Shown here: piece after piece, positions 1 through 64,000 of the stretch
Layout: each line of letters opens with the position of its first letter
Numbering within the stretch: the first letter of the stretch is position 1
Assembly (NCBI RefSeq): GCF_030758955.1
Contig: NZ_CP132360.1
Coordinates: 2,362,995-2,426,994, forward strand
DNA from: Agrococcus beijingensis
Lineage (GTDB): Bacteria > Actinomycetota > Actinomycetes > Actinomycetales > Microbacteriaceae
Direction of reading: 5' to 3'
Length of the DNA stretch: 64,000 nt
Program-made: the position numbers and the translations under genes
Notes under the pieces: model-generated
What the model saw: the letters and a program-made list of their open reading frames with translations, nothing else
What the model was told of the DNA's origin: nothing
Databases searched by the model: none

Positions 1-77
1 TCCACCAGCGGCGGAGTCGACCGACTGAAGCCGACCCCTGGCTTGATCAAGCGCGCGCTCGGGCTCCGGCCGAGCGC

Positions 78-680
78 TCACACCGCCGGCATCGTCTCCG
101 GTGCACCCTCGAGACGCCGGTAGCGCAGCAGCATGCTGCCTGCCGGGTAGGCCTGCGGCGGCTCCTCGAGCGCGAACCGCGTCGGCGCCGTGCCCTCGGG
201 GAAGAGCCGCTTGCCGACGCCCAGCGCGATCGGGTACGTGAAGAGGTTGACGACGTCGACCAGACCCTCGGCGAAGAGCGTCCGCAGCAGATCAGCGCTC
301 CCCCACATCTGGATCTGCCGGTGCCGTTCGCGCAGCGCCCGCACCTCCACCGCAGCATCGCGCAGCTGCGTGGTGCCCTCCCACGACAGCGCAGGCGCGC
401 CGCGAGACGCGACGTACTTGGGCACCCGATCGAACGCGATGCCGATGCGATCCTGCTTGCCCGGCCAGTAGGCGCGGAAGATGTCGTAGGTGACGCGGCC
501 CAGCAGCAGCGCGTCGGCATCCTCGATGATCTCCATCAGGCGGGCGCCCGACTCGTCGTCGGCGTATGCCCATTCCCATCCCGGATGCGGATAGCCGGCG
601 TCCTGATCGGTCGGTCCGCCGTTGGCCTGGATCACGCCGTCCAGCGTCATGTGCATGTTGACGTGCAGCTCACCCATCAT
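78..680 (-). CDS. Dihydrofolate reductase family (RibD C-terminal-like) protein
   Basis: About 200 residues with the RibD_C/dihydrofolate-reductase-like fold. It opens MGELHVNMHMTLDGV, the typical first strand with the TLDG motif, and carries DALLLGRVTYD in the middle and a late FTYPIALGVGKRLFPEG, which matches the P-V/I-x-L-G-x-G-K-x-L-F signature of this family. These proteins bind NADPH. Most small stand-alone members have no known substrate, so a role in riboflavin or folate synthesis is not implied. A GGGAGG Shine-Dalgarno sits 4 and 7 bases before the two adjacent ATGs (680 and 677), so either may be used; a longer open frame upstream runs over the divergent MFS gene and was not accepted. 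It is transcribed away from that gene. Confidence 0.85.
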   Translation of the reverse strand: MMGELHVNMHMTLDGVIQANGGPTDQDAGYPHPGWEWAYADDESGARLMEIIEDADALLLGRVTYDIFRAYWPGKQDRIGIAFDRVPKYVASRGAPALSWEGTTQLRDAAVEVRALRERHRQIQMWGSADLLRTLFAEGLVDVVNLFTYPIALGVGKRLFPEGTAPTRFALEEPPQAYPAGSMLLRYRRLEGAPETMPAV

Positions 681-798
681 CCCGCCTCCCGCTGTTCTCG
701 GCTCCGCGCAGCGCGCCCTCGGGGCACCGCCGTCGCCAGTATCCGCGCGGCGAACCCGAGACGGTAGCCCCTCGCCGCCCCGATGGCATGATGCAGTC

Positions 799-2268
799 GT
801 GACGACGACGCGCGCAGTGCCGCTTGCACTCATCGGCTGGCTCGTGTGCGTCGAGCTCACGAGCGGCGTGCTGCAGGGCTGGTACGTCACGCTGACGCCC
901 GACATCGCCCGCTTCCTCGGCGTCACCGACGCCGACGTCAACTGGTTCGAGGCCGGCCAGCTGCTCCTCTCGGCCCTCCTGGTGCCGATCCTCGCGAAGC
1001 TGGGCGACATGCACGGCCACAAGCGGATGCTGCTGCTGTCGACCGCGGTCACCGCGGGAGCGAGCTGGTGGATGGCGTTCTCGGGAGACTTCTGGAGCTA
1101 CCTCTTCGCGTTCTCGCTGCAGGGCGCCTACGCGGTGTGGCTGCCGCTCGAGGTGGCCCTCATCTTCGACCGCGGCCGCCGCACCGGCGTCGCCCCCTCG
1201 ACCACCCGCCGCGCGGCGGGCCTGCTCGTCATCGCGCTCGAGGCGGGCGCCATCCTCGGCGCCCTCGGCTCGGCCGTCGCCCTCGGCGCCTTCGGCGAGG
1301 CCATCCCGCCGACCCTCATGATCCCGGCCGCCATGGTGACGCTCACCTTCTTCGCCATCCTCTGGGGCGTGCCCGAGTCGGAGCCGCTCCCCGGCCGCTC
1401 CCTCGACGCCGGCGGCTTCGTGCTCCTCGCGCTGTCGCTCCTGACCATCACCTCGGGCCTCACGTTCCTCAAGCTCGGCGGCGCGGGCGCCTGGTGGGGC
1501 TGGGCGGTCATGGCGATCGGCGTCGCACTGCTGCTGCCCTTCGGCCGCTGGGTGCTCGGCAAGGCCGACCCGGCGATCGACCTGCGCGTCATGCGGCAGC
1601 CGTCGATGTGGCCGGTGCAGCTCACCGCCGGCCTCGTGGGTGTCAGCCTGCTGGGCGCCCAGACGCCGCTCGCCACCTACGCCGGCACCGACCCGTCGCT
1701 CGGCTACGGCCTCGGCCTCGACGCGACCGGCCGCTCGCTGCTCATCGGCGTCTACCTGTTCTCCCTGATCGTCGGCGCGAGCCTCCTCGCGATCTTCTCC
1801 ACGCGCATCCGCCCCCGTCTGCTGCTCATCGTCGCGTCGACGCTCGTCGGGGTCGGCTACCTGCTGCTGATCCCGTTCCACCTCGAGATCTGGCAGGTGT
1901 TCGGCTGCATGGCGATCGCCGGGCTCGGCTCTGGCGCCCTGGTCGGCGCGCTGCCCGCCGCGGCCGCCGCCGCCGCGCCGCGCGGCCAGACGGGCGTCGC
2001 GACCGGCATGACGAACACCACGAAGACCATCGGCGGCTCGTTCGCGTCGTCGATCTTCGCGATCGTGCTCGCGGTCGGCGCCATCGGCACCGCCGCGAGC
2101 CTGGGCGGCTACATCGTCGTCTGGATCATCTGCGGCGTCACCGCGCTCGTCGCCGCGGTCGGCCTCGTCGCCGTGCCCAAGCTGGCCTTCGCCGACCCGG
2201 AGCCGGGCGCCGAGGAGCCGCTCGCCGATCCGCCCGTGCCCGACGCGACCCGCGCGACGCAGGCGTGA
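799..2268 (+). CDS. MFS transporter, DHA2-like drug/metabolite exporter
   Basis: A 489-residue membrane protein with 12-14 predicted hydrophobic segments, the first starting within ten residues of the GTG. A loop reading LGDMHGHKRM after the second segment is a good MFS motif A, so it is a secondary transporter of the major facilitator superfamily. The length suggests the 14-helix DHA2 group. Substrate is unknown. The GTG at 799 is preceded at six bases by CATGAT, a near-consensus -10, and no Shine-Dalgarno is visible, so the mRNA may be leaderless. The stop overlaps the next gene in GTGA, predicting translational coupling. Confidence 0.88.
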   Translation: MTTTRAVPLALIGWLVCVELTSGVLQGWYVTLTPDIARFLGVTDADVNWFEAGQLLLSALLVPILAKLGDMHGHKRMLLLSTAVTAGASWWMAFSGDFWSYLFAFSLQGAYAVWLPLEVALIFDRGRRTGVAPSTTRRAAGLLVIALEAGAILGALGSAVALGAFGEAIPPTLMIPAAMVTLTFFAILWGVPESEPLPGRSLDAGGFVLLALSLLTITSGLTFLKLGGAGAWWGWAVMAIGVALLLPFGRWVLGKADPAIDLRVMRQPSMWPVQLTAGLVGVSLLGAQTPLATYAGTDPSLGYGLGLDATGRSLLIGVYLFSLIVGASLLAIFSTRIRPRLLLIVASTLVGVGYLLLIPFHLEIWQVFGCMAIAGLGSGALVGALPAAAAAAAPRGQTGVATGMTNTTKTIGGSFASSIFAIVLAVGAIGTAASLGGYIVVWIICGVTALVAAVGLVAVPKLAFADPEPGAEEPLADPPVPDATRATQA

Positions 2269-2987
2269 CGCCCGAGCTGCTCGAGGTCCCCGGCGGCGAG
2301 CTGCTCCAGCGCGACGCGCGCACCGGCGGCGAGCGCACGGTCGGGCTGCGCCCCTTCCGCCTGGCGCGCACCCCGCTCACCGACGACGACGGCGTGCCGC
2401 TGCACGGCATCCGCTGGATCGACGCGATCCACCGCTGCAACACGATGTCGGCGGATGCGTCGCTGCGCCCCGCGTACGACGTGACCGACGGGCGGGTGGC
2501 CTGGAACGCATCCGCCGACGGCTACCGACTGCCGACCGAGGCGGAGTGGGAGCACGCGTGCCGCGCGGGAACGACGACGCCGACATACGGGCCGCTCGAC
2601 GAGGTCGCCTGGACGGCCGCCGACGGCGTGGACGGCCCGCAGCCGGTGGGCCGCAAGGCGGCGAACGCCCTCGGGCTGCACGACATGCTCGGCAATGTCT
2701 GGGAGTGGTGCTGGGACTACGCCGACCCCGCCCGCTACGGCGCGTACCGCAGCCTCCGCGGCGGCGGCTGGTCCGACCGACCGTTCAGCGTCCGCGCCTC
2801 GGTGCGACGCGGCACCGCGCCCGACGCACTGCTCGAGGACGTCGGGCTGCGCGTCGCCCAAGGTGCCGTCGCCGAGCCGAGCGCGACCGCGGCGCAAGGC
2901 TGGTCGGCGGCCGCCGACCGCGAGCGCGCCGACATCCGCGGGCCGCTGCCGGTCGGCTGGACGCCGCTGCGCGACCTGCTCGACTGA
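2265..2987 (+). CDS. Formylglycine-generating/sulfatase-modifying-factor-fold protein without active-site cysteines
   Basis: A 240-residue protein of the SUMF1/EgtB/PvdO fold. Clear signatures are YRLPTEAEWEHACRAG (residues near 86-101), LHDMLGNVWEWCWDY and RSLRGGGWSDRPFSVRAS followed by R-R-G. True formylglycine-generating enzymes have a pair of copper-binding cysteines in the segment after GGSW. Here that stretch reads SVRASVRRG with no cysteine, so sulfatase activation looks unlikely. It is coupled to the upstream MFS gene by a GTGA overlap, so it may modify or handle the same compound. Function is not assignable beyond the fold. Confidence 0.85.
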   Translation: MTPELLEVPGGELLQRDARTGGERTVGLRPFRLARTPLTDDDGVPLHGIRWIDAIHRCNTMSADASLRPAYDVTDGRVAWNASADGYRLPTEAEWEHACRAGTTTPTYGPLDEVAWTAADGVDGPQPVGRKAANALGLHDMLGNVWEWCWDYADPARYGAYRSLRGGGWSDRPFSVRASVRRGTAPDALLEDVGLRVAQGAVAEPSATAAQGWSAAADRERADIRGPLPVGWTPLRDLLD

Positions 2988-3021
2988 GGCGGCCGTGCGC
3001 TCGGGCGCGCAGCGCCGTGCG

Positions 3022-3795
3022 TCAGCCCTTCGCGACCAGCGGCCCCCTGTGCACCATCCACGGGTGCGTCTGCGCGACCGGCTTGATGATCGTCTCGTCG
3101 ACCGAGACGTGCCCCGGCAGCGCCAGGATGTCGGTCATGACGCGGGCCACGTCGTCTGCCGACAGGGGGTCCTGCACGTCCTTGTAGACCGCATCCGCCT
3201 TCGCCTGGTCGCCCTCGAAGCGCACCAGCGAGAACTCCTCGGTCCAGACCATGCCCGGCGCGACCTCCATCACGCGGATCGGCTCGCCGTGCAGCTCGAG
3301 CCGCAGCACGTCGACGAGCTGCTTCTCGGCCGACTTCGCGGCGTTGTAGCCCGAGCCGCCCGCGTAGGCGACCGTCGCGGCGATCGACGTGACCACCATG
3401 ATCTCGGCGTACCCGCCCGACGCGGTCGAGCGGCGCAGCAGCGGCAGCACCGCGTCGATCACGCGCTTCGTGCCCACGACGTTCGCCTCGAACATCCAGC
3501 GCCAGTCGTCGATCGTCGTCTCGGCGAGGTGCGCTGCGCCCTTCGCGCCGCCCGCGACCTGCACCAGGCCCGTCGGCGCGAAGGCCGCCGCCGCCTCGGC
3601 GAACGCGGCGACCGAGGCCTCATCGGTGAGGTCGGCGACGAACGTCTCGCAGCCGATGTCGGCCGCCAGCGCCTCGAGCCGCTCCGCCCGCCGCGCGACG
3701 GCCAGCACCTGCCAGCCGCGCGCGACCGCCTGCCGGGCGACCGCCTCCCCGATGCCGCTCGACGCACCCGTGACGATCAGTCGCTTCTCGCTCAT
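3022..3795 (-). CDS. Short-chain dehydrogenase/reductase (SDR)
   Basis: A 257-residue classical SDR. It has the cofactor loop TGASSGIG near residues 9-16, a second-strand A-R-R after beta-2 that favours NADP, an N-x-x-G-like EANVVG, catalytic Ser in VVTSIAATV and Tyr/Lys in GYNAAK. It resembles the YdfG/serine-3-dehydrogenase-like SDRs acting on small hydroxy acids or alcohols, but substrate cannot be read from sequence. Start at 3795 (MSEKRLIVTG) puts the Rossmann strand near the N-terminus as usual. A longer in-frame reading to 3909 would add an arginine-rich tail and run into the metY promoter region. Confidence 0.87.
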   Translation of the reverse strand: MSEKRLIVTGASSGIGEAVARQAVARGWQVLAVARRAERLEALAADIGCETFVADLTDEASVAAFAEAAAAFAPTGLVQVAGGAKGAAHLAETTIDDWRWMFEANVVGTKRVIDAVLPLLRRSTASGGYAEIMVVTSIAATVAYAGGSGYNAAKSAEKQLVDVLRLELHGEPIRVMEVAPGMVWTEEFSLVRFEGDQAKADAVYKDVQDPLSADDVARVMTDILALPGHVSVDETIIKPVAQTHPWMVHRGPLVAKG

Positions 3796-3851
3796 GACGC
3801 CATGCAAGCAAACGCACGCCGGCAGCGCCAATCGACCGGGGCCGAGCAGCC

Positions 3852-3886
3852 TGCGTCTCATACCCAGTGTTACGCCCCGAGACGCA
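3852..3886. promoter_or_regulatory. Inverted repeat upstream of metY, candidate operator
   Basis: TGCGTCTC (3852-3859) is matched exactly by GAGACGCA (3879-3886), an 8-base inverted repeat with a 19-base spacer, in the SDR/metY divergent interval about 90 bases before metY. The arms could bind a dimeric regulator across two helical turns, or form a weak stem. Known actinobacterial methionine-repressor sites (McbR type) contain a GAC/GTC core, which these arms share only loosely, so the regulator is unknown. Confidence 0.35.
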
Positions 3887-3926
3887 CCCACCTGGCGCCC
3901 AGGGCGCATCCGCCGCGAGGATGGAG

Positions 3927-3963
3927 CAAGACTTCACCCCGATCCCAAGACTTCACCCGATCC
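3927..3963 (+). repeat. Two-copy tandem repeat immediately before the metY ribosome binding site
   Basis: The 19-mer CAAGACTTCACCCCGATCC (3927-3945) is followed directly by an 18-mer identical except for one missing C (3946-3963). The copies end a few bases before the GAGGAG Shine-Dalgarno of metY. The arrangement suggests either paired regulator sites in the leader or a recent duplication. An in-frame ATG at 3921 would place the repeat in coding sequence, but has no usable ribosome binding site. Confidence 0.6.
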
Positions 3964-3974
3964 GAGGAGCCATC

Positions 3975-5291
3975 ATGAGCGACTGGAAGTTCGAGACCCT
4001 GCAGGTCCACGCGGGCGCCGCCCCCGACCCGACCACCAAGGCGCGCATCACGCCCGTCTACCGCACCACCTCGTACGTGTTCGACAACGCCGACCACGCC
4101 GCGCGCCTGTTCGGCCTCGCCGAGACCGGCAACATCTACTCGCGCATCATGAACCCGACCAACGACGTCGTCGAGCAGCGCCTCGCCGCGCTCGAAGGGG
4201 GCAGCGCCGCCCTCCTCCTCGCGTCGGGCCAGGCCGCGACCACGTACGCGATCCTCAACATCGCCCAGGCCGGCGACCACATCGTCTCGTCGTCGTCGAT
4301 CTACGGCGGCACCTACAACCTCTTCAACTTCACGCTCGCCAAGCTCGGCGTCGAGGTCACCTTCGTCGAGGACCAGGACGACCTCGACGAGTGGCGCCGC
4401 GCCGTGCGCCCCAACACGAAGGCGCTCTTCGCCGAGACGATCGGCAACCCGCGCATCAACCTGCTCGACATCGCCGGCGTCTCGTCGGTCGCCCACGACG
4501 CCGGCGTGCCGCTCGTCGTCGACAACACGATCGCCACGCCCTACCTGATCCGCCCGCTCGAGCACGGGGCCGACATCGTCGTGCACTCGGCGACGAAGTT
4601 CCTCGGCGGCCACGGCTCGGTCGTCGCCGGCGCCATCATCGACGGCGGCCGCTTCGAGTGGTCGAAGTCCGACAAGTTCCCGGGCCTCACGACGCCCGAC
4701 GAGTCGTACCACGGCGTCACCTTCACCGAGGCGCTCGGCGACCAGATCGCCTACATCATCAAGGCCCGCGTCACGCTGCTGCGCGACGTCGGCGCCTCAT
4801 CCTCCCCCGACACCGCCTGGCAGCTGCTGCAGGGCATCGAGACGCTGTCGCTGCGCCTCGACCGCCACGTCGCCAACGCCACGAAGGTCGCCGAGTTCCT
4901 CGAGGCCCACCCGCAGGTCGCCGGCGTGCACTACGCGGGCCTCGCGTCGAGCCCGTGGCACGAGCGCGGCAAGCAGATCGCCCCCCGCGGCACCGGCGCC
5001 GTGCTGTCGTTCGAGCTGCTCGGCGGCGTCGAGGCGGGCAAGGCCCTCGTCGAGTCGCTCGAGCTCTTCAGCCACCTCGCCAACATCGGCGACGTGCGCT
5101 CGCTCGTCATCCACCCGGCGTCGACGACGCACGCCCAGCTCACCCCCGAGCAGCAGCTCACCGCCGGCGTCACGCCCGGCCTGGTGCGGCTGTCGGTCGG
5201 CATCGAGCACGCCGACGACCTCATCGCCGACCTGACCGCCGGCCTCGAGGCGGCCGCGGCGAAGGCCGCGGAGCTCTCGGCCAGGGCCTGA
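3975..5291 (+). CDS. metY: O-acetylhomoserine sulfhydrylase (bifunctional with O-acetylserine family)
   Basis: A 438-residue PLP enzyme of the Cys/Met metabolism family. It makes homocysteine from O-acetyl-L-homoserine and sulfide in methionine synthesis. It opens [14 protein letters not shown], contains the family block [15 protein letters not shown], and has the PLP-binding Lys208 in [11 protein letters not shown]. The length and the long insert near residues 310-350 fit MetY rather than cystathionine gamma-synthase. ATG 3975 has GAGGAG six bases upstream. The next gene, metX, supplies the substrate and begins 22 bases later, so the two form an operon. A tandem repeat and an inverted repeat sit in the upstream region. 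Confidence 0.95.
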
Positions 5292-5313
5292 CGCGAAGGG
5301 ACGGCGGGCACCC

Positions 5314-6525
5314 GTGGACTGGCAGCTGAGCGACGACGCGCAGCCGGCCTCCAGGGTGCCCGCCGCTCGGCTGTTCGAGGCGACGCCCGGGCACGAGCCG
5401 CCCGTGCCCGTCACCGGCGCCTGGCGGCCCGGCGACGACCCGGGCGACCGTCGCTTCGCCCGCATCGGCGATCTCGACACCGAGGCGGGCGGCAGGGTGG
5501 CGGATGCGGTGCTCGCGTTCGAGACGTGGGGTCGCCTGAACGAGCGGGCCGACAACGCGGTGCTCGTCGCGCATGCGCTGACGGGCGACAGCCACGTGCG
5601 CGGCCCGGCCGGGCCCGGTCACGCCACCGCCGGCTGGTGGGAGGAGGTCGTGGGCCCCGGCCTCGCCCTCGACACCGATCGGTTCTTCGTGGTAGCCCCC
5701 AACATGCTCGGCGGCTGCCAGGGCTCGACCGGCCCCGCGTCGTTCGGCGCCGACGGCGTCGAGCTCGGCTCCCGCTTCCCGCGCGTCACGATCCGCGACC
5801 AGGTCGAGGCGCAGCGACGCCTCGCCGACCAGCTCGGCATCGACCGCTGGCACGCGGTCGTCGGCGGATCGATGGGCGGCATGCACGCGCTCGAGTGGGC
5901 CATCGAGCACCCCGACCGCGTCGGGGCCGCCGCGCTGCTCGCCTCGAACGCCGCCACCAGTGCCGACCAGATCGCCCAGAACACCCTCCAGATCGAGGCG
6001 GTCACGACCGATCCCGGCTGGCTGGGCGGCGACTTCTACGACCTGCCCGGCCACGCCGGGCCCGCCCGCGGCCTCGCACTCGCGCGCCGCATGGCGATGC
6101 TCGGCTACCGCTCGCAGCACGAGCTGAACGAGCGATTCCGGCGCGAGTGGCAGTCGAGCCTCGACCCGCTGCAGGGCGGGCGGTTCCAGGTGGAGTCGTA
6201 CCTCGACGTGCACGGCAACCGCTTCACCCGGCGGTTCGACGCCGGCTCCTACACGCGCCTCGTCGACGCCATGTCGACCCACGACGTGGGCCGCGGCCGC
6301 GGCGGCGTCGAGGCCGCGCTCGAGCGGGTCACATCACCGACGCTCATCGTCGGGATCTCGAGCGACCGGCTCTTCCCCGTCGCCGACCAGCAGCGGCTCG
6401 CCGCCGGCATCCCCACGAGCACCTCGGGCAGCGAGCCGATCGTGCTCGAGAGCGGCTTCGGGCACGACGCGTTCCTCATCGAGTCGGGCCGCGTCGGCGA
6501 CCTGCTCGCGACGCTCCTGGGCTGA
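5314..6525 (+). CDS. metX: Homoserine O-acetyltransferase
   Basis: A 403-residue alpha/beta-hydrolase-fold acyltransferase that activates homoserine for direct sulfhydrylation by MetY. The nucleophile is Ser186 in GGSMGGMHALEW, the acid is probably the Asp in GISSDRLFPV, and His384 lies in FGHDAFLIE, giving the full triad. Other family blocks present are HALTGDSH and NMLGGCQGSTGP. GTG 5314 is preceded by a GAAGGG-type ribosome binding site. It is the second gene of metY-metX. Its last 192 bases are antisense to the tail of the convergent membrane glycosyltransferase gene. Confidence 0.95.
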   Translation: MDWQLSDDAQPASRVPAARLFEATPGHEPPVPVTGAWRPGDDPGDRRFARIGDLDTEAGGRVADAVLAFETWGRLNERADNAVLVAHALTGDSHVRGPAGPGHATAGWWEEVVGPGLALDTDRFFVVAPNMLGGCQGSTGPASFGADGVELGSRFPRVTIRDQVEAQRRLADQLGIDRWHAVVGGSMGGMHALEWAIEHPDRVGAAALLASNAATSADQIAQNTLQIEAVTTDPGWLGGDFYDLPGHAGPARGLALARRMAMLGYRSQHELNERFRREWQSSLDPLQGGRFQVESYLDVHGNRFTRRFDAGSYTRLVDAMSTHDVGRGRGGVEAALERVTSPTLIVGISSDRLFPVADQQRLAAGIPTSTSGSEPIVLESGFGHDAFLIESGRVGDLLATLLG

Positions 6526-7716
6526 GCGCCCCACCGCCCCGCGCCGGGTCGCGCGCACCAGCATCCAGATCGCGCCGACGAGGATGCCGATGTGCACCAG
6601 GTTGCGGGCCGTCAGCAGCGCGACCGCCGCCGGGTCGGCGACGACCAGCCAGAAGTAGGTCCACGGGAACTGCAGCTGCGTGAGCGCCGCGACCGCCGCG
6701 ATCGCGCCGACCCCGATCCAGTGCCGCCGCGAGCCCATCTCGGCCAGCAGCAGCGCCGGCACGAACAGCCAGAGCACGAACTGCGGCGAGCCCACCTTGT
6801 TCGTCACGATCATGACCTCGATGAGCGCCACCGCCAGCCAGACGATCGCCTCGCGCCCGTGCGCCCGCCGCACCGCGAGCACGCCGACCGCGCTCAGCAG
6901 CGCCACGCCGCCGACCAGCACCGGCGTCGCGAGCGCCGCGACCGTGCTCACGCCCTCGCCGCCCACCTGGTAGGTCCAGATCTGCCGGTCGAAGAAGACG
7001 CGCGCCTCGTCGGCGCTCGCCATCCACATGTACGGCGTCGCCGCGACCGCCTCGATCTGCAGCCCGCGATCCTCCTGCTGGGTGAGGAACGACAGCACGT
7101 GCTCCGAGCCGAGCAGCAGGCCCACGGCCACCACCGCGATCGAGACGAGCGCGCCCGCCGCGAGCGTGCGCATCCGCTCGCGCCGCACGATGAGCATCGC
7201 CAGGAACAGCACGCCCGGCCACACCTTCATCCACGCGCCGACGGTGAACAGCGCCGCCGCCAGTCCGGGCCTGGAGTGCCGCAGCGCGACCACGGCGATC
7301 ACGCCGAGCGCCACCACCACCGTGTCGATGCGGCCGAGCGCCACCGGCCCCAGCGCCAGCTGCAGCCCCAGCCACGTGAGCGCCAGCACGTGCCCCCTCG
7401 GCACCCGCAGCAGCAGGTGGAACGCGACCGCGTCGAGCGCCACGACCATCAGCATCCACAGCAGCGGCAGCCAGTCGGGCCCCAGCGCGCTCGAGACGAG
7501 GATCGGCACCCACGCCAGCAGCGGGTACACCCACGGCACGTCGATGCCGAGCCACTCGCCGTCGACCGCCTCGGTGCCGAGGCCCCGCTCGAGCCACGAC
7601 GGATAGACGGTCAGCACATCCCCGTACGCGTCGGAGACCGTCGGGATGCTGAGGATCGCGAGCAGGCCGTGCACCGCCCCGAACGCGAGCCACAGCCACG
7701 CCCGGTCGCGCGTCAG
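6334..7716 (-). CDS. GT87-like polytopic mannosyltransferase (DUF2029 family)
   Basis: An integral membrane protein of about 460 residues with roughly ten hydrophobic segments, resembling polyprenol-phosphate-mannose-dependent GT-C enzymes (GT87/DUF2029). Family-like features are an N-terminal loop with DAYGDVLTVYPSW, then VPWVYPLLAW and LGRIDTVVVAL. Members elongate mannose-containing lipoglycans outside the membrane in actinobacteria. Start choice is unusual: no ATG, GTG or TTG is suitable, but CTG at 7716 follows GGAGG by five bases and overlaps the upstream stop in CTGA. The next start, GTG at 7674, would remove half of the first helix. The C-terminal 60 or so residues are charged, soluble and antisense to metX. 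Confidence 0.78.
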   Translation of the reverse strand: MTRDRAWLWLAFGAVHGLLAILSIPTVSDAYGDVLTVYPSWLERGLGTEAVDGEWLGIDVPWVYPLLAWVPILVSSALGPDWLPLLWMLMVVALDAVAFHLLLRVPRGHVLALTWLGLQLALGPVALGRIDTVVVALGVIAVVALRHSRPGLAAALFTVGAWMKVWPGVLFLAMLIVRRERMRTLAAGALVSIAVVAVGLLLGSEHVLSFLTQQEDRGLQIEAVAATPYMWMASADEARVFFDRQIWTYQVGGEGVSTVAALATPVLVGGVALLSAVGVLAVRRAHGREAIVWLAVALIEVMIVTNKVGSPQFVLWLFVPALLLAEMGSRRHWIGVGAIAAVAALTQLQFPWTYFWLVVADPAAVALLTARNLVHIGILVGAIWMLVRATRRGAVGRSAQERREQVADAARLDEERVVPEAALEHDRLAARGARGDAGGEPLLVGDGEEPVARDPDDERR

Positions 7717-8753
7717 AAGAGCCTCCGGGTCGCGTCGCGCACCTCGCCGACGAGCTCCTCGATGATGTCCTCGAGGAACAGCAGGCCGGTGGTCTCGCCG
7801 TTCGCGTCGAACGAGCGCGCGATGTGCGCGCCGGTCGAGCGCATGAGCGCGAGCGCGTCCTCGACCTCCGCCTCCTGGTAGATCGAGGCGAGCTGGCGGA
7901 TGCGCTTCGACGGCACGGGCAGGTCCATCTCGTCGTCCTCGGCGCCGAGCACGTCCTTCACGTGCACGTACCCGTTCGGGTGACCCTCGGCATCCGCGAT
8001 CACGTAGCGCGAGAAGCCGCGCTCGCGCACCGCCGCCTCGACGTCGGCCGGGGTCGCCCCGGCGGGCAGCGTGACGATCTCGTCGAGCGGCAGCGCGACC
8101 TCGCGCACCCGCCGCTCGGTGAACTCGAAGGTGCGCGTGATGGCGCCGGTCGGATCGAACAGCAGCCCCTCGCGCTTCGACGTCTCGACGATGGTCTCGA
8201 CCTCGTCGATCGTGAAGGCGCTCGCCGCCTCGTCGACCGGCTGCACCCGGAACAGGCGCAGGATGCCGTTCGCGACGGCGTTCATGAGCCAGATGATCGG
8301 CTTGAACACGCGCGAGATGAGCACGAGCGGCGGGGCGAGCAGCAGCACCGCCCGGTCGGGCACGGAGAACGCGGCGTTCTTCGGCACCATCTCGCCGAGC
8401 ACGACGTGCAGGTAGGTGACGATCAGCAGCGCCAGCACGAACGCGACGACCGAGACGACCTCGGGCGACAGGCCCGTCCACGACAGCGGCCCCTCCAGCA
8501 GGTGGTGGATCGCCGGCTCGGAGACGTTGAGGATCAGCAGCGAGCAGATGGTGATGCCGAGCTGGCACATCGCGAGCATGAGCGAGACGTGCTCCATCGC
8601 CCACAGCGCGAGCTTCGCCGCCCGGTTGCCGCGGTCGGCGAGCGGCTCGATCTGGCTGCGCCGGGCCGAGATGACGGCGAACTCCGCGCCGACGAAGAAG
8701 GCGTTGGCCGCCAGCAGGATGACGAGCCACATGATGCCGAGCCAGTCGTTCAT
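7713..8753 (-). CDS. CNNM/CorB-type transporter-like protein with CBS pair
   Basis: A 346-residue DUF21 (CNNM) membrane protein. The DUF21 core spans about residues 1-190 with FFVGAEFAVISARRSQIE and VVLGEMVPKNAAF, both typical of the CNNM/CorB/MpfA family, which mediates Mg(2+) efflux or Mg-dependent transport. A CBS pair follows (about 205-330), ending LLFLEDIIEELVGEV. It lacks the C-terminal CorC_HlyC domain that its upstream neighbour has. It starts inside ATGA, overlapping that neighbour's stop, so the two are coupled and may form a heteromer. The older label hemolysin C is misleading. Confidence 0.9.
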   Translation of the reverse strand: MNDWLGIMWLVILLAANAFFVGAEFAVISARRSQIEPLADRGNRAAKLALWAMEHVSLMLAMCQLGITICSLLILNVSEPAIHHLLEGPLSWTGLSPEVVSVVAFVLALLIVTYLHVVLGEMVPKNAAFSVPDRAVLLLAPPLVLISRVFKPIIWLMNAVANGILRLFRVQPVDEAASAFTIDEVETIVETSKREGLLFDPTGAITRTFEFTERRVREVALPLDEIVTLPAGATPADVEAAVRERGFSRYVIADAEGHPNGYVHVKDVLGAEDDEMDLPVPSKRIRQLASIYQEAEVEDALALMRSTGAHIARSFDANGETTGLLFLEDIIEELVGEVRDATRRLF

Positions 8754-10063
8754 CGTGCCTCCTCCACCACGGTCTGCGGATGCTCGATGAAGCGCACGCG
8801 GTCGACGCGGCGCCCGTCGACGCGCTCGACGCGCAGCGTGCCGCCCGCGATCGCGACCGTGTCGCCCACGCCGGGCACCGTGCCGAGCTCGGCCATGATG
8901 AAGCCGCCGACGGTCTCGTAGGGGCCGTCCTCGGGCACCGTGACGCGCGCCCGCTCGGCCAGCTCGTCGGGGCGGAAGGAGCCGGGGAACGTCACCCAGC
9001 CCGGGCCGCGGACGACCTCGACGTGCATGCGGTCGTGCTCGTCGGAGACCTCGCCGACGACCTCCTCCACGAGGTCCTCGAGCGTCGTGATGCCGGCGGT
9101 GCCGCCGTACTCGTCGACCACGATCGCCATCTGGTAGCCGCGCTCCTTGAGGTCCGACAGCAGCGCGTCGAGGTGCACCGACTCGGGCACGCGGTGCGGC
9201 TCCTCGGCGATCGCCGCCACCGGCACGTCGGCGCGGCGCTCGCGCGGCACCGAGATCGCCTGCTTGATGTGGGCGATGCCGATCACCTCGTCGAGGTCGC
9301 CGTCGATCACCGGGAAGCGGCTGAGGCCCGTCTGATGGGCGAGCGCGATCAGGTCGGCGACCGTGCCGGAGCGCTCGATCGCCTGCACCCGCGGGCGCGG
9401 CGTCATGACGTCGCCGGCGGAGAGCTCGGAGAACCGCAGCGTGCGGGCCAGCAGCGTCGCCGCGCCCGCGTCGAGCGCGCCCTCCATGGCGCTGCGGCGC
9501 ACGAGGGTCGCGAGCTCCTCCGCGGTGCGGGCGCCCGAGAGCTCCTCCTTCGGCTCGATGCCGATCGAGCGCAGGATGCCGTTGGCCGAGCCGTTGAGGG
9601 CCAGCACGGCGGGCTTGAACACGGCGGTGAAGGCGCGCTGGAACGGCGTCACCGCGATGGCGGTGCCGAGCGGCTTCGCGAGCGCGAAGTTCTTGGGCAC
9701 GAGCTCGCCGACGATCATCGACAGGATCGTGGCCGCGGTGATCGCGATCACGCTCGCGAGCGGGTCGGCGACGGCCTCCGGCACCCCCCAGCCGACCATC
9801 ACGGGCGTGAGCAGCCGCGAGATCGCGGGCTCCATCGTGTAGCCGGTGAGCAGCGTGGTCAGCGTGATGCCGAGCTGCGCGCTCGACAGGTGCGTGGAGG
9901 TCTGGCGGAGGGCCTTGATGGTGCCCTCGAGCCGGGCCTCGCCCCGCTCGCGGCGCGACTCCAGGTCGGCGCGATCCAGGTTGACGAGCGCGAACTCGCT
10001 CGCCACGAACAGGCCGGTCCCGATGGTCAGCACGATGCCGACGGCGATGAGCACCGCGTCCAT
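8750..10063 (-). CDS. CNNM/CorC-type transporter with DUF21, CBS and CorC_HlyC domains
   Basis: 437 residues: DUF21 membrane region (about 1-190, with [15 protein letters not shown] and [15 protein letters not shown]), CBS pair (about 210-335, ending [15 protein letters not shown]) and a C-terminal CorC_HlyC domain (about 350-430, with GSFRPDEL and YETVGGFIM). Prokaryotic CNNM proteins of this layout (CorB, MpfA, YhdP types) are implicated in Mg(2+)/Co(2+) export and use the CBS pair to sense Mg-ATP. The ATG at 10063 lies in TGATG, overlapping the stop of a 15-codon upstream reading frame, and has only a weak Shine-Dalgarno of its own. Expression therefore probably depends on that leader. Confidence 0.92.
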
Positions 10064-10110
10064 CAGCTGTTCGGTTCCGGCTCGGGACTATGACTGCTGT
10101 CGTCGTTCAC
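10063..10110 (-). CDS. Putative 15-codon acidic/proline leader peptide of the CNNM operon
   Basis: A short frame starting GTG at 10110 and ending TGA at 10065-10063. The product would be (M)NDDSSHSPEPEPNS, rich in Asp, Glu and Pro with an alternating P-E-P-E-P run. A TAGGAT hexamer lies exactly six bases before the GTG, so the mRNA could begin at this codon. The TGA overlaps the ATG of the transporter gene (TGATG), an arrangement for translation re-initiation. Short acidic/proline N-terminal stretches destabilise translating ribosomes at low Mg(2+) in E. coli MgtL; that this leader acts alike is inference. It may also be a chance frame. Confidence 0.45.
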   Translation of the reverse strand: MNDDSSHSPEPEPNS

Positions 10111-10116
10111 CCGAGC

Positions 10117-10122
10117 ATCCTA
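10117..10122 (-). promoter_or_regulatory. Candidate -10 box of the CNNM operon
   Basis: TAGGAT on the minus strand, followed by six bases and then the GTG of the leader peptide. The spacing places transcription start at the G of GTG. No good -35 is visible, as is common in actinobacteria. The site is in the 100-base interval after guaB1, so the CNNM-CNNM-GT87 genes can be transcribed separately from guaB1. Confidence 0.4.
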
Positions 10123-10163
10123 GCGAGCCGGGCCGCACGCATCCCTCCTCAGGCACGAGGCGG

Positions 10164-11606
10164 TCACCACGAGACCGGCAGCGCCTTGCCCTCCTCGTAG
10201 CCCGCCGCCGACTGCACGCCGACGCGGGCGCGCTCGCGGAACGCGGGCACCGAGGCGGCCCCCGCGTAGGTGAACGACGAGCGCACGCCGGCGGTGATCA
10301 TGTCGACGAGATCCTCGACGCTCGGCCGCGCCGGGTCGAGGAGGATCGTCGACGACGAGATGCCCTCGGCGAACAGCTGCTTGCGGGCGAGCTCGTAGGC
10401 GTCGAGCTGCCCGAAGCGGCCCACCACGGCACGCGTCGAGGCCATGCCCCACGACTCCTTGAACAGCCGGCCCTGGGCGTCGCGCTGCAGCCGACCCGGT
10501 GCCTCGATCGTGCCCGCGAACCACGAGCCGATCATCACGCTCGAGGCGCCCGCGGCCAGCGCGAGCGCGACGTCGCGGGGGTAGCGCACGCCGCCGTCGG
10601 CCCAGACGCGCGCGCCGAGCTCGATGGCGGTGGCCGCGGTGTCGAGCACCGCCGAGAACTGCGGGCGGCCGACCGCGGTCATCATGCGGGTCGTGCACAT
10701 GGCGCCCGGGCCTACGCCGACCTTCACGATCGAGGCACCCGCGGCGACGAGATCGCGCACGCCGTCGGAGGAGACGACGTTGCCGGCCACCACCGGGAAG
10801 CCGTCGCCGACCGCCGCCCGCACCGCCTCGAGCGCGCGCAGCATCCCCTCCTGGTGGCCGTGCGCGGTGTCGACGACGATCACGTCGGCGCCCGCGGCGA
10901 CCAGCGCGGCCGCCTTCGCACCGGGGTCGCCGTTGATGCCGACGGCCGCCGCCACGCTCAGACGACCGGATGCGTCCAGTGCCGGCCGGTAGATGTCGGC
11001 GCGGAGCGCTCCGAGCCGTGAGGCGAAGCCGAGCACCCGCCCGTCGTCGACCACCGGCGCGACGTCGACGCCCTCGCGAGCGAGCGCGGCGAACATCGCC
11101 CTGCCGTCGACGGCGTCCGCGCGGGTCAGCTCCGGCAGCTGCGAGTGCAGCAGGTCGCCGAGCTTCGCATCCGGCAGCGCGTGGCCGAGCCGCTCGGCGG
11201 CGATCGCCCCCAGCAGCCGGCCGTCGGCGTCCTCGACGGCGACCGCGTGGCCCGCGAGCGCGGGCACGCGCTCCAGCACGTCCTGCACGGCGTCGTCGGG
11301 CGCGGCCCGGTGCGGCGACTCCAGGCCGATGGGCTGCGACTTCACCCAGTCGATCGAGCCGATCGTCTCCTCCACCGGCGGATCCTGCGTCAGCACGGCG
11401 AGCCCGCCGCGGCGCGCGAGCGTCGCCGCCATGCGAGGCCCGGTGACCGAGTTCATGTTCGCCGCCACGATCGGCAGGGTCGCGGCGGTGCCGTCGTCGG
11501 GCGCGAGGTCGACGCCCATGCGGGAGCCGACGTCGCTGCGGCTGGGGACGAGGAAGACGTCGGAGTAGGTGAGGTCGTGCTCCGGCACGTCGTCGATGAA
11601 GCGCAT
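10164..11606 (-). CDS. guaB1: GuaB1 family IMP dehydrogenase-related protein, probable GMP reductase
   Basis: 480 residues in the IMPDH/GMPR family with a CBS pair in the middle (about residues 95-205). The catalytic loop is GVGPGAMCTTRMMT, with the nucleophilic Cys that forms the purine thioimidate, and the phosphate-binding ADGGVRYPRD and GSWFAGT segments follow. The actinobacterial GuaB1 subfamily differs from true GuaB. In mycobacteria it has been shown to act as GMP reductase, converting GMP to IMP with NADPH for purine salvage. The C-terminal motif with Y-E-E-G-K fits this family. It begins 16 bases after the polymerase gene, so the two are probably co-transcribed. Confidence 0.9.
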   Translation of the reverse strand: MRFIDDVPEHDLTYSDVFLVPSRSDVGSRMGVDLAPDDGTAATLPIVAANMNSVTGPRMAATLARRGGLAVLTQDPPVEETIGSIDWVKSQPIGLESPHRAAPDDAVQDVLERVPALAGHAVAVEDADGRLLGAIAAERLGHALPDAKLGDLLHSQLPELTRADAVDGRAMFAALAREGVDVAPVVDDGRVLGFASRLGALRADIYRPALDASGRLSVAAAVGINGDPGAKAAALVAAGADVIVVDTAHGHQEGMLRALEAVRAAVGDGFPVVAGNVVSSDGVRDLVAAGASIVKVGVGPGAMCTTRMMTAVGRPQFSAVLDTAATAIELGARVWADGGVRYPRDVALALAAGASSVMIGSWFAGTIEAPGRLQRDAQGRLFKESWGMASTRAVVGRFGQLDAYELARKQLFAEGISSSTILLDPARPSVEDLVDMITAGVRSSFTYAGAASVPAFRERARVGVQSAAGYEEGKALPVSW

Positions 11607-11622
11607 GGCTCCAGGGTAGGCC

Positions 11623-13191
11623 TCAGCCCTTCGCCTGCCCCCAGTCGTCGACGACCGCCGCCTGCACGGGGAACTCGATCGGGAAGTCGCCGAACAGCAC
11701 CCGGCCCGCGAGCGCCGCGGCCTCCCGGACGCGCTCGGCGACCTCCTCCGCCCGCGCCTCGGGCGCCTGCACGATCACCTCGTCGTGCAGGAAGCAGACG
11801 AGCGCCGCTCCGTCGATGTCGCGGATCGCCCGGCGCACCCCCGCCATCCAGGCCAGCGCCCACTCCGCGGCAGTGCCCTGCACGACGAAGTTGCGCGTGA
11901 AGCGCCCCCACGAGCGGGCCTGCCGTGCGCCGCGCTCGTCGTCGCGCCACACCGGGGGCAAGGGGGATGCGCGGCCCAGCCAGGTGCGCACGCGCTCCCG
12001 CCGCTCCCCCGCCCGCGCCGCCGCTTCGACCGCCGCCAAGGCTCGCGGGTAGGCGCGCGCGAGCCTCGGCAGCACGACGGCGGACTCGCCGGTCGTGCCC
12101 CCGTAGAGGGCGCCGAGCATGCCGATCTTCGCGTGCTGGCGGCTGTCGACCACGCCGCGGTCGACCAGCCCCTGGTAGAGGTCGGCGCCGCGGCCGGCCT
12201 CGGCGAGCGCCTGGTCGCGCGAGAGCGCCGCGAGCGCGCGCGGCTCGAGCTGCGCGGCGTCGGCGACCACCAGTCGCATGCCGGGCTCGGCGGCGATCGC
12301 GCCGCGGATCTGCCGCGCGATCTGCATGGCGCCGGAGCCCTCCGTCGACCATCTGCCGGTGACCACCCCGCCCGGCACGTACTCGATCGCCAGGCGCATC
12401 CTGCCGCGCTCGTCGGCCCTCGCCCACCGCTGCGCCCACGCCCAGCCGTTCGCCGTGTGCAGCCGCGAGAGCCGCTTGTAGGCCACCAGCGGCGCGACCA
12501 CGGGGTGCTCGAGCTCCTCGATCTCCCACCGCGAGGTCGTCGAGACGTCGAGGCCCGCGCGACGCAGCGCCTTCAGCACCTCCTGGGGCGAGTCGGGATT
12601 CAGGGTCGGGTCGCCGATCGCCGCGCGCACCTCGGCGGCCAGCGCCTCCATCTGCCGCGGCCTGCCCGCCGAGCGGTCACCCAGTGCCTCGACCAGCAGC
12701 GCGTCGTGCCGGGCGGCGTCGAAGGGCAGGCCCTCGCGGCCCAGCTCGATCGCCACCACCGCGCCCATCGACTCGGCGCCGGCGAGCATCGCGAGGCCCG
12801 CGTCGTCGCCGATCGCGGCCTCCTGCACGCGCAGCTGCTCGGCGATCGCCGCCACCGGCTCGGCCTCGGGCGCCATCGAGAAGAGCGCGTCCACGTCGGG
12901 TCGGAGCATCCGCAGCCAGCGATCCTCGGCCGGGATGCCGCGCGCCTCGACGAGGATCCGGTGCACGAGCCGCAGGTCGCGCACCCGCTCGATCGGCACG
13001 CCGGCATCGAGCAGGGCCGGCACGACGGCCCGCGCGTCCTGCCAGACGAGCCGCGCGCCGACGGCACCCAGCCGCTCGTCGTCGGCGACCCGCGCGCGGT
13101 CGTGCGCCCGCGCATCCGTCACCGCCCCGTCGTCGAGCGTCGCCACCGCGATGCGCGCGCCGCGCTCGAGCGGCACGACCGCGAGATCCAT
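11623..13191 (-). CDS. Family A DNA polymerase-like protein lacking an intact exonuclease
   Basis: 522 residues. The C-terminal two thirds is a PolI-type polymerase domain: motif A ADAAQLEPR (Asp311), motif B QHAKIGMLGALYGG (Lys355), motif C FLHDEVI (Asp470-Glu471). The N-terminal 170 residues correspond to the 3'-5' exonuclease region, but I see no D-x-E motif, and there is no 5'-3' nuclease domain. It belongs to the actinobacterial proteins often labelled bifunctional 3'-5' exonuclease/DNA polymerase, distinct from full-length PolA (about 900 residues). Role in repair is inferred. ATG 13191 is preceded by TATCGT plus six bases and no Shine-Dalgarno, predicting a leaderless mRNA. Confidence 0.86.
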   Translation of the reverse strand: MDLAVVPLERGARIAVATLDDGAVTDARAHDRARVADDERLGAVGARLVWQDARAVVPALLDAGVPIERVRDLRLVHRILVEARGIPAEDRWLRMLRPDVDALFSMAPEAEPVAAIAEQLRVQEAAIGDDAGLAMLAGAESMGAVVAIELGREGLPFDAARHDALLVEALGDRSAGRPRQMEALAAEVRAAIGDPTLNPDSPQEVLKALRRAGLDVSTTSRWEIEELEHPVVAPLVAYKRLSRLHTANGWAWAQRWARADERGRMRLAIEYVPGGVVTGRWSTEGSGAMQIARQIRGAIAAEPGMRLVVADAAQLEPRALAALSRDQALAEAGRGADLYQGLVDRGVVDSRQHAKIGMLGALYGGTTGESAVVLPRLARAYPRALAAVEAAARAGERRERVRTWLGRASPLPPVWRDDERGARQARSWGRFTRNFVVQGTAAEWALAWMAGVRRAIRDIDGAALVCFLHDEVIVQAPEARAEEVAERVREAAALAGRVLFGDFPIEFPVQAAVVDDWGQAKG

Positions 13192-13266
13192 GTCAGCACG
13201 ATATTCCGCGCGTCCCACATGCGCCGTCCACCCCCCATGCGGCACGATGGGCACGGAGAATCCGCG

Positions 13267-13773
13267 ATGACTGCGCAGGTGGTGGTGCTCAACGCGACGC
13301 TCGAGCCGATCGGCGTCGCTTCGCTGCAGCGCGCGGTCGCGTTCATCGTCAAGGAGCGGGCGCAGATCGTGCTCGCCGCCGACGGCACCATCCGCTCGAA
13401 CTCGCTCGAACTGCCCGTGCCGCGGGTGGTGGTCTTCAACGACTACGTGCGGATCCCCCACACGCGCCTCTACGACCGGATGCCGTGGAGCCGCACGGGC
13501 GTGCTCGACCGCGACGCGCGGCGGTGCGCCTACTGCGAGGGGCCGGGCGCGACCATCGACCACATCCAGCCCACGTCGCGCGGCGGCGAGTCGACCTGGC
13601 TCAACACGATCGTCGCCTGCGTGGCGTGCAACGGTGCCAAGGGCGACCGCACGCCCGGCGAGGCCGGCATGCCGCTGCTGTTCGAGCCGCGCGTGGTGTG
13701 GCGGCGCGAGGTGATGATGCTCGCGGTGGCCGCCGCCGGCGTCGACCTCGCCGAGCTCGGCATCACGCACTGA
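13267..13773 (+). CDS. HNH endonuclease domain protein
   Basis: 168 residues. A zinc-finger HNH core occupies the second half: CAYCEG, then TIDHIQPTSRGG with the catalytic His, N in WLNTIVACVACNGAKGDRTP, which supplies the second Cys pair. The N-terminal part, starting VVVLNATLEPIGVASLQRAVAFI, is characteristic of the small actinobacterial and deinococcal HNH proteins whose in vivo target is unknown. It is divergent from the polymerase gene by 75 bases. Nothing nearby suggests restriction or homing. Confidence 0.9.
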   Translation: MTAQVVVLNATLEPIGVASLQRAVAFIVKERAQIVLAADGTIRSNSLELPVPRVVVFNDYVRIPHTRLYDRMPWSRTGVLDRDARRCAYCEGPGATIDHIQPTSRGGESTWLNTIVACVACNGAKGDRTPGEAGMPLLFEPRVVWRREVMMLAVAAAGVDLAELGITH

Positions 13774-13791
13774 GCCCGCCTCACGCGCCAC

Positions 13792-13797
13792 TATGCT
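13792..13797 (+). promoter_or_regulatory. Candidate -10 box of kgd
   Basis: TATGCT in the 90-base gap between the HNH gene and kgd, close to the actinobacterial TAnnnT -10 consensus. It would give a transcript starting near 13804 with a leader of about 60 bases to GTG 13864. No convincing -35 is seen. Confidence 0.4.
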
Positions 13798-13863
13798 TGA
13801 AGGCAGTGTCGCCGCGGACTCTCTGCGGCATGCCCTCAAGACGTGAAAGAGGCGATCGATACC

Positions 13864-16800
13864 GTGTCCAGCCCTGTGGACGACAGCGACTTCGGAGCGA
13901 ACGAATGGCTCGTCGAGGAGCAATATCAGCTCTTCTCGAAGGACAAGAGCTCCGTTGCCCAGTCGTGGTGGCCCATCCTCGAGCGGTACGCAGCCCAGCG
14001 CTCGTCCGGCGCGGCGGAGACCAGCATGAGCGAGCCGCCGAAGGCGCCTGCGCCCGCGCCCGCGGAGCCTGAGGCCGCGAAGCCCGACGCCGCGACGCCC
14101 GCGCCGACGCAGCCCGCGCCCCCGCGCCAGCCGGTGCGCGCCGAGGCTCGGCCGCAGCAGCCCGTCGACCCGGGCGAGGGCCAGCGCGCGCAGGATGCGC
14201 CGCAGGAGAACACCGAGGGGCAGGCCGACACGCCGACGCCGGCCAAGGCCGACGGCGCGATCGTCGCCCGCACGACGCGCCAGGCGGCGCGCCCGAAGCC
14301 GGTGCCCGCCGAGGCCCCGACCGCGAGCGACAAGCAGGCGGCCAAGGCCGAGGCGCCGCCCGCCGACGAGCCCGTCGTCACCACGCTGCGCGGCATGCCG
14401 AAGACGCTCGCCGCCAACATGGACAAGTCGCTCAGCGTGCCGACCGCGACCAGCGTGCGCACGGTGCCGGCGAAGCTGATGATCGACCAGCGCATCGTCA
14501 TCAACAACCACCTCCGCCGCACGCGCGGCGGGAAGGTGTCGTTCACGCACATCATCGGCTACGCGCTGGTGCAGGCGCTGAAGGCCTTCCCGAGCCAGAA
14601 CGTCTACTACGACGAGATCGACGGCAAGCCGGCGATGGTCGCGCCGCCGCACGTGAACCTCGGCATCGCGATCGACATCCCGAAGCCCGACGGCTCGCGC
14701 GCCCTGCTGGTGCCGAGCATCAAGGGCTGCGAGGCGATGGACTTCTCGGAGTTCGTGGCCGCCTACGAGGCGATCGTGAAGAAGGCCCGGGCCAACAAGC
14801 TCGACGCGGGCGACTTCGCCGGCACCACCATCTCGCTCACCAACCCGGGCGGCATCGGCACCGTGCACTCGGTGCCCCGCCTCATGCAGGGCCAGGGCTG
14901 CATCATCGGCGTCGGCGCGCTCGACTACCCGGCGGAGTTCATGGGCTCGAGCCCCGAGCGCCTCGCCGATGCCGGCATCGGCAAGACGGTCACCATGACG
15001 TCGACCTACGACCACCGCGTCATCCAGGGCGCGGGCTCGGGCGAGTTCCTGAAGATCGTGCACGGCCTGCTCGTGGGCGACGGCGACTTCTACCGCGGCA
15101 TCTTCGCCGACCTGCGCATCCCCTACGAGCCGATCAAGTGGGCCACCGACGTCTCGGTGCGCGAGGCCGACGAGCTCTCGAAGCAGACGCGCGTCACGCA
15201 GCTGATCAACTCGTTCCGCGTGCGCGGCCACCTGATGGCCGACATCGACCCGCTCGAGTACGTGCAGCGCACCCACCCCGACCTCGAGATCGAGCAGCAC
15301 GGCCTGTCGTTCTGGGATCTCGACCGCGAGTTCGTCACCGGCGGCTTCGGCGGCAAGCGCTCGGCGCTGCTGCGCGACATCCTCGGCGTGCTGCGCGACT
15401 CGTACTGCCGCACCATCGGCGTCGAGTACATGCACATCGCCGACCCGGCGCAGCGCCAGTGGTTCCAGAGCCACCTCGAGGTGCCCTACGTCAAGCCCAC
15501 CCACGACGAGCAGATGCGCATCCTGCGCAAGCTCAACGAGGCCGAGGCGTTCGAGACGTTCCTGCAGACGAAGTACGTCGGCCAGAAGCGCTTCTCGCTC
15601 GAGGGCGCCGAGTCGATGATCGCGTTCCTCGACTCCGTGCTCGCGGGCGCCGCCGAGGCGGGCCTCGACGAGGTCGCCATGGGCATGCCGCACCGCGGCC
15701 GCCTCAACGTGCTCACGTCGATCGCCGGCAAGACCTACGGCCAGGTGTTCCAGGAGTTCGAGGGCGCCGCGGTCTTCCAGGGCTCCGGCGACGTGAAGTA
15801 CCACCTCGGCAACGCCGGCGAGTTCACCGCCGCCGACGGCTCGACCGTGCCCGTCTACCTCGCGGCCAACCCGTCGCACCTCGAGGCCGTCAACGGCGTG
15901 CTCGAGGGCATCGTGCGGGCCAAGCAGGATCGCATCGGCAACGGCGCGCAGAGCGTGCTCCCGATCCTCGTGCACGGCGACGCGGCGAACGCGGGTCAGG
16001 GCGTGGTCTTCGAGACGCACCAGCTGTCGCAGCTGCGCGCGTACCAGACCGGCGGCACGGTGCACCTGGTGGTCAACAACCAGCTCGGGTTCACCACCCC
16101 GCCGACGGAGTCGCGCTCGTCGACCTACGCGACCGACGTCGCGAAGGCCATCCACGCGCCCGTGCTGCACGTGAACGGCGACGACCCCGAGGCCGTCGTC
16201 CGCGTCGCCGAGCTGGCGTTCCAGTACCGCCAGGAGTTCAAGCGCGACATCGTCGTCGACCTCATCTGCTACCGCCGCCGCGGGCACAACGAGGGCGACG
16301 ACCCCACCATGACGCAGCCGCTCATGTACTCGCTGATCGAGGCCAAGCGCTCGGTCCGCACCCTCTACGCCGAGAACCTCGTCGGCCGCGGTGACATCAC
16401 CGAGGAGGAGTACCAGTCGGCACAGGCCGACTTCCAGGCGAAGCTCGAGCAGGCGTTCATGGAGACCCACGCCGCCGCCACCGGCTCGATGCCCGTCATC
16501 TCGTCGACCGCCGAGCAGCCTGCAGCCGGCGAGCCCGAGACCACCGGTGTCGACGCATCCGTCGTCGAGGCCATCGGCGACGCGCACGGCAACCCGCCGG
16601 ACGGCTTCACGATCCACCCGAAGGTCAAGCAGGTGCTCGACAAGCGCGTCAAGGCGAGCCGCGAGGGCGGCGTCGACTGGGCGTACGGCGAGCTGCTCGC
16701 GCTCGGCTCGCTGCTGCTCGAGGGCACGCCGGTGCGCATGTCGGGCCAGGACACGCGACGCGGCACCTTCGTGCAGCGCCACGCCGTCATGCACGACCGC

Positions 16801-17691
16801 CACAACGGCCAGGAGTGGCTGCCGCTCGCCAACCTCGGCGAGGGCCAGGCGCGGCTGTCGATCTACGACTCGCTGCTGAGCGAGTACGCGGCGATGGCCT
16901 TCGAGTACGGCTACTCGGTCGAGCGCTCCGACGCGCTGGTGCTGTGGGAGGCGCAGTTCGGCGACTTCGTCAACGGCGCCCAGATCGTCATCGACGAGTT
17001 CCTCTCCTCCGCCGAGCAGAAGTGGAACCAGCAGTCGTCGCTGGTGCTGCTGCTGCCGCACGGCTACGAGGGCGCGGGCCCCGACCACTCGTCGGCCCGC
17101 ATCGAGCGGTTCCTGCAGATGGCGGCGCAGCGCAACATGACGATCGCGCGACCGTCGACGCCCGCGAACCACTTCCACCTGCTGCGCCGCCAGGCCTACG
17201 CGCGCCCGCGCCGCCCGCTGGTCGTCTTCACCCCGAAGGCGATGCTGCGGCTGCGCGACGCGACGAGCGCGGTCGAGGAGTTCACCAGCGGCCGCTTCCA
17301 GACGGTGATCGACGACGCGCAGGTGCAGGACGCCGGTGCGGTCACCCGCGTGCTGCTGCACTCGGGCAAGATCCACTACGACCTGAAGGCAGAGCTGGCG
17401 AAGCGCGGCCGCAGCGACATCGCGCTGGTGCGCGTCGAGCAGCTGTACCCGCTGCCGATCGACGAGATCAACGCCGCGGTCGACCGCTACCCGAACGCCG
17501 AGCTGGTCTGGGTGCAGGAGGAGCCGCTCAACCAGGGCTCCTGGCCGTTCATCCACCTGGCGCTGCCGCGCCACCTGCACGGCCGCACCCTCAAGGTCGT
17601 CAGCCGTGCCGCATCCGCCAGCCCGGCCACGGGGTCGGCCAAGCGCTCGGCGCAGGAGCTCACGGCGATCCTGGAGTCCGCGCTGGGCTGA
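13864..17691 (+). CDS. kgd: Multifunctional 2-oxoglutarate metabolism enzyme (E1o/E2o fusion, alpha-ketoglutarate decarboxylase)
   Basis: About 1275 residues in the actinobacterial Kgd/OdhA layout: E1 N-terminal helix with FGANEWLVEEQYQLF, a Pro/Ala-rich linker (about 40-170), an E2-like acyltransferase domain with DHRVIQG at residues 383-389, then the ThDP-dependent E1o part with MPHRGRLNVL (His610), GDAANAGQG (Asp706) and NNQLG (Asn738). It converts 2-oxoglutarate to succinyl-CoA within a hybrid complex, or releases succinic semialdehyde or condenses with glyoxylate. No lipoyl domain is fused. GTG 13864 matches the family's usual first residues; an in-frame GTG at 13843 is an alternative. 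The ramB, aceA and aceB genes that follow place it in a TCA/glyoxylate node. Confidence 0.95.
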   Translation: MSSPVDDSDFGANEWLVEEQYQLFSKDKSSVAQSWWPILERYAAQRSSGAAETSMSEPPKAPAPAPAEPEAAKPDAATPAPTQPAPPRQPVRAEARPQQPVDPGEGQRAQDAPQENTEGQADTPTPAKADGAIVARTTRQAARPKPVPAEAPTASDKQAAKAEAPPADEPVVTTLRGMPKTLAANMDKSLSVPTATSVRTVPAKLMIDQRIVINNHLRRTRGGKVSFTHIIGYALVQALKAFPSQNVYYDEIDGKPAMVAPPHVNLGIAIDIPKPDGSRALLVPSIKGCEAMDFSEFVAAYEAIVKKARANKLDAGDFAGTTISLTNPGGIGTVHSVPRLMQGQGCIIGVGALDYPAEFMGSSPERLADAGIGKTVTMTSTYDHRVIQGAGSGEFLKIVHGLLVGDGDFYRGIFADLRIPYEPIKWATDVSVREADELSKQTRVTQLINSFRVRGHLMADIDPLEYVQRTHPDLEIEQHGLSFWDLDREFVTGGFGGKRSALLRDILGVLRDSYCRTIGVEYMHIADPAQRQWFQSHLEVPYVKPTHDEQMRILRKLNEAEAFETFLQTKYVGQKRFSLEGAESMIAFLDSVLAGAAEAGLDEVAMGMPHRGRLNVLTSIAGKTYGQVFQEFEGAAVFQGSGDVKYHLGNAGEFTAADGSTVPVYLAANPSHLEAVNGVLEGIVRAKQDRIGNGAQSVLPILVHGDAANAGQGVVFETHQLSQLRAYQTGGTVHLVVNNQLGFTTPPTESRSSTYATDVAKAIHAPVLHVNGDDPEAVVRVAELAFQYRQEFKRDIVVDLICYRRRGHNEGDDPTMTQPLMYSLIEAKRSVRTLYAENLVGRGDITEEEYQSAQADFQAKLEQAFMETHAAATGSMPVISSTAEQPAAGEPETTGVDASVVEAIGDAHGNPPDGFTIHPKVKQVLDKRVKASREGGVDWAYGELLALGSLLLEGTPVRMSGQDTRRGTFVQRHAVMHDRHNGQEWLPLANLGEGQARLSIYDSLLSEYAAMAFEYGYSVERSDALVLWEAQFGDFVNGAQIVIDEFLSSAEQKWNQQSSLVLLLPHGYEGAGPDHSSARIERFLQMAAQRNMTIARPSTPANHFHLLRRQAYARPRRPLVVFTPKAMLRLRDATSAVEEFTSGRFQTVIDDAQVQDAGAVTRVLLHSGKIHYDLKAELAKRGRSDIALVRVEQLYPLPIDEINAAVDRYPNAELVWVQEEPLNQGSWPFIHLALPRHLHGRTLKVVSRAASASPATGSAKRSAQELTAILESALG

Positions 17692-17704
17692 TGGCCGCAC
17701 CGCG

Positions 17705-17743
17705 ACGAGGCCCCGCACCGATGCATCCGGTGCGGGGCCTCGT
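17705..17743. terminator. Bidirectional hairpin terminator between kgd and ramB
   Basis: A perfect 16-base stem, ACGAGGCCCCGCACCG (17705-17720) pairing with 17728-17743, around a 7-base loop ATGCATC. It lies in the 61-base gap between two convergent genes and can serve both. No U-tract follows, as is usual in high-GC actinobacteria. Confidence 0.85.
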
Positions 17744-17752
17744 GCCTGCCGC

Positions 17753-19237
17753 TCAGTCGCGCGCGGCCAGGAAGCTGTAGACCTCGGTCTCGTCGACGCC
17801 CGGGAAGGCCCCCGGCGGCAGCGCCGCCAGCAGGTGCGAGTGCGCGCGTGCGCTGGGCCACGCCTGGCCCGCCCACGCGGCGGCGAGGTCGGCCGGCGGC
17901 CGGCGGCAGCACGTCGGGTCCGGGCAGCGCGAGGCCGACCGCTCCTTCGTCGCCCGCCCGCGGAACCACTTGGCCTGCGAGAACGGCACGCCGATCGAGA
18001 GCGAGAACTCCCCCGCCGCGCTACGCTCGGTCATCGCCGTGCACCAGAACGTGCCCGCAGGCGTCTCGGTGTACTGCTCGAACGCGTTCACCTTGTCGGC
18101 CACGTCGAAGACCTCGCGGCTCGTCCAGTGCTTGCACACCGGCTGCCCCTCGATCGCGCCCGTGTGGTCGGCGGGGAACGTCACCCCGTCGTTCTCGTAG
18201 GCCTTGTAGATGATCCCCGACTCGTGCACCTTCTGGAAGTGCAGCGGGATCCCCAGGTGCACGGTCGCGAGGTTCGTCAGCCGGTGGGCGGCGGTCTCGT
18301 ACGAGACCGCGAAGGCGTCGCGCAGATCCTCGACGGCGAGCTGCCGCGCATCCTTCGCCACCCGCAGGAAGTCGACGGCGGTGCGCTCCGGCATGAGCAG
18401 CGCCGCGGCGAAGTAGTTCGTCTCGATGCGCTGGCGCAGGAAGCCGCCGTAGTCGGCCGGCACCGAGTGGCCCAGCACGTGGTGCCCGAGCGCCTGCAGC
18501 AGCACCGACCGCGGGTCGTGGCCGATGCGCGACGAGCGCGACAGGTAGATGCGCTTGCGCTTCAGATCGGTGACCGAGCGCGTCGAGTGCGGCAGGTCGC
18601 CCACGTGGTGCACCGAGAAGCCGAGCCGCTCGGTGATGGCCGCGATGAGGTGCTGCGACAGCGGGCCCGACTGGTAGCCGACCTTCTGCAGCATCTTCTC
18701 GGCCTCGGCCTCGATCTCGGGGAAGTGGTTGTCGCGCGCGCGCATCTCCCCACGCAGCTGCGTGTTGGCCCGGCGCGCCTCCTCGGGGGTGGCGGCGCGC
18801 TCCTCGGCGACCCGGTCGAGCTCGTCGACGAGCGCGAGCATCGTCTCGAGCACGTCGTCGGGCGTGCGCGGCCCGATGCGCATGGCGGGCAGCTGCTTCT
18901 GCTGCCAGGTCGACGACTGCATCGCCCGCTCGAGCCGCAGCTCGAGCTCGGCGCGGCGCGACGGCGGCGCCGTGCCCGTGAGCTCGTCGAGGCTCGCGCC
19001 GTAGAGGCTCGCGAGCTGCTGCAGCTGCGAGAAGCGGGCCTCGCGCTTGCCGGTCTCGAACCCCGACAGCTGCGACGGCGCGAGGCCGATCGCGTCGTGC
19101 ACGGCGTCGAGCGTCAGCCCCGCCTGCTTGCGGGCATGGCGCAGCGCCTTGCCGAGCTGCAGGGTGTCGACCTGCTGGGGCGCGGGCTGCGAGCGCGCCG
19201 GGCGATCCCAGGCTGCGGATGCGGTGGGGGCGGTCAT
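17753..19237 (-). CDS. ramB: RamB/ScfR-type XRE regulator with degenerate ImmA/IrrE domain
   Basis: 494 residues. A Cro/C1-type helix-turn-helix spans about residues 28-82 ([25 protein letters not shown]). An ImmA/IrrE-like domain follows (about 180-280), but its metalloprotease motif reads GHHVLGH, so the HExxH glutamate is missing. A Cys-rich C-terminal domain (CKHW, C-P-D-P-T-C-C) probably binds metal. This is the architecture of corynebacterial RamB, which controls acetate and glyoxylate-shunt genes; facing aceA here supports the call. ATG 19237 follows TAAGGT by six bases, predicting a leaderless mRNA. A TTCTGCACG site lies within that promoter, suggesting autoregulation. Confidence 0.88.
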
Positions 19238-19243
19238 GCGAGC

Positions 19244-19324
19244 ACCTTACGACACTTCTGCACGATCTGGCAGGAGTGAAGAACTTCACACTACGAATGC
19301 GCGGATGCGGTGCAGTTCTGCACG
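19244..19324. promoter_or_regulatory. ramB/aceA control region: two TTCTGCACG boxes and a GTGAAG/CTTCAC dyad
   Basis: The 154-base divergent interval holds TTCTGCACG at 19256-19264 and again at 19316-19324, exactly 60 bases apart in the same orientation. Between them GTGAAG (19276-19281) and CTTCAC (19284-19289) form a dyad with a two-base spacer. The complement of 19244-19249 is TAAGGT, a -10 for leaderless ramB. The boxes loosely resemble the corynebacterial RamB element (a TTTGCAAA-like core). RamB binding is therefore plausible but inferred. Confidence 0.5.
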
Positions 19325-19391
19325 CAGAGTGGTCACCAAGGGACGAGCCGGGGCCGAAGGAGGCTCCCGGCGGAGCACACAGGAGGACACC

Positions 19392-20708
19392 ATGACTGAG
19401 CAGACCGACAAGCCGAACCGGGTGAACGACGCGATGGCGACCGAGGCCGCAGAGCTCGAGCTCGAGTGGGCGGCCGACGCTCGCTGGACCGGCGTCAAGC
19501 GCGACTACACCGCAGCCGACGTCGTGCGGCTCCGCGGCTCGGTCGTCGAGGAGCACACGCTCGCCCGTCGCGGCGCCGAGCGCCTCTTCGAGCGCATCAC
19601 CACCGACGAGAAGCCGGTGCGCGCGCTCGGAGCGCTGACGGGCAACCAGGCGGTGCAGCAGGTGCGCGCCGGGCTCGAGGCCATCTACCTCTCCGGCTGG
19701 CAGGTCGCCGCCGACGCCAACCTCTCGGGCCAGACCTACCCCGACCAGTCGCTCTACCCCGCCAACTCGGTGCCGGCCGTCGTGCGCCGCATCAACAACG
19801 CGCTGCAGCGCGCCGACCAGATCGAGCGCAGCGAGGGCAACCCGACCGTCGCCGACTGGCTGGCGCCGATCGTCGCCGACGCCGAGGCCGGCTTCGGCGG
19901 ACCGCTGAACGCCTTCGAGCTCATGCGCAGCATGATCGTCGCCGGCGCCGCGGGCGTGCACTGGGAGGATCAGCTGGCGAGCGAGAAGAAGTGCGGCCAC
20001 CTCGGGGGCAAGGTGCTGATCCCCACGCAGCAGCACGTGCGCACCCTGAACGCCGCGCGCCTCGCCTCCGATGTCGAGAACGTGCCCTCCGTCATCATCG
20101 CCCGCACCGACGCCGAGGCTGCGACGCTGCTCACGAGCGACGTCGACGAGCGGGACCAGCCGTTCCTCACGGGCGACCGCACGTCGGAGGGCTTCTACGA
20201 GGTGCTGGGCGGCATCGAGCCGTGCATCGCCCGCGGCCGCGCCTACGCCGAGTACGCCGACCTGCTCTGGATGGAGACCGGCAAGCCCGACCTCGAGGTC
20301 GCCCGCCGCTTCGCCGAGGGCATCAAGAGCGAGTTCCCCGACCAGCTGCTGGCCTACAACTGCTCGCCGTCGTTCAACTGGAAGAAGCACCTCGACGACG
20401 ACCAGATCGCCAAGTTCCAGCGCGAGCTGGGCGCGATGGGCTTCCGCTTCCAGTTCATCACCCTCGCCGGCTTCCACGCCCTCAACCACTCGATGTTCGA
20501 CCTGGCGAAGGGCTACGCCGAGCACGACATGACGGCCTACGTCGACCTGCAGGAGCGCGAGTTCGCCGCGGAGGCCGCCGGCTACACGGCGACCAAGCAC
20601 CAGCGCGAGGTCGGCACCGGCTGGTTCGACCTGGTCGCGACCACCCTCAACCCCACCTCGGGAACGCTGGCGCTCGCCGGCTCCACCGAGTCCGAGCAGT
20701 TCCATTGA
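19392..20708 (+). CDS. aceA: Isocitrate lyase
   Basis: 438 residues. Cleaves isocitrate to succinate and glyoxylate, the first glyoxylate-shunt step. The signature [16 protein letters not shown] holds catalytic Cys201. Other conserved blocks include [13 protein letters not shown] context, [13 protein letters not shown] and [16 protein letters not shown] 19392 has AGGAGGA five or so bases upstream. The divergent RamB-like regulator and duplicated upstream boxes suggest acetate-type induction. aceB follows after 47 bases with its own AAGGAGGA ribosome site, forming an aceA-aceB operon that ends at the strong hairpin at 22448. Confidence 0.97.
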
Positions 20709-20755
20709 TCCGCAGTGCACCGAGCACCCACGACACCTGAAGGAGGAAGACGATC

Positions 20756-22441
20756 ATGACTGACCGCATCCGCATCACCGCCACCGCCGAGGGACAGGAG
20801 CGCGTCCTCACCGACGAGGCCGTCGCGTTCCTGCTCGAGCTGCACGACGCGTTCGAGTGCACGCGCCAGCAGCTGCTGCAGAACCGCCGCAAGCGTCGCG
20901 CGGCCTTCGCCGAGGGCGAGACGCCGGGCTTCCTGGAGTCGACCAGGCGCATCCGCGAGGACGGCAGCTGGCGGGTCGCCCCGCCCGCTCCGGGCCTCGA
21001 GGACCGCCGCGTCGAGATCACCGGGCCGATCGAGCGCAAGATGACCATCAACGCGCTCAACTCCGGCGCGAAGGTCTGGCTGGCCGACTGCGAGGACGCC
21101 TCGAGCCCGCTGTGGCGCAACGTCATCGCGAGCCAGGTGAACCTGCAGGACGCCATCCGCGGCCGCATCGAGTTCACCAGCCCGGAGGGCAAGGAGTACC
21201 GGGTGACGGCCGAGGAGACGCCGACGATCGTCGTGCGGCCCCGCGGCTGGCACATGGACGAGCACCGCATCATCGTCGACGGCAAGCCCATGTCGGGATC
21301 GCTGGTCGACTTCGGCCTGCACTGCTTCCACAACGCCGAGGAGCTCATCGCCCGCGGCAGCGGCCCGTACTTCTACCTGCCGAAGCTCGAGAACCACGAG
21401 GAGGCGCGCCTCTGGAACGACGTGTTCCGCATGGCGCAGCAGCTGCTGGTGCTCCCGCAGGGCACGATCCGCGCCACGGTGCTGATCGAGACGATCACGG
21501 CGGCGTTCGAGATGGAGGAGATCCTCTACGAGCTGCGCGAGCACTCGGCGGGGCTCAACGCCGGCCGCTGGGACTACCTGTTCTCGATGATCAAGGCGTT
21601 CCGCCTCCGCGGCGAGGCGTTCGTGCTCCCCGACCGCTCGCAGCTGACGATGACGGCGCCGTTCATGCGGGCCTACACCGAGCAGCTGGTGCGGGCCTGC
21701 CACCGCCGCGGGGCGCACGCGATCGGCGGCATGGCGGCGTTCGTGCCGAGCGCGAAGGACCCGGAGGCCACCGAGCGGGCGCTGAGCGCTGTCGCCTCCG
21801 ACAAGGCGCGCGAGGCCGGCGACGGCTTCGACGGCTCCTGGGTCGCGCACCCGGGCCTGGTGTCGACCTGCCGCGAGGCGTTCGACGCGGTGCTCGGCGA
21901 GCGGCCGAACCAGCTCGACCGATCCCGCGAGGACGTCGCGGTCGACGGTGCGGCGCTCATCGACCTGTCGACGACGCCCGGCGAGATCACCGACGGCGGC
22001 CTGCGCTCGAACATCGAGATCGGCATCCGCTACATGGAGGCGTGGCTGCGCGGCCACGGCGCCGTCGCCATCCACTCGCTGATGGAGGACGCGGCCACTG
22101 CCGAGATCTCCCGCTCGCAGGTGTGGCAGTGGATCCACAACGAGTCGAAGACCTCCGACGGCCGCACCATCACGCCGGAGCGCTGCGAGTCGATCGTCGA
22201 CGAGCTCGAGCGCGGCTTCGACCGCAGCGAGGGCAACCGCTTCCGCGAGGCGATCGCGCTGTTCCGCGAGATCGCCCTGGAGGAGACCTACCCGGCCTTC
22301 CTCACGCTGGCCGGCACCGAGCGCTACCTGGCCGACGGCGTCGAGCGGCACACGACCGGCTCGATCCCGGTGCAGGATGCGTCGCCGCAGGCTGAGCAGG
22401 AGGGCTCGCGCGACGACGAGCGCGAGCGCGTCGCGGCCTGA
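20756..22441 (+). CDS. aceB: Malate synthase A
   Basis: 561 residues, the usual size of the AceB isoform rather than the approximately 720-residue GlcB. It condenses glyoxylate with acetyl-CoA to malate. Recognisable blocks are GPIERKMTINALNSGAKV, VWLADCEDASSPLW, RPRGWHMDEHRI and GLNAGRWDYLFSMIK, which together line the active site. The C-terminus is a variable acidic tail (residues about 540-561). It is the second gene after aceA. The downstream region is a long hairpin shared with the convergent rsrA gene. Confidence 0.96.
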   Translation: MTDRIRITATAEGQERVLTDEAVAFLLELHDAFECTRQQLLQNRRKRRAAFAEGETPGFLESTRRIREDGSWRVAPPAPGLEDRRVEITGPIERKMTINALNSGAKVWLADCEDASSPLWRNVIASQVNLQDAIRGRIEFTSPEGKEYRVTAEETPTIVVRPRGWHMDEHRIIVDGKPMSGSLVDFGLHCFHNAEELIARGSGPYFYLPKLENHEEARLWNDVFRMAQQLLVLPQGTIRATVLIETITAAFEMEEILYELREHSAGLNAGRWDYLFSMIKAFRLRGEAFVLPDRSQLTMTAPFMRAYTEQLVRACHRRGAHAIGGMAAFVPSAKDPEATERALSAVASDKAREAGDGFDGSWVAHPGLVSTCREAFDAVLGERPNQLDRSREDVAVDGAALIDLSTTPGEITDGGLRSNIEIGIRYMEAWLRGHGAVAIHSLMEDAATAEISRSQVWQWIHNESKTSDGRTITPERCESIVDELERGFDRSEGNRFREAIALFREIALEETYPAFLTLAGTERYLADGVERHTTGSIPVQDASPQAEQEGSRDDERERVAA

Positions 22442-22447
22442 CCGGCA

Positions 22448-22494
22448 GACGCAGGAGAGGCGGGGCCCCGATGGGGTCCCGCCTCTCCTGCGTC
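22448..22494. terminator. Long bidirectional hairpin terminator between aceB and rsrA
   Basis: A 22-base stem: GACGCAGGAGAGGCGGGG and CCCC at 22448-22469 pair with 22473-22494, around a three-base GAT loop. The only non-Watson-Crick position is a G-T that would be G-U in RNA. It starts seven bases after the aceB stop and ends 15 bases before the rsrA stop, so it serves both convergent units. Confidence 0.92.
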
Positions 22495-22508
22495 GTCTCG
22501 TCGCCTGC

Positions 22509-22769
22509 TCAGGCGTGCGCGGCGCGGGCCGCGCGGAGCTTCTCGAGCAGCTTCTCCCGCAGCTCCTCGGGAGCGCGATCCTTGCACGCGCCCTGCAGCG
22601 CAGACGTCAGCATCTCGCCCACGTGGTGCTCGGCCGAGCACTCGGCGCAGGTCGCCAGGTGCGCGCGAACATCTGCGGCATCCTCGGCGCAGAGCTCGTT
22701 GTGGAGGTACTCCTCCAGTGCTGCGCGGGCCTGCGTGCAGTCCTTCTTGGCCTCCAGCGTCTCGCTCAC
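22509..22769 (-). CDS. rsrA: Zinc-binding anti-sigma factor of the RsrA family
   Basis: 86 residues. The zinc anti-sigma signature H-x3-C-x2-C appears as HLATCAECS, with another conserved Cys near the N-terminus in [19 protein letters not shown]. In actinobacteria RsrA holds SigR inactive until disulfide stress oxidises these cysteines, expelling zinc and releasing the sigma factor. GTG 22769 overlaps the sigR stop in GTGA, giving coupled, near-stoichiometric synthesis. Length is slightly below the approximately 100 residues of streptomycete RsrA. Confidence 0.94.
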
Positions 22770-23398
22770 GGCTTCTCCTTCACGTCGGTGCCCGGCACCG
22801 CGATTCCTTGTTCTCTGGCGTAGTCGGCGAGCAGGCCCCGCAGCAGCTTCCGCCCGCGGTGCAGCCTGCTCATCACGGTGCCGACGGGGGTCTCCATGAC
22901 CTCGGCGGTCTCGGCGTAGCTGAGGCCCTCGACGTCGACCCAGTAGACCGCCATGCGGAAGTCCTCCGGCACCTGCTGCAGCGCATCCTTCACAGCCCCC
23001 GAGGGCATCCGATGGATGGCCTCGGCCTCGGCACTGCGCGACGACGTGGCGGTGAATGACTCGGCATCGCCGATCTGCCATTCCTCCATGTCGTCGAGCG
23101 GCGCCTCGAAGGGCCTGCGCTGCTGCTTGCGATAGGTGTTGATGTAGGTGTTGGTCTGGATGCGGTACAGCCACGCCCGCAGGTTGGTGCCCTGCTTGAA
23201 CGAGTCGTACGCGGCGTAGGCCTTGAGCAGGGTCTCCTGCACGAGGTCTGCCGCGTCGGCGGGGTTGCGCGTCATGCGCATGGCGGCTGCGTAGAGCTGG
23301 TCTGCGTACTGCATGGCCTGCTCGACGAAGTCGTCGCGCTTCTCCGCCGGAGAGGAATCAGTTGTCATCGCGGGTGAGTCTATTGTCGCGGTGCCCAC
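22766..23398 (-). CDS. sigR: RNA polymerase sigma factor SigR/SigH (thiol-oxidative stress)
   Basis: 210 residues from GTG 23398, or 200 from ATG 23368. Region 2 includes [17 protein letters not shown] and [16 protein letters not shown], and region 4 is [24 protein letters not shown]. It is the ECF sigma that turns on thioredoxin and mycothiol genes during disulfide stress. The GTG has a GGAGG four bases upstream, whereas ATG 23368 has a poor one. Streptomyces SigR also has long and short forms, so both products may be made. A perfect SigR-type promoter lies about 40-65 bases upstream. Next to rsrA, and divergent from aroA as in related genomes. Confidence 0.95.
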
Positions 23399-23436
23399 TG
23401 AGCCTCCTCGGCTTTGCTTTCCTGACCGATAGATTG

Positions 23437-23464
23437 CAACCGATGACCTCGCCCGTGCATTCCC
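23437..23464 (-). promoter_or_regulatory. SigR-dependent autoregulatory promoter of sigR-rsrA
   Basis: On the minus strand GGGAAT (23464-23459), 18 bases, then GTTG (23440-23437). This matches the SigR/SigH consensus GGGAAT-N18-GTT exactly. Transcription would start near 23430, about 30 bases before GTG 23398, so the longer SigR form can be translated from it. The -35 and most of the spacer lie inside codons 1-8 of the divergent aroA. Confidence 0.85.
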
Positions 23465-24753
23465 GACCCTGGGTCGCGCCGACCGCGACCTCGCGCCTCG
23501 ACGCCCGCGTGCAGCTGCCCGGATCGAAGAGCCTGACCAATCGAGCGCTGCTGCTGGCCGCCCTCGCCGACGGGCCGTCGACCCTGCACCGGCCGCTGCG
23601 CAGCCGCGACGCGTCGATCATGACCGAGGGGCTGCGTGCGCTCGGCGCGACCATCCGCGAGGCGCCCGGCGACGGCCTGTTCGGCCCCGATCTCACCGTG
23701 ACGCCCGGGCCCGTCGCGGGCGACGCATCCATCGACTGCGGCCTGGCCGGCACGGCCATGCGGTTCCTGCCGATCATGGCGGCGCTCGGCGACGGCCCGG
23801 TGGCGTTCGACGGCGACCCGCACGCGCGCAAGCGCCCGATGGACCAGACGATCGCGAGCCTGCAGGGCCTGGGCGTGCGTGTCGATGCCGATGCGCCGCG
23901 ACTGCCGTTCACGGTGCACGGCGCGGGCGGCGTGCGCGGCGGCGAGCTGACGATCGACGCGAGCGCCTCGAGCCAGTTCGTCTCGGCGCTGCTGCTGGTC
24001 GCCGCCCGCTTCGACGAGGGCCTCACGCTGCACCACGCGGGCGAGAGACTGCCGTCGATCCCGCACATCGAGATGACGCTCGAGGCGCTGCGGCAGCGCG
24101 GCGTCGACGCGCGGGCGATCGGCGAGGCCTCGTGGCGCGTCGAGCCAGGCCCCATCGCCGCGCTCGACGAGCAGATCGAGCCCGATCTGTCGAACGCCGC
24201 GCCGTTCCTCGCCGCGGTCGCCGCCGTGGGCGGCCGCGTCGTGCTCGACGGCTGGCCCGCGCAGACCACCCAGGTGGGCCGCATGCTGCCCGAGCTGCTC
24301 GCCCCGTTCGGCGTCGAGTCGCGGGTGGCGGATGGCTCCCTCACCGTCGAGGCCGTCGGTGGCGCGATCCCCGGTGCCAGCCTCGACATGCACGCGGCAG
24401 GCGAGCTCGCCCCCACGATCGTGGCGCTCGGCGCGCTCGCGTCGGCGCCGGTCGAGGTCACCGGGATCGGCCACATCCGCGGGCACGAGACCGACCGCAT
24501 CCAGGCCCTCGTCGACGACATCGCCGCCCTGGGCGGGCGCGCCGTGGCGCTGCCCGACGGCATCCGGGTCGAGCCGGGCACGCTGCACGGCGGCTCCTGG
24601 GGCGCCTACGACGACCACCGCATCGCGACGGCGGGCGCCGTCATCGGCCTGCGCGTGCCGGGCGTCGAGGTCGACGACATCGGCGCGACGGCCAAGACCA
24701 TCCCGGAGTTCCCTGAGCTCTGGGCGGCCATGCTCGCCGGCGAGCAGGGGTGA
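23443..24753 (+). CDS. aroA: 3-phosphoshikimate 1-carboxyvinyltransferase (EPSP synthase)
   Basis: 436 residues. Transfers enolpyruvate from PEP to shikimate-3-phosphate in aromatic amino acid synthesis. Substrate-binding blocks: [20 protein letters not shown] (residues about 22-41), [27 protein letters not shown], and late [10 protein letters not shown] with [17 protein letters not shown] 23443 is preferred because [13 protein letters not shown] is the typical short lead before the first beta strand; an in-frame ATG at 23362 would overlap the sigR 5' end. The gene's start region contains the sigR promoter. Eight bases separate it from rsgA. Confidence 0.95.
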
Positions 24754-24760
24754 CGACCGC

Positions 24761-25804
24761 ATGAGCTGGCTCGGCGACTACGAGGGCAAGTACGACGACT
24801 ACGACGAGTCGAGCGTGCGGGAGCGCCCCAACCCGAAGGCCAACCGCCCGCGCTCGAAGCAGCGGCCCGAGCACGACGACGCCGTCACCGGCATCGTCAC
24901 CGCCGTCGACCGCGGCCGCTACACGCTCGCCGTGCGCATCGACGAGGAGGACGAGTCGATCGTCACCGCCGCACGCGCACGGGAGCTGCGCAAGCAGTCG
25001 ATCGTCGCCGGCGACCGCGTCGACGTGGTCGGCGACACGACCGGCGAGACCGGCTCGCTCGCCCGCATCGTGCGCATCCAGCCACGTACGACGGTGCTGC
25101 GGCGCTCGGCCGACGACGCCGACGTGATCGAGCGGGTGATCGTCGCGAACGCCGACCTGCTGCTCATGGTGGTCGCCGCCGCCGACCCCGAGCCGCGGCC
25201 CCGTCTCGTCGACCGCTACCTGGTGGCGGCGCTCGACGCCGGCATCCGGCCGATCATGGTGATCACGAAGACCGACGTCGCCGACCCCGAGCCGTTCCTG
25301 GCGAACTTCGCGGGGCTCGACATCGAGGTGTGGCGCTCGTCGCTCGACGATCCGCCGGTCGAGGAGCTGCGCAAGCGGCTCGACGGGCACACCACGGTCG
25401 CCGTCGGCCACTCGGGCGTGGGCAAGTCGACCCTGGTGAACGCGCTGGTGCCCGACGCGCACCGCGCCGTCGGCCACGTCAACGCGGTCACGGGCCGCGG
25501 CCGGCACACCTCGTCGTCGACGGTGTCGTTCAAGCTCGGCTCGGGCTGGATCATCGACACCCCCGGCGTGCGCTCGTTCGGGCTCGGGCACGTCGCGACC
25601 GCCAACGTGCTGCGCGGCTTCCCCGACCTCGCCGCCGTCGCCGAGGACTGCCCGCGCGGCTGCACGCACCTCGTCGACGAGGGCTACTGCGAGCTCTCGA
25701 TCGCCGCTGCCGACGGGCGGCTCGAGCCGCGCCGCGTCGACTCGATGCAGCGGCTGCTCGGCACGCTGGTCGCGGCACGGGAGCAGCGCCACCAGGCGGA
25801 GTAG
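24761..25804 (+). CDS. rsgA: Small-ribosomal-subunit GTPase RsgA
   Basis: 347 residues, a circularly permuted GTPase that helps 30S maturation. An OB-fold comes first (about 40-105, TGIVTAVDRGRYTL), then the permuted G motifs: ITKTDVAD (G4), GHSGVGKSTLVNAL (G1), DTPGVRSFG (G3). A C-terminal zinc knuckle has C-P-R-G-C-T-H and G-Y-C. The first 35 residues are charged and variable (GKYDDYDESSVRERP). It starts eight bases after aroA, and hisN follows after 22 bases. This aroA-rsgA-hisN order is common in actinobacteria. Confidence 0.94.
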   Translation: MSWLGDYEGKYDDYDESSVRERPNPKANRPRSKQRPEHDDAVTGIVTAVDRGRYTLAVRIDEEDESIVTAARARELRKQSIVAGDRVDVVGDTTGETGSLARIVRIQPRTTVLRRSADDADVIERVIVANADLLLMVVAAADPEPRPRLVDRYLVAALDAGIRPIMVITKTDVADPEPFLANFAGLDIEVWRSSLDDPPVEELRKRLDGHTTVAVGHSGVGKSTLVNALVPDAHRAVGHVNAVTGRGRHTSSSTVSFKLGSGWIIDTPGVRSFGLGHVATANVLRGFPDLAAVAEDCPRGCTHLVDEGYCELSIAAADGRLEPRRVDSMQRLLGTLVAAREQRHQAE

Positions 25805-25826
25805 TCGGTCGGCGTAGGCTGATCGC

Positions 25827-26600
25827 GTGACCTACGACGACGACCTCGCCCTGGCGCTGCGGCTGGCCGACGCCGCCGACGCGATCTCGATGGAGCGCTT
25901 CGGCGCGCGGGATCTCGAGGTGACGACGAAGGCCGACACCACGCACGTGACGGATGCCGACCGCTCGGTCGAGCAGCGCATCCGCACCATGCTCGCCGAG
26001 GAGCGCCCGGACGACGCGATCTTCGGCGAGGAGTTCGGCGTCAGCGGCGAGGCGCAGCGCCAGTGGATCATCGACCCGATCGACGGCACCGCGCACTTCC
26101 TGCGCGGCGCCCCCATCTGGGCGACCCTGATCGCGCTCGCCGTCGACGGGCATCCGGTCGTGGGCGTCGTCTCGGCGCCCGCGCTCGGCGGCCGCTGGTG
26201 GGCCGCGCAGGGATCCGGCGCCTGGACGAACCCGGCAGAGCCGCGCCGCCTGCGCGTCTCGGGCGTCAGCGCGCTGTCGGATGCGGTGCTGTCGTACAAC
26301 GCGATCCAGGGGTGGGACGGCGCCGGCCGCATCGGCGACCTGCTGGGCCTGCAGCGCGACGTCTGGCGCGCGCGCTCCTACGGAGACGCCTGGAGCTACA
26401 TGATGCTCGCCGAGGGCACGATCGACGTGGTCGCCGAGTTCGACCTGCAGCCCTACGACCTGGCGGCGCTCGTGCCCGTGATCGAGGAGGCCGGCGGCAC
26501 GTTCACGTCGGTCGACGGCGAGCGCGGCCCCTGGCACGGGTCGGCGCTGGCGACGAACGGCGTGCTGCACGCCGAGCTGCTCGAGCGCCTCGCGCGCTGA
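25827..26600 (+). CDS. hisN: Histidinol-phosphatase, inositol monophosphatase family
   Basis: 257 residues of the IMPase superfamily. Metal-binding motifs are GEEFG (first Glu pair), WIIDPIDGTAHFLRG (D-P-x-D-G-T) and a C-terminal FDLQPYDLAALVPVIEEAGG (W/Y-D-x-A). Actinobacterial HisN proteins of this type dephosphorylate histidinol phosphate; location after aroA-rsgA supports it, though inositol-phosphatase activity cannot be excluded. GTG 25827 is preceded by TAGGCT with a six-base spacer. This points to its own leaderless promoter in addition to read-through from aroA-rsgA. Confidence 0.9.
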   Translation: MTYDDDLALALRLADAADAISMERFGARDLEVTTKADTTHVTDADRSVEQRIRTMLAEERPDDAIFGEEFGVSGEAQRQWIIDPIDGTAHFLRGAPIWATLIALAVDGHPVVGVVSAPALGGRWWAAQGSGAWTNPAEPRRLRVSGVSALSDAVLSYNAIQGWDGAGRIGDLLGLQRDVWRARSYGDAWSYMMLAEGTIDVVAEFDLQPYDLAALVPVIEEAGGTFTSVDGERGPWHGSALATNGVLHAELLERLAR

Positions 26601-26618
26601 GCACCCGCTCGCCGCGGC

Positions 26619-27107
26619 TCAGCCGCGCGCGGCCGCCTCGAGCTGCTCGACGTCGAGCTTGCGCATCGTCAGCATCGCCCGCGTCACCTCGAGCGAGCGC
26701 TCCCCCTGCATGAGCTCGCCGAGCTGCTTCGGGATCACCTGCCACGAGACGCCGAACCGGTCCTTGCACCACCCGCACTGCGACTCCGCGCCGCCGTCGG
26801 CGACCAGCGCATCCCAGATGCGGTCGACCTCGGCCTGCCCGTCGACGGTGACGGCGATCGACACGGCCTCCGACTGCGGGAACTGCGGCCCGCCGTGCAG
26901 CAGCTGGAACGGCGTCCCGGCGAGGGTGAGGTCGACGGTGATCGCCTCGCCCGCGGGCGCGTCGCCCGGCCAGGGGTTGTCGCCCGGGGGGATCCGCATC
27001 ACGTCGGTGATGCGCGAGTCGGGCACGACCGAGACGTAGAGCTCGGCTGCCTCCTCGATGCGGCCGTCGAACCAGAGCACTGTGCGCACATCCGTCATGG
27101 TGGCCAT
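26619..27107 (-). CDS. VOC-superfamily PhnB-like protein
   Basis: 162 residues of the glyoxalase/bleomycin-resistance (VOC) fold, PhnB/3-demethylubiquinone-methyltransferase-like subgroup. Signature segments: VRTVLWFDGRIEEAAELYVSV, PFQLLHGGPQF, and GWCKDRFGVSWQVIP. Such proteins are common and mostly unassigned; they bind small ligands with or without metal. Start is uncertain among ATGs at 27110, 27107 and 27098; 27107 has GGAG four bases upstream. The gene is convergent with hisN and divergent from the rhodanese gene. Confidence 0.85.
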   Translation of the reverse strand: MATMTDVRTVLWFDGRIEEAAELYVSVVPDSRITDVMRIPPGDNPWPGDAPAGEAITVDLTLAGTPFQLLHGGPQFPQSEAVSIAVTVDGQAEVDRIWDALVADGGAESQCGWCKDRFGVSWQVIPKQLGELMQGERSLEVTRAMLTMRKLDVEQLEAAARG

Positions 27108-27144
27108 CATGCTCCGCATCCGCGGGCTTCGATACCCTGGATGC

Positions 27145-27435
27145 ATGCGTGAGATCACCCCTGCCGAGGTCGCCGACCTGCCGATCGTCGACGTGCGCGA
27201 GCAGCACGAGTGGGATCTCGGGCACGCGATCGGCGCCGTGCACATCCCGATGAGCGACCTCATCGCCCGCCTCGACGAGGTGCCCGACGGCGCCGCGATC
27301 ATCTGCCGCAGCGGCGCCCGCAGCGGGCAGGTCGTCGCCTACCTCGAGCAGCGGGGGGCGGATGCGGTGAACGTCGCGGGCGGGACCCTCCGGTGGGCGG
27401 CCGAGGGCCGCCCGATGGTGGGCACCGTCGCCTGA
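27145..27435 (+). CDS. Rhodanese-like domain protein
   Basis: 96 residues, a single rhodanese domain. PIVDVREQHEWDLGHAIGAVHIPM is the family core, and the active loop C-R-S-G-A-R (IICRSGARSGQ) supplies the sulfur-accepting Cys near residue 54. It could transfer sulfane sulfur or act as a cyanide-detoxifying or persulfide carrier; no partner is adjacent. ATG 27145 follows TACCCT by six bases and has no Shine-Dalgarno, so its mRNA is probably leaderless. Confidence 0.92.
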   Translation: MREITPAEVADLPIVDVREQHEWDLGHAIGAVHIPMSDLIARLDEVPDGAAIICRSGARSGQVVAYLEQRGADAVNVAGGTLRWAAEGRPMVGTVA

Positions 27436-27495
27436 GCCTGGCGGCGCGCTCGCGCGCGCCTATGCGCCGCAGGGCGGGCGGTGTAGAACCGAGGC

Positions 27496-29067
27496 ATGAC
27501 GAGCCGCCATCGCGAGATCGAGACGAAGCTCGAGGCGCCCGCGGAGGCGCGCGTGCCGACGCTGGCGGGCACCGGAACGATCGTCGTCGCCGACGAGCCC
27601 GTCGAGCACGACCTCGAGGCGACGTACTTCGACACCGAGGCGCGGGCGCTGGCGGCGGCGGGCATCTCGCTGCGGCGCCGCACGGGCGGCGACGACGCCG
27701 GCTGGCACCTGAAGGTGCCCATCGGCGAGGGCGTGCGCGACGAGCTGCGCGAGCCGCTCGGCCGCGCGACGAAGACCGTGCCGGAGCCGCTGCGCAGCGC
27801 CGTGCACCTGTGGTCGCGCGGCGAGCCGCTGGTGCCGGTCGCTCGGCTGCAGACGCACCGGGCTGTGCATCGTCTTCGCGACGCCGACGGCCGCGTGCTC
27901 GTCGAGATCGCCGACGACGCCGTCGTCGCCCGGTCGCCCGTCGACAGCACCACGACGACCGCATGGTGCGAGTGGGAGGTCGAGGCGGTCGAGGGCGGTC
28001 GCGACGACGTCGACGCGGTCGTGCAGCAGCTGCTCGCCGTGGGCGCGACGCCCGCGGCCTCTGCGTCGAAGCTCGCCCGCGCGCTGGCCGGGGGCACCGC
28101 ACCGCCGGCCCCCGAGCCCGAGCCTGCCCTCGACGCGCAGAGCTCCGCCGAGGACGTGCTGGCGGCCGCGCTCGCCGAGCAGGTCGACGAGCTCCGTCGC
28201 CGAGACCCGCTCGTGCGGCTCGCGGCCGACGGCGCCGTGCACCGGATGCGGGTCGCCTCGCGACGGCTGCGCAGCCTGCTCGCCACCTTCCGGCCGCTGC
28301 TCGACCGCGCGCGGACCGATCCGCTGCGCGACGAGCTGCGCTGGTTCGCCGGTGTGCTCGGCGCGGCCCGCGATGCCGAGGTGCAGTGCGCGCGGCTCGC
28401 CGCGCTCGTCGCCGAGCAGCCGGTCGAGCTGGTCATGGGCGCCGTCGGGCAGCGCATCGACGACGCCCTGCGCGCACGCCACCGGCAGGCGCTCGGTGCG
28501 GCGCACGCCGCGATGCGCTCGGAGCGCTACCTGGCGCTCATGGACGACCTGCAGCGGCTGGCGACCGCGCCGCCGTGGGCGGGTGCGTCGGGCGGCAGCC
28601 CGCAGGATGGGACGGGCGGCAGCCCGCAGGGCGGGTCGGGCGGCAGCCCGCAGGATGCGCTGCGCTCTCGCGTGCGACGTGAGCACCGGCGCACGCGCCG
28701 TCGGGTCGAGGCGGCGACCGCGGCCCCAGCGGCCGAGCGCGACGCGCTGCTCCACGAGGCGCGCAAGGCCGCGAAGCGCGCCCGCTACGCCGCCGAGGCG
28801 CTGGTGCCGGTGGCGGGCCGCGAGGCTCGGCGCGCAGCGAAGGCGGCGAAGCGCGTGCAGCAGGCGCTCGGCGAGCAGCATGACACGGTCGTCGCCCGGT
28901 CGCTGCTGCGCGAGCTGGGCGTGCAGGCGCACCTCGACGGCGACAGCGCGTTCACCTTCGGCCTGCTGCACGCGCGCGAGCACGAGCGCGCCGCGGCGAG
29001 CGAGGCGGCGTTCGAGCGCGCCTGGGCGAGGCTGCGGCGCAAGCGCGTGCGGCGCTGGCTGCAGTGA
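27496..29067 (+). CDS. CYTH-CHAD domain protein
   Basis: 523 residues. An N-terminal CYTH (triphosphate tunnel) domain, about 1-200, has the EIETKLE motif at residues 7-13 and TYFDTEARAL, LRRRTGGDDAGWHLKVP. A C-terminal CHAD helical domain, about 225-520, is rich in conserved His/Arg (VHRMRVASRRLRSLLATF). CHAD binds polyphosphate, and CYTH enzymes hydrolyse triphosphate or polyphosphate, so a phosphate-storage role is likely. A Gly-Ser-Pro-Gln repeat interrupts CHAD near residues 366-389. TAGAAC plus six bases before ATG 27496 suggests leaderless transcription. Confidence 0.92.
   Translation: MTSRHREIETKLEAPAEARVPTLAGTGTIVVADEPVEHDLEATYFDTEARALAAAGISLRRRTGGDDAGWHLKVPIGEGVRDELREPLGRATKTVPEPLRSAVHLWSRGEPLVPVARLQTHRAVHRLRDADGRVLVEIADDAVVARSPVDSTTTTAWCEWEVEAVEGGRDDVDAVVQQLLAVGATPAASASKLARALAGGTAPPAPEPEPALDAQSSAEDVLAAALAEQVDELRRRDPLVRLAADGAVHRMRVASRRLRSLLATFRPLLDRARTDPLRDELRWFAGVLGAARDAEVQCARLAALVAEQPVELVMGAVGQRIDDALRARHRQALGAAHAAMRSERYLALMDDLQRLATAPPWAGASGGSPQDGTGGSPQGGSGGSPQDALRSRVRREHRRTRRRVEAATAAPAAERDALLHEARKAAKRARYAAEALVPVAGREARRAAKAAKRVQQALGEQHDTVVARSLLRELGVQAHLDGDSAFTFGLLHAREHERAAASEAAFERAWARLRRKRVRRWLQ
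28591..28662 (+). repeat. Three-copy 24-base repeat inside the CHAD domain
   Basis: GGCGGCAGCCCGCAGG begins at 28591, 28615 and 28639, a 24-base period coding GGSPQDGT, GGSPQGGS and GGSPQDAL. The repeat keeps frame and lies in a loop between CHAD helices. It looks like a slippage-prone tandem expansion and may vary in copy number between strains. Confidence 0.85.
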
Positions 29068-29091
29068 ACCCGTGCCGCACGACCGGCGGCG

Positions 29092-30462
29092 TCAGCCCAG
29101 CACGACCAGCTTCTTGTTCATGAACTCCTCCATGCCGTGCGGTCCCAGCTCGCGGCCGAAGCCCGAGCGCTTGGTGCCGCCGAAGGGCATGTCGTAGTCC
29201 TCGGCGCCGGCCCCGTTGATCGCGACCATGCCCGAGTCGAGCCGGTCGGCGACGGCGAGCGCGAGCTCCGGGTCGCTGCAGAAGAGGCGCGCGCCGAGCC
29301 CGAACGGGGTGTCGTTGGCGATGCGCACGGCGTCGTCGACGTCCTTCGCCCGATAGACGGTGCCGACCGGGCCGAAGAGCTCCTCGCGGTAGGCCTGCAT
29401 CTCGGCGGTCACGCCGCCCAGCAGCGCGGGGCGCACGCGGGTGTCGCCGGGCTCGCCCACGGCGCCGGCGAGCACCTGCGCGCCCTCGGCGACCGCGGCG
29501 GCCGTCTGCTCGCGCAGCCGATCTGCGGCGGCCTGCGACGACAGCGGCCCGACCAGGGCGTCCTCGTCGTCGGCCTCCCCCACCTCGAGCGCCGCGATCG
29601 CCTCGCCGAGCTTCTGCGAGAAGGCCTCGTAGTGCTCGTCGAGCACGATGAAGCGCTTCGACGCGTTGCACGACTGACCCGAGTTCTCCATCCGGGTCTC
29701 GAGCGCGTTCTGCACCACGGCATCCATGTCGTCTGCCGACAGCACGATGAAGGGGTCGCTGCCGCCGAGCTCGAGCACGACCTTCTTGAGGTGACGCCCG
29801 GCGACCTCGGCGACGGCGGCGCCGGCGCGCTCCGAGCCGGTGAGCGAGACGCCCAGCACACGGCGGTCGGGGATGACGATCTCGGCGATCTGCTCGTTGG
29901 TGGCGAAGATGTTCTCGTAGGCGCCGGCCGGCAGGCCCGCCTCGGCGAGGATCTCGGCGATGACGGTCGCCGACCGCGGGCACTGCGGCGCATGCTTCAG
30001 CAGCACCGTGTTGCCGAGCATGAGGTTCGGGAAGGCGAAGCGCGCGACCTGGTAGTACGGGAAGTTCCAGGGCATGATGCCCAGGATCACGCCCGAGGCC
30101 GACTTGCGGATGCGCGCGTCGACGCCGCAGCGGTTGGCGAGCACCTCGTCGGCGAGGAACTCCTCGGCGTTGTCGGCGAAGTACTGGATGATCTCGGCCG
30201 AGAACTCGGCCTCGGCGACGCCCTGCGCGAGGGGCTTGCCCATCTCGGTGCGGATGATCTCGGCGAGCTCGCGCGAGCGGGCGGTGAACGCTTCGGCGGC
30301 CTTGGTGAGGATCGTCGCGCGCTCGGCCAGCGGCGTCGTGCGCCACGGCTCGTAGGCGGCGTGCGCGCGCTCGATCGCGGCGCGGATCTCGTCGTCGGTC
30401 GCCGTCGGGAACTCCTCGACGACCCGGCCGGTGTAGGGATCGGTGACCCGGTACTCGCTCAC
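29092..30462 (-). CDS. gabD: NAD(P)-dependent succinate-semialdehyde-type aldehyde dehydrogenase
   Basis: 456 residues of the aldehyde dehydrogenase superfamily, shorter form like actinobacterial GabD2/succinate-semialdehyde dehydrogenases. Landmarks are MPWNFPYYQVARFAFPNL, LTGSERAG, catalytic Glu in VVLELGGSDPF and the nucleophilic Cys in ENSGQSCNASKR. The C-terminal DMPFGGTKRSGFGRELG is typical. Oxidation of succinic semialdehyde to succinate fits the products of the hpa operon and of Kgd, but the substrate is inferred. GTG 30462 has GAGGAGG seven bases upstream. Confidence 0.86.
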   Translation of the reverse strand: MSEYRVTDPYTGRVVEEFPTATDDEIRAAIERAHAAYEPWRTTPLAERATILTKAAEAFTARSRELAEIIRTEMGKPLAQGVAEAEFSAEIIQYFADNAEEFLADEVLANRCGVDARIRKSASGVILGIMPWNFPYYQVARFAFPNLMLGNTVLLKHAPQCPRSATVIAEILAEAGLPAGAYENIFATNEQIAEIVIPDRRVLGVSLTGSERAGAAVAEVAGRHLKKVVLELGGSDPFIVLSADDMDAVVQNALETRMENSGQSCNASKRFIVLDEHYEAFSQKLGEAIAALEVGEADDEDALVGPLSSQAAADRLREQTAAAVAEGAQVLAGAVGEPGDTRVRPALLGGVTAEMQAYREELFGPVGTVYRAKDVDDAVRIANDTPFGLGARLFCSDPELALAVADRLDSGMVAINGAGAEDYDMPFGGTKRSGFGRELGPHGMEEFMNKKLVVLG

Positions 30463-30545
30463 GCACTGCCTCCTCGCAGATCTGACGAAGCCCAGCGTAG
30501 TGCGGGCGAGCGAGAGGGCTCTCACAGCGTGCGACTCGCTACCGA

Positions 30546-30916
30546 TGGTGGAGATGGGGGGAATCGAACCCCCGTCCAACGCTCATATCGTGCGGATTCT
30601 CCGGGTGCAGCTCAGGGGTGGCGTTCTGCTCGGCTCCGACCTTTGTCCTGAGCACCTAGGTCGACGAGCCCAGTCACAGTTCAAGTCCCGCGATGCCCTG
30701 TGACGCAGCATCGCAGCAATCCCTCAAGATGACGCCAGGGTCCGGAACGAGGGCCTCTCCGGTCTGACGGACTTCAGGCTCGCTTAAGCAGCGAGGGCGA
30801 AGTCGGTGCGCTTTGCGTTGGCACCTATGGGTTTGCAGGGAGCGTTCAAGAGATAACCCTGCATCCTCTACCCGCTTCCCGCAGCAACCGAGACGTTGTC
30901 GAAACCGATCATCCCC
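30546..30916 (-). ncRNA. ssrA: Transfer-messenger RNA (tmRNA)
   Basis: A 371-base RNA. Its 5' end GGGGATGATCGGTTTCGACA (from 30916) and its 3' end with a T-arm GGTTCGATTCC, acceptor CCCATCTCCA and encoded CCA (to 30546) fit the tRNA-like half. The mRNA-like part (30822-30784) encodes ANAKRTDFALAA followed by TAA, a normal actinobacterial degradation tag ending in ALAA. It rescues stalled ribosomes together with SmpB, whose gene lies upstream at 32163-32639. A TTGACA (30953-30948) stands 32 bases before the mature 5' end. Confidence 0.97.
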
Positions 30917-31043
30917 GTGCTGGGTGGCGAGTCGCACGCTGTGGAGTTGTCAATCCGGATGCCTCCGGCGGTCTGGCGAGGCCAGCCCACCATGGTACAT
31001 CGAAGGAGGGCGCTGCGGCAACACGCGCAGGATCCCCTGCGGC

Positions 31044-32072
<1,029 letters not shown>

Positions 32073-32162
32073 GTCGCCTTCCTCCGGGCGGTCCTGGGTG
32101 AACCCCGCCGGCATCGTCCATTCAATCGGTCGGGATGCTCGATTGTCGAACGGGGGCGAGCG

Positions 32163-32639
32163 TCAGTCGCCCAGGCGGTTCTTCGTGCGCATGGCGCGCT
32201 CGGCCTCGCGCTTGTCCTGCCGCTCGCGGAGCGCCTGGCGCTTGTCGTACTCCTTCTTGCCCTTCGCGATGGCCAGCTCGACCTTGGCGCGGCCGTCGGA
32301 GAAGTAGAGCGAGAGGGGCACGAGCGTGTAGCCGCCCTGCGAGACCTTGGCGGCCAGCTTCTCGATCTCGTCCTTGTGCAGCAGCAGCTTGCGCTTGCGG
32401 CGCGGCGGGTGGTTGGTCCAGGTGCCCTGGCCGTACTCGGGGATGTGCACGGCGTCGAGCCACGCCTCTCCCCTGTCGACGTAGGCGTAGCCGTCGACGA
32501 GCGATGCCCGGCCCGCGCGCAGCGACTTCACCTCGGTGCCCGTCAGCACCAGACCCGCCTCGACGCGATCCTCGATCGTGTAGTCGTGGCGCGCCTTGCG
32601 GTTCTGCGCCACGACCTTCTGGCCCTGTTCGCGCGGCAT
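32163..32639 (-). CDS. smpB: SsrA-binding protein SmpB
   Basis: 158 residues. Binds the tRNA-like domain of tmRNA and takes it to stalled ribosomes. The OB-fold core is recognisable: [56 protein letters not shown], and the basic C-terminal tail [15 protein letters not shown] that becomes helical in the decoding site. It lies 65 bases after ftsX on the same strand and upstream of pfkA and ssrA. Confidence 0.96.
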
Positions 32640-32703
32640 GGCTCGCTCCCGTGTTCCTGCGCCCGACCGTCGGGCAGCCGCCCAGTCTAGCGTGCGGCGC
32701 GGG

Positions 32704-33618
32704 CTAGATCTTCAGGTACCTGCGGATCGCGACCGCGGCGGCGACGCCGGCGAAGAGCACACCGATCCCCACGAGCACCGGCGCGACCACGAGCGCGTCG
32801 TCGATGTTGACGATCGCGATCGTCTGCAGCATCGGCGCCACGTAGCCCTGCAGGAAGAAGTGCACGACCGCGATCACCGATCCGGCCGACAGCACGGCGC
32901 CGATGAGCGCCGCGACGATGCCCTCGATGATGAAGGGCGTCTGGATGAACCGGTTCGACGCGCCGACCAGGCGCATGATGCCGAGCTCCCGCTTCCGCGA
33001 GAACGCCGACAGCCTGATCGTGGTCGAGATGAGCAGCACCGCCGCGACGAGCATCAGCACGGCCACGCCGATCGCCGCGAGGCTCGCGGTGTTGAGCACC
33101 TGGAAGATCGGCTCGAGCAGCGCCCGTTGATCGCGCACCTCCAGCACCCCCGGCAGGGCGCCCGTCGCCTCCCTGATCAGGTCGGCGTCCTGCGGCGCGG
33201 TCGGGCGCACCCAGAGCGCCTCGTTCATGGTCTCGGGGCTGGCGAACTCGGCGCTCGAGGTGCCGCCGAACTGGTCCATGAAGTTCTGGTAGGCGAGCTG
33301 GCGATCCTCGAACTCGACGTTCGCGACGTAGGGCGCGATCGCCCCGCCCTCGAGCGTGTCGCGCACCGCCTGCACCTGCTCGGCGGTCGCGGCGGTCTGC
33401 GTGCAGGTGGCGGTCGAGTCGACCGGGCCGCAGAAGTAGATGCCGACCTGGGCGCGGTCGTACCAGAAGCCCTTCATCTGGTTGATCTGCAGCTGCAGCA
33501 GGATCGCGGCGCCGACGAACGACAGCGAGATGAAGGTGACGAGCACGACCGAGACGACGACCGACATGTTGCGGCGCAGGCCGTTCCAGACCTCCTGCGC
33601 GATCAGCTGCAGCCTCAT
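32704..33618 (-). CDS. ftsX: Cell division protein FtsX
   Basis: 304 residues: a short cytoplasmic start ([17 protein letters not shown]), transmembrane helix at about 20-45, a large extracellular domain (about 50-170) containing the pair of Cys in [11 protein letters not shown], then three more helices (about 175-300). FtsX with FtsE transmits a signal to peptidoglycan hydrolases during division. It starts within ATGA overlapping ftsE and is clearly co-translated with it. Confidence 0.95.
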
Positions 33619-34382
33619 GCGCGCTCCTCCTCGAGGGCGGCCGCGGCGGCCGCCGAGCCGCCGGGCTCGTGGACGAGCGGGTCGTTGCCGTCGTCGAGGT
33701 GCCGGCGGTAGCCGCCGTGCTGCTCGTCGCGCATGATGACGCCCGCGTCGAGCTCGACGACTCGCTGCTGCATCGAGTCGACGATCGACGCCTCGTGCGT
33801 CGCCATCACGACCGTGGTGCCGCCCTCGTTGATGCGGGCGAGCAGCGCCATGATGCCGGCGCTGGTCGAGGGGTCGAGGTTGCCGGTGGGCTCGTCGGCG
33901 AGCAGGATCGGCGGCCGGTTGACGACCGCGCGCGCGATCGCGACGCGCTGCTGCTCGCCGCCCGAGAGCTCGTGCGGCAGCCGGCTCGCCTTGCCGGCGA
34001 GGCCGACGATCTTGAGCACGTCGGGCACGGCCTCCGAGATGAAGCCGCGGCTCTTGCCGATCACCTGCAGCGTGAAGGCGACGTTCTCGTAGACCGTCTT
34101 GTTGTTCAGCAGCCGGAAGTCCTGGAACACCACGCCCAGGTTGCGGCGGAAGAACGGCACGCGGCGGTTCGGCAGCGCCTTCAGCCGCTGGCCGAGCACG
34201 TGCACCTCGCCGCTGCTGGGGGTCTCCTCCCGGAGCACCATGCGGATGAGCGTGGACTTGCCGGAGCCGGAGGCGCCGACGAGGAACACGAACTCGCCCT
34301 TGAGGATCTCGAGCGAGATGCCGTCGAGGGCGGGGCGAGCCTTGCGGGAGTAGGTCTTCGAGACCTCGTCGAACCTGATCAT
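33615..34382 (-). CDS. ftsE: Cell division ATP-binding protein FtsE
   Basis: 255 residues, an ABC ATPase. Walker [10 protein letters not shown], signature [14 protein letters not shown], Walker [13 protein letters not shown], and H-loop MATHEA. The family normally ends near residue 225; here a low-complexity tail ([22 protein letters not shown], then an alanine run) adds about 30 residues, as in several actinobacteria. It is followed by ftsX with a four-base overlap. The gene before it is an HpaB-like oxygenase, only 12 bases away, instead of the usual prfB. Confidence 0.95.
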
Positions 34383-34394
34383 GACTGGTCGAGG

Positions 34395-35858
34395 CTACGC
34401 GCGGATGCGGTCTGCGGTCGGGTGCGTCGTCGGCGCGGCGTCACTCCCGTGCCGCCGAGCCTGCCACTCGGCGATGCGCCCGGTGGCCCGTGCGAGGCCG
34501 AGCACGCCGACGTGGGTGCGCTCGGGCTGGCCCCAGTAGCTGCGCTCGTAGAGCTCGTGGCGCGCGCCGAAGCCGGTGCCGATCGCATCCCACAGCTCGC
34601 CGACGACCTCGAGCCGCTCGCGCGCATCCGCCCCGTTCGATCCGCGCAGCAGCGGCTCCAGCCCGGCGAGCTCGTCGCTGCCGAGCGCGCCCTGTGGCAC
34701 CGGCAGGTGCGCGAGCGCCGACGACAGCACGGTCTCGAGCGAGACGCGCATGCGCGAGTAGGCGTCGGGCGCGAGCGCCGAGAACGCCATCGCCGAGTCG
34801 ATGCCGGGCAGCACCGAGTCGCCCGAGGGCACGGCCTGCTCGATCATCGCGTCGCGCAGCCCGGCGACGGTGTGGCGGAAGGCGATCAGCTCGCCGAGCG
34901 CCGCCTGCGTGCCGCGCCGCTCCTCGGTGCCCATGATCTCGACGGCGCGCACGGCGAGACCGGCCACGTGCTCGAGCTTCGCCTCGAGCCGGGTGGCCGC
35001 CTGGAAGGCGAGCCGGGCGTTCCAGCCGACGGCGCCGCGGTTGTAGGCGAGCATCGTCTCGGCGTCGTGGATCAGCACGTCGTCCCAGGCGATCAGCACG
35101 TCGTCGAAGACGACCAGCGCGTCGTGCTCCTGGAACCGGCTCGCGAGCGGCTGGTCGGCGCGGAAGGGCGTGCCGCGCGTGAAGATGCGGAGCCCAGAGG
35201 TCGCGACGGGCACGGAGGCCGCGATCGCGAACCCGTCGGTCTGCACCTCGCCGCCGAAGTGCGACACGAGCAGCCGCTGCGCCGTCGCGGCGCCGGTCAC
35301 GACCGCCTTCGCGCCGCGCACCACGAGCCCCGCGTCGGTCTCGCGCACGACGTGGAGGAACACATCCCCCACCTCGTCGGGCGGCAGCTCGCGGTCGACG
35401 GGCGGGTTCACGAGCGCCTGCGCGTAGTGCGTCACGTCGCGCTGGTCGCGGGCGAGCGCGGCCCGCACGTTGCCCTCGAAGCGGCCGAAGAACGGCGCGT
35501 GCGCGGCCATCGAGGTGATGACGCAGGCCATGAACTCGGGGGTGCGGCCGAGCCAGCCGTTCGTCTGCCGCTGCCAGGCGCGGATCGCCTCGCGCTGGCC
35601 GCGCAGGTCGTCGGCGCTCTGCGGCACCGCCCAGAACCGGTGCGTGACCCCCGTGCCATCCGCGGTGGGGGCGAGCAGCGCATCCGCCGTGCCGTCCTCG
35701 GCGTGCAGCGAGTCGTAGAGCGACGCGATGGCGGATGCGGTGCCCGAGAAGGCGGGATGCTCGGCCACGCGCGCCACGCGCTCGCCGTCGTGGATGACGA
35801 CGCGGCCGTCGTCGAGGCTCGCGAGGTAGTCGCTGCCGGTCTGGGGCCGAGTCGCCAC
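34395..35858 (-). CDS. 4-hydroxyphenylacetate 3-monooxygenase oxygenase-component family protein
   Basis: 487 residues of the HpaB/PvcC/TftD family of FADH2-using flavin oxygenases. Matching segments include TGSDYLASLDDGRVVIHDGERV at the start, GRTPEFMACVITSMA, LPPDEVGDVFLHVVRETDAG and YNRGAVGWNARLAFQAATRLEAKLEHV. It would hydroxylate a phenol ortho to the existing hydroxyl with reduced flavin from a separate reductase; none is adjacent. 4-Hydroxyphenylacetate is a reasonable substrate given the hpa operon at 44-51 kb, but other phenols are possible. It lies eight bases after prfB and twelve before ftsE, so it shares their transcript. Confidence 0.85.
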   Translation of the reverse strand: MATRPQTGSDYLASLDDGRVVIHDGERVARVAEHPAFSGTASAIASLYDSLHAEDGTADALLAPTADGTGVTHRFWAVPQSADDLRGQREAIRAWQRQTNGWLGRTPEFMACVITSMAAHAPFFGRFEGNVRAALARDQRDVTHYAQALVNPPVDRELPPDEVGDVFLHVVRETDAGLVVRGAKAVVTGAATAQRLLVSHFGGEVQTDGFAIAASVPVATSGLRIFTRGTPFRADQPLASRFQEHDALVVFDDVLIAWDDVLIHDAETMLAYNRGAVGWNARLAFQAATRLEAKLEHVAGLAVRAVEIMGTEERRGTQAALGELIAFRHTVAGLRDAMIEQAVPSGDSVLPGIDSAMAFSALAPDAYSRMRVSLETVLSSALAHLPVPQGALGSDELAGLEPLLRGSNGADARERLEVVGELWDAIGTGFGARHELYERSYWGQPERTHVGVLGLARATGRIAEWQARRHGSDAAPTTHPTADRIRA

Positions 35859-35865
35859 GGTGCTC

Positions 35866-36984
35866 CTAGTCGTCGCCCTCGAGCTGCTGCTGCTTGCGCC
35901 AGCGGATGCCGGCGGCGATGAAGCCGTCGAGGTCGCCGTCGAAGACGGCCGAGGGGTTGTTGACCTCGTGCGAGGTGCGGAGATCCTTGACCATCTGGTA
36001 CGGCGCGAGCACGTAGGAGCGCATCTGGTCGCCCCAGCTGGCGGAGATGTTGCCGGCCAGCTCCTTCTTGCGGGCGGCCTCCTCCTCGCGCTGCAGCAGC
36101 ATCAGGCGGCTCTGCAGCACGCGCATGGCGGCGGCGCGGTTCTGGATCTGGCTCTTCTCGTTCTGCATCGAGACGACCGTGCCGGTCGGGATGTGCGTGA
36201 TGCGCACCGCCGAGTCGGTGGTGTTGACGCTCTGGCCGCCGGGGCCCGACGAGCGGAACACGTCGACGCGGATGTCGCCCTCGGGCACCTCGACCTCGTC
36301 GACCTGCTCGAACAGCGGCACCACCTCGACGGCGGCGAACGACGTCTGGCGCTTGCCGGCGGCGCCGAAGGGGCTCATGCGCACGAGGCGGTGCGTGCCG
36401 GCCTCGACCGACATGTTGCCGAACGCGTAGGGCGCGCCGATCTCGAACGACGCCGACTTGATGCCGGCCTCCTCGGCGTAGCTCGTCTCGTAGACGGTGA
36501 CGGGCATGCCGTGCTGCTCGGCGTACCGCAGGTACATGCGCAGCAGCATCTCGGCGAAGTCGGATGCGTCGACGCCGCCCGCGCCGGCACGGATCGTCAC
36601 GACCGCCGGCAGCGGGTCGAACTCGCCGTCGAGGAGTGTCTGGATCTCCATGTCGGCGACCAGCCTCTGCAGGCTCGCGAGCTCCTTCTTCGCCTCGTTC
36701 TGGGTCGCCTCGTCGCCCTCCTCGTTCGCCATCTCGACGAGCACCTCGAGGTCATCGATGCGCGCCTCGGCCTCGGTGAGCCGGCGCAGGTCGGTCTGCG
36801 CGTGGCTCAGCTGGCTGGTGATCTTCTGGGCGGCGTCGGGGTCGTCCCAGAGGTCGGGCACGCCGGCGGCTGCGGAGAGCCGCTCGATGTCGGCGGCGAT
36901 CTTCTCGACGTCAGCCACCGCCTTGATGTCGGAGAACGTGGAGCGGAGGGCGGCGATGTCGCCGGCGATGTCGAGATCGGCCAT
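35866..36984 (-). CDS. prfB: Peptide chain release factor 2
   Basis: 372 residues. Releases peptides at UGA and UAA. The SPF tripeptide that reads the stop codon is in [15 protein letters not shown], and GGQ is in [20 protein letters not shown]. The reading frame is continuous, with no TGA/frameshift site near codon 26, as is usual in actinobacteria. On the minus strand TAGGCT (36999-36994) stands nine bases before ATG, leaving almost no leader. A 13-base-pair hairpin lies further upstream. Confidence 0.96.
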
Positions 36985-37016
36985 GATCCCCCCAGCCTAC
37001 CGACCGGGCCGGGCCT

Positions 37017-37045
37017 GCGGATGCGGCCGAGCCGGCCGCATCCGC
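37017..37045. repeat. Perfect 13-bp inverted repeat in the prfB/MFS divergent region
   Basis: GCGGATGCGGCCG (37017-37029) pairs exactly with 37033-37045 around an AGC loop. Each arm carries one copy of the abundant word GGATGCG. It is upstream of both divergent genes and so is not a terminator for either. It could be an operator, a cruciform, or a barrier between two opposite promoters. Confidence 0.6.
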
Positions 37046-37050
37046 CTCTG

Positions 37051-37092
37051 CTCATTCGCCCCTGCTCATTCGCCCCTGGTCATTCGCCGTAG
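37051..37092 (+). repeat. Three tandem 14-base units before the MFS start
   Basis: CTCATTCGCCCCTG occurs at 37051-37064 and 37065-37078 and, with three changes, at 37079-37092. It covers the likely promoter of the following MFS gene, whose TAGTGT box (37090-37095) begins at the end of the third unit. Copy-number change would alter promoter spacing. Confidence 0.7.
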
Positions 37093-37102
37093 TGTCGTGC
37101 GC

Positions 37103-38332
37103 ATGAGCGGTGTCGACCAGTCCGAGCGCTTCCCGTGGCGCAGGGTCGCCGGCGCCGCGTACGTGCCGACGGCCGCGTTCGCGATCGGTGAGGGCGCGGT
37201 GATCCCCTACATCCCGCTGATCGCGGGCGATCTGGGCGCCTCGCTCGCCGTCGCCGCGGTGGTGGCGGCGATGCTGACGATCGGCACGCTCGTGGCCGAC
37301 CTGCCCGGCGGTGCCGTGGTGGCGCGCTTCGGCGAGCGGCCGACGATGATCGGCGCGGGGCTGCTGGTGCTGGTGGCGCTGGCCCTCGCCTACTTCGCGA
37401 CGACGGTGTGGATGCTCGGGGTCGCGATCTTCGTGCTCGGCCTCGGCCACGCGATCTTCGGGCTCGCCCGGCACGCGTTCATGACCACCTATGTGCCGAT
37501 CCGGTACCGCGCCCGGGCTCTGTCGACGCTCGGCGGCATCTTCCGCATGGGCATGTTCGTGGGGCCGCTGATCGGCTCTGCGGTGCTCGGCCTCGGGTTC
37601 GGCGTGAGCGTGGTGTGGATCATCTGCGCGATCGGCACGGTGGTGGCGATCCTGGTGCTCATCGTGCTGCCCGACCCGACGTCGGTGTTCGAGAAGGCGC
37701 CGCCGACGACGGGCGTGATCGAGCTCACGCAGGAGCGCACGGGCATCGGCCAGGTGATCCGCCGGAACGGGCGCGTGCTCGCGACGGTCGGCGTCGGCGC
37801 GGCGATGCTGTCGCTCGCGCGGCAGGCGCGCAACGTGCTGCTGCCGCTGTGGGCCGTGTCGATCGGGCTCGACGGCGTCACCACCGGCCTCGTGATCGGC
37901 ATCGCCGGCGGCATCGACTTCGCGCTGTTCTTCGTGTCGGGCTGGGTGATGGATCGCTTCGGCCGGCTCTGGAGCGTCGTGCCGTCGCTGGCGCTGATGG
38001 GACTGTCGTTCCTGATCCTGGCGTTCACGCACGACGTCGATGCGGCCGTGCTGTGGTTCTGGGTGGCCGCGATCGTGATGGCGCTCGGCAACGGCCTCGG
38101 CTCCGGCATCCTGATGACCCTCGGCGCCGACCTCGCCGACCGCCGCAACCCCGCGCCGTTCCTCGGCGCCTGGCGGCTCACGACCGACGCGGGCGGCGCG
38201 GTGGCGCCGCTGCTCATCTCGCTGCTGATCGCGGTCGCGTCGATCGCGTGGGCGGCGGCGGGCCTGGTGGCGACGTGCGTGGTGGGTGCAGCGATGATGC
38301 TGCGGTGGCTGCCGCGGAAGCCGCGGGAGTAG
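37103..38332 (+). CDS. MFS transporter, 12-helix
   Basis: 409 residues with 12 predicted transmembrane segments. A motif-A-like loop is present after helix 2 (LPGGAVVARFGERPT) and a second, WVMDRFGRLWSV, after helix 8, as in the two-fold MFS repeat. Central loop about residues 195-230. Resembles drug or small-molecule efflux permeases, without a specific substrate. Start at ATG 37103 is seven bases after TAGTGT with no Shine-Dalgarno, so probably leaderless. It is convergent with a small hypothetical gene ten bases downstream. Confidence 0.87.
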   Translation: MSGVDQSERFPWRRVAGAAYVPTAAFAIGEGAVIPYIPLIAGDLGASLAVAAVVAAMLTIGTLVADLPGGAVVARFGERPTMIGAGLLVLVALALAYFATTVWMLGVAIFVLGLGHAIFGLARHAFMTTYVPIRYRARALSTLGGIFRMGMFVGPLIGSAVLGLGFGVSVVWIICAIGTVVAILVLIVLPDPTSVFEKAPPTTGVIELTQERTGIGQVIRRNGRVLATVGVGAAMLSLARQARNVLLPLWAVSIGLDGVTTGLVIGIAGGIDFALFFVSGWVMDRFGRLWSVVPSLALMGLSFLILAFTHDVDAAVLWFWVAAIVMALGNGLGSGILMTLGADLADRRNPAPFLGAWRLTTDAGGAVAPLLISLLIAVASIAWAAAGLVATCVVGAAMMLRWLPRKPRE

Positions 38333-38341
38333 CGCTGCTCG

Positions 38342-38599
38342 CTACTGCTCGTCGCGGCGCAGCTCCTGGCGCGCTGCCAGGTCGTGGGCGATCGAGGTGG
38401 CCTCGTCGCGCAGCTCGTCGTCGTTCAGCTCGCCCGACTGGATCTGCTGCACCAGCTGGCGGAACGCGGGGTTCTGCATGAGCGCCTTCAGCCCCTCGGC
38501 GGCGCGCTCGGGCTGGTCGGTCGGAAGGCTCGCGGCGACGGCGTCGTAGTCGAAGGCCTCCGGGTCGATCGGTGATCCGCTGTCGGGCTGCTCGCTCAT
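38342..38599 (-). CDS. Small hypothetical acidic protein
   Basis: 85 residues, predicted soluble and mostly helical, very acidic (MSEQPDSGSPIDPEAFDYDAV). The second half, GLKALMQNPAFRQLVQQIQSG, resembles short helical repeats seen in heat-shock-chaperone-binding or STI1-like segments, but this is only a resemblance. No family is recognised. It lies 43 bases after the lipoprotein gene on the same strand and may be the last gene of that unit. Confidence 0.65.
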   Translation of the reverse strand: MSEQPDSGSPIDPEAFDYDAVAASLPTDQPERAAEGLKALMQNPAFRQLVQQIQSGELNDDELRDEATSIAHDLAARQELRRDEQ

Positions 38600-38642
38600 G
38601 CGGGCAGGGTACCGGGCGGCGCTGAGGCGTCGGGAACGCCGT

Positions 38643-39167
38643 TCACTCGAGCGCGACGGATCCGAACGAGGGGAAGTCCGGCAGGGCGTAGTCCATCACG
38701 GTGAGCGTGTGGATCGCCGGCATGTCGTGAGCGCCGGGCACCTCGATCTCGTGCGTGGTCGCGGCCGGATCGAGCGAGGCGATCTCCCACTGCCCGCCGC
38801 CGGCACCCCAGTGCCCGTCGGCATCTTGCACCAGCCGGGCCGGCTTCAGGTACAGCCGAAGATCCGATGCTGCTCCGGTGCGGAAGTCCTCGAGGACCAC
38901 CCAGACCGAGCCGTCATCGCGGCGCTCGATCCTGGCCGAGCCGCTCGTCTCCGCCGCCTGCGAGAGGAAGGTGCCGCTCAGCGGCAGCTGCTGCTGGAAC
39001 GCGCTCCCCTGCGGGACCGCGACCTCGGGCGCCGAGGTGCCGGTGCTGCTCGACGCGGACGGCTCGGGCGAAGGCGGCGGATCGACTGCGGCCGTGCAGC
39101 CCGCCAAGACCAGCGCGAGCGGCAGCGCGAGGGCGCCGATCCAGCGCCTCTTCGGTGTGGTTGCCAT
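38643..39167 (-). CDS. DM13-domain lipoprotein
   Basis: 174 residues. A lipoprotein signal peptide ends in LVLAGC, giving lipid-modified Cys24; a Ser/Pro-rich spacer follows (about 25-52). The remainder matches the DM13 pattern: GTFLSQAAETSGSARIERR, D-G-S-V-W-V-V-L-E-D-F, and a late IHTLTVMDYALPDFPSFGSV. DM13 domains are thought to act in extracytoplasmic redox or adhesion; the conserved Cys seen in many DM13 proteins is absent here. It follows the tad operon by 36 bases on the same strand and may be an accessory of the pilus or secretion system. Confidence 0.8.
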   Translation of the reverse strand: MATTPKRRWIGALALPLALVLAGCTAAVDPPPSPEPSASSSTGTSAPEVAVPQGSAFQQQLPLSGTFLSQAAETSGSARIERRDDGSVWVVLEDFRTGAASDLRLYLKPARLVQDADGHWGAGGGQWEIASLDPAATTHEIEVPGAHDMPAIHTLTVMDYALPDFPSFGSVALE

Positions 39168-39203
39168 GGCACCAACCTAGGCGGCGAACGGCGCTGCCGA
39201 CCG

Positions 39204-39662
39204 TCAGTCGACGAAGACCGCGCGGGCGGTCGAGGTGACGTCGAGACGGATGCCCTCCGGCAGGAAAAGGGAGACGACCGGCGGTCGCCACGCGCTCGAG
39301 ACGGTGACCGAGGCGCTGCGGGCGTCTGCGCTCGCACCGTCGACGCGCACCGCGTCGAGATCACCGGCTGCCGAGGCCGCCCAGTGCGCCGCCGCCGCGC
39401 CGACCGCGCCGTCGGCGAGCTCGGGGCTGGCGGAGGTGCCGTCGAAGCGCACCTGCTCGAGGGCGAACGCCTCGGCGGCCGCGAGCGCCGCACCGTCGGC
39501 GACGGTGAAGAGCCGACGGCGCTCGATGAGCAGGCTCGTCGCGGCGGTGACGGCGAGGATCAGCGCCAGCGCGAGCGCAGCGAAGCCGATGGTCAGCACC
39601 AGCGTCGAGCCCTCGTCGTCGCGTGCCAGCCGGCGCAGCATCCGCGCTGCGCTGCCTTTCAT
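39204..39662 (-). CDS. TadG-like pilus assembly protein
   Basis: 152 residues. A basic N-terminus, then DDEGSTLVLTIGFAALALALILAVTAATSLLIERRRLFTVADGAALAAAEAF, whose first part is the class-III-type transmembrane segment of TadE/TadG (Flp pilus) proteins, with an external domain rich in beta strands. It is the last gene of the tad cluster and overlaps the preceding TadE gene in ATGA. Full-length TadG has a von Willebrand domain; this is a short actinobacterial form. Confidence 0.8.
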   Translation of the reverse strand: MKGSAARMLRRLARDDEGSTLVLTIGFAALALALILAVTAATSLLIERRRLFTVADGAALAAAEAFALEQVRFDGTSASPELADGAVGAAAAHWAASAAGDLDAVRVDGASADARSASVTVSSAWRPPVVSLFLPEGIRLDVTSTARAVFVD

Positions 39663-40132
39663 GGCATGCCGCCGAACGCCGAGACCGGCTGCATCGCCCG
39701 CGCCGAGACGGGCACGCCCACACCGATGTCGAGCTGCACGACCGGGGGCGCCAGCGGCAGGGGCACCGAGGCGTCGATCTGCACGGTGACGGTGCCGCGG
39801 GGCGTGTCGCATGCGTCGGGCGAGGGAGCGCAGGTGATCCCGACGCGCACGCCGTCGGGCGCGAGGCCGGCATCGGCCATCGCCACCTGGATGGCGCGGT
39901 CGGCGGCGGCGAGCCCCTCCCCGTGCGAGTCGGCCTGTGCGATCGCGCGCGCCGCGTGGCGCGACGCGCCCTCGATGCCGAGCACCGCGTGCTGGATCTG
40001 GCCGAGCGCCAGCACCAGGTACACCAGCGGCACCAGCAGGATCAGCCCCACGGTGAGGAACTCCAGCGAGGCCGAGCCCCGATCGTCGGCGAGCCGGCGC
40101 CGAGCCTCAGCCCAGCGACTCGACCGGCGCAT
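39659..40132 (-). CDS. TadE-like pseudopilin, copy 2
   Basis: 157 residues. DDRGSASLEFLTVGLILLVPLVYLVLALGQIQHAVLGIEGASRHAARA contains the Gly-Ser-x-x-x-Glu-Phe start of a TadE-like pseudopilin helix (the G-S with E-F pattern is that of prepilin-type TadE). The external part has one Cys pair (TCAPSPDACDT). It overlaps the previous TadE gene by 26 bases and the next gene by four, so translation is coupled. Confidence 0.82.
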   Translation of the reverse strand: MRRSSRWAEARRRLADDRGSASLEFLTVGLILLVPLVYLVLALGQIQHAVLGIEGASRHAARAIAQADSHGEGLAAADRAIQVAMADAGLAPDGVRVGITCAPSPDACDTPRGTVTVQIDASVPLPLAPPVVQLDIGVGVPVSARAMQPVSAFGGMP

Positions 40133-40487
40133 GCCCGGTCACCTCCAGCGCCACCGGGCCGATGAGGCCGAAGACCGGCAGCGGCGCCGCCACCCGGATC
40201 TCGATCGTCTCGAGGCCCGCGACGACCGCCGAGGAAGCGCTGACCTGCTGGGCGTAGTCCGGGCCGACTGCTGTGCTGATGAGCTCGCGCGTGCGCGCGA
40301 TGCCCGCCGACGCATCCGCCCCGATGAGCGACGCGTGCCGCGCGCCCTCGGCCGCGGCGTCGGCGAGCGTGGCGCGCACATGCAGCGACAGGGAGAGCTG
40401 CATGACCGAGAGCACGAGCATGACGAGCAGGCCCGCCACCATGGTGAACTCGGCGACCGCCGAGCCGCGCTCGTCGGCCAGCCGCAT
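40107..40487 (-). CDS. TadE-like pseudopilin, copy 1
   Basis: 126 residues. Starts MRLADERGSAVAEFTMVAGLLVMLVLSVMQL, the TadE pattern with a short basic leader, G-S-x-x-x-E-F and one transmembrane helix. TadE and TadF are minor pseudopilins required for Flp pilus assembly. Its ATG overlaps the stop of the prepilin gene (TGATG), and its last 26 bases overlap the second TadE gene in another frame. Confidence 0.82.
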   Translation of the reverse strand: MRLADERGSAVAEFTMVAGLLVMLVLSVMQLSLSLHVRATLADAAAEGARHASLIGADASAGIARTRELISTAVGPDYAQQVSASSAVVAGLETIEIRVAAPLPVFGLIGPVALEVTGHAPVESLG

Positions 40488-40675
40488 CAGAAGCTCGTGA
40501 CGCGCGAGATCGCCTGCTCGAACACGCCCGAGAGCGCTGGGCCCGCGACCGTCCAGATCACGATGACGAGCCCCGCGGTCATCAGGGTGACGAGCACCCA
40601 GCCGGGCACGTCGCCGCGCTCCTCGTCGGTGATGCGCCCCACCAGGCGCTGGAGCTTGTGGCTGATCGTCGACAT
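40487..40675 (-). CDS. Flp-type prepilin-like peptide (DUF4244-like)
   Basis: 62 residues: basic N-terminus (MSTISHKLQRLVGRITDEERG), then one hydrophobic segment PGWVLVTLMTAGLVIVIWTV. The size, single helix and position between TadC and TadE match the DUF4244/Flp subunit of actinobacterial tad loci. Glu-Arg-Gly-Asp before the helix may be the processing region. ATG 40675 has GAAGGAGGA, the best ribosome site in the cluster, as expected for the abundant pilin. Confidence 0.8.
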   Translation of the reverse strand: MSTISHKLQRLVGRITDEERGDVPGWVLVTLMTAGLVIVIWTVAGPALSGVFEQAISRVTSF

Positions 40676-40686
40676 TGCATCCTCCT

Positions 40687-41622
40687 TCAGAAACCGACCT
40701 GCAGCACGTGGATTCCGGGCCACAGCGCGAACGCCACCGTCGTCGGCAGGAGGCCGAAGACGAGCGGCACGAGCATGGAGATCTCCTTGCGACCGGCTGC
40801 CTCGAGCAGGTCGCGCTTGGCGGCATCGCGGGCATCGAGCGCCTGCGCCTGCAGCGTCTGGGCGAGCGGCGTGCCGCGCTCGAGCGCCCCGCGCATCTGG
40901 TCGACGCTGCGCGTGACGCCGGGGTGGCCGAGCTCGTCGGCGAGCGTGGCGAGCGCGTTCGACAGGCTCGTGCCTGCGGCGGCGTCGGACACGACGCCCG
41001 ACAGCTCACTGCCGAGCGCGGAGCCGCCTGCCGCGCCGACGCGCCGCAGGGCGTCCTGCAGGCCCTCGCCGGCCGCGAGGCTGAGCGACAGGAACTCGAG
41101 GATCGACGGCAGCTCGCTGGAGATGCGTGCGAGGCGTCGCTTGGCGCGACGCTGCAGCAGCCAGTCGACGGTGAACGCGCCGGTCGCGGCGCCCATGACC
41201 AGCAGCACGGCAGGCAGTGCTGGCGGACCCGACTGCACGGCACCGGCGACGCCGAGCGCTGCTCCGGCGGCGGCGCCGATCACCGACCAGCGCAGCTGCC
41301 GCCCGCGGAACTCACCGACCGTCTCGTCGGAGGCCGCTTGCCGCAGCCGGCGGCGGATGCCCTCGGGCGCGCCGAGCACCGCGTGCACGACGGGCAGCAG
41401 CCGGTCGCCGACGGGCGAGGCGACGACCCCCAGCACGCGCGTCGGATCGACGCGGCGCCGTGCGATCAGGTCACGGGCGCCGGCCGAGACGTCGAGCACG
41501 TACGGTGCGACGCGATGCAGCAGCAGCGGCCGGCGCAGGATCGGCACCAGGCTGACCAGCATCCAGAGGCCGAAGCCCAGCGTCGCGCCGAGGATCAGTC
41601 CCCAGCCGGTCTCGGGCGTCAC
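40687..41622 (-). CDS. tadC: Type II secretion system F-domain protein TadC
   Basis: 311 residues with an N-terminal helix, a cytoplasmic region containing the T2SSF (GspF) domain (EFLSLSLAAGEGLQDALRRVG, then MRGALERGTPLAQTLQAQALDARDAAKRDLLEAAGRKEISML) and two C-terminal helices. It anchors the TadA ATPase in the membrane with TadB. GTG 41622 is chosen because it overlaps the tadB stop in GTGA; an in-frame GTG lies at 41631. Confidence 0.88.
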   Translation of the reverse strand: MTPETGWGLILGATLGFGLWMLVSLVPILRRPLLLHRVAPYVLDVSAGARDLIARRRVDPTRVLGVVASPVGDRLLPVVHAVLGAPEGIRRRLRQAASDETVGEFRGRQLRWSVIGAAAGAALGVAGAVQSGPPALPAVLLVMGAATGAFTVDWLLQRRAKRRLARISSELPSILEFLSLSLAAGEGLQDALRRVGAAGGSALGSELSGVVSDAAAGTSLSNALATLADELGHPGVTRSVDQMRGALERGTPLAQTLQAQALDARDAAKRDLLEAAGRKEISMLVPLVFGLLPTTVAFALWPGIHVLQVGF

Positions 41623-42476
41623 GCGAACCACCGCGACTCGGTCGGCAGCGCGCCGATGCGCAGCATCACGCGGTAGGCGATGAACGTCACGATCGCGCCG
41701 CCCGCGATGAGCACGAAGCCGCCGGCGGAGTTGTAGGCCTGTGCCGCCTCGGGCCGGGTCGACAGGATCAGCAGCACGATCCAGGGAGCTGCGACGCCGA
41801 GGCGCGCGGCGCTGACGATCCAGGTCTGCCGCGCCTCGAGCTCGCCGCGGGTCGCCAGGTCGACGCGCAGGTAGGCGGCCAGCTCGCGCAGCACGGTCGT
41901 CACCTCGGTGCCGCCCACCTCGCGGGCCATGCGGAGCGTCTCGACGATGCGATCTCCGACCGGATCGGCGAGCCGGGACTTCAGCCGGTCGAGCGCGTAG
42001 CCGAACGAGCCGGTCGCCCGGTGGTCGGCCGCGTAGGCGGCGAACGCGGGGCGCGTGATCGCCGGGCCGGCGTGCTCGAGCTGCGCCACCGCATCCGGGA
42101 GCGCCAGGCCGCTGCGCACCGCGGAGACCAGGTGGTCGACCACATCGGGCCAGACGGCCGCCTGCGCGCGGCGGCGTCGCTTCGCGCGCCAGCGCACCGC
42201 GACGATCGGCGCGGCGGCGCCGGCGACGAACGCAGCCGCGGCCACCGCGACGACCGGCGCGAAGGCGAGTGCGAGGCCGCCTGCCAGCACGCCCGCGAGC
42301 AGCGCGACCGCCACGAGCGCGAGCGGCGGGATGCCGTCGAGGCCCGCCTGGGTGAGCCGGTCGAGCACGCGGCCGCGCGCCTTCGGCTCAGCGCTGCGCT
42401 CACGTCGCGGCCACAGCCACGGGCTCACGACGAGCACGACGCCGAGCCCGAGCGCCGCGCCCAGCAGCCACGTCAC
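41619..42476 (-). CDS. tadB: Type II secretion system F-domain protein TadB
   Basis: 285 residues. Paired helices near 1-20 and 50-85, a cytoplasmic T2SSF domain (DVVDHLVSAVRSGLALPDAVAQLEHAG, LKSRLADPVGDRIVETLRMAREVGG) and two terminal helices. Inner-membrane platform of the Flp pilus machine. GTG 42476 overlaps the tadA stop in GTGA. Paralogous to TadC. Confidence 0.88.
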   Translation of the reverse strand: MTWLLGAALGLGVVLVVSPWLWPRRERSAEPKARGRVLDRLTQAGLDGIPPLALVAVALLAGVLAGGLALAFAPVVAVAAAAFVAGAAAPIVAVRWRAKRRRRAQAAVWPDVVDHLVSAVRSGLALPDAVAQLEHAGPAITRPAFAAYAADHRATGSFGYALDRLKSRLADPVGDRIVETLRMAREVGGTEVTTVLRELAAYLRVDLATRGELEARQTWIVSAARLGVAAPWIVLLILSTRPEAAQAYNSAGGFVLIAGGAIVTFIAYRVMLRIGALPTESRWFA

Positions 42477-43705
42477 GCGCGACTCCCGGTGAGCAGAGTC
42501 ACGGGGTCGACACCGATCGCGGCGAACTTGGCGGTGCGCGCCGGGTGCGAGCCGGTCGGCTCGAGCAGCCCGTTGCGCAGCGCGAACAGCGGCGATGCCT
42601 CGATGACGCCCGCCGTCACCTGACCCGTGGGTGCGAGGATCTCGACGACGCTGCGGTTGCCACGGGCGTCGATCGCCAGGTGCACGACGAGGTCGATGCA
42701 CTGCGCGACGGTCGGCACGACGAAGCCCGAGTCGATGTTGCGGCCGGCCAGCAGCGGCAGCGTGGTGAGCTTGCCGAGCGCATCGCGCGCGGAGTTGGCG
42801 TGGATCGAGCACATGCCGCTCACGCCGCAGTTCAGTGCCACCAGCAGGTCGAGCGCCTCGGCCTCGCGCACCTCGCCGACGACGAGCCGGTCGGGGCGCA
42901 TGCGCAGCGACTCCTTGACGAGCCGCCGCAGCGAGATCTCGCCGGTGCCCTCGAGCGAGGGCTGCCGGCACTGCAGCCCGACGATGTCGTCGACGGGCGG
43001 GTCGAGCTCGAAGGTCTCCTCGACGGTGACCACGCGCTCCCCCGGCCGCACGGCTGAGAGGAGCGCGTTCAGCATCGTGGTCTTGCCGGCGTGCGTCGGA
43101 CCGGAGACGAGGATGTTGCAGCCCGCGACGACCGCCTGCTTCAGGAAGGCCGCTGCCTGCTGGCTGAGCGCCCCGCGCTCGACGAGCGCGCTGAGCGACG
43201 CCAGCCGCCGCGAGAACTTGCGGATGTTGATGCTCATCGCGCCGCGAGCCACATCTCCCGAGGCGACGTGGAGGCGTGAGCCGTCGGGCAGCGAGGCGTC
43301 GACGAAGGGCGTCGAGAGGTCGACGCGCCGACCTGTGGTCGACAGCATCCGCTCGACCAGGTCGCGCACCTCGACCTCTGTCAGCCGCAGCGGCAGCGGC
43401 TCGCTGACGCCGCCGCGGGCGGCGAAGACGCGCGAGCCCTGGTTGACCCAGAGCTCCTCGATCTCGGGATCGTCGAGGTACGGCTGCAGCGGGCCGTAGC
43501 CGCTGACCGCGGCGAGCACGTCGCGCTCGGCCTGCCGCTCGTCGGCGAGCAGCGGCACGCTGCCGCCCAGCGAGCGCTCAGCGTAGGAGCGCACCGCGTC
43601 GCGCACGTAGCGCTCCGCCAGGTCGCCCGAGCGGGCCAGATCGACCCCGTCGCGGCGCACCTTCGCCCGGACGGACGCGGTGATCTCGGCGACGGCTTGG
43701 CGCAT
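42473..43705 (-). CDS. tadA: TadA/CpaF-type secretion ATPase
   Basis: 410 residues of the VirB11/GspE family. N-terminal helical part with GYGPLQPYLDDPEIEELWVN, Walker A SGPTHAGKTT (residues 201-210), Asp box TVEETFELDPP, Walker B-like LRMRPDRLVVGEVREAEALDLL and His box GMCSIHANSARDAL. It powers Flp pilus assembly or related secretion. It is the first gene of a seven-gene operon with four- or one-base overlaps. The usual partner upstream, a CpaE/septum-site-determining-like gene, is absent; vapBC lies there instead. Confidence 0.92.
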   Translation of the reverse strand: MRQAVAEITASVRAKVRRDGVDLARSGDLAERYVRDAVRSYAERSLGGSVPLLADERQAERDVLAAVSGYGPLQPYLDDPEIEELWVNQGSRVFAARGGVSEPLPLRLTEVEVRDLVERMLSTTGRRVDLSTPFVDASLPDGSRLHVASGDVARGAMSINIRKFSRRLASLSALVERGALSQQAAAFLKQAVVAGCNILVSGPTHAGKTTMLNALLSAVRPGERVVTVEETFELDPPVDDIVGLQCRQPSLEGTGEISLRRLVKESLRMRPDRLVVGEVREAEALDLLVALNCGVSGMCSIHANSARDALGKLTTLPLLAGRNIDSGFVVPTVAQCIDLVVHLAIDARGNRSVVEILAPTGQVTAGVIEASPLFALRNGLLEPTGSHPARTAKFAAIGVDPVTLLTGSRA

Positions 43706-43802
43706 GGGGCCAGTGAAGCCGAACGGCCGTGCGGGCCGCGGAAGTTCTCCACAGCCCGCCCGATCGCCCGCTCACACGCCACTGAAGGTGTATGCTTGGT
43801 GT

Positions 43803-44003
43803 ATGTCACGCACCAACATTGATCTCGACGAGTCAGCTGTCGAGGCGGTCATGCGGCGCTTCGCCTTCACGACGAAGCGAGAAGCGGTGAACTACGCATT
43901 GCGAGCGGTGGCCTCCGAACCGCTCGACGTCAGTGGCGCGCTCGCGCTCGAGGGCTCCGGCTGGCACCTCGACCTCGAAGAGCTCCGCGAGACGCGGGCA
44001 TAG
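43803..44003 (+). CDS. vapB: Type II antitoxin, VapB family
   Basis: 66 residues. RTNIDLDESAVEAVMRRFAFTTKREAVNYALRAV is the ribbon-helix-helix DNA-binding pattern of small VapB (DUF2191-like) antitoxins; the C-terminal tail ending DLEELRETRA would wrap the toxin. TATGCT stands six bases before ATG, suggesting leaderless transcription, and GGTGTATG is repeated at 43787 and 43798, a likely autoregulatory site. GC and codon use (ATT, TCA, GAA) are lower and looser than in neighbours, a sign of transfer. Confidence 0.88.
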   Translation: MSRTNIDLDESAVEAVMRRFAFTTKREAVNYALRAVASEPLDVSGALALEGSGWHLDLEELRETRA

Positions 44004-44005
44004 GG

Positions 44006-44398
44006 GTGCTCGTCGACACTTCTGCGTGGGTCGAGTATCTGCGCGGGACGGGTTCGGTCACGAATGTGGCTGTGCGCGACCGCATCCGGGAGAGCGCGAG
44101 CCTGGTGACGTGCGATCCAGTGGTGATGGAGGTGCTGGCAGGCGGGCGCTCCGAGCAGCATGTCCTGGAGCTGCGCGGGCTTCTTGCTCGCGCCGAACTC
44201 GTTGCCACCATGCCATCAGACTGGGATGACGCGGCCCGGATCTATCGCGCGGGCCGGCGCCAGGGCGTGACCATCCGCAAGCTCGTGGACTGTCTCATCG
44301 CCGCGATCGCGCTGCGGCGCGGCGAGCCGGTCCTCCACCACGACGCAGACTTCGATGCGATCGCGCGAGTCGTCCCACTGGTCGTCGCGCGAGGTTGA
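44006..44398 (+). CDS. vapC: PIN-domain ribonuclease toxin, VapC family
   Basis: 130 residues with a PIN domain. Acidic residues for Mg(2+) are Asp4 (MLVDTSAW), Glu42 (VVMEVLAG), Asp95 (KLVDCLIAA) and Asp113 in HHDADFD. VapC toxins cleave tRNA or rRNA loops. GTG 44006 follows the antitoxin stop by two bases, the normal toxin-after-antitoxin order with coupled translation. The pair sits between the tad and hpa operons; about 100 bases of lower-GC DNA without a gene follow it. Confidence 0.92.
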   Translation: MLVDTSAWVEYLRGTGSVTNVAVRDRIRESASLVTCDPVVMEVLAGGRSEQHVLELRGLLARAELVATMPSDWDDAARIYRAGRRQGVTIRKLVDCLIAAIALRRGEPVLHHDADFDAIARVVPLVVARG

Positions 44399-44502
44399 TT
44401 CGGGTTCGCGTGCTCGTGGCAAATGGGGCTCTTCGCCGTTGAGTGTGGGTCATGCGAATAGTCCGCCTGCCTCACCTGGGCCGCACTATTGGGAGACATG
44501 CC

Positions 44503-45300
44503 CTAGTAGCTGTCGGCTTCCGTGCGCGCCTGCTTCAGCCGCGCGACCGCAGCCTCGGAGCCGCGCGCCATGAGCGTCACGTCGGCCGCGACGAACACGA
44601 ACGCGGCGCCGCGGGCGATGCAGCGGTCGGCGTCGGCCTCGGCGAAGGTGTTCACGCCCACCGGCTTGCCGGCGGCGCGCACCGCGTCGATGGCGGCGTC
44701 GACCGCGTCGACCACCGCCTGCTCCGACGGGCGACCGGGGAAGCCCATCGAGCCGGCGAGATCGGTCGGCCCGATGAAGACCGCGTCGACGCCCTCGACC
44801 GCGGCGATCTCTGCGGCGTTCGCCACCGCATCCGCCGTCTCGATCTGCACGGTGACCGACACGTGGCTGTCGGCGCCCTGCACATAGCCCGCGATGCGAC
44901 CCCAGCGCGACGAGCGCGCCAGCGCCGAGCCGATGCCGCGCGTGCCCTCGCGCTCGCCCGGTCCGCCCGGGTAGCGTGCGGCCCGCACGGCGGCGCGCGC
45001 GTCGTCGGCGGTCGAGACCATCGGCACCAGCAGGTTCTGCGCGCCCAGGTCGAGCACCTGCTTGATGATCACCGGGTCGTTCCACGGCACGCGCACGAGC
45101 GTCGTCACCGGGTAGGCGGCGGCGGCGTGCAGGATCGGCAGCAGCTCGCTCACGGTGATCGGGCCGTGCTCGCCGTCGACGAGCAGCAGGTCGGCGCCGG
45201 AGCCAGCCATGATCTCGGCGGCGACGGCGCTGCCGGATGCGTTCCACAGGCCCACGAGCGGAGCCTGCGCGCCCGCGAGGGCCTCGCGGAAGGTGCTCAT
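44503..45300 (-). CDS. hpaI: 4-Hydroxy-2-oxoheptanedioate aldolase, HpcH/HpaI family
   Basis: 265 residues, class II pyruvate aldolase. Motifs are LLVDGEHGPI, LVPMVSTADDAR, VTVQIETADAVANA (metal Glu) and VFIGPTDLAGSMGFPG. It splits 4-hydroxy-2-oxoheptane-1,7-dioate into pyruvate and succinic semialdehyde, the last hpa step. Last gene of the hpa operon, overlapping hpaH in ATGA. Confidence 0.93.
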   Translation of the reverse strand: MSTFREALAGAQAPLVGLWNASGSAVAAEIMAGSGADLLLVDGEHGPITVSELLPILHAAAAYPVTTLVRVPWNDPVIIKQVLDLGAQNLLVPMVSTADDARAAVRAARYPGGPGEREGTRGIGSALARSSRWGRIAGYVQGADSHVSVTVQIETADAVANAAEIAAVEGVDAVFIGPTDLAGSMGFPGRPSEQAVVDAVDAAIDAVRAAGKPVGVNTFAEADADRCIARGAAFVFVAADVTLMARGSEAAVARLKQARTEADSY

Positions 45301-46124
45301 CGGAACGTGACCTCGACCGTGCCCATGTCCTGGTACTCGGCGCGCACGACGTCGCCGGGCTTGACCCACACCGGCCGCGTGAACGAGCCGGCCAGGATCA
45401 GCTCGCCGGCCTCGAGCCGGTCGCCGTGCTGCGCGAGCTTGCCCGCCAGCCACGAGACGCCGAGCGCCGGGTTGCCGAGCACGCCGCCCGAGACGCCGGT
45501 CTCGATGATCTCGTCGTTGACGAGGCAGAGCGAGCCGATCCAGGAGAGGTTGCGGTCGCGCGGGCCGATCTCGAAGTCGCCGACCACCACGGCGCCGAGC
45601 GCCGCGTTGTCGCTGATCGTGTCGACGATCGTGCGGCCCTCGAGCTCGATGTGCGAGTCGAGGATCTCGAGCGCCGGCACCACGATCTCGGTGGCGTCGA
45701 GCACCTGGTCGACCGTGAGGCCCTCGCCCTCGAGCGGCGCCTTCAGCACGAAGGCCAGCTCGACCTCGACGCGCACGTTCGACCACTGCGCGTGCTCGAC
45801 CGTCTCGCCCGAGCGGTAGGCCTGGTCGGCGAAGATGACGCCGTAGTCGGGCTCGGTGATGCCGGTGGCGAACTGCATCGCCTTGCTCGTCAAGCCGATC
45901 TTGCGCCCGACGAGCCGCGCACCGCCCTCCTCGCGGCGCGTGCGCCAGATGCGCTGCACCGCGTAGGAGTCCTCGATGGTGGCCTTGGGGAACCGCGTCG
46001 AGATCTTCTCGATCGTGCCCCGCGAGCGGGTGGCCTCGGCGAGCTCGTCGGCGATCTGCGCCACGGTCGCGTCGTCGAGGCCCCGACCGCGACCTGCTGC
46101 GCTCGACGCGGTTCCCGTGGTCAC
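45297..46124 (-). CDS. hpaH: 2-Oxo-hept-4-ene-1,7-dioate hydratase
   Basis: 275 residues of the hydratase/decarboxylase (MhpD/HpaH) branch of the FAH superfamily. Typical segments: YAVQRIWRTRREEGGARLVGRKIGLTSKAMQ, EPDYGVIF, VEVELAFVLKAPLEG and the late GVLGNPALGVSWLAGKLAQHG. It adds water to the ring-opened product before HpaI cleavage. GTG 46124 lies in GTGA with the hpaD stop, and the start agrees with the family after a short variable lead. Confidence 0.92.
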   Translation of the reverse strand: MTTGTASSAAGRGRGLDDATVAQIADELAEATRSRGTIEKISTRFPKATIEDSYAVQRIWRTRREEGGARLVGRKIGLTSKAMQFATGITEPDYGVIFADQAYRSGETVEHAQWSNVRVEVELAFVLKAPLEGEGLTVDQVLDATEIVVPALEILDSHIELEGRTIVDTISDNAALGAVVVGDFEIGPRDRNLSWIGSLCLVNDEIIETGVSGGVLGNPALGVSWLAGKLAQHGDRLEAGELILAGSFTRPVWVKPGDVVRAEYQDMGTVEVTFR

Positions 46125-47215
46125 AGCTGGTTGCCGATCTTGAAGCCCTTCGACGCCTGACCGCGGTAGGTGCCGTCGTCGTCGCCCTCGCGGGTGTACG
46201 AGAAGCCGTCGGCGCCGATCGTCACCTCCATCTCGCTGGAGTCGGTGCGCTCGACGATCTCGACGACGTTGCCGTCGAGGTCGAGCACGGGGGATGCCTC
46301 GGTGTACCAGGAGGGCACGACCGGGTTGCCCCACCAGTCGCGGCGCTGGTTGTCGTGCACGTCCCAGGTGATGACGGGGTTGTCGGGGTCGCCGGTCCAG
46401 TAGTCCTGCGTGTAGATCTCGATGCGGTGGCCGTCGGGGTCGGTGATGTACAGGTAGAACGCGTTCGAGACGCCGTGGCGGCCCGGTCCGCGCTCGATGT
46501 GGTCCGACATCCGCAGCGCACCGAGCTTGTCGCAGATCTGGATGATGTTGTGCTTCTCGTGGGTCGAGAACGCGATGTGGTGCATGCGCGGGCCGTTGCC
46601 GCCGGTGAGGGCGGTGTCGTGCACGGTGCCCTTGCGGTGCATCCACGCGGCGTAGGTGACGCCCTCGCTGTCCTGGATGTCCTCGGTGACGCGGAAGCCG
46701 AGGTCCTCGAGGTACTTGCGACCGCGGGGCACGTCGGGCGTGACCTGGTTGAAGTGGTCGAGGCGCACGAGCTCGCCGGCCGAGATGAGGTCGTAGCGCT
46801 GGTGGAGGCGCTCGGCGTGCTCGGTGGCATAGAAGAACTCGTAGGGGAAGCCCAGCGGGTCCTCGACGCGCACGCTGTCGCCGAAGCCCTTCTGGAAGCC
46901 GCCCGCACGGCGCTCCGTGCGGCAGCCGAGCTCCTTGTAGTAGGCCTCGGCGGCGTCGACGTCCTCGGGGGTGCGCACGCGGTAGGCGAACGCCGCGACC
47001 GCCGCGACCGGGCCCTTGCGCAGCACGAGGTTGTGGTGGATGAACTCCTCGAACGACCGCAGGTAGATCGCCTCGTCGTCCTCCTCGGTCACGTGCAGGC
47101 CGAGCACGTCGACATAGAACGCGCGGCTGGCGGCCAGATCGGTGACGACCAGGTCCATCGCCGCGCAGCGGATGATGTCGGGCGCGGGAACGCTGGGCTT
47201 GGGGATCTCGTTCAT
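46121..47215 (-). CDS. hpaD: Homoprotocatechuate (3,4-dihydroxyphenylacetate) 2,3-dioxygenase
   Basis: 364 residues, an extradiol dioxygenase of the two-domain VOC type, almost collinear with the Brevibacterium fuscum enzyme but shifted by one. Metal ligands are His154 (RLDHFNQVTPD), His213 (RMHHIAFST) and Glu266 (HRIEIYTQDY). Second-sphere residues Asn156, catalytic His199 (KGTVHD) and Tyr256 are also present. It opens the catechol ring proximally, giving 5-carboxymethyl-2-hydroxymuconate semialdehyde. Substrate confidence is high from the residues and from HpaE, HpaH and HpaI next to it. Confidence 0.95.
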   Translation of the reverse strand: MNEIPKPSVPAPDIIRCAAMDLVVTDLAASRAFYVDVLGLHVTEEDDEAIYLRSFEEFIHHNLVLRKGPVAAVAAFAYRVRTPEDVDAAEAYYKELGCRTERRAGGFQKGFGDSVRVEDPLGFPYEFFYATEHAERLHQRYDLISAGELVRLDHFNQVTPDVPRGRKYLEDLGFRVTEDIQDSEGVTYAAWMHRKGTVHDTALTGGNGPRMHHIAFSTHEKHNIIQICDKLGALRMSDHIERGPGRHGVSNAFYLYITDPDGHRIEIYTQDYWTGDPDNPVITWDVHDNQRRDWWGNPVVPSWYTEASPVLDLDGNVVEIVERTDSSEMEVTIGADGFSYTREGDDDGTYRGQASKGFKIGNQL

Positions 47216-47257
47216 GGTCCTGCTCCTTCGAAGTGTGGGGTCAGCTGCTGACGCAGA

Positions 47258-48751
47258 TCAGGCGGATGCGCCGAAGCGGGAGGTGTGCACGTCACCGAGG
47301 GTGATGTGCACGGCCTGCTGGTCGCTGTAGAAGTCGAGCGAGCGGTAGCCGCCCTCGTGGCCGAGGCCGGAGGCCTTGACGCCGCCGAACGGGCTGCGCA
47401 GGTCGCGCACGTTGTGGCTGTTCAGCCACACCATGCCGGCCTCGACGTTCTGCGAGAACAGGTGCGCGCGCTTGAGGTTGTTGGTCCAGATGTAGGCGGC
47501 GAGCCCGTACTTGGTGTTGTTGGCGAGCTCGAGCGCCTCCTCGTCGGAGTCGAACGGCGTGATCGACACGACCGGGCCGAAGATCTCCTCCTGGAAGATG
47601 CGGGCGTCGGGCTTGACGTCGGCGAAGACGGTGGGAGCGACGAAGTTGCCCTCGGGGAACGCCTCGGGGCGGCCGCCGCCGGCGAGCAGGCGGCCCTCCT
47701 CCTTGCCGATCTCGACGTACGACATCACCTTGTCGAAGTGCTCCGGGTGCACGAGCGCGCCGACCTCGGTCTTCGGGTCGTGCGGGTCGCCGACCACGAT
47801 GTTCTTCGCCCGCTCGGCGTAGCGCTCGAGGAACTCCTCGTAGATGGGGCGCTCGACGAGGATGCGGCTGCCGGCGGTGCAGCGCTCGCCGTTCAGCGAG
47901 AAGACGCCGAACAGCGTCGAGTCGATGGCGGCGTCGAGGTCGGCGTCGGCGAAGACGACGGCGGGGCTCTTGCCGCCGAGCTCCATCGAGAGCGCCTTCA
48001 GGTGCGGCGCCGAGTTGCCGAAGATGAGCTTGCCGGTGCTGCTCTCGCCGGTGAAGGAGATGAGCGGCACGTCGGGGTGCTTGACGAGCGAGTCGCCGGC
48101 GGTCTCGCCGAAGCCGTTGACGAGGTTGAACACGCCCTTCGGCAGGTCGGCCTCCTCGAAGATGCCGGCCCACAGCGACGCCGAGAGCGGCGTGAACTCG
48201 GCGGGCTTCAGCACCACGGTGCAGCCGGAGGCGAGCGCGGGGCCGAGCTTCCACGACTCGAGCATGAAGGGGGTGTTCCAGGGCGTGATCAGGCCCGCGA
48301 CGCCCTTGGGCTTGCGGTTCACGTAGTTCACCTGGCTGCCGGGCACCTTGTAGGTGTCGTCGCGGCCGGCGACGATCAGGTCGGCGAAGAACCGGAAGTT
48401 CTCGGCGGCGCGCTGCGCCTGGCCGCGCGCCTGCGTGATCGGCAGGCCGGAGTCCCACGACTCGAACTGCGCCAGCTCCTGGTCGCGCGACTCGACGATG
48501 TCGGCGATGCGGCTGAGGATGCGGGCGCGGTCGCGGTTCTTCATGCGCGGCCACGGCCCCTCGTGGAAGGCGCGGGTCGCGGCGGCGACGGCGAGGTCGA
48601 TGTCGGCCTTCTTGCCAGAGGCGGCGACGGTGTAGTCCTCGTTGGTGACCGGGTTGAGCACGCCGAACGTGTCGCCGTCGACCGAGGGCACGCGCTCGCC
48701 GTCGATGTAGTGCGGGATCAGGTCGGGGATGCCTGCGGGCTGGTTGGCCAT
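47258..48751 (-). CDS. hpaE: 5-Carboxymethyl-2-hydroxymuconate semialdehyde dehydrogenase
   Basis: 497 residues, aldehyde dehydrogenase superfamily. Landmarks: LITPWNTPFMLESWKLGPAL, SFTGESSTGKLIFG, MELGGKSPAVVF (general base Glu) and NGERCTAGSR (nucleophile Cys). C-terminal NSHNVRDLRSPFGGVKASGLGHEGG is the HpaE-type ending. It oxidises the ring-cleavage semialdehyde with NAD. ATG 48751 (MANQPAG) is preferred over a longer in-frame ATG at 48775. Confidence 0.94.
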   Translation of the reverse strand: MANQPAGIPDLIPHYIDGERVPSVDGDTFGVLNPVTNEDYTVAASGKKADIDLAVAAATRAFHEGPWPRMKNRDRARILSRIADIVESRDQELAQFESWDSGLPITQARGQAQRAAENFRFFADLIVAGRDDTYKVPGSQVNYVNRKPKGVAGLITPWNTPFMLESWKLGPALASGCTVVLKPAEFTPLSASLWAGIFEEADLPKGVFNLVNGFGETAGDSLVKHPDVPLISFTGESSTGKLIFGNSAPHLKALSMELGGKSPAVVFADADLDAAIDSTLFGVFSLNGERCTAGSRILVERPIYEEFLERYAERAKNIVVGDPHDPKTEVGALVHPEHFDKVMSYVEIGKEEGRLLAGGGRPEAFPEGNFVAPTVFADVKPDARIFQEEIFGPVVSITPFDSDEEALELANNTKYGLAAYIWTNNLKRAHLFSQNVEAGMVWLNSHNVRDLRSPFGGVKASGLGHEGGYRSLDFYSDQQAVHITLGDVHTSRFGASA

Positions 48752-48790
48752 GGTGGCTCCGTTTCTGTAGGTCAAGACGGGATCTGCGGG

Positions 48791-49495
48791 TCAGGGCTGG
48801 TTCGGGTGGATCTTCTGGAGGTAGGCGCCCGGCGTCGCGAGGCGATGGGCGCGCACGGCGAGCTCGATCTCGCGCGGGTCCGCGCCGCCCTCGATGAGCT
48901 GCAGGATCGCCTCGTGCTCGTCGACCGACGGCAGCGCCCGGCTCGGCACGAAGGAGAAGGTCGACTGGCGCAGCCGTGCGAGCCGCTTCCAGCAGTTGTC
49001 GATGACGTCGGCGAGCACGCCGTTGGGGGCGATGTCGGTGAGCCGCCGGTGGAAGGCCTCGTTGAGCGCGGTGAACTTCACCGGGTCGAAGCCGGCGAGC
49101 GACTCGCGCATCTGCTCGTTGATCGCGCGGGCGTCGGTGACGTCCGACTTCGAGTAGAGCCCGGCGGCGAGGGAGATCGCGGCGCCCTCGACGAACGACA
49201 GCGTCTCCATCGTCTCGTGGTACTCGAGCTCGTCGATCTCGGCGACGCGGGCGCCGATGTTGCGCTCGAAGGTGACGAGCCCCTCGGCCTCGAGGCGGCG
49301 GATCGCCTCGCGCACCGGCACGACGCTCATGTCGAGCTCGCGGCCGATGGCGTCGAGCACGAGCCGGTAGCCGGGGGAGTAGGTGCCGTCGACGATGCGG
49401 TCGTGCAGCAGGCGGTAGGCGCGCTGCGACTTCGACGGCGCGACGGTGCCGCCCGCCTCCGTGGCCGCGGCGGCTCGCTGGGATCGTGCGCTCAT
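48791..49495 (-). CDS. GntR-family regulator (FCD type) of the hpa operon
   Basis: 234 residues. N-terminal winged helix-turn-helix, about 22-85: SQRAYRLLHDRIVDGTYSPG, RLVLDAIGRELDMSVVPVREAIRRLEAEGL. C-terminal all-helical FCD effector domain with His residues likely binding metal (EAFHRRLTDIA, DEHEAILQLIEGG). It lies within the operon, coupled to the hpaG-like gene before it in ATGA. Palindromic T-C-G-T-A-T-A-C-G-A sites in the hpa/MHS divergent region match the T-x-GT-xx-AC-x-A operator style of this family, so it probably represses both units until an aromatic intermediate binds. Confidence 0.9.
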   Translation of the reverse strand: MSARSQRAAAATEAGGTVAPSKSQRAYRLLHDRIVDGTYSPGYRLVLDAIGRELDMSVVPVREAIRRLEAEGLVTFERNIGARVAEIDELEYHETMETLSFVEGAAISLAAGLYSKSDVTDARAINEQMRESLAGFDPVKFTALNEAFHRRLTDIAPNGVLADVIDNCWKRLARLRQSTFSFVPSRALPSVDEHEAILQLIEGGADPREIELAVRAHRLATPGAYLQKIHPNQP

Positions 49496-51003
49496 GCACG
49501 CTCCAGCGCGGTCTCGGCCTCGTACTTCGCGCGCCACTCGGCGTTCATCGGGAAGAGCCCGTCGACGGGGTGGCCGGCGTCGACCTGCGCCGCGATCCAC
49601 TCCTCCTCCGCCTCGGTCGCGAGGCACTCCTCGACCAGCTCGCGCGCGAGGCCGGGCGGGATCACGAGCAGGCCGTCGCCGTCGCCGACGATGATGTCGC
49701 CGGGCTGCACCGTGGCGCCGCCGCACGCGACGGTCTCGTCGAACGCCCACGGCACGTGCAGCCGCCCGAGCACGGCGGGGTGGCCGCCCCCGTGATAGGT
49801 CGGCACGCCGATCTCGGTGACGACGTCGAGGTCGCGCACGCCGCCGTCGGTGACGAGGCCGGCGGCGCCCAGGTGCCGCGCGCGCAGCGCCAGGATGTCG
49901 CCGAGGGTGCCCGAGCGGTTGTCGCCGCGCGCCTCGATCACGACGACCTCGCCGGGCTGCAGCGAGTCGAACAGCCGCTTCTGGGCGTTGTAGCCGCCGC
50001 CGTGGCTCTTGAAGAGGTCTTCGCGGTTGGGCACGTAGCGCAGCGTGCGGGCCGTGCCCACGAGGCGCTTGCCCGGCTGCGTCGAGCGCAGGCCATCGAT
50101 CGAGACGTTGTTGAGACCGCGCTTGCGCAGCGCCGACGAGAGCGTGGCGAGCGCCACCCGAGAGAGCTGCTCGCGCAGGTCGTCGTCGAGCACGGGCGCG
50201 GCAGCCTCCTGGAAGTCGGACACAGGGCGTCCGGATGCGTCTGCCCACTGCTCCGCCGTCGGCTTCGGCTGGGCGGAGTACGGCGGGAGCACCTGGTCGC
50301 CCACCCGCACGGTGGTCGACAGGCGGCCGGTCGACAGCTGCTCGCCGTCGAGCGCGGTGGCGGTGACCTCGACCTCGACGGTCTGGCCGGGGGAGAAGGT
50401 GGATGCGTCGGCGGGCGTGCCCGTGAGGATCACGTCCCCGGGCTCCAGGGTCACGAGCTGCGAGAGGTCGGAGACGATCTGCGCGAGGGAGAAGATGAGC
50501 GTCGAGGTCGAGTCGGCCTGCACCAGCTCGCCGTCGAGCCAGGTGCGCACCTCGATCGACGCGGGGTCGAGCCGGTCGGCGGGCAGCAGCGCCGGGCCGA
50601 TCGGCGTCATGCCGTCGCCGCCCTTCGAGCGGATGTTGGAGCCCTTGTCGACCCAGCGGAGGTCGAAGACGCCCAGGTCGTTCGACGCGGTGACGGCGGC
50701 GACGTGACCCCACGCATCCGCCTCGCTCACGGCGCGGGCGTGGCTGCCGATGACGATCGCGATCTCGCCCTCGAAGCCGAAGATCTCGGTGCCGGCGGGC
50801 ACGATCACCTCGCCGCCGGTGGAGAGCGAGGTGGCGGGCTTCAGGAAGTAGCCGGGAGCCTCGGGCGTGCGGCCCTTCTGGGCGGCGCGGGCACGGTAGC
50901 CGATGTGCATCGCGAAGACCTTCGAGGGGCGACTGCCGAGCAGCTGCCAGGCGGCCTGTGCGGCGGTGGGGGCCCCGGAGGAGGGCTGCGACGATGCATC
51001 CAT
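49492..51003 (-). CDS. Fumarylacetoacetate hydrolase-fold / RraA-like fusion, probable HpaG function
   Basis: 503 residues in two catalytic domains. The first (about 20-235) is FAH-type: VFAMHIGYRARAAQKGRTPE, FEGEIAIVIGSHAR, LGVFDLRWVDKGSNIRSKGGDG and ILTGTPADASTFSPG, like the HpaG isomerase/decarboxylase. The second (about 270-495) is RraA/HMG-aldolase-like: RGDNRSGTLGDILALRARHLGAAGLVTDGGVRD with the G-D-x20-R-D pattern, typical of lyases that decarboxylate oxaloacetate-like acids. Together they could isomerise and decarboxylate 5-carboxymethyl-2-hydroxymuconate, replacing HpaF and HpaG. ATG 51003 is favoured since TACGAT lies six bases upstream (leaderless). Confidence 0.85.
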   Translation of the reverse strand: MDASSQPSSGAPTAAQAAWQLLGSRPSKVFAMHIGYRARAAQKGRTPEAPGYFLKPATSLSTGGEVIVPAGTEIFGFEGEIAIVIGSHARAVSEADAWGHVAAVTASNDLGVFDLRWVDKGSNIRSKGGDGMTPIGPALLPADRLDPASIEVRTWLDGELVQADSTSTLIFSLAQIVSDLSQLVTLEPGDVILTGTPADASTFSPGQTVEVEVTATALDGEQLSTGRLSTTVRVGDQVLPPYSAQPKPTAEQWADASGRPVSDFQEAAAPVLDDDLREQLSRVALATLSSALRKRGLNNVSIDGLRSTQPGKRLVGTARTLRYVPNREDLFKSHGGGYNAQKRLFDSLQPGEVVVIEARGDNRSGTLGDILALRARHLGAAGLVTDGGVRDLDVVTEIGVPTYHGGGHPAVLGRLHVPWAFDETVACGGATVQPGDIIVGDGDGLLVIPPGLARELVEECLATEAEEEWIAAQVDAGHPVDGLFPMNAEWRAKYEAETALERA

Positions 51004-51009
51004 GCGGGC

Positions 51010-51021
51010 ATCGTATACGAT
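51010..51021. promoter_or_regulatory. Perfect palindrome over the hpa operon -10: GntR operator O1
   Basis: ATCGTATACGAT is a 12-base perfect palindrome. On the minus strand it contains TACGAT (51015-51010), a -10 with TTGCAG (51039-51034) 18 bases before it and ATG 51003 six bases after. A repressor on this site would block the hpa promoter directly. Confidence 0.7.
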
Positions 51022-51069
51022 TCCGAATCCGGTCTGCAAGCGGCGCTTCGAGCCGCGGAAGATGCGGTC

Positions 51070-51099
51070 TTGACGGTCGTGCATGAAATCGTATATGTT
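51070..51099 (+). promoter_or_regulatory. MHS permease promoter with overlapping GntR site O2
   Basis: TTGACG (51070-51075) and a -10 TATATG/TATGTT (51092-51099) form a near-consensus promoter with a 16-18-base spacer for the permease gene. The -10 is embedded in ATCGTATATGTT (51088-51099), whose left half repeats operator O1 78 bases away. Shared control of permease and catabolic operon is therefore likely. Confidence 0.65.
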
Positions 51100-51155
51100 C
51101 ACCGCAGTCCCCAGAGGTCGACCCCTCGGCCCCCTTTCCTGACAAAGGAGTCAGC

Positions 51156-52571
51156 GTGTCCCACAGCACGGCTCACACCGCGACCAGCGCCCGAGAGCGC
51201 AACAAGGTCCTCGCAGCGGTCGTCGTCGGCACCACCATCGAGTGGTACGACTTCTTCATCTACGCCTTCATGGCGAACCTGGTCTTCGCGGCGCTGTTCT
51301 TCGAGCCGGCCGGCCCGGGCCTCGCGCAGATCCTCTCGCTCGTCTCGATCGGCATCTCGTTCCTCTTCCGCCCGCTCGGCGCGTTCCTCGCTGGCCACTT
51401 CGGCGACCGCGTGGGCCGCCGCCCGATGCTCGTCATCACGCTGCTGCTCATGGGCGTGTCGACCACGCTCGTCGGCGCGCTGCCGACCTACGAGGCGATC
51501 GGCGTCATGGCGCCCGTCCTCCTCATGCTCCTCCGCATCCTGCAGGGCCTCTCTGCCGGTGGCGAGTGGGGCGGCGCCGTGCTCATGGCCATCGAGCACG
51601 CTCCGGCCAACCGCCGCGGCCTCTACGGCTCGTTCGTGCAGGCCGGCGTGCCGATCGGCATGCTGCTCGCGACCGGCACGCTCGCAGGCGTTCGCGCCAT
51701 GTTCCCCGGTGACTCGTTCCTCGAGGTCGGCTGGCGCATCCCGTTCTTCGTCTCGATCATCCTCGTGCTGGTCGGCTTCATCGTGCGCCGCTCGGTCGAC
51801 GAGTCGCCCGTCTTCCAGGAGATCAAGGAGACCGCGCAGCAGTCGTCGGCCCCGATCGTCCAGGTCTTCAAGAAGTACGGCGCGATCGTCGCCTTCGCCG
51901 CGATGGTCTTCATGGCCAACAACGCCACGGGCTACATGACGACCGGCGGCTACGTGCAGGGCCTCGCCTCGCGCCCCGTCGACGGCACCCCGCCCGGGTT
52001 CGGCTTCGACCCGGTCGGCGTGCAGCTGGCCGCGTTCGCCGGCTCGATCTCCTGGCTCGTCTTCACGTTCATCGCAGGCTGGGCCTCCGACAAGATCGGC
52101 CGCAAGCCGCTCTACCTCATCGGCTGGGTGACGCTCGCGATCGGCATCGTGCCGCTGTTCATGCTCGTCGAGACCGGTGTGGCCGGTGTGGCCTGGGCGA
52201 CGATCATCCTCGGTGTCGGCCTCGGCCTCACCTACGGTGCGCAGGCCGCCTGGTACGCCGAGTCGTTCCCCGCCTCGGTGCGCTTCTCGGGCGTCTCGAT
52301 CGCCTACGCCATCGGTGCTGTCATCGGCGGCGCCTTCGCCCCGACGATCGCACAGGCGCTGCTGCAGGCCACGGGCAGCACCTGGGCCATCGTGGGCTAC
52401 CTGCTCGCCACCGTCGTGATCTCGATCATCGGCACGCTGCTGCTGCGCGACCGCACCGGCATCCCTCTGTCGATCGAGTTCGAGAACTCGGGCAAGTGGG
52501 ACGACTGGAAGAAGGGCGACGAGTTCGTCGAGGCGTCGCCGGTCGACCAGGCGGCCCGCGTCGAGCGCTGA
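51156..52571 (+). CDS. MHS-family (metabolite:H+ symporter) MFS permease, probable aromatic acid uptake
   Basis: 471 residues, 12 helices. GTTIEWYDFFIYAFMANLVF at the start and GHFGDRVGRRPMLV (motif A) are characteristic of the MHS group (ShiA, ProP, KgtP). RILQGLSAGGEWGGA is the conserved helix 4. Members import organic acids with protons. Being divergent from the hpa operon and sharing operator-like sites, it most likely imports 4-hydroxyphenylacetate or 3,4-dihydroxyphenylacetate. GTG 51156 follows AAAGGAG. Confidence 0.9.
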   Translation: MSHSTAHTATSARERNKVLAAVVVGTTIEWYDFFIYAFMANLVFAALFFEPAGPGLAQILSLVSIGISFLFRPLGAFLAGHFGDRVGRRPMLVITLLLMGVSTTLVGALPTYEAIGVMAPVLLMLLRILQGLSAGGEWGGAVLMAIEHAPANRRGLYGSFVQAGVPIGMLLATGTLAGVRAMFPGDSFLEVGWRIPFFVSIILVLVGFIVRRSVDESPVFQEIKETAQQSSAPIVQVFKKYGAIVAFAAMVFMANNATGYMTTGGYVQGLASRPVDGTPPGFGFDPVGVQLAAFAGSISWLVFTFIAGWASDKIGRKPLYLIGWVTLAIGIVPLFMLVETGVAGVAWATIILGVGLGLTYGAQAAWYAESFPASVRFSGVSIAYAIGAVIGGAFAPTIAQALLQATGSTWAIVGYLLATVVISIIGTLLLRDRTGIPLSIEFENSGKWDDWKKGDEFVEASPVDQAARVER

Positions 52572-52592
52572 CGCACTCCGACACGCTGACAC

Positions 52593-52622
52593 GGAACGGC
52601 CCCGCTTCGGCGGGGCCGTTCC
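52593..52622. terminator. Hairpin terminator with TTCG tetraloop after the MHS permease
   Basis: GGAACGGCCCCGC (52593-52605) pairs with 52610-52622 around TTCG (52606-52609), a 13-base stem with the stable UUCG loop. It lies 21 bases after the permease stop and 45 before the stop of the convergent HtaA-domain gene, so it can serve both. Confidence 0.9.
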
Positions 52623-52667
52623 CGTGTGCTGGGCGGGCGAGGCGGGCCGCTGCCGCTCGCGATCGCG

Positions 52668-53120
52668 TCAGGCGACGACCGGGTCGTCGAGCGGGGTGCC
52701 CTGCGCGTAGGGCCCGAAGAAGAAGAGGTCGGCGCCCTCGGCCGTCAGCGCCGTGCCGGTGGCGCGCTCGCCGTCGAACGCCTGCAGGGTCGCGAAGCGC
52801 AGCCGCACCTCGGGCTCGTCGGGGTCGGCGATCTCGATCGCCCAGCCGCCCGCCGTCTCGCGCAGCGCCGGGTCGGCGATCACCACGCGCAGCATGCCGC
52901 CGTGCCCGGTGAGCGCGACGCTGCCGCGGAAGGCGAGCGGGTCGTCGCCCTCGCCGCGCGGGAACCGGAAGCCGTCGTCGACGACCTCCGCACCGCCGGT
53001 GGCCTCGACGCGGCCGTCGGCCATGCCGCGCACGTAGCCGACCAGCGAGGCCTTGACGCCCCACACGAGCGCGCCGCCCTTCAGTGCGCCGTCCTGCAGC
53101 GCGTCGACCTCGGCGGTCAT
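52668..53120 (-). CDS. Cytoplasmic single HtaA-domain protein
   Basis: 150 residues. LVWGVKASLVGYVRGMADGRVEATGGAEVVDDGFRFP, FRGSVALTGHGGMLRVVIADPAL and LRFATLQAFDG follow the HtaA domain pattern, whose members in corynebacteria bind heme on the cell surface. This one has no signal peptide, anchor or repeat, so it appears to be cytoplasmic. Its ATG overlaps the LysR stop in ATGA. Being linked to a P450-controlling LysR gene, it could bind heme or a hydrophobic ligand; this is inference. Confidence 0.78.
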   Translation of the reverse strand: MTAEVDALQDGALKGGALVWGVKASLVGYVRGMADGRVEATGGAEVVDDGFRFPRGEGDDPLAFRGSVALTGHGGMLRVVIADPALRETAGGWAIEIADPDEPEVRLRFATLQAFDGERATGTALTAEGADLFFFGPYAQGTPLDDPVVA

Positions 53121-54046
53121 CGGGGCTGCGGCCAGGGCAGCGCCCTCGCGAAGTCGATGAGCGCGCGCGTGCGCGCGGTCGGCTCGGGCGAGCGCGGCCA
53201 GATGACGTCGATGCCGACCGGCGGCACGGCGGGCGAGATCTCGAGCATGGCCACAGGGTAGCCCTCGTAGCTCGCCGGGTTCGCGGGCCGCTGCACGAGC
53301 ACGCCGTAGCCCAGCCCGCGTGCGACGAGCGCCCGCACCGCCTCGGTGCTCTGCACCCGGTGGCGCACGCGGGGCACCAGCCCGTGCGCGGCGAACAGCG
53401 ACATCGTGTGCTCGCTCGACGGCGGCGCGTCGAGCAGGATCAGGTCGCGCTCGACCAGCTGCTCGAGCCGCACCTCGCCCGTGCCCGCAGCCGCCAGCGG
53501 GTCGTCGCCCGCCACGATCACGTGCGCGGGCAGCTCGAACAGCTTCGCCCGCTGCGGCTCGCCGGGGATGAGCGTGTCGTAGACGAACGCCACGTCGACG
53601 CGGCCCGTTTCGAGCGGCCCCCGCAGCCGGTCGTGCGTCGCCTCGAGCACCGTCAGCTCGACGCGCGGGTGCAGCCGGCCGAAGCCCTGCAGCAGCGGCG
53701 GCAGCACCGTCGGCGCGAGCGTCGGGTAGCAGCCGATGGTGATCGGCCCGGCCAGCTCGCCCGGCGCAGCCCGCAGCGAGGTCTCGAGCTCGCGCGACGA
53801 CGCGAGCAGCGCGCGGGCGCGAGCGACGACATCCGCCCCCGTGCTCGTGAGCGTGAGGCCGCGCGCGCGGCGCCGCACCGTGAGCTGCATGCCGAGACCT
53901 CGCTCGAGCTCGCTGAGCGCCTCCGACACCGCCGACGGCGAGACGTGCAGGCGCGCTGCGGCGCCGGCGACCGTGCCCTCCTCGGCGGCGCAGACCAGGA
54001 ACGAGAGCTGCCGGAGCGTGAAGCCCGGCGCGTCGAGCAGATCCAT
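53117..54046 (-). CDS. LysR-type transcriptional regulator
   Basis: 309 residues. Winged helix at about 8-68 (FTLRQLSFLVCAAEEGTVAGAAARLHVSPSAVSEALSELERGLG) and a substrate-binding domain from about 95 (GPITIGCYPTLAPTVLPPLLQGF). It is divergent from the P450 fusion gene by 135 bases, the standard arrangement for a LysR activator and its target. In that interval I see T-rich stretches but no convincing T-N11-A dyad. The HtaA-domain gene is translationally coupled behind it. Confidence 0.92.
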   Translation of the reverse strand: MDLLDAPGFTLRQLSFLVCAAEEGTVAGAAARLHVSPSAVSEALSELERGLGMQLTVRRRARGLTLTSTGADVVARARALLASSRELETSLRAAPGELAGPITIGCYPTLAPTVLPPLLQGFGRLHPRVELTVLEATHDRLRGPLETGRVDVAFVYDTLIPGEPQRAKLFELPAHVIVAGDDPLAAAGTGEVRLEQLVERDLILLDAPPSSEHTMSLFAAHGLVPRVRHRVQSTEAVRALVARGLGYGVLVQRPANPASYEGYPVAMLEISPAVPPVGIDVIWPRSPEPTARTRALIDFARALPWPQPR

Positions 54047-54181
54047 GGTGGGCGCCCCTCACTTCGGTTCTTCCGATGTTGTTGTGCAGATCAATCCGCT
54101 TTCCTCACCGTAGTGCAGCGAGCAGACTGAAGGCCGGTGCTCCGTGACGGATGCGTGCACCGACGACCACGAGGACGTGCC

Positions 54182-57100
54182 ATGACGAGCAACGAGGCTC
54201 CCGTCGCCGATTGGGTGACGATCCCGGATCTGTACCGCGACCCCTTCCCGATCTACGAGCGCCTGCGCGCCGAGGGCGGCGTGCACTGGGTGCCAGCCGT
54301 CGGCCGCTACCTGATCACCTCCTACGCGGCCGTGCACGAGACCGAGCTCGACCAGACCGTCTTCTCGGCGAACGAGCAGGGCTCGCTGCAGATCCGCGCG
54401 ATGGGGCACTCGATGCTGCGGCGCGACGACCCCGAGCACTACCTCGAGCGCAAGGCCTGGCAGCCGACGCTGCGCCCGGGCGTCGTCAAGCGCCACTGGC
54501 GGGGCGTGTTCGAGGAGGTCGCGGAGCAGCACCTCGACGCGATGATCGCGAAGGGGGAGGGCGCCGACCTGATCTGGGACTTCGCGGCGCCGTTCGCCGC
54601 CGAGAGCCTGCGTCGGATCCTGGGGCTCCACAACGCCACCCAGCAGGATCTGCAGCGCTGGTCGCAGACCCTCATCGACGCCACCGGCAACTACGCCGAC
54701 GACCCGGAGGTGTGGGCGAAGGGCAAGCGCTCCTTCGACGAGGTCGACGCGGTGCTCGACGAGATGCTGCCGTGGCACGCGGCCAACCCGAACGAGTCGC
54801 TGCTGTCGCAGCTGCTGCGCATCCCCGACTACGAGATGCCGATGGAGCGCATCCGCGCCAACGTCAAGATGACGATCGGCGGCGGGCTGAACGAGCCGCG
54901 CGACGTGCTCGGCGTCGCCGCCTGGGGGCTGCTCGCCCACCCCGAGCAGCGCCGCGCCGTCGAGGCCGACCCGAGCCTCTGGCACGCGGCCTTCGACGAG
55001 ACGCTCCGCTGGATCGCCCCGATCGGCCTCTACTCCCGCCAGACCACCCGCGAGGTCGAGCTCACCGGCGTGCGGCTGCCCGCGGGGGCGCGGCTGGGCA
55101 TCTGCATCCTCTCCGCCAACCGCGACGAGCGGGTCTGGGACGACGCATCCGCCTTCGACATCCGCCGTGAGGTCAAGCCGCACCTGGCCTTCAGCAAGGG
55201 CGTGCACGTGTGCCTCGGCGCCTGGGTCGCGCGCTCCGAGATCGCCGACGTGGCGCTGCCGATGCTGTTCGAACGGCTCCAGGGGCTCGAGCTCGTGCCC
55301 GAGCGGCCGGCCGAGATCGGCGGATGGGTCTTCCGCGGCATGCTGCAGCTGCCGGTGCGCTGGTCGTCGGTGACGACGCGCACCGCTGGCGGGCCCGCAC
55401 CCGCCGCGGCCGTCGCCGCCGGCCCCGCCCCGCGCATCGGCATCGTCGGCTCGGGGCCGGCCGGCAGCTTCACCGCGCAGGCGCTGCGCCGCAGGCTCCC
55501 GGGTGCCGAGATCGACGTGCTCGATGCGCTGCCGGTGCCCTACGGGCTGATCCGCTCGGGCGTCGCCGCCGACCACCACGGCACGAAGTCGGTCGCGCGG
55601 CAGTTCGACCGGCTGTTCCTGCAGGACGGGGTGCGGTTCCGCGGCAACCTGCGCGTCGGCACGGGCTCCGGTGCGGACTCCGACGGCACGACGCCCGCCG
55701 CCGGCGGCACGTCGATCGAGGCGCTCCGAGGCGCCTACGACGCCGTGGTGCTCGCGACCGGGCTGCGGCTCGACCGCCCGCTCGGCATCCCCGGCTGCGA
55801 GCCCGGGCGTGCGCTCAGCGGCGTGCACGGCGCCGGTCGCATCACGCGCCTCCTGAACGCGCATCCTGACGAGCCGGCCGCGACCTCCCTCGGCGCGACG
55901 ACGACCATCGTCGGCCACGGCAACGTCGCCGTGGACGTCGTGCGGCTGCTGGCGCGCGACGAGGCGGAGCTCGACGGCACCGACGTCGACGACGAGGCGC
56001 GGCGGGTGCTGGTCTCCGAGCTGCGCACGATCCACGTCGTCGGCCGCAGCGCGCCGACGGCCGCGAAGTTCGACCCCGTCATGGTGCGCGAGCTGGCGGG
56101 CCTGGCGGGCGTCGCGCATCACGTGCACGGTGCCGATCTGCAGCTGGTCGAGCCGGGCAAGGACGCCCGCGTCGACGCGGTGCGACTGCTTGACGAGACG
56201 CGCCCGAGCCTGCCGCGCGTCACGGTGCACTGGTGGTTCGGCCTCACGCCTGAGCGGCTCGAGGGCGACGGCTCGGTCGAGCGCATCGTGTTCGTCGGTG
56301 CCGACGCCCAGGCAGAGGTGTCGATCCCGACCGACTCGGTGGTGACGGCGGTCGGCTTCGCCGGCGACGCCGAGTCGCTCGCCGTGCCCGGTGCTCACCA
56401 GGACGGCCGGGTGGAGGCGGGCCTCTACACCGCTGGCTGGCTGCGGCGCGGCCCGCGCGGCACCATCCCCGATCAGCGCACCGATGCCCGCGAGCTCGCG
56501 CGCACCATTGCCGAGGATCTCGAGACCGGCGCGGTGCCGATCGGCGCTCCGGGCCTGCCCGAGGTCGCCGGCGAGATCGGCTTCGACGGCTGGCGCCGCA
56601 TCGACGTGCGCGAGCAGCTCGGCGCCGCGCCCGGGCGCTCGCGGGCGAAGCTGCGCGGTGTCGCCGCCATGCTCGAGGCCGCGGCCGACGACACGATCCC
56701 GCTGCCCGAGATCACGGCGGTGGCGGATGCGTCCGGTGACGCCGGCAGCGTCGGGAGGGCGCCGGTGACGGTGCTGTTCGGCACCGAGTCGGGCGGCGCC
56801 GAGCTGGTCGCCGAAGAGCTGCGGCGCACCCTCGCGGCTCGAGCGGATGTCGTGGTGCAGGATCTCGCCGACATCACGCCCGACGACCTCGACGCATCCC
56901 GACTGCACCTCGTGGTCTGCGCCACCTACGGCGACGGCGAAGTGCCGACGTCGGCGCGGCCGTTCCATCGGGCGCTCGCGGCGCGCCCCGACCTCGCGGG
57001 CCTGCGCTACGCCGTGTTCGGCATGGGCGACCGCAGCTACACGAAGACCTACTCGCGCGGCAGCGAGCTCGTCGACGAGGCGCTCGCGGCCTGCGGTGCC

Positions 57101-57217
57101 CAGCGGCTCGGCGAGTACGGCCGGCACGACGCGGGCGGCCCTGTGCCGGCTGCCGAGGCGGCGGTCGACTGGGCCGAGGGGGTGCTCTCGGAGGTGCTGG
57201 CGCCCGTGGCTGCCTAG
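54182..57217 (+). CDS. Self-sufficient cytochrome P450: P450 - adrenodoxin-reductase-like FAD domain - FMN/flavodoxin-like domain
   Basis: 1011 residues in one open frame. P450 domain (about 1-400): E-T-L-R at 273-276 (ExxR) and heme loop FSKGVHVCLG with thiolate Cys344. The I-helix reads GGGLNEPRD (233-241), without the usual acid-Thr pair. FAD/NADP domain (about 415-850) of the FprA/adrenodoxin reductase type: GIVGSGPAG (420-428), YGLIRSGVAADH, VGHGNVAVDVVR (577-588), GWLRRGPRGTIP. FMN domain (about 860-1005): LFGTESGGAELVAEEL, CATYGDGEVPTS, FGMGDRSYTKTYSRG, like MioC and sulfite-reductase flavodoxin domains. Electrons would pass NADPH to FAD to FMN to heme. Substrate unknown; LysR divergent. 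ATG 54182 follows GAGGA. Confidence 0.92.
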   Translation: MTSNEAPVADWVTIPDLYRDPFPIYERLRAEGGVHWVPAVGRYLITSYAAVHETELDQTVFSANEQGSLQIRAMGHSMLRRDDPEHYLERKAWQPTLRPGVVKRHWRGVFEEVAEQHLDAMIAKGEGADLIWDFAAPFAAESLRRILGLHNATQQDLQRWSQTLIDATGNYADDPEVWAKGKRSFDEVDAVLDEMLPWHAANPNESLLSQLLRIPDYEMPMERIRANVKMTIGGGLNEPRDVLGVAAWGLLAHPEQRRAVEADPSLWHAAFDETLRWIAPIGLYSRQTTREVELTGVRLPAGARLGICILSANRDERVWDDASAFDIRREVKPHLAFSKGVHVCLGAWVARSEIADVALPMLFERLQGLELVPERPAEIGGWVFRGMLQLPVRWSSVTTRTAGGPAPAAAVAAGPAPRIGIVGSGPAGSFTAQALRRRLPGAEIDVLDALPVPYGLIRSGVAADHHGTKSVARQFDRLFLQDGVRFRGNLRVGTGSGADSDGTTPAAGGTSIEALRGAYDAVVLATGLRLDRPLGIPGCEPGRALSGVHGAGRITRLLNAHPDEPAATSLGATTTIVGHGNVAVDVVRLLARDEAELDGTDVDDEARRVLVSELRTIHVVGRSAPTAAKFDPVMVRELAGLAGVAHHVHGADLQLVEPGKDARVDAVRLLDETRPSLPRVTVHWWFGLTPERLEGDGSVERIVFVGADAQAEVSIPTDSVVTAVGFAGDAESLAVPGAHQDGRVEAGLYTAGWLRRGPRGTIPDQRTDARELARTIAEDLETGAVPIGAPGLPEVAGEIGFDGWRRIDVREQLGAAPGRSRAKLRGVAAMLEAAADDTIPLPEITAVADASGDAGSVGRAPVTVLFGTESGGAELVAEELRRTLAARADVVVQDLADITPDDLDASRLHLVVCATYGDGEVPTSARPFHRALAARPDLAGLRYAVFGMGDRSYTKTYSRGSELVDEALAACGAQRLGEYGRHDAGGPVPAAEAAVDWAEGVLSEVLAPVAA

Positions 57218-58404
57218 GCCTCGCCCATGGGCTCCTTCGGCAGCTTCCGCACGCGCGCCCGGCGCTTCGGCCGCGCCGGGATCATCGAGCGCATCTCCTC
57301 GAGCCTGCCGAAGCACAGCAGCCGGTCCTCGGCGTGCAGCACCTCGCTGCCCTTCGGCGTCGGGATCACGGTGGTGCCGCGGTGGAGCGTCAGCACGGTG
57401 ATGTCGCGGGCGCCGAGGCCCGACTCGGCGAGCGTCCTGCCGACCAGGTCGGCGTCGCCGTGCACGACCAGCTCGGCCACGCCGAAGCCGGTCGAGACGC
57501 TCAGCCGCTCGCGCACGTCGATCTGCGGGAAGGCGACCTGGTTGTCGATGTAGTCGATGATCGCGCCGGCGACGTCGAGCCGCGTCGCCGTCTCGATGCC
57601 CTCGAGGCCCGGGGAGGAGTTGACCTCCATCACGAGCGGCCCGTCATTGCCCTCGAGCATGTCGACGCCGGCGACCTTGAGGCCCATGATCTGCGCGGCG
57701 CGCACCGCGACGCGCTCGTAGTCGGGATCGAGCGTGACCGCCTCGACGCTGCCGCCGCGGTGCACGTTGGAGCGGAACTCGTCGCCCTGCGCGCTGCGCC
57801 GCATCGCGGCGACGACGCGGTCGCCGACGACCAGGGCGCGGATGTCGCGGCCCCTGCTCTCGGCCACGAAGTGCTGGATCAGCACCTGCTGCCGCGTGCT
57901 CTGCAGCGTCTCGATGATCGCCTCGGCCACCTTGATCGTGGGCGCGAGGATGACGCCGATGCCCTGCGTGCCCTCGAGCAGCTTCAGCACCACGGGGGCG
58001 CCGCCGACCCGCTCGATCGCCGGGATCACGTCGGCGCGGTCGCGCACGAAGGTCGTCGCCGGCATGTCGATGTCGTGGCGCGCCAGGATCTGGGTGGCCC
58101 GCAGCTTGTCGCGCGAGTTGGTGATGCCGTTGGCCGTGTTGGGCGTGTAGACGTCCATCTGCTCGAACTGCCGCACGACGGCGGTGCCGAAGTAGGTGAT
58201 CGAGTTGCCGATGCGCGGCAGGATCGCGTCGTAGTCGGTGAGCTGCCGGCCGCGGAACTGCAGGTCGGGCGCGTCGCCGGCGAGATCGATCGCGAAGCGC
58301 AGGGTGTTGAGCACCTTGACGTCGTGGCCGCGATCGACGGCTGCGGCACGCAGGCGCCTCGTGCTGTACGAGCGCGGAGCGCGGGAGAGGATGGCGAGCC
58401 TCAT
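57214..58404 (-). CDS. RimK-like ATP-grasp ligase with C-terminal RCK_C (TrkA_C) domain
   Basis: 396 residues. The first 300 are a RimK/LysX-type ATP-grasp ligase: LPRIGNSITYFGTAVVRQFE, KLLEGTQGIGVILA, SRGRDIRALVVGDRVVAAMRR and VAGVDMLEGNDGPLVMEVNSSPGLEGIE, with E and N as Mg ligands. Such enzymes add glutamates to ribosomal protein S6 or another acceptor. The last 100 residues (FGVAELVVHGDADLVGRTLAESGLGARDITVLTLHRG) form a TrkA_C/RCK_C regulatory domain, an odd addition. Its stop and that of the P450 gene share CTAG. Divergent from the PF05618 gene. Confidence 0.88.
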   Translation of the reverse strand: MRLAILSRAPRSYSTRRLRAAAVDRGHDVKVLNTLRFAIDLAGDAPDLQFRGRQLTDYDAILPRIGNSITYFGTAVVRQFEQMDVYTPNTANGITNSRDKLRATQILARHDIDMPATTFVRDRADVIPAIERVGGAPVVLKLLEGTQGIGVILAPTIKVAEAIIETLQSTRQQVLIQHFVAESRGRDIRALVVGDRVVAAMRRSAQGDEFRSNVHRGGSVEAVTLDPDYERVAVRAAQIMGLKVAGVDMLEGNDGPLVMEVNSSPGLEGIETATRLDVAGAIIDYIDNQVAFPQIDVRERLSVSTGFGVAELVVHGDADLVGRTLAESGLGARDITVLTLHRGTTVIPTPKGSEVLHAEDRLLCFGRLEEMRSMIPARPKRRARVRKLPKEPMGEA

Positions 58405-58438
58405 TCTGGGCACACTGCCTTCCTGGTTGGATGAGCGC

Positions 58439-58927
58439 ATGGGCGACGACCATCCTGGCACCTCGGCGAGCGTCGGGTGGCGCGAGTGGATCGCCCTGCC
58501 CGACCTCGGTGTCGCGCAGGTGAAGGCCAAGCTCGACACCGGTGCGCGCACGAGCGCGCTGCACGCCTTCGACCTCGAGGAGTTCACGCGCGACGGCGCC
58601 GAGTGGGTGCGCTTCTCGGTGCATCCGTGGCAGCGCTCGCAGGCCGACCAGGTCGTCGTCGAGTGCCCCGTGCACGACCGTCGCGTCGTGCGCTCCTCGA
58701 CCGGCCACGAGCAGTCGCGCATCGTCATCCGCACAGCACTCGCGCTGCGGGGGCGCACGATCACGACCGAGGTGACCCTCTCGCGACGCGACGAGATGGG
58801 GTTCCGGATGCTCGTGGGGCGCGAGGCGCTCCGCCAGGGCTTCGTGGTCGATGCGTCGCGCTCCTACCTCGGCGGGCGCCCCGCGCGCGCCGTTCGGCGA
58901 CGGAACCTGGGTCGCGATGGCGCGTGA
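58439..58927 (+). CDS. RimB-like PF05618 'ATP-dependent zinc protease' family protein
   Basis: 162 residues. WREWIALPDLGVAQVKAKLDTGARTSALHAFDLEEF shows the D-T-G-A motif of PF05618, a retropepsin-like fold despite the zinc-protease name. The end MGFRMLVGREALRQGFVVDASRSYLGG is also typical. In Pseudomonas the equivalent RimB modulates RimK-made glutamate tails, so facing the RimK-like gene is meaningful. ATG 58439 is chosen; an in-frame ATG at 58391 would overlap the divergent gene's start. Confidence 0.85.
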   Translation: MGDDHPGTSASVGWREWIALPDLGVAQVKAKLDTGARTSALHAFDLEEFTRDGAEWVRFSVHPWQRSQADQVVVECPVHDRRVVRSSTGHEQSRIVIRTALALRGRTITTEVTLSRRDEMGFRMLVGREALRQGFVVDASRSYLGGRPARAVRRRNLGRDGA

Positions 58928-59921
58928 GTCGTTCGCGATCGGCGGCCTGCGGGTGCGGCCGGGGCAGGCGAAGAGCGTCGACCTGCCGATCGCGCGGCTC
59001 GTCACGGGCGGCGACGTCTCGTTGCCGGTGCGCGTCGTGCACGGCATCGAGCCCGGCCCGGCGGTGTGGCTCGACGCGGCCGTGCACGGCGACGAGGTCG
59101 TCGGCGTCGAGGTGATCCGCCAGGTGCTGGCGTCGGTCTCGCCGCGCACGCTGCGCGGCACGCTGGTCGCCGTGCCGGTGGTGAACGTGCTCGGCTTCAT
59201 GACGGGCGACCGCTACCTGCCCGACCGCCGCGACCTGAACCGCTCGTTCCCCGGCTCTGCGCGCGGGTCGCTCGCGAGCCGCATCGCGCACCTGCTGATG
59301 ACCGAGGTGGTGGGGCGCTGCGATGTGGGCATCGACCTGCACACCGGCTCCGACCGCCGCGACAACCTGCCGCAGATCCGCGCCGACCTCGACGACCCCG
59401 AGACGCGCAGGCTCGCCGAGGCGTTCGGGGCGCCGGTGATGCTGCACGCGCGGCTGCGCGACGGCTCGCTGCGGCAGGCCGCCCGCGACGCCGGCGCGAT
59501 CGCCCTGCTCTACGAGGGCGGAGAGGCGCTGCGCCTCGAGGAGGCGCCGATCGTCGCGGGAGTGGCGGGCGTGCTGCGGGTGCTGGCGGCGCTCGGCATG
59601 CTCGACGACGCCCCGGCGCCGGAGGTCGCGTCGGCCACCAGTCGCAGCAGCGGCTGGGTGCGGTCGCGCGGCGAGGGCATCCTGCACCTCGAGGTGGCGC
59701 TGGGCGATCAGGTCGTCGCCGGCCAGCGGCTGGGACGGGTGGCGGATGCGTTCAGCACGCGGGGCAGGCTGGTGCGGGCCGATCGGGCCGGGCTGGTCAT
59801 CGGCCTCGCGCGCGCCCCGATCGTGCACGCGGGCGACGCGGTCGCGCACATCGCCGAGCTGCTCGACGAGCCGGCTGCGCCCGGTCGCCTGCTGCGCCGA
59901 CCGCCTGAGCCGACCTGCTGA
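58917..59921 (+). CDS. Succinylglutamate desuccinylase/aspartoacylase (AstE/AspA) family protein
   Basis: 334 residues, zinc carboxypeptidase fold. Metal-binding H-x2-E is HGDEVVG, the later His is in DVGIDLHTG, and DRRDLNRSFPG is the family's N-R-x-F-P-G substrate motif. A C-terminal beta-rich lipoyl-like segment (about 240-320, GEGILHLEVALGDQVVAGQ) follows. The members hydrolyse N-acyl amino acids. Overlap of 11 bases with the RimB-like gene and the RimK-like gene opposite suggest a joint role in amide or peptide-tail turnover. Its stop lies in a 13-base tandem repeat. Confidence 0.87.
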   Translation: MARESFAIGGLRVRPGQAKSVDLPIARLVTGGDVSLPVRVVHGIEPGPAVWLDAAVHGDEVVGVEVIRQVLASVSPRTLRGTLVAVPVVNVLGFMTGDRYLPDRRDLNRSFPGSARGSLASRIAHLLMTEVVGRCDVGIDLHTGSDRRDNLPQIRADLDDPETRRLAEAFGAPVMLHARLRDGSLRQAARDAGAIALLYEGGEALRLEEAPIVAGVAGVLRVLAALGMLDDAPAPEVASATSRSSGWVRSRGEGILHLEVALGDQVVAGQRLGRVADAFSTRGRLVRADRAGLVIGLARAPIVHAGDAVAHIAELLDEPAAPGRLLRRPPEPTC

Positions 59922-59941
59922 GCCGACCGCCTGAGCCGACC
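59905..59941 (+). repeat. Three-copy 13-base-period repeat across the end of the AstE-like gene
   Basis: CTGAGCCGACC begins at 59905, 59918 and 59931, with a degenerate fourth unit after. The second copy contains the TGA stop of the deacylase gene (59919-59921). Beyond it CGGCTGACCTCAGCCG (59941-59956) is self-complementary and overlaps the stop of the convergent TauE/SafE gene, so it may act as a short terminator. Confidence 0.75.
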
Positions 59942-59949
59942 GGCTGACC

Positions 59950-60702
59950 TCAGCCGACCAGCCCGAGCCCGCCGGTCACGATCAGCGCGACGCCGCCCAG
60001 CACCGACAGCCCGATGATCGCCCAGCGCACGACGGTGCGGCTCACCAGGTGCGCGAGCCGGTTGCCGAGCAGCACGCCCGCGACCACCGGCACCGCGAGC
60101 ACGAGCCACGCCCACAGCGGCCAGTCGGGCGATCCCTCGGGCGCGACGAACGGCCGCACCGCCACGATGGCGCCGCTGATCAGCACCCAGAAGGGCTGCA
60201 TGGTGGCGACGAAGGTGCGGTCCTGCCAGCCCGACAGCAGCGAGTAGACGCCGACGGCGGGCGCGCCCATGCCGACGCTCGAGTTGAGCACGCCGATGGC
60301 GGTGCCGGTCGCGACGCGCAGCACCGGGCCGTCGTGCGTGCGCGCGGTGCGGGTGAACGCCACGCTGATCACGACGCCGACGACGGCGATCACGCCCACC
60401 GCGATGCGCAGCACGTCGGTGTCGAGCCCCTTCGCCAGCAGCAACCCCGGCACCATCAGCGCCAGCGCCGGGATCGCGATCCACAGCAGCCGCCGCCAGT
60501 CGACCTCGCGCCAGACCTTCGGCAGGATGATGATGCAGGCGATCGCGCCATAGAGGTTCACGACCAGCACCGCCGCCAGCGGTCCGGCCACCAGCGCGAT
60601 GGCCGGGGTGACCACCAGGCCCCAGCCCATGCCGATCATGCGCTGCCCGGCGGCGCCGATGAGCACCGCGACGAGCGCGACGACGAACGAGAGCAGGTCC
60701 AC
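59950..60702 (-). CDS. TauE/SafE (TSUP) family membrane exporter, copy 1
   Basis: 250 residues with eight hydrophobic segments. GAAGQRMIGMGWGLVVTPAIALVAGPL and VLNSSVGMGAPAVGVYSL are the two TSUP repeats. The family moves sulfite, sulfoacetate or other organic anions. GTG 60702 is eight bases after the IclR stop, so an IclR-TSUP operon is likely. It is clearly related to the copy at 62927-63688, sharing ATMQPFWV and TRTA-x-T-x-DGP. Confidence 0.88.
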   Translation of the reverse strand: MDLLSFVVALVAVLIGAAGQRMIGMGWGLVVTPAIALVAGPLAAVLVVNLYGAIACIIILPKVWREVDWRRLLWIAIPALALMVPGLLLAKGLDTDVLRIAVGVIAVVGVVISVAFTRTARTHDGPVLRVATGTAIGVLNSSVGMGAPAVGVYSLLSGWQDRTFVATMQPFWVLISGAIVAVRPFVAPEGSPDWPLWAWLVLAVPVVAGVLLGNRLAHLVSRTVVRWAIIGLSVLGGVALIVTGGLGLVG

Positions 60703-60709
60703 GCCGGCG

Positions 60710-61423
60710 TCAGCGCAGGTCGGCTTCGATGGCGCGGGCGGTGCGCTGCACGGCGGCGCCCATCGCATCCGTGTCGGGCTGTCCGACCGTGACCACCGCC
60801 ACCGACGCATCCGTCGAGCCCCGGCTGACGATCGGTGCGCCGACCGACGTGATGCCCTGGATCACCTCGTTCGCGCTCACGGCCCACCCGCGCCGCCGCA
60901 TGACCTCGACCTCGGGGTGCATCGGCTCGTCGTGGCCGAGCGCGCGCCAGGTGGCGGCGTCGAGCATCGACTGCAGGGCGATGCCGGGCGCGCCCAGCGC
61001 GATCGGGTGGCGGTGGCCGGGGTGCTGGGCGACGGATGCGTTGACCCCCCTGGGCACGGCCGTCACGAGGGTGACGGCGTCGTCGCCGTCGCGCACCGCG
61101 AGGAACGCGGTGGCGCCGAGCTCGTCGGCGAGCTGCTGCAGGTGGGGGAGGGAGGCCGACTGCAGGTCGTGCTCGACGTCGCGGGCGAGGATCACCAGCT
61201 GCGGGCCGAGCGACAGCAGGCCGGCGGGGTCGCGCACGACGAGCCGGTGCTCCTCGAGCGTGCGCACGAGCCGGTAGGCGACCGAGCGGTGCACGCCCAG
61301 CCGGTCGGCGAGCTGCTGGATCGTCTGGCGGCCGTGGTCGGCGAGCAGCGAGAGCGCGGTCAGGCCGCGCGAGAGCGTCTGCGATCCCGAGGTGTCGGGT
61401 CGGGTCTCGGCGTCAGTCGGCAT
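60710..61423 (-). CDS. IclR-family transcriptional regulator
   Basis: 237 residues. Helix-turn-helix at about 15-75 (TLSRGLTALSLLADHGRQTIQQLADRLGVHRSVAYRLVRTLEEH) and an IclR effector domain from about 80 (LSLGPQLVILARDVEHDLQSASLPHLQQLADELGATAFLAV). It probably controls the TSUP gene directly downstream. Ligand is unknown, likely a small organic acid. Confidence 0.9.
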   Translation of the reverse strand: MPTDAETRPDTSGSQTLSRGLTALSLLADHGRQTIQQLADRLGVHRSVAYRLVRTLEEHRLVVRDPAGLLSLGPQLVILARDVEHDLQSASLPHLQQLADELGATAFLAVRDGDDAVTLVTAVPRGVNASVAQHPGHRHPIALGAPGIALQSMLDAATWRALGHDEPMHPEVEVMRRRGWAVSANEVIQGITSVGAPIVSRGSTDASVAVVTVGQPDTDAMGAAVQRTARAIEADLR

Positions 61424-61509
61424 CGTCGCTCGCTCTCGTCAGCGCATCCGCCGCGTGCACGGATGCCCGGGCCGAGCGGATGCCTTGTTGCAAGCATAGA
61501 ACACCGCGT

Positions 61510-61944
61510 TCAGATAGTGGCACGATGGCGGGTCCGCGGCACGTGCGCGATGGGCTGTGGCTCGGCGGTGATGAGCTCGCGGAACCCGGGGCACTGCGCG
61601 AAGTCGCTGTGCTCGCACGACTGCAGGTGGCGGATCACCGCAAGCGCCGCGTCGAGCTCGGCCCGACGCCGCTCGAGCGCCGACACCTGGTCGGCGAGCA
61701 TCGCGTGCCGCTCGGCGGCGCTCGAGGTGCCCAGCACCGAGCGGATCGCCGCGAGCGACATGCCCGCGTCCTGGCCGCGCAGGATCGTGCCGATGCGCAT
61801 CCTCGCCGACTCGTCGTAGCGGCGCTTGCCCCCGACCCGGCTGGTGGGCTCGAGCACGCCCTGCGACTCCCAGTGCCGCAGCACGTGCGCAGCCAGGCCG
61901 AACTCGGCCGCGAGCTCGCCGATCGACAGCAGACTTGACCTCAT
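61510..61944 (-). CDS. MerR-family regulator with C-terminal cysteines
   Basis: 144 residues. MerR winged helix: LLSIGELAAEFGLAAHVLRHWESQGVLEPTSRVGGKRRYDESARMRIGTI, then a dimerisation helix and a C-terminal C-x7-C (CEHSDFAQC). The cysteines could sense thiols, metal or redox change, as in SoxR-like proteins, though the spacing is not the SoxR iron-sulfur pattern. The ATG at 61944 lies inside a 24-base operator-like dyad that also covers the promoter of the divergent oxidoreductase. Confidence 0.88.
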   Translation of the reverse strand: MRSSLLSIGELAAEFGLAAHVLRHWESQGVLEPTSRVGGKRRYDESARMRIGTILRGQDAGMSLAAIRSVLGTSSAAERHAMLADQVSALERRRAELDAALAVIRHLQSCEHSDFAQCPGFRELITAEPQPIAHVPRTRHRATI

Positions 61945-61965
61945 GTCGACATGAAGTCACATGCT
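61935..61965 (+). promoter_or_regulatory. MerR-type promoter: TTGACC, 19-base spacer with dyad, CATGCT
   Basis: TTGACC (61935-61940) and CATGCT (61960-61965) are 19 bases apart, the stretched spacer typical of MerR-activated promoters. The spacer region carries a 24-base dyad: TGACCTCATGTC (61936-61947) against GACATGAAGTCA (61948-61959), one mismatch. Transcription would begin near 61972, at the ATG of the oxidoreductase. Confidence 0.75.
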
Positions 61966-61972
61966 GGTGCGC

Positions 61973-62887
61973 ATGGCAACCCACGACTCCGATCCCATCG
62001 ACTGCATCGTGCTCGGCGGCGGCCCCGCGGGCCTGCAGGCCGCGCTCACCCTCGCCCGCGTGCACCGCTCCGTCGCGCTCGTCGACGCGGGGCCGGGGCG
62101 CAACGCGGCCGCCGCGCACATGCAGAACGTCGTCACCCGCGACGGCACCCCGCCGGCGACGTTCCGGGGGATCGCCCGAGAGCAGCTCGAGGCCTACAGC
62201 ACCGTGCGCCTGCTCGACGGCACCGCGGTGGCCGCGGTGGCGGGCGAGGACGACGTGGCGGTCGAGCTCGGCGACGGCCGGCGGCTACGGGCGCGCTTCC
62301 TCGTGCTCGCGACCGGCGTGACCGACCTCCCGCTGCCGCTGCCCGGGCTCGCGCCGCACTGGGGCGGGCAGGTCGCGCACTGCCCCTTCTGCCACGGGCA
62401 CGAGCTGGGCGATCGGGTGGTGGTGCTCGGCGGCGAGCCGCAGCGCGAGCATCCCGTGCGCATGATGGTCGGGGTCGCGCAGCACCTGACCTGGCTGACG
62501 GATGGGGTGCGCCTCGACCCCGAGGTCGCCGACGGTCTGCGACGGCTCGGCGTGGTCGTGGACGAGCGTCGCGCCATCGACGTCGTCGAGCGCGATGGCC
62601 GGCTCGTGGGGATCGCCGTCGAGGGCGGCGACGTGGTCGCGTGCGACGGCGTGCTGGCAGGCGGGGCCTGGCAGCAGCGGTCGACGCTGCCCGCGGCGCT
62701 CGGCTGCGCGATGCTGCCCGACGGCGCCATCGAGGTCGATGAGCTCGGGGCCACGAGCGTCGCGCGCGTGCTCGCCGCCGGGGATGCTGCGCACCGGGCG
62801 GCCGCGGGCCCGGGCCACTCGGTGATCGCGAGCGCGGCGGCGGGCCAGCTGGCGGCGCTCGGCGTCGTGCGCGCTCTGATCGCGTAG
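61973..62887 (+). CDS. Thioredoxin-reductase-like FAD oxidoreductase, possibly a dithiol oxidase
   Basis: 304 residues. FAD motif DCIVLGGGPAGLQAALTLAR at the start, redox pair C-P-F-C-H-G-H in the middle, and a C-terminal VARVLAAGDAAHRAAAGPGHSVIASAAAGQLAA for FAD. The NADPH subdomain is degenerate: after the CxxC it reads VVVLGGEPQREHPVRMM instead of GGGxSAxE and HRRxxxR. That combination resembles O2-using dithiol oxidases (GliT/HlmI type) or ferredoxin-linked reductases more than NADPH thioredoxin reductase. ATG 61973 (leaderless) is preferred to in-frame ATG 61961. Confidence 0.85.
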   Translation: MATHDSDPIDCIVLGGGPAGLQAALTLARVHRSVALVDAGPGRNAAAAHMQNVVTRDGTPPATFRGIAREQLEAYSTVRLLDGTAVAAVAGEDDVAVELGDGRRLRARFLVLATGVTDLPLPLPGLAPHWGGQVAHCPFCHGHELGDRVVVLGGEPQREHPVRMMVGVAQHLTWLTDGVRLDPEVADGLRRLGVVVDERRAIDVVERDGRLVGIAVEGGDVVACDGVLAGGAWQQRSTLPAALGCAMLPDGAIEVDELGATSVARVLAAGDAAHRAAAGPGHSVIASAAAGQLAALGVVRALIA

Positions 62888-62926
62888 CGGCTGCGGGCGT
62901 CAGGCGCGGGCCTCAGGCCGCAGGCC

Positions 62927-63688
62927 TCAGGCGCTCGCGACGAGCCCCAGGACTCCGCCGAGCAGCACGGCGGCGCCGCCCGCGAGCGAGAGCACGATGA
63001 TCGTCCACCGCGCGACGGCGGCGGGCACGCGGTCGGCGATGCGGTGGGCGAGCAGCGTGCCGAGACCGGCGGCAGCCGCGGCGCCCAGCCACGCCCACCA
63101 CGGCCACGCCGGGAAGCCGTCGGGCACGAGCAGCTGCCGCTCGAGCAGCGTCACCGCGTTCAGGATCACCCAGAACGGCTGCATGGTGGCGGCCAGCACG
63201 CGCGGATCCCAGCGGCTCACCAGCGCGTAGGCGCCCACCAGCGGCGCGCCCACGCCGACCGCCGCGTTGAGGCCGCCGATCGCCAGCCCGGTGGCGATCC
63301 GGGTGCCGGGTCCGTCGAGCGTGTGCGCGGTGCGGGTGAAGGCGACCGAGACCAGCACGCCCGCGATCGCGACGAGCCCGACCGCGATCCGCAGCGCATC
63401 CGTCGGCACCATGCGCGCCACGAGCAGCCCCACGACGCTCATCGGCACCGCGGGCAGCAGCAGCCACGCGAGGCGGCGCCAGTCGACGTCGCGCCAGACG
63501 CCCGGCAGCATCAGGCCGCAGCCGATGATCGCGAAGATCAGGTTGAGCGGCACCGCCGCGATCGGGCCGGCGACCAGCACCGAGACCGGCCCCATGACGA
63601 GGCCGAAGCCGAGGCCGATGACGCGCTGCGCGACGGTCGCGACGAACAGCGCCGCCGCGTAGAGCAGCAGCGTGGTGGGATCGATCAT
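62927..63688 (-). CDS. TauE/SafE (TSUP) family membrane exporter, copy 2
   Basis: 253 residues, eight hydrophobic segments. VATVAQRVIGLGFGLVMGPVSVLVAGPI and GLNAAVGVGAPLVGAYALVSRW correspond to the two TSUP repeats. Strongly similar along its length to the protein at 59950-60702, indicating duplication within the last few kilobases, now separated by IclR, MerR and the oxidoreductase. Sulfur or organic anion export is the family role; the actual substrate is unknown. Confidence 0.88.
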   Translation of the reverse strand: MIDPTTLLLYAAALFVATVAQRVIGLGFGLVMGPVSVLVAGPIAAVPLNLIFAIIGCGLMLPGVWRDVDWRRLAWLLLPAVPMSVVGLLVARMVPTDALRIAVGLVAIAGVLVSVAFTRTAHTLDGPGTRIATGLAIGGLNAAVGVGAPLVGAYALVSRWDPRVLAATMQPFWVILNAVTLLERQLLVPDGFPAWPWWAWLGAAAAAGLGTLLAHRIADRVPAAVARWTIIVLSLAGGAAVLLGGVLGLVASA

Positions 63689-63725
63689 GCGGCCGCCGTC
63701 GCGGCCGTCGCGCGATCAGCGCCGC

Positions 63726-64000
63726 TCAGACCTCGACCGAGTCGCCGGTGCCCAGGCGGTGGTGCTGGCCGCCGTGCTCCTCGACCGCGCCCTCGATGCG
63801 GGCGTGCGACAGGCTCAGCCCCATCGACGAGAGCGTCGCGTCGTGCACGGCGAAGGTGGCGCGCGGGGCGACCGCGACGACGAAGTCCATCACCTCGCCG
63901 ATCTTCAGCCAGGGCGCGCCCGCGGGCGTCGCGAGCAGCTCGACCGGCACGTCGGGCGTCGTGAACGAGTCGCCCGGGTAGTAGAAGCGCTCGTTGACGA
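63726..64000 (-). CDS. MBL-fold (metallo-beta-lactamase-like) hydrolase, C-terminal part
   Basis: The last 91 or so codons of a gene whose start is beyond the window. Visible are NERFYYPGDSFTTPDVPVELL, with the Asp of the metal site, then TPAGAPWLKIGEVMDFV and the late AVHDATLSS, where His would be the last metal ligand. The pattern fits UPF0173-like MBL hydrolases (YtkL/YhfI-like) with GPWxK. The five-His H-x-H-x-D-H motif must lie upstream. It ends 38 bases from the TSUP gene on the same strand. Confidence 0.82.
   Translation of the reverse strand, partial: VNERFYYPGDSFTTPDVPVELLATPAGAPWLKIGEVMDFVVAVAPRATFAVHDATLSSMGLSLSHARIEGAVEEHGGQHHRLGTGDSVEV

Follow-up and report, generated by a model that had tools for sequence, protein, structure and literature searches.

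The question raised by this locus of Agrococcus beijingensis is whether one long reading frame encodes a self-sufficient P450 of an architecture not described so far and, if so, what kind of P450 it is, how it came to be joined to its redox partners and which reaction it may serve. The locus lies in a stretch of 64,000 nucleotides that was analysed as a whole (here, the window; positions 2,362,995 to 2,426,994 of contig NZ_CP132360.1) and comes from a genome assembled as a single contig of 2.89 Mb. An intact frame of 1011 codons was found, which a simple gene caller, after training on the window, also predicted as a gene, and along the 1011-aa product the Pfam models p450, Pyr_redox_2/NAD_binding_8 and Flavodoxin_1 matched in this order (Table 1). 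A preliminary description had proposed these three modules, P450, FAD reductase and FMN domain, in a single chain, and the Pfam matches on one intact frame bear it out. A self-sufficient P450 holds the heme and all the electron-transfer domains in one chain, as this protein does; by its domain content the fusion would belong to this group, and turnover with NAD(P)H alone may be expected.

Table 1. Features of the fusion gene and of its upstream neighbourhood, in positions of the window.
Feature	Position	Strand	Remarks
Complete fusion gene (P450 - FAD reductase - flavodoxin; 1011 aa)	54182..57217	+	Homologous one-frame fusions elsewhere
P450 domain, residues 1-395, CYP1232A24-like	54182..55366	+	
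I-helix GGGLNEPRD, residues 233-241	54878..54904	+	Acid-threonine pair replaced by Asn-Glu
Heme-ligand loop, K339 to Cys344	55196..55213	+	Lys339 splits flavodoxin-fused from ferredoxin-type relatives
Linker 1	55367..55423	+	Alignment columns 396 to 417; 11-40 residues in 51 aligned fusions
FAD/NAD(P)H domain, residues 415-836, adrenodoxin reductase/FprA type	55424..56689	+	GxGP and GxGNVAxD kept; Arg622-Ser623
Linker 2	56690..56761	+	Alignment columns 836 to 861; 20-43 residues in 51 aligned fusions
FMN domain, residues 861-1008, cindoxin-like short flavodoxin	56762..57205	+	
Divergent LysR-type regulator	53117..54046	-	Adjoins the fusion
HtaA-domain protein	52668..53120	-	4-base overlap with lysR
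MFS transporter	51156..52571	+	Best NCBIfam model metabolite/H+ symporter, below cut-off
Fumarylacetoacetate hydrolase - RraA-like fusion	49492..51003	-	PRK12764 above cut-off; HpaG models below
GntR-type regulator	48791..49495	-	Models below cut-off
hpaE, CHMS dehydrogenase	47258..48751	-	TIGR02299 above cut-off
hpaD, 3,4-dihydroxyphenylacetate 2,3-dioxygenase	46121..47215	-	TIGR02295 above cut-off
hpaH-like hydratase	45297..46064	-	TIGR02312 best, below cut-off
hpaI-like aldolase	44503..45300	-	TIGR02311 best, below cut-off

The domains, the cofactor motifs and the neighbourhood listed in Table 1 are assignments made by comparison of sequences and models. Structure prediction on the whole protein gave a pTM of 0.63, and contacts between domains were not predicted. 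The key residues of the FAD and FMN loops are conserved in all of the 51 fusions that were aligned. In the same 51, the Arg-Arg pair of adrenodoxin reductase/FprA is replaced by Arg-Ser, so that the choice of NADPH as electron donor, made in the preliminary description, is not secured.

To place this architecture, it was compared with the known systems. The CYP116B enzymes (P450RhF) are likewise self-sufficient P450s of three domains, and they carry a [2Fe-2S] ferredoxin domain in a tail of phthalate-dioxygenase-reductase type; such a tail is not present in the fusion, in which Pfam gave no match to a Fer2 domain. In CYP102-type enzymes a CPR-like FNR FAD domain follows the FMN domain (a passage in PMC9687028 describes the FAD domain of CYP102A1, P450 BM3, as CPR-type), whereas the fusion has an FAD domain of adrenodoxin reductase type, located between the P450 and the FMN domain. 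The same kinds of module are found in the XplA/XplB system for RDX degradation in Rhodococcus, whose adrenodoxin-reductase-like FAD protein and flavodoxin are both 41% identical to the respective domains of the fusion; here, however, the flavodoxin is N-terminal, the reductase is separate and the P450 is 25% identical. This order was read again on plasmid p5 of Rhodococcus DN22, in which flavodoxin and then P450 share one frame with a separate adrenodoxin-reductase-like gene upstream, and it is given likewise in a passage of PMC10820124. In the fusion, instead, the flavodoxin is C-terminal and the reductase is within the chain, and the contrast with CYP102, CYP116B and XplA that had been drawn beforehand is thus confirmed. 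Among solved structures, cindoxin is the closest to the FMN domain, but P450cin, cindoxin and cindoxin reductase are three separate proteins, and the last resembles ferredoxin reductases according to a sentence of PMC9687028. Finally, GcoA (of the GcoA/GcoB pair) and SyoA differ from the P450 of the fusion, with identities of 26-30%, and a passage of PMC6021390 gives a separate 2Fe-2S/FAD reductase as the partner of GcoA. No paper on a chain of P450, adrenodoxin-reductase-type protein and flavodoxin was among the open-access matches listed. The arrangement seems to be undescribed. Few single-chain P450 systems are known from nature, and the fusion would extend them by an apparently new order of domains; what is new would be the architecture and its history.

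The heme domain, on the other hand, is not of an unknown kind. According to the CYP naming convention, identity above 40% defines a family and 55% a subfamily, and the P450 domain of the fusion, 61.3% identical to CYP1232A24 over 390 aa, is a member of CYP1232, subfamily A, a family with a solved structure and published work. CYP1232A24 is the subject of PDB 6g71 ('Structure of CYP1232A24 from Arthrobacter sp.'), a P450 chain of 405 residues outside the fused clade, whose partners are presumably encoded by separate genes; it has the same I-helix and the same residues at K339, L345, Q94 and W319, and the tree places it as sister to the fused clade, a position to be read with caution for its long branch. 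The 'undescribed monooxygenase class' of the preliminary description goes too far, therefore, as the P450 belongs to CYP1232 and shares its I-helix with unfused relatives. The acid-threonine pair is indeed missing from this helix, as had been noticed, with Asn237-Glu238 in its place, which aligned with the amide-acid pair Gln-Glu of GcoA and SyoA. However, the motif GGGxNEPRD was found in 65/65 fused and 37/43 unfused relatives, the remaining six having related NEP motifs; thus, it is no mark of fusion, and we rejected it as a sign of novelty, the missing acid-alcohol pair being a trait of a known group.

For this set of relatives, P450s were kept if their identity reached 38% and the match covered more than 80% of the P450 domain; the 151 hits came down to 108 distinct P450s once duplicates had been taken out. 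All the 65 with at least 66% identity to the P450 of the window carried flavin domains, and all the 43 at or below 62% were unfused, a gap that applies to the fetched loci (30 of the 65 P450-only places in one listing were fetched and classed). The fusion was intact in one frame in 60 of the 65; in the other five it was interrupted by a stop inside the flavodoxin part (L093), split over two frames (L022, L026 and L057) or cut by the end of the contig (L121). The two groups differed sharply in the partners encoded within 4 kb: a flavodoxin was present in 64/65 fused vs. 0/43 unfused loci, and a [2Fe-2S] ferredoxin in 1/65 vs. 42/43. The only fused locus with a ferredoxin is L085, next to which an unfused P450 and the ferredoxin belonging to it are encoded; no match to a ferredoxin was found within 4 kb of the fusion of the window. 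A bacterial class I system uses a separate [2Fe-2S] ferredoxin and FdR, and the unfused locus L046 encodes p450, Fer2 and Pyr_redox_2/Reductase_C proteins by Pfam; the fusion is not of this type.

To get insights into the origin of the fusion, a P450 tree was built from 95 rows, after 14 near-copies had been dropped and 6g71 added, with a quick method and SH-aLRT as the sole measure of support; the outgroup chosen could not be set apart by a single branch. On this tree, a single change of state accounts for the fusions, and 6g71, a long branch, comes out next to the fused clade as its sister, with an SH-aLRT of 99 for the two together and of 92 for the fused clade. The FMN domains of 27 fusions formed one clade (98), and their FAD domains fell within one clade (98), which also contains L181 and L182, both unfused, at an unresolved fork. 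Moreover, Lys339 was found in 65/65 fused and 0/43 unfused P450s, Leu345, in the heme-ligand loop, in 64/65 vs. 2/43 and Gln94, at the end of the C-helix, in 63/65 vs. 1/43, and all three are shared by 6g71. From the P450 topology, we infer that these positions are on the proximal, partner-docking face. In addition, 6g71 matches the fused group at 102, 310 and 319 and the unfused group at 33, 167 and 285, while its Leu at 71 and 307 is the majority residue of neither.

Judged on sequence and model evidence, two partner systems lie on either side of one branch. The ancestral P450 would have received its electrons from a [2Fe-2S] ferredoxin with the matching reductase; an adrenodoxin-reductase-like/flavodoxin pair would have taken their place, and a single fusion of the three genes would have followed. 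In fact, a sentence of PMC9687028 reports a flavodoxin and a flavodoxin reductase in the Arthrobacter cluster that encodes the two P450s of Klenk et al.; this, together with the position of 6g71 and the signature residues, suggests that the exchange of partners preceded the fusion, although for the direction and the order, which are reconstructed, the intermediate comes from that one review sentence. Separate genes for P450, reductase and flavodoxin were seen in no CYP1232 locus examined, and plasmids, 38 genomes of the genus of G1304 and 395 of the family of G1099 yielded no closer relative of 6g71 that has its flavodoxin encoded separately. Apparently, then, a P450 lineage gave up iron-sulfur partners in favour of flavin ones, and a single fusion event joined it to them. 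Since close relatives exist in both states, the change of donor from ferredoxin to flavodoxin and the benefit of fusion are directly testable by swapping a small number of residues close to the heme ligand, beginning with Lys339.

The distribution of the fusion was followed in samples, the genomes of the order, the families and the class being drawn from larger groups. A fusion in one open frame was present in 16 of 24 genomes of the genus of the window, with one more split between frames; in its family we found 20 among 398 genomes (counting one interrupted by a stop and one whose frame is split), in the order 10 among 396, and in the family of G303 16 among 315, of which one is truncated where its contig ends. 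Among the 296 genomes of the class sample, only that of the window had the fusion; the other nine matching at an E of 1e-60 or better did so by the P450 part or, in G034, through separate reductase and flavodoxin genes. In a search of assembled contigs, 24 of 80 pattern-matching stretches were confirmed; 22 of these 24 loci were full-length, 20 of them in one frame, and the full-length loci belonged to Agrococcus, Leucobacter, Microbacterium, Labedella, Serinicoccus, Arthrobacter and 'Micrococcales bacterium 31B'.

The genes upstream of the fusion point to a pathway. Homoprotocatechuate (hpa) genes precede it in the window and are also found beside some relatives, and the FAH-RraA protein perhaps acts in the HpaG step. 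The order hpaIHDE - GntR - FAH/RraA - MFS - HtaA - LysR - fusion is kept in Agrococcus and in two Microbacterium loci (L019 and L024), with variations in L013, L018 and L022, including Labedella and Micrococcales 31B. The hpa genes were scored within 10.5 kb wherever the available flanks reached 6.5 kb on the upstream and 3 kb on the downstream side: at least one was found in 17/43 fused loci (12 of the 17 from the genus of the window), at least two in 16/43 and none in 26/43, and among unfused loci the counts were 3/16 for at least one and 2/16 for at least two. The linkage is, therefore, patchy among fused loci. Since hpa genes also occur near the unfused relatives L082, L102, L103 and L139, the link seems to predate the fusion. 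At genome level, HpaD was encoded in 51/53 genomes with the fusion, in 19/21 with the unfused type, in 31/36 without a CYP1232 hit and in 3/14 control genomes; this co-occurrence was discarded as evidence, hpaD being nearly universal in these families, so that adjacency alone carries weight. At loci with 3 kb upstream, a LysR-like gene was found within 6 kb of 53/58 fused and 30/36 unfused P450s, and an HtaA-like gene near 40/58 and 0/36, respectively.

We suggest, with a probability of about 0.6, that the fusion is a self-sufficient O-demethylase of CYP1232 type which acts on methoxylated phenylacetates, aromatic acids of plant origin, and feeds the adjoining hpa pathway, and which derives from a ferredoxin-served ancestor by replacement of the partners and a single fusion of three genes. 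CYP1232A24 reportedly O-demethylates homovanillate and 3,4-dimethoxyphenylacetate. It is tied to the papaverine pathway by a title and a sentence in PMC9687028. Against this reading, 61% identity to CYP1232A24 does not fix the substrate of the fusion. In the scheme that we infer for electron route, reaction, transport and regulation, a hydride from NAD(P)H, whichever nucleotide is preferred, would enter the adrenodoxin-reductase-type FAD domain, which would hand on single electrons to the FMN domain at the C-terminus; the latter, held by both linkers, would swing to the heme domain and meet its proximal face, at the Cys loop with Lys339. There, homovanillate or 3,4-dimethoxyphenylacetate would be O-demethylated to 3,4-dihydroxyphenylacetate, the substrate of HpaD, to be cleaved and degraded by the products of the adjoining hpa genes. 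Uptake of the acid would fall to the MFS protein, and its sensing to the divergent LysR protein. An enzyme of this kind could be of interest for biocatalysis, with NAD(P)H as sole additive and a lignin-relevant O-demethylation.

Other readings of the same data were weighed. The scanned proteins of the hpa cluster include neither HpaB nor HpaC, so another source of 3,4-dihydroxyphenylacetate is needed, and the same self-sufficient enzyme might provide it by hydroxylating the ring of an acid such as 4-hydroxyphenylacetate, in place of HpaBC and with no demethylation. This is unlikely, as CYP1232A24, the nearest relative to have been characterised, reportedly acts by O-demethylation in the papaverine pathway, and GcoA and SyoA, which come next by structure, also O-demethylate aromatic compounds. 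Marginally less probable still is that the hpa genes are neighbours with no common pathway and that the substrate is unrelated, as the 26 of 43 fused loci devoid of a nearby hpa gene might indicate; the conservation of the gene order between Agrococcus and Microbacterium, with its variations in other genera, and the hpa genes adjoining some distant unfused relatives argue against it.

For SyoA-type enzymes, the use of peroxide is reported, and Asn237-Glu238 aligns with the Gln-Glu pair of GcoA and SyoA. The title of Harlington 2025 names a rare class of heme peroxygenases, and the heme domain of the fusion could similarly be driven largely by H2O2, with the flavin domains as auxiliaries. We regard this as very improbable, since an auxiliary role would not demand that the flavin domains be intact, as they are in 60 of 65 loci, or that key residues of the loops for FAD and FMN be conserved, as in 51/51 aligned fusions. 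As for an artefact, due to a missed stop or to an assembly error, the five relatives that are frame-split, stopped or cut could be quoted in its favour; however, the recurrence of 60 intact one-frame fusions in many assemblies, and a window taken from a single-contig genome, led us to reject it as next to impossible.

Besides the CYP1232-type fusion, a second architecture was met. In G466 (locus L186), one open stretch of 1001 codons, from stop to stop, encodes FAD reductase - flavodoxin - P450 by Pfam, with a P450 different from that of the window. A wider reading, which we advance tentatively and at somewhat less than even odds, is that the fusion of the window represents an as yet unpublished, iron-sulfur-free redox class of self-sufficient P450 (heme, FAD of the adrenodoxin reductase fold and FMN), arisen when a ferredoxin-dependent lineage came to draw its electrons from a flavodoxin pair instead, with the Lys of the heme loop as a switch of partner recognition, and was then fused; similar modules would have been fused again, independently, in L186, and the HtaA protein would be an accessory, possibly for heme delivery. 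Unfused operons with the gene order of L186, followed by an HtaA-like gene, were found in L058, L184, L185 and L187, the HtaA hits being partial in L058 and L187, and the fused form FAD reductase - flavodoxin - P450 was present in one of four genomes of the genus of G466.

The HtaA family is known for heme binding, and a member of it is encoded upstream of the fusion (listed in the table). Among the loci with 3 kb of upstream sequence, an HtaA-like gene was found within 6 kb in 40 of the 58 fused loci, against 0 of the 36 ferredoxin-type loci, and such genes also stand after the FAD reductase - flavodoxin - P450 operons of four loci (L058, L184, L185 and L187, the matches in L058 and L187 being partial). 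Thus, HtaA-like genes track the flavodoxin system rather than the P450 clade. One is also located downstream of the single-chain protein of a further locus, L186, an independent fusion with a different domain order.

Both states of the P450 occur in the genome of L085, where an unfused CYP1232-like P450 (43%), accompanied by a ferredoxin and FdR on the opposite strand, lies a few kilobases from the fusion. In four relatives (L026, L057, L022 and L093) the fusion is broken, by a split into two frames in three of them and by a stop within the flavodoxin part in one. These breaks could be due to sequencing error or decay or, in the case of the L026 split, to a genuine two-gene form.

Features of the window and of two other loci (coordinates refer to the window unless a locus is named; strand in brackets where stated)
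Position	Feature	Remark
49492-51003 (-)	FAA_hydrolase + RraA-like domains, single protein	PRK12764; inside hpa (homoprotocatechuate) cluster
52668-53120 (-)	HtaA-domain protein	PF04213
within 57214-59921	RimK with C-terminal TrkA_C domain	adjoins fusion
within 57214-59921	RimB-like retropepsin	adjoins fusion; match below cut-off
within 57214-59921	DoeB-like deacylase	adjoins fusion; match below cut-off
59950-60702 (-)	small membrane protein, first of similar pair	
62927-63688 (-)	small membrane protein, second of similar pair	
L085:7419-14698	unfused CYP1232-like P450 and fusion	same genome, adjoining
L186:2781-5783 (-)	single-chain fusion, FAD reductase - flavodoxin - P450	open between two stops over 1001 codons

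As regards the flanking genes, the FAA_hydrolase/RraA-like protein perhaps performs the HpaG step, and a rimK-rimB pair is present here in an actinobacterium, with the reservation on the RimB-like match listed in the table. The two small membrane proteins, spaced by about two kilobases, had no match in NCBIfam at the thresholds used; judged by eye, they look like TSUP-type permeases.
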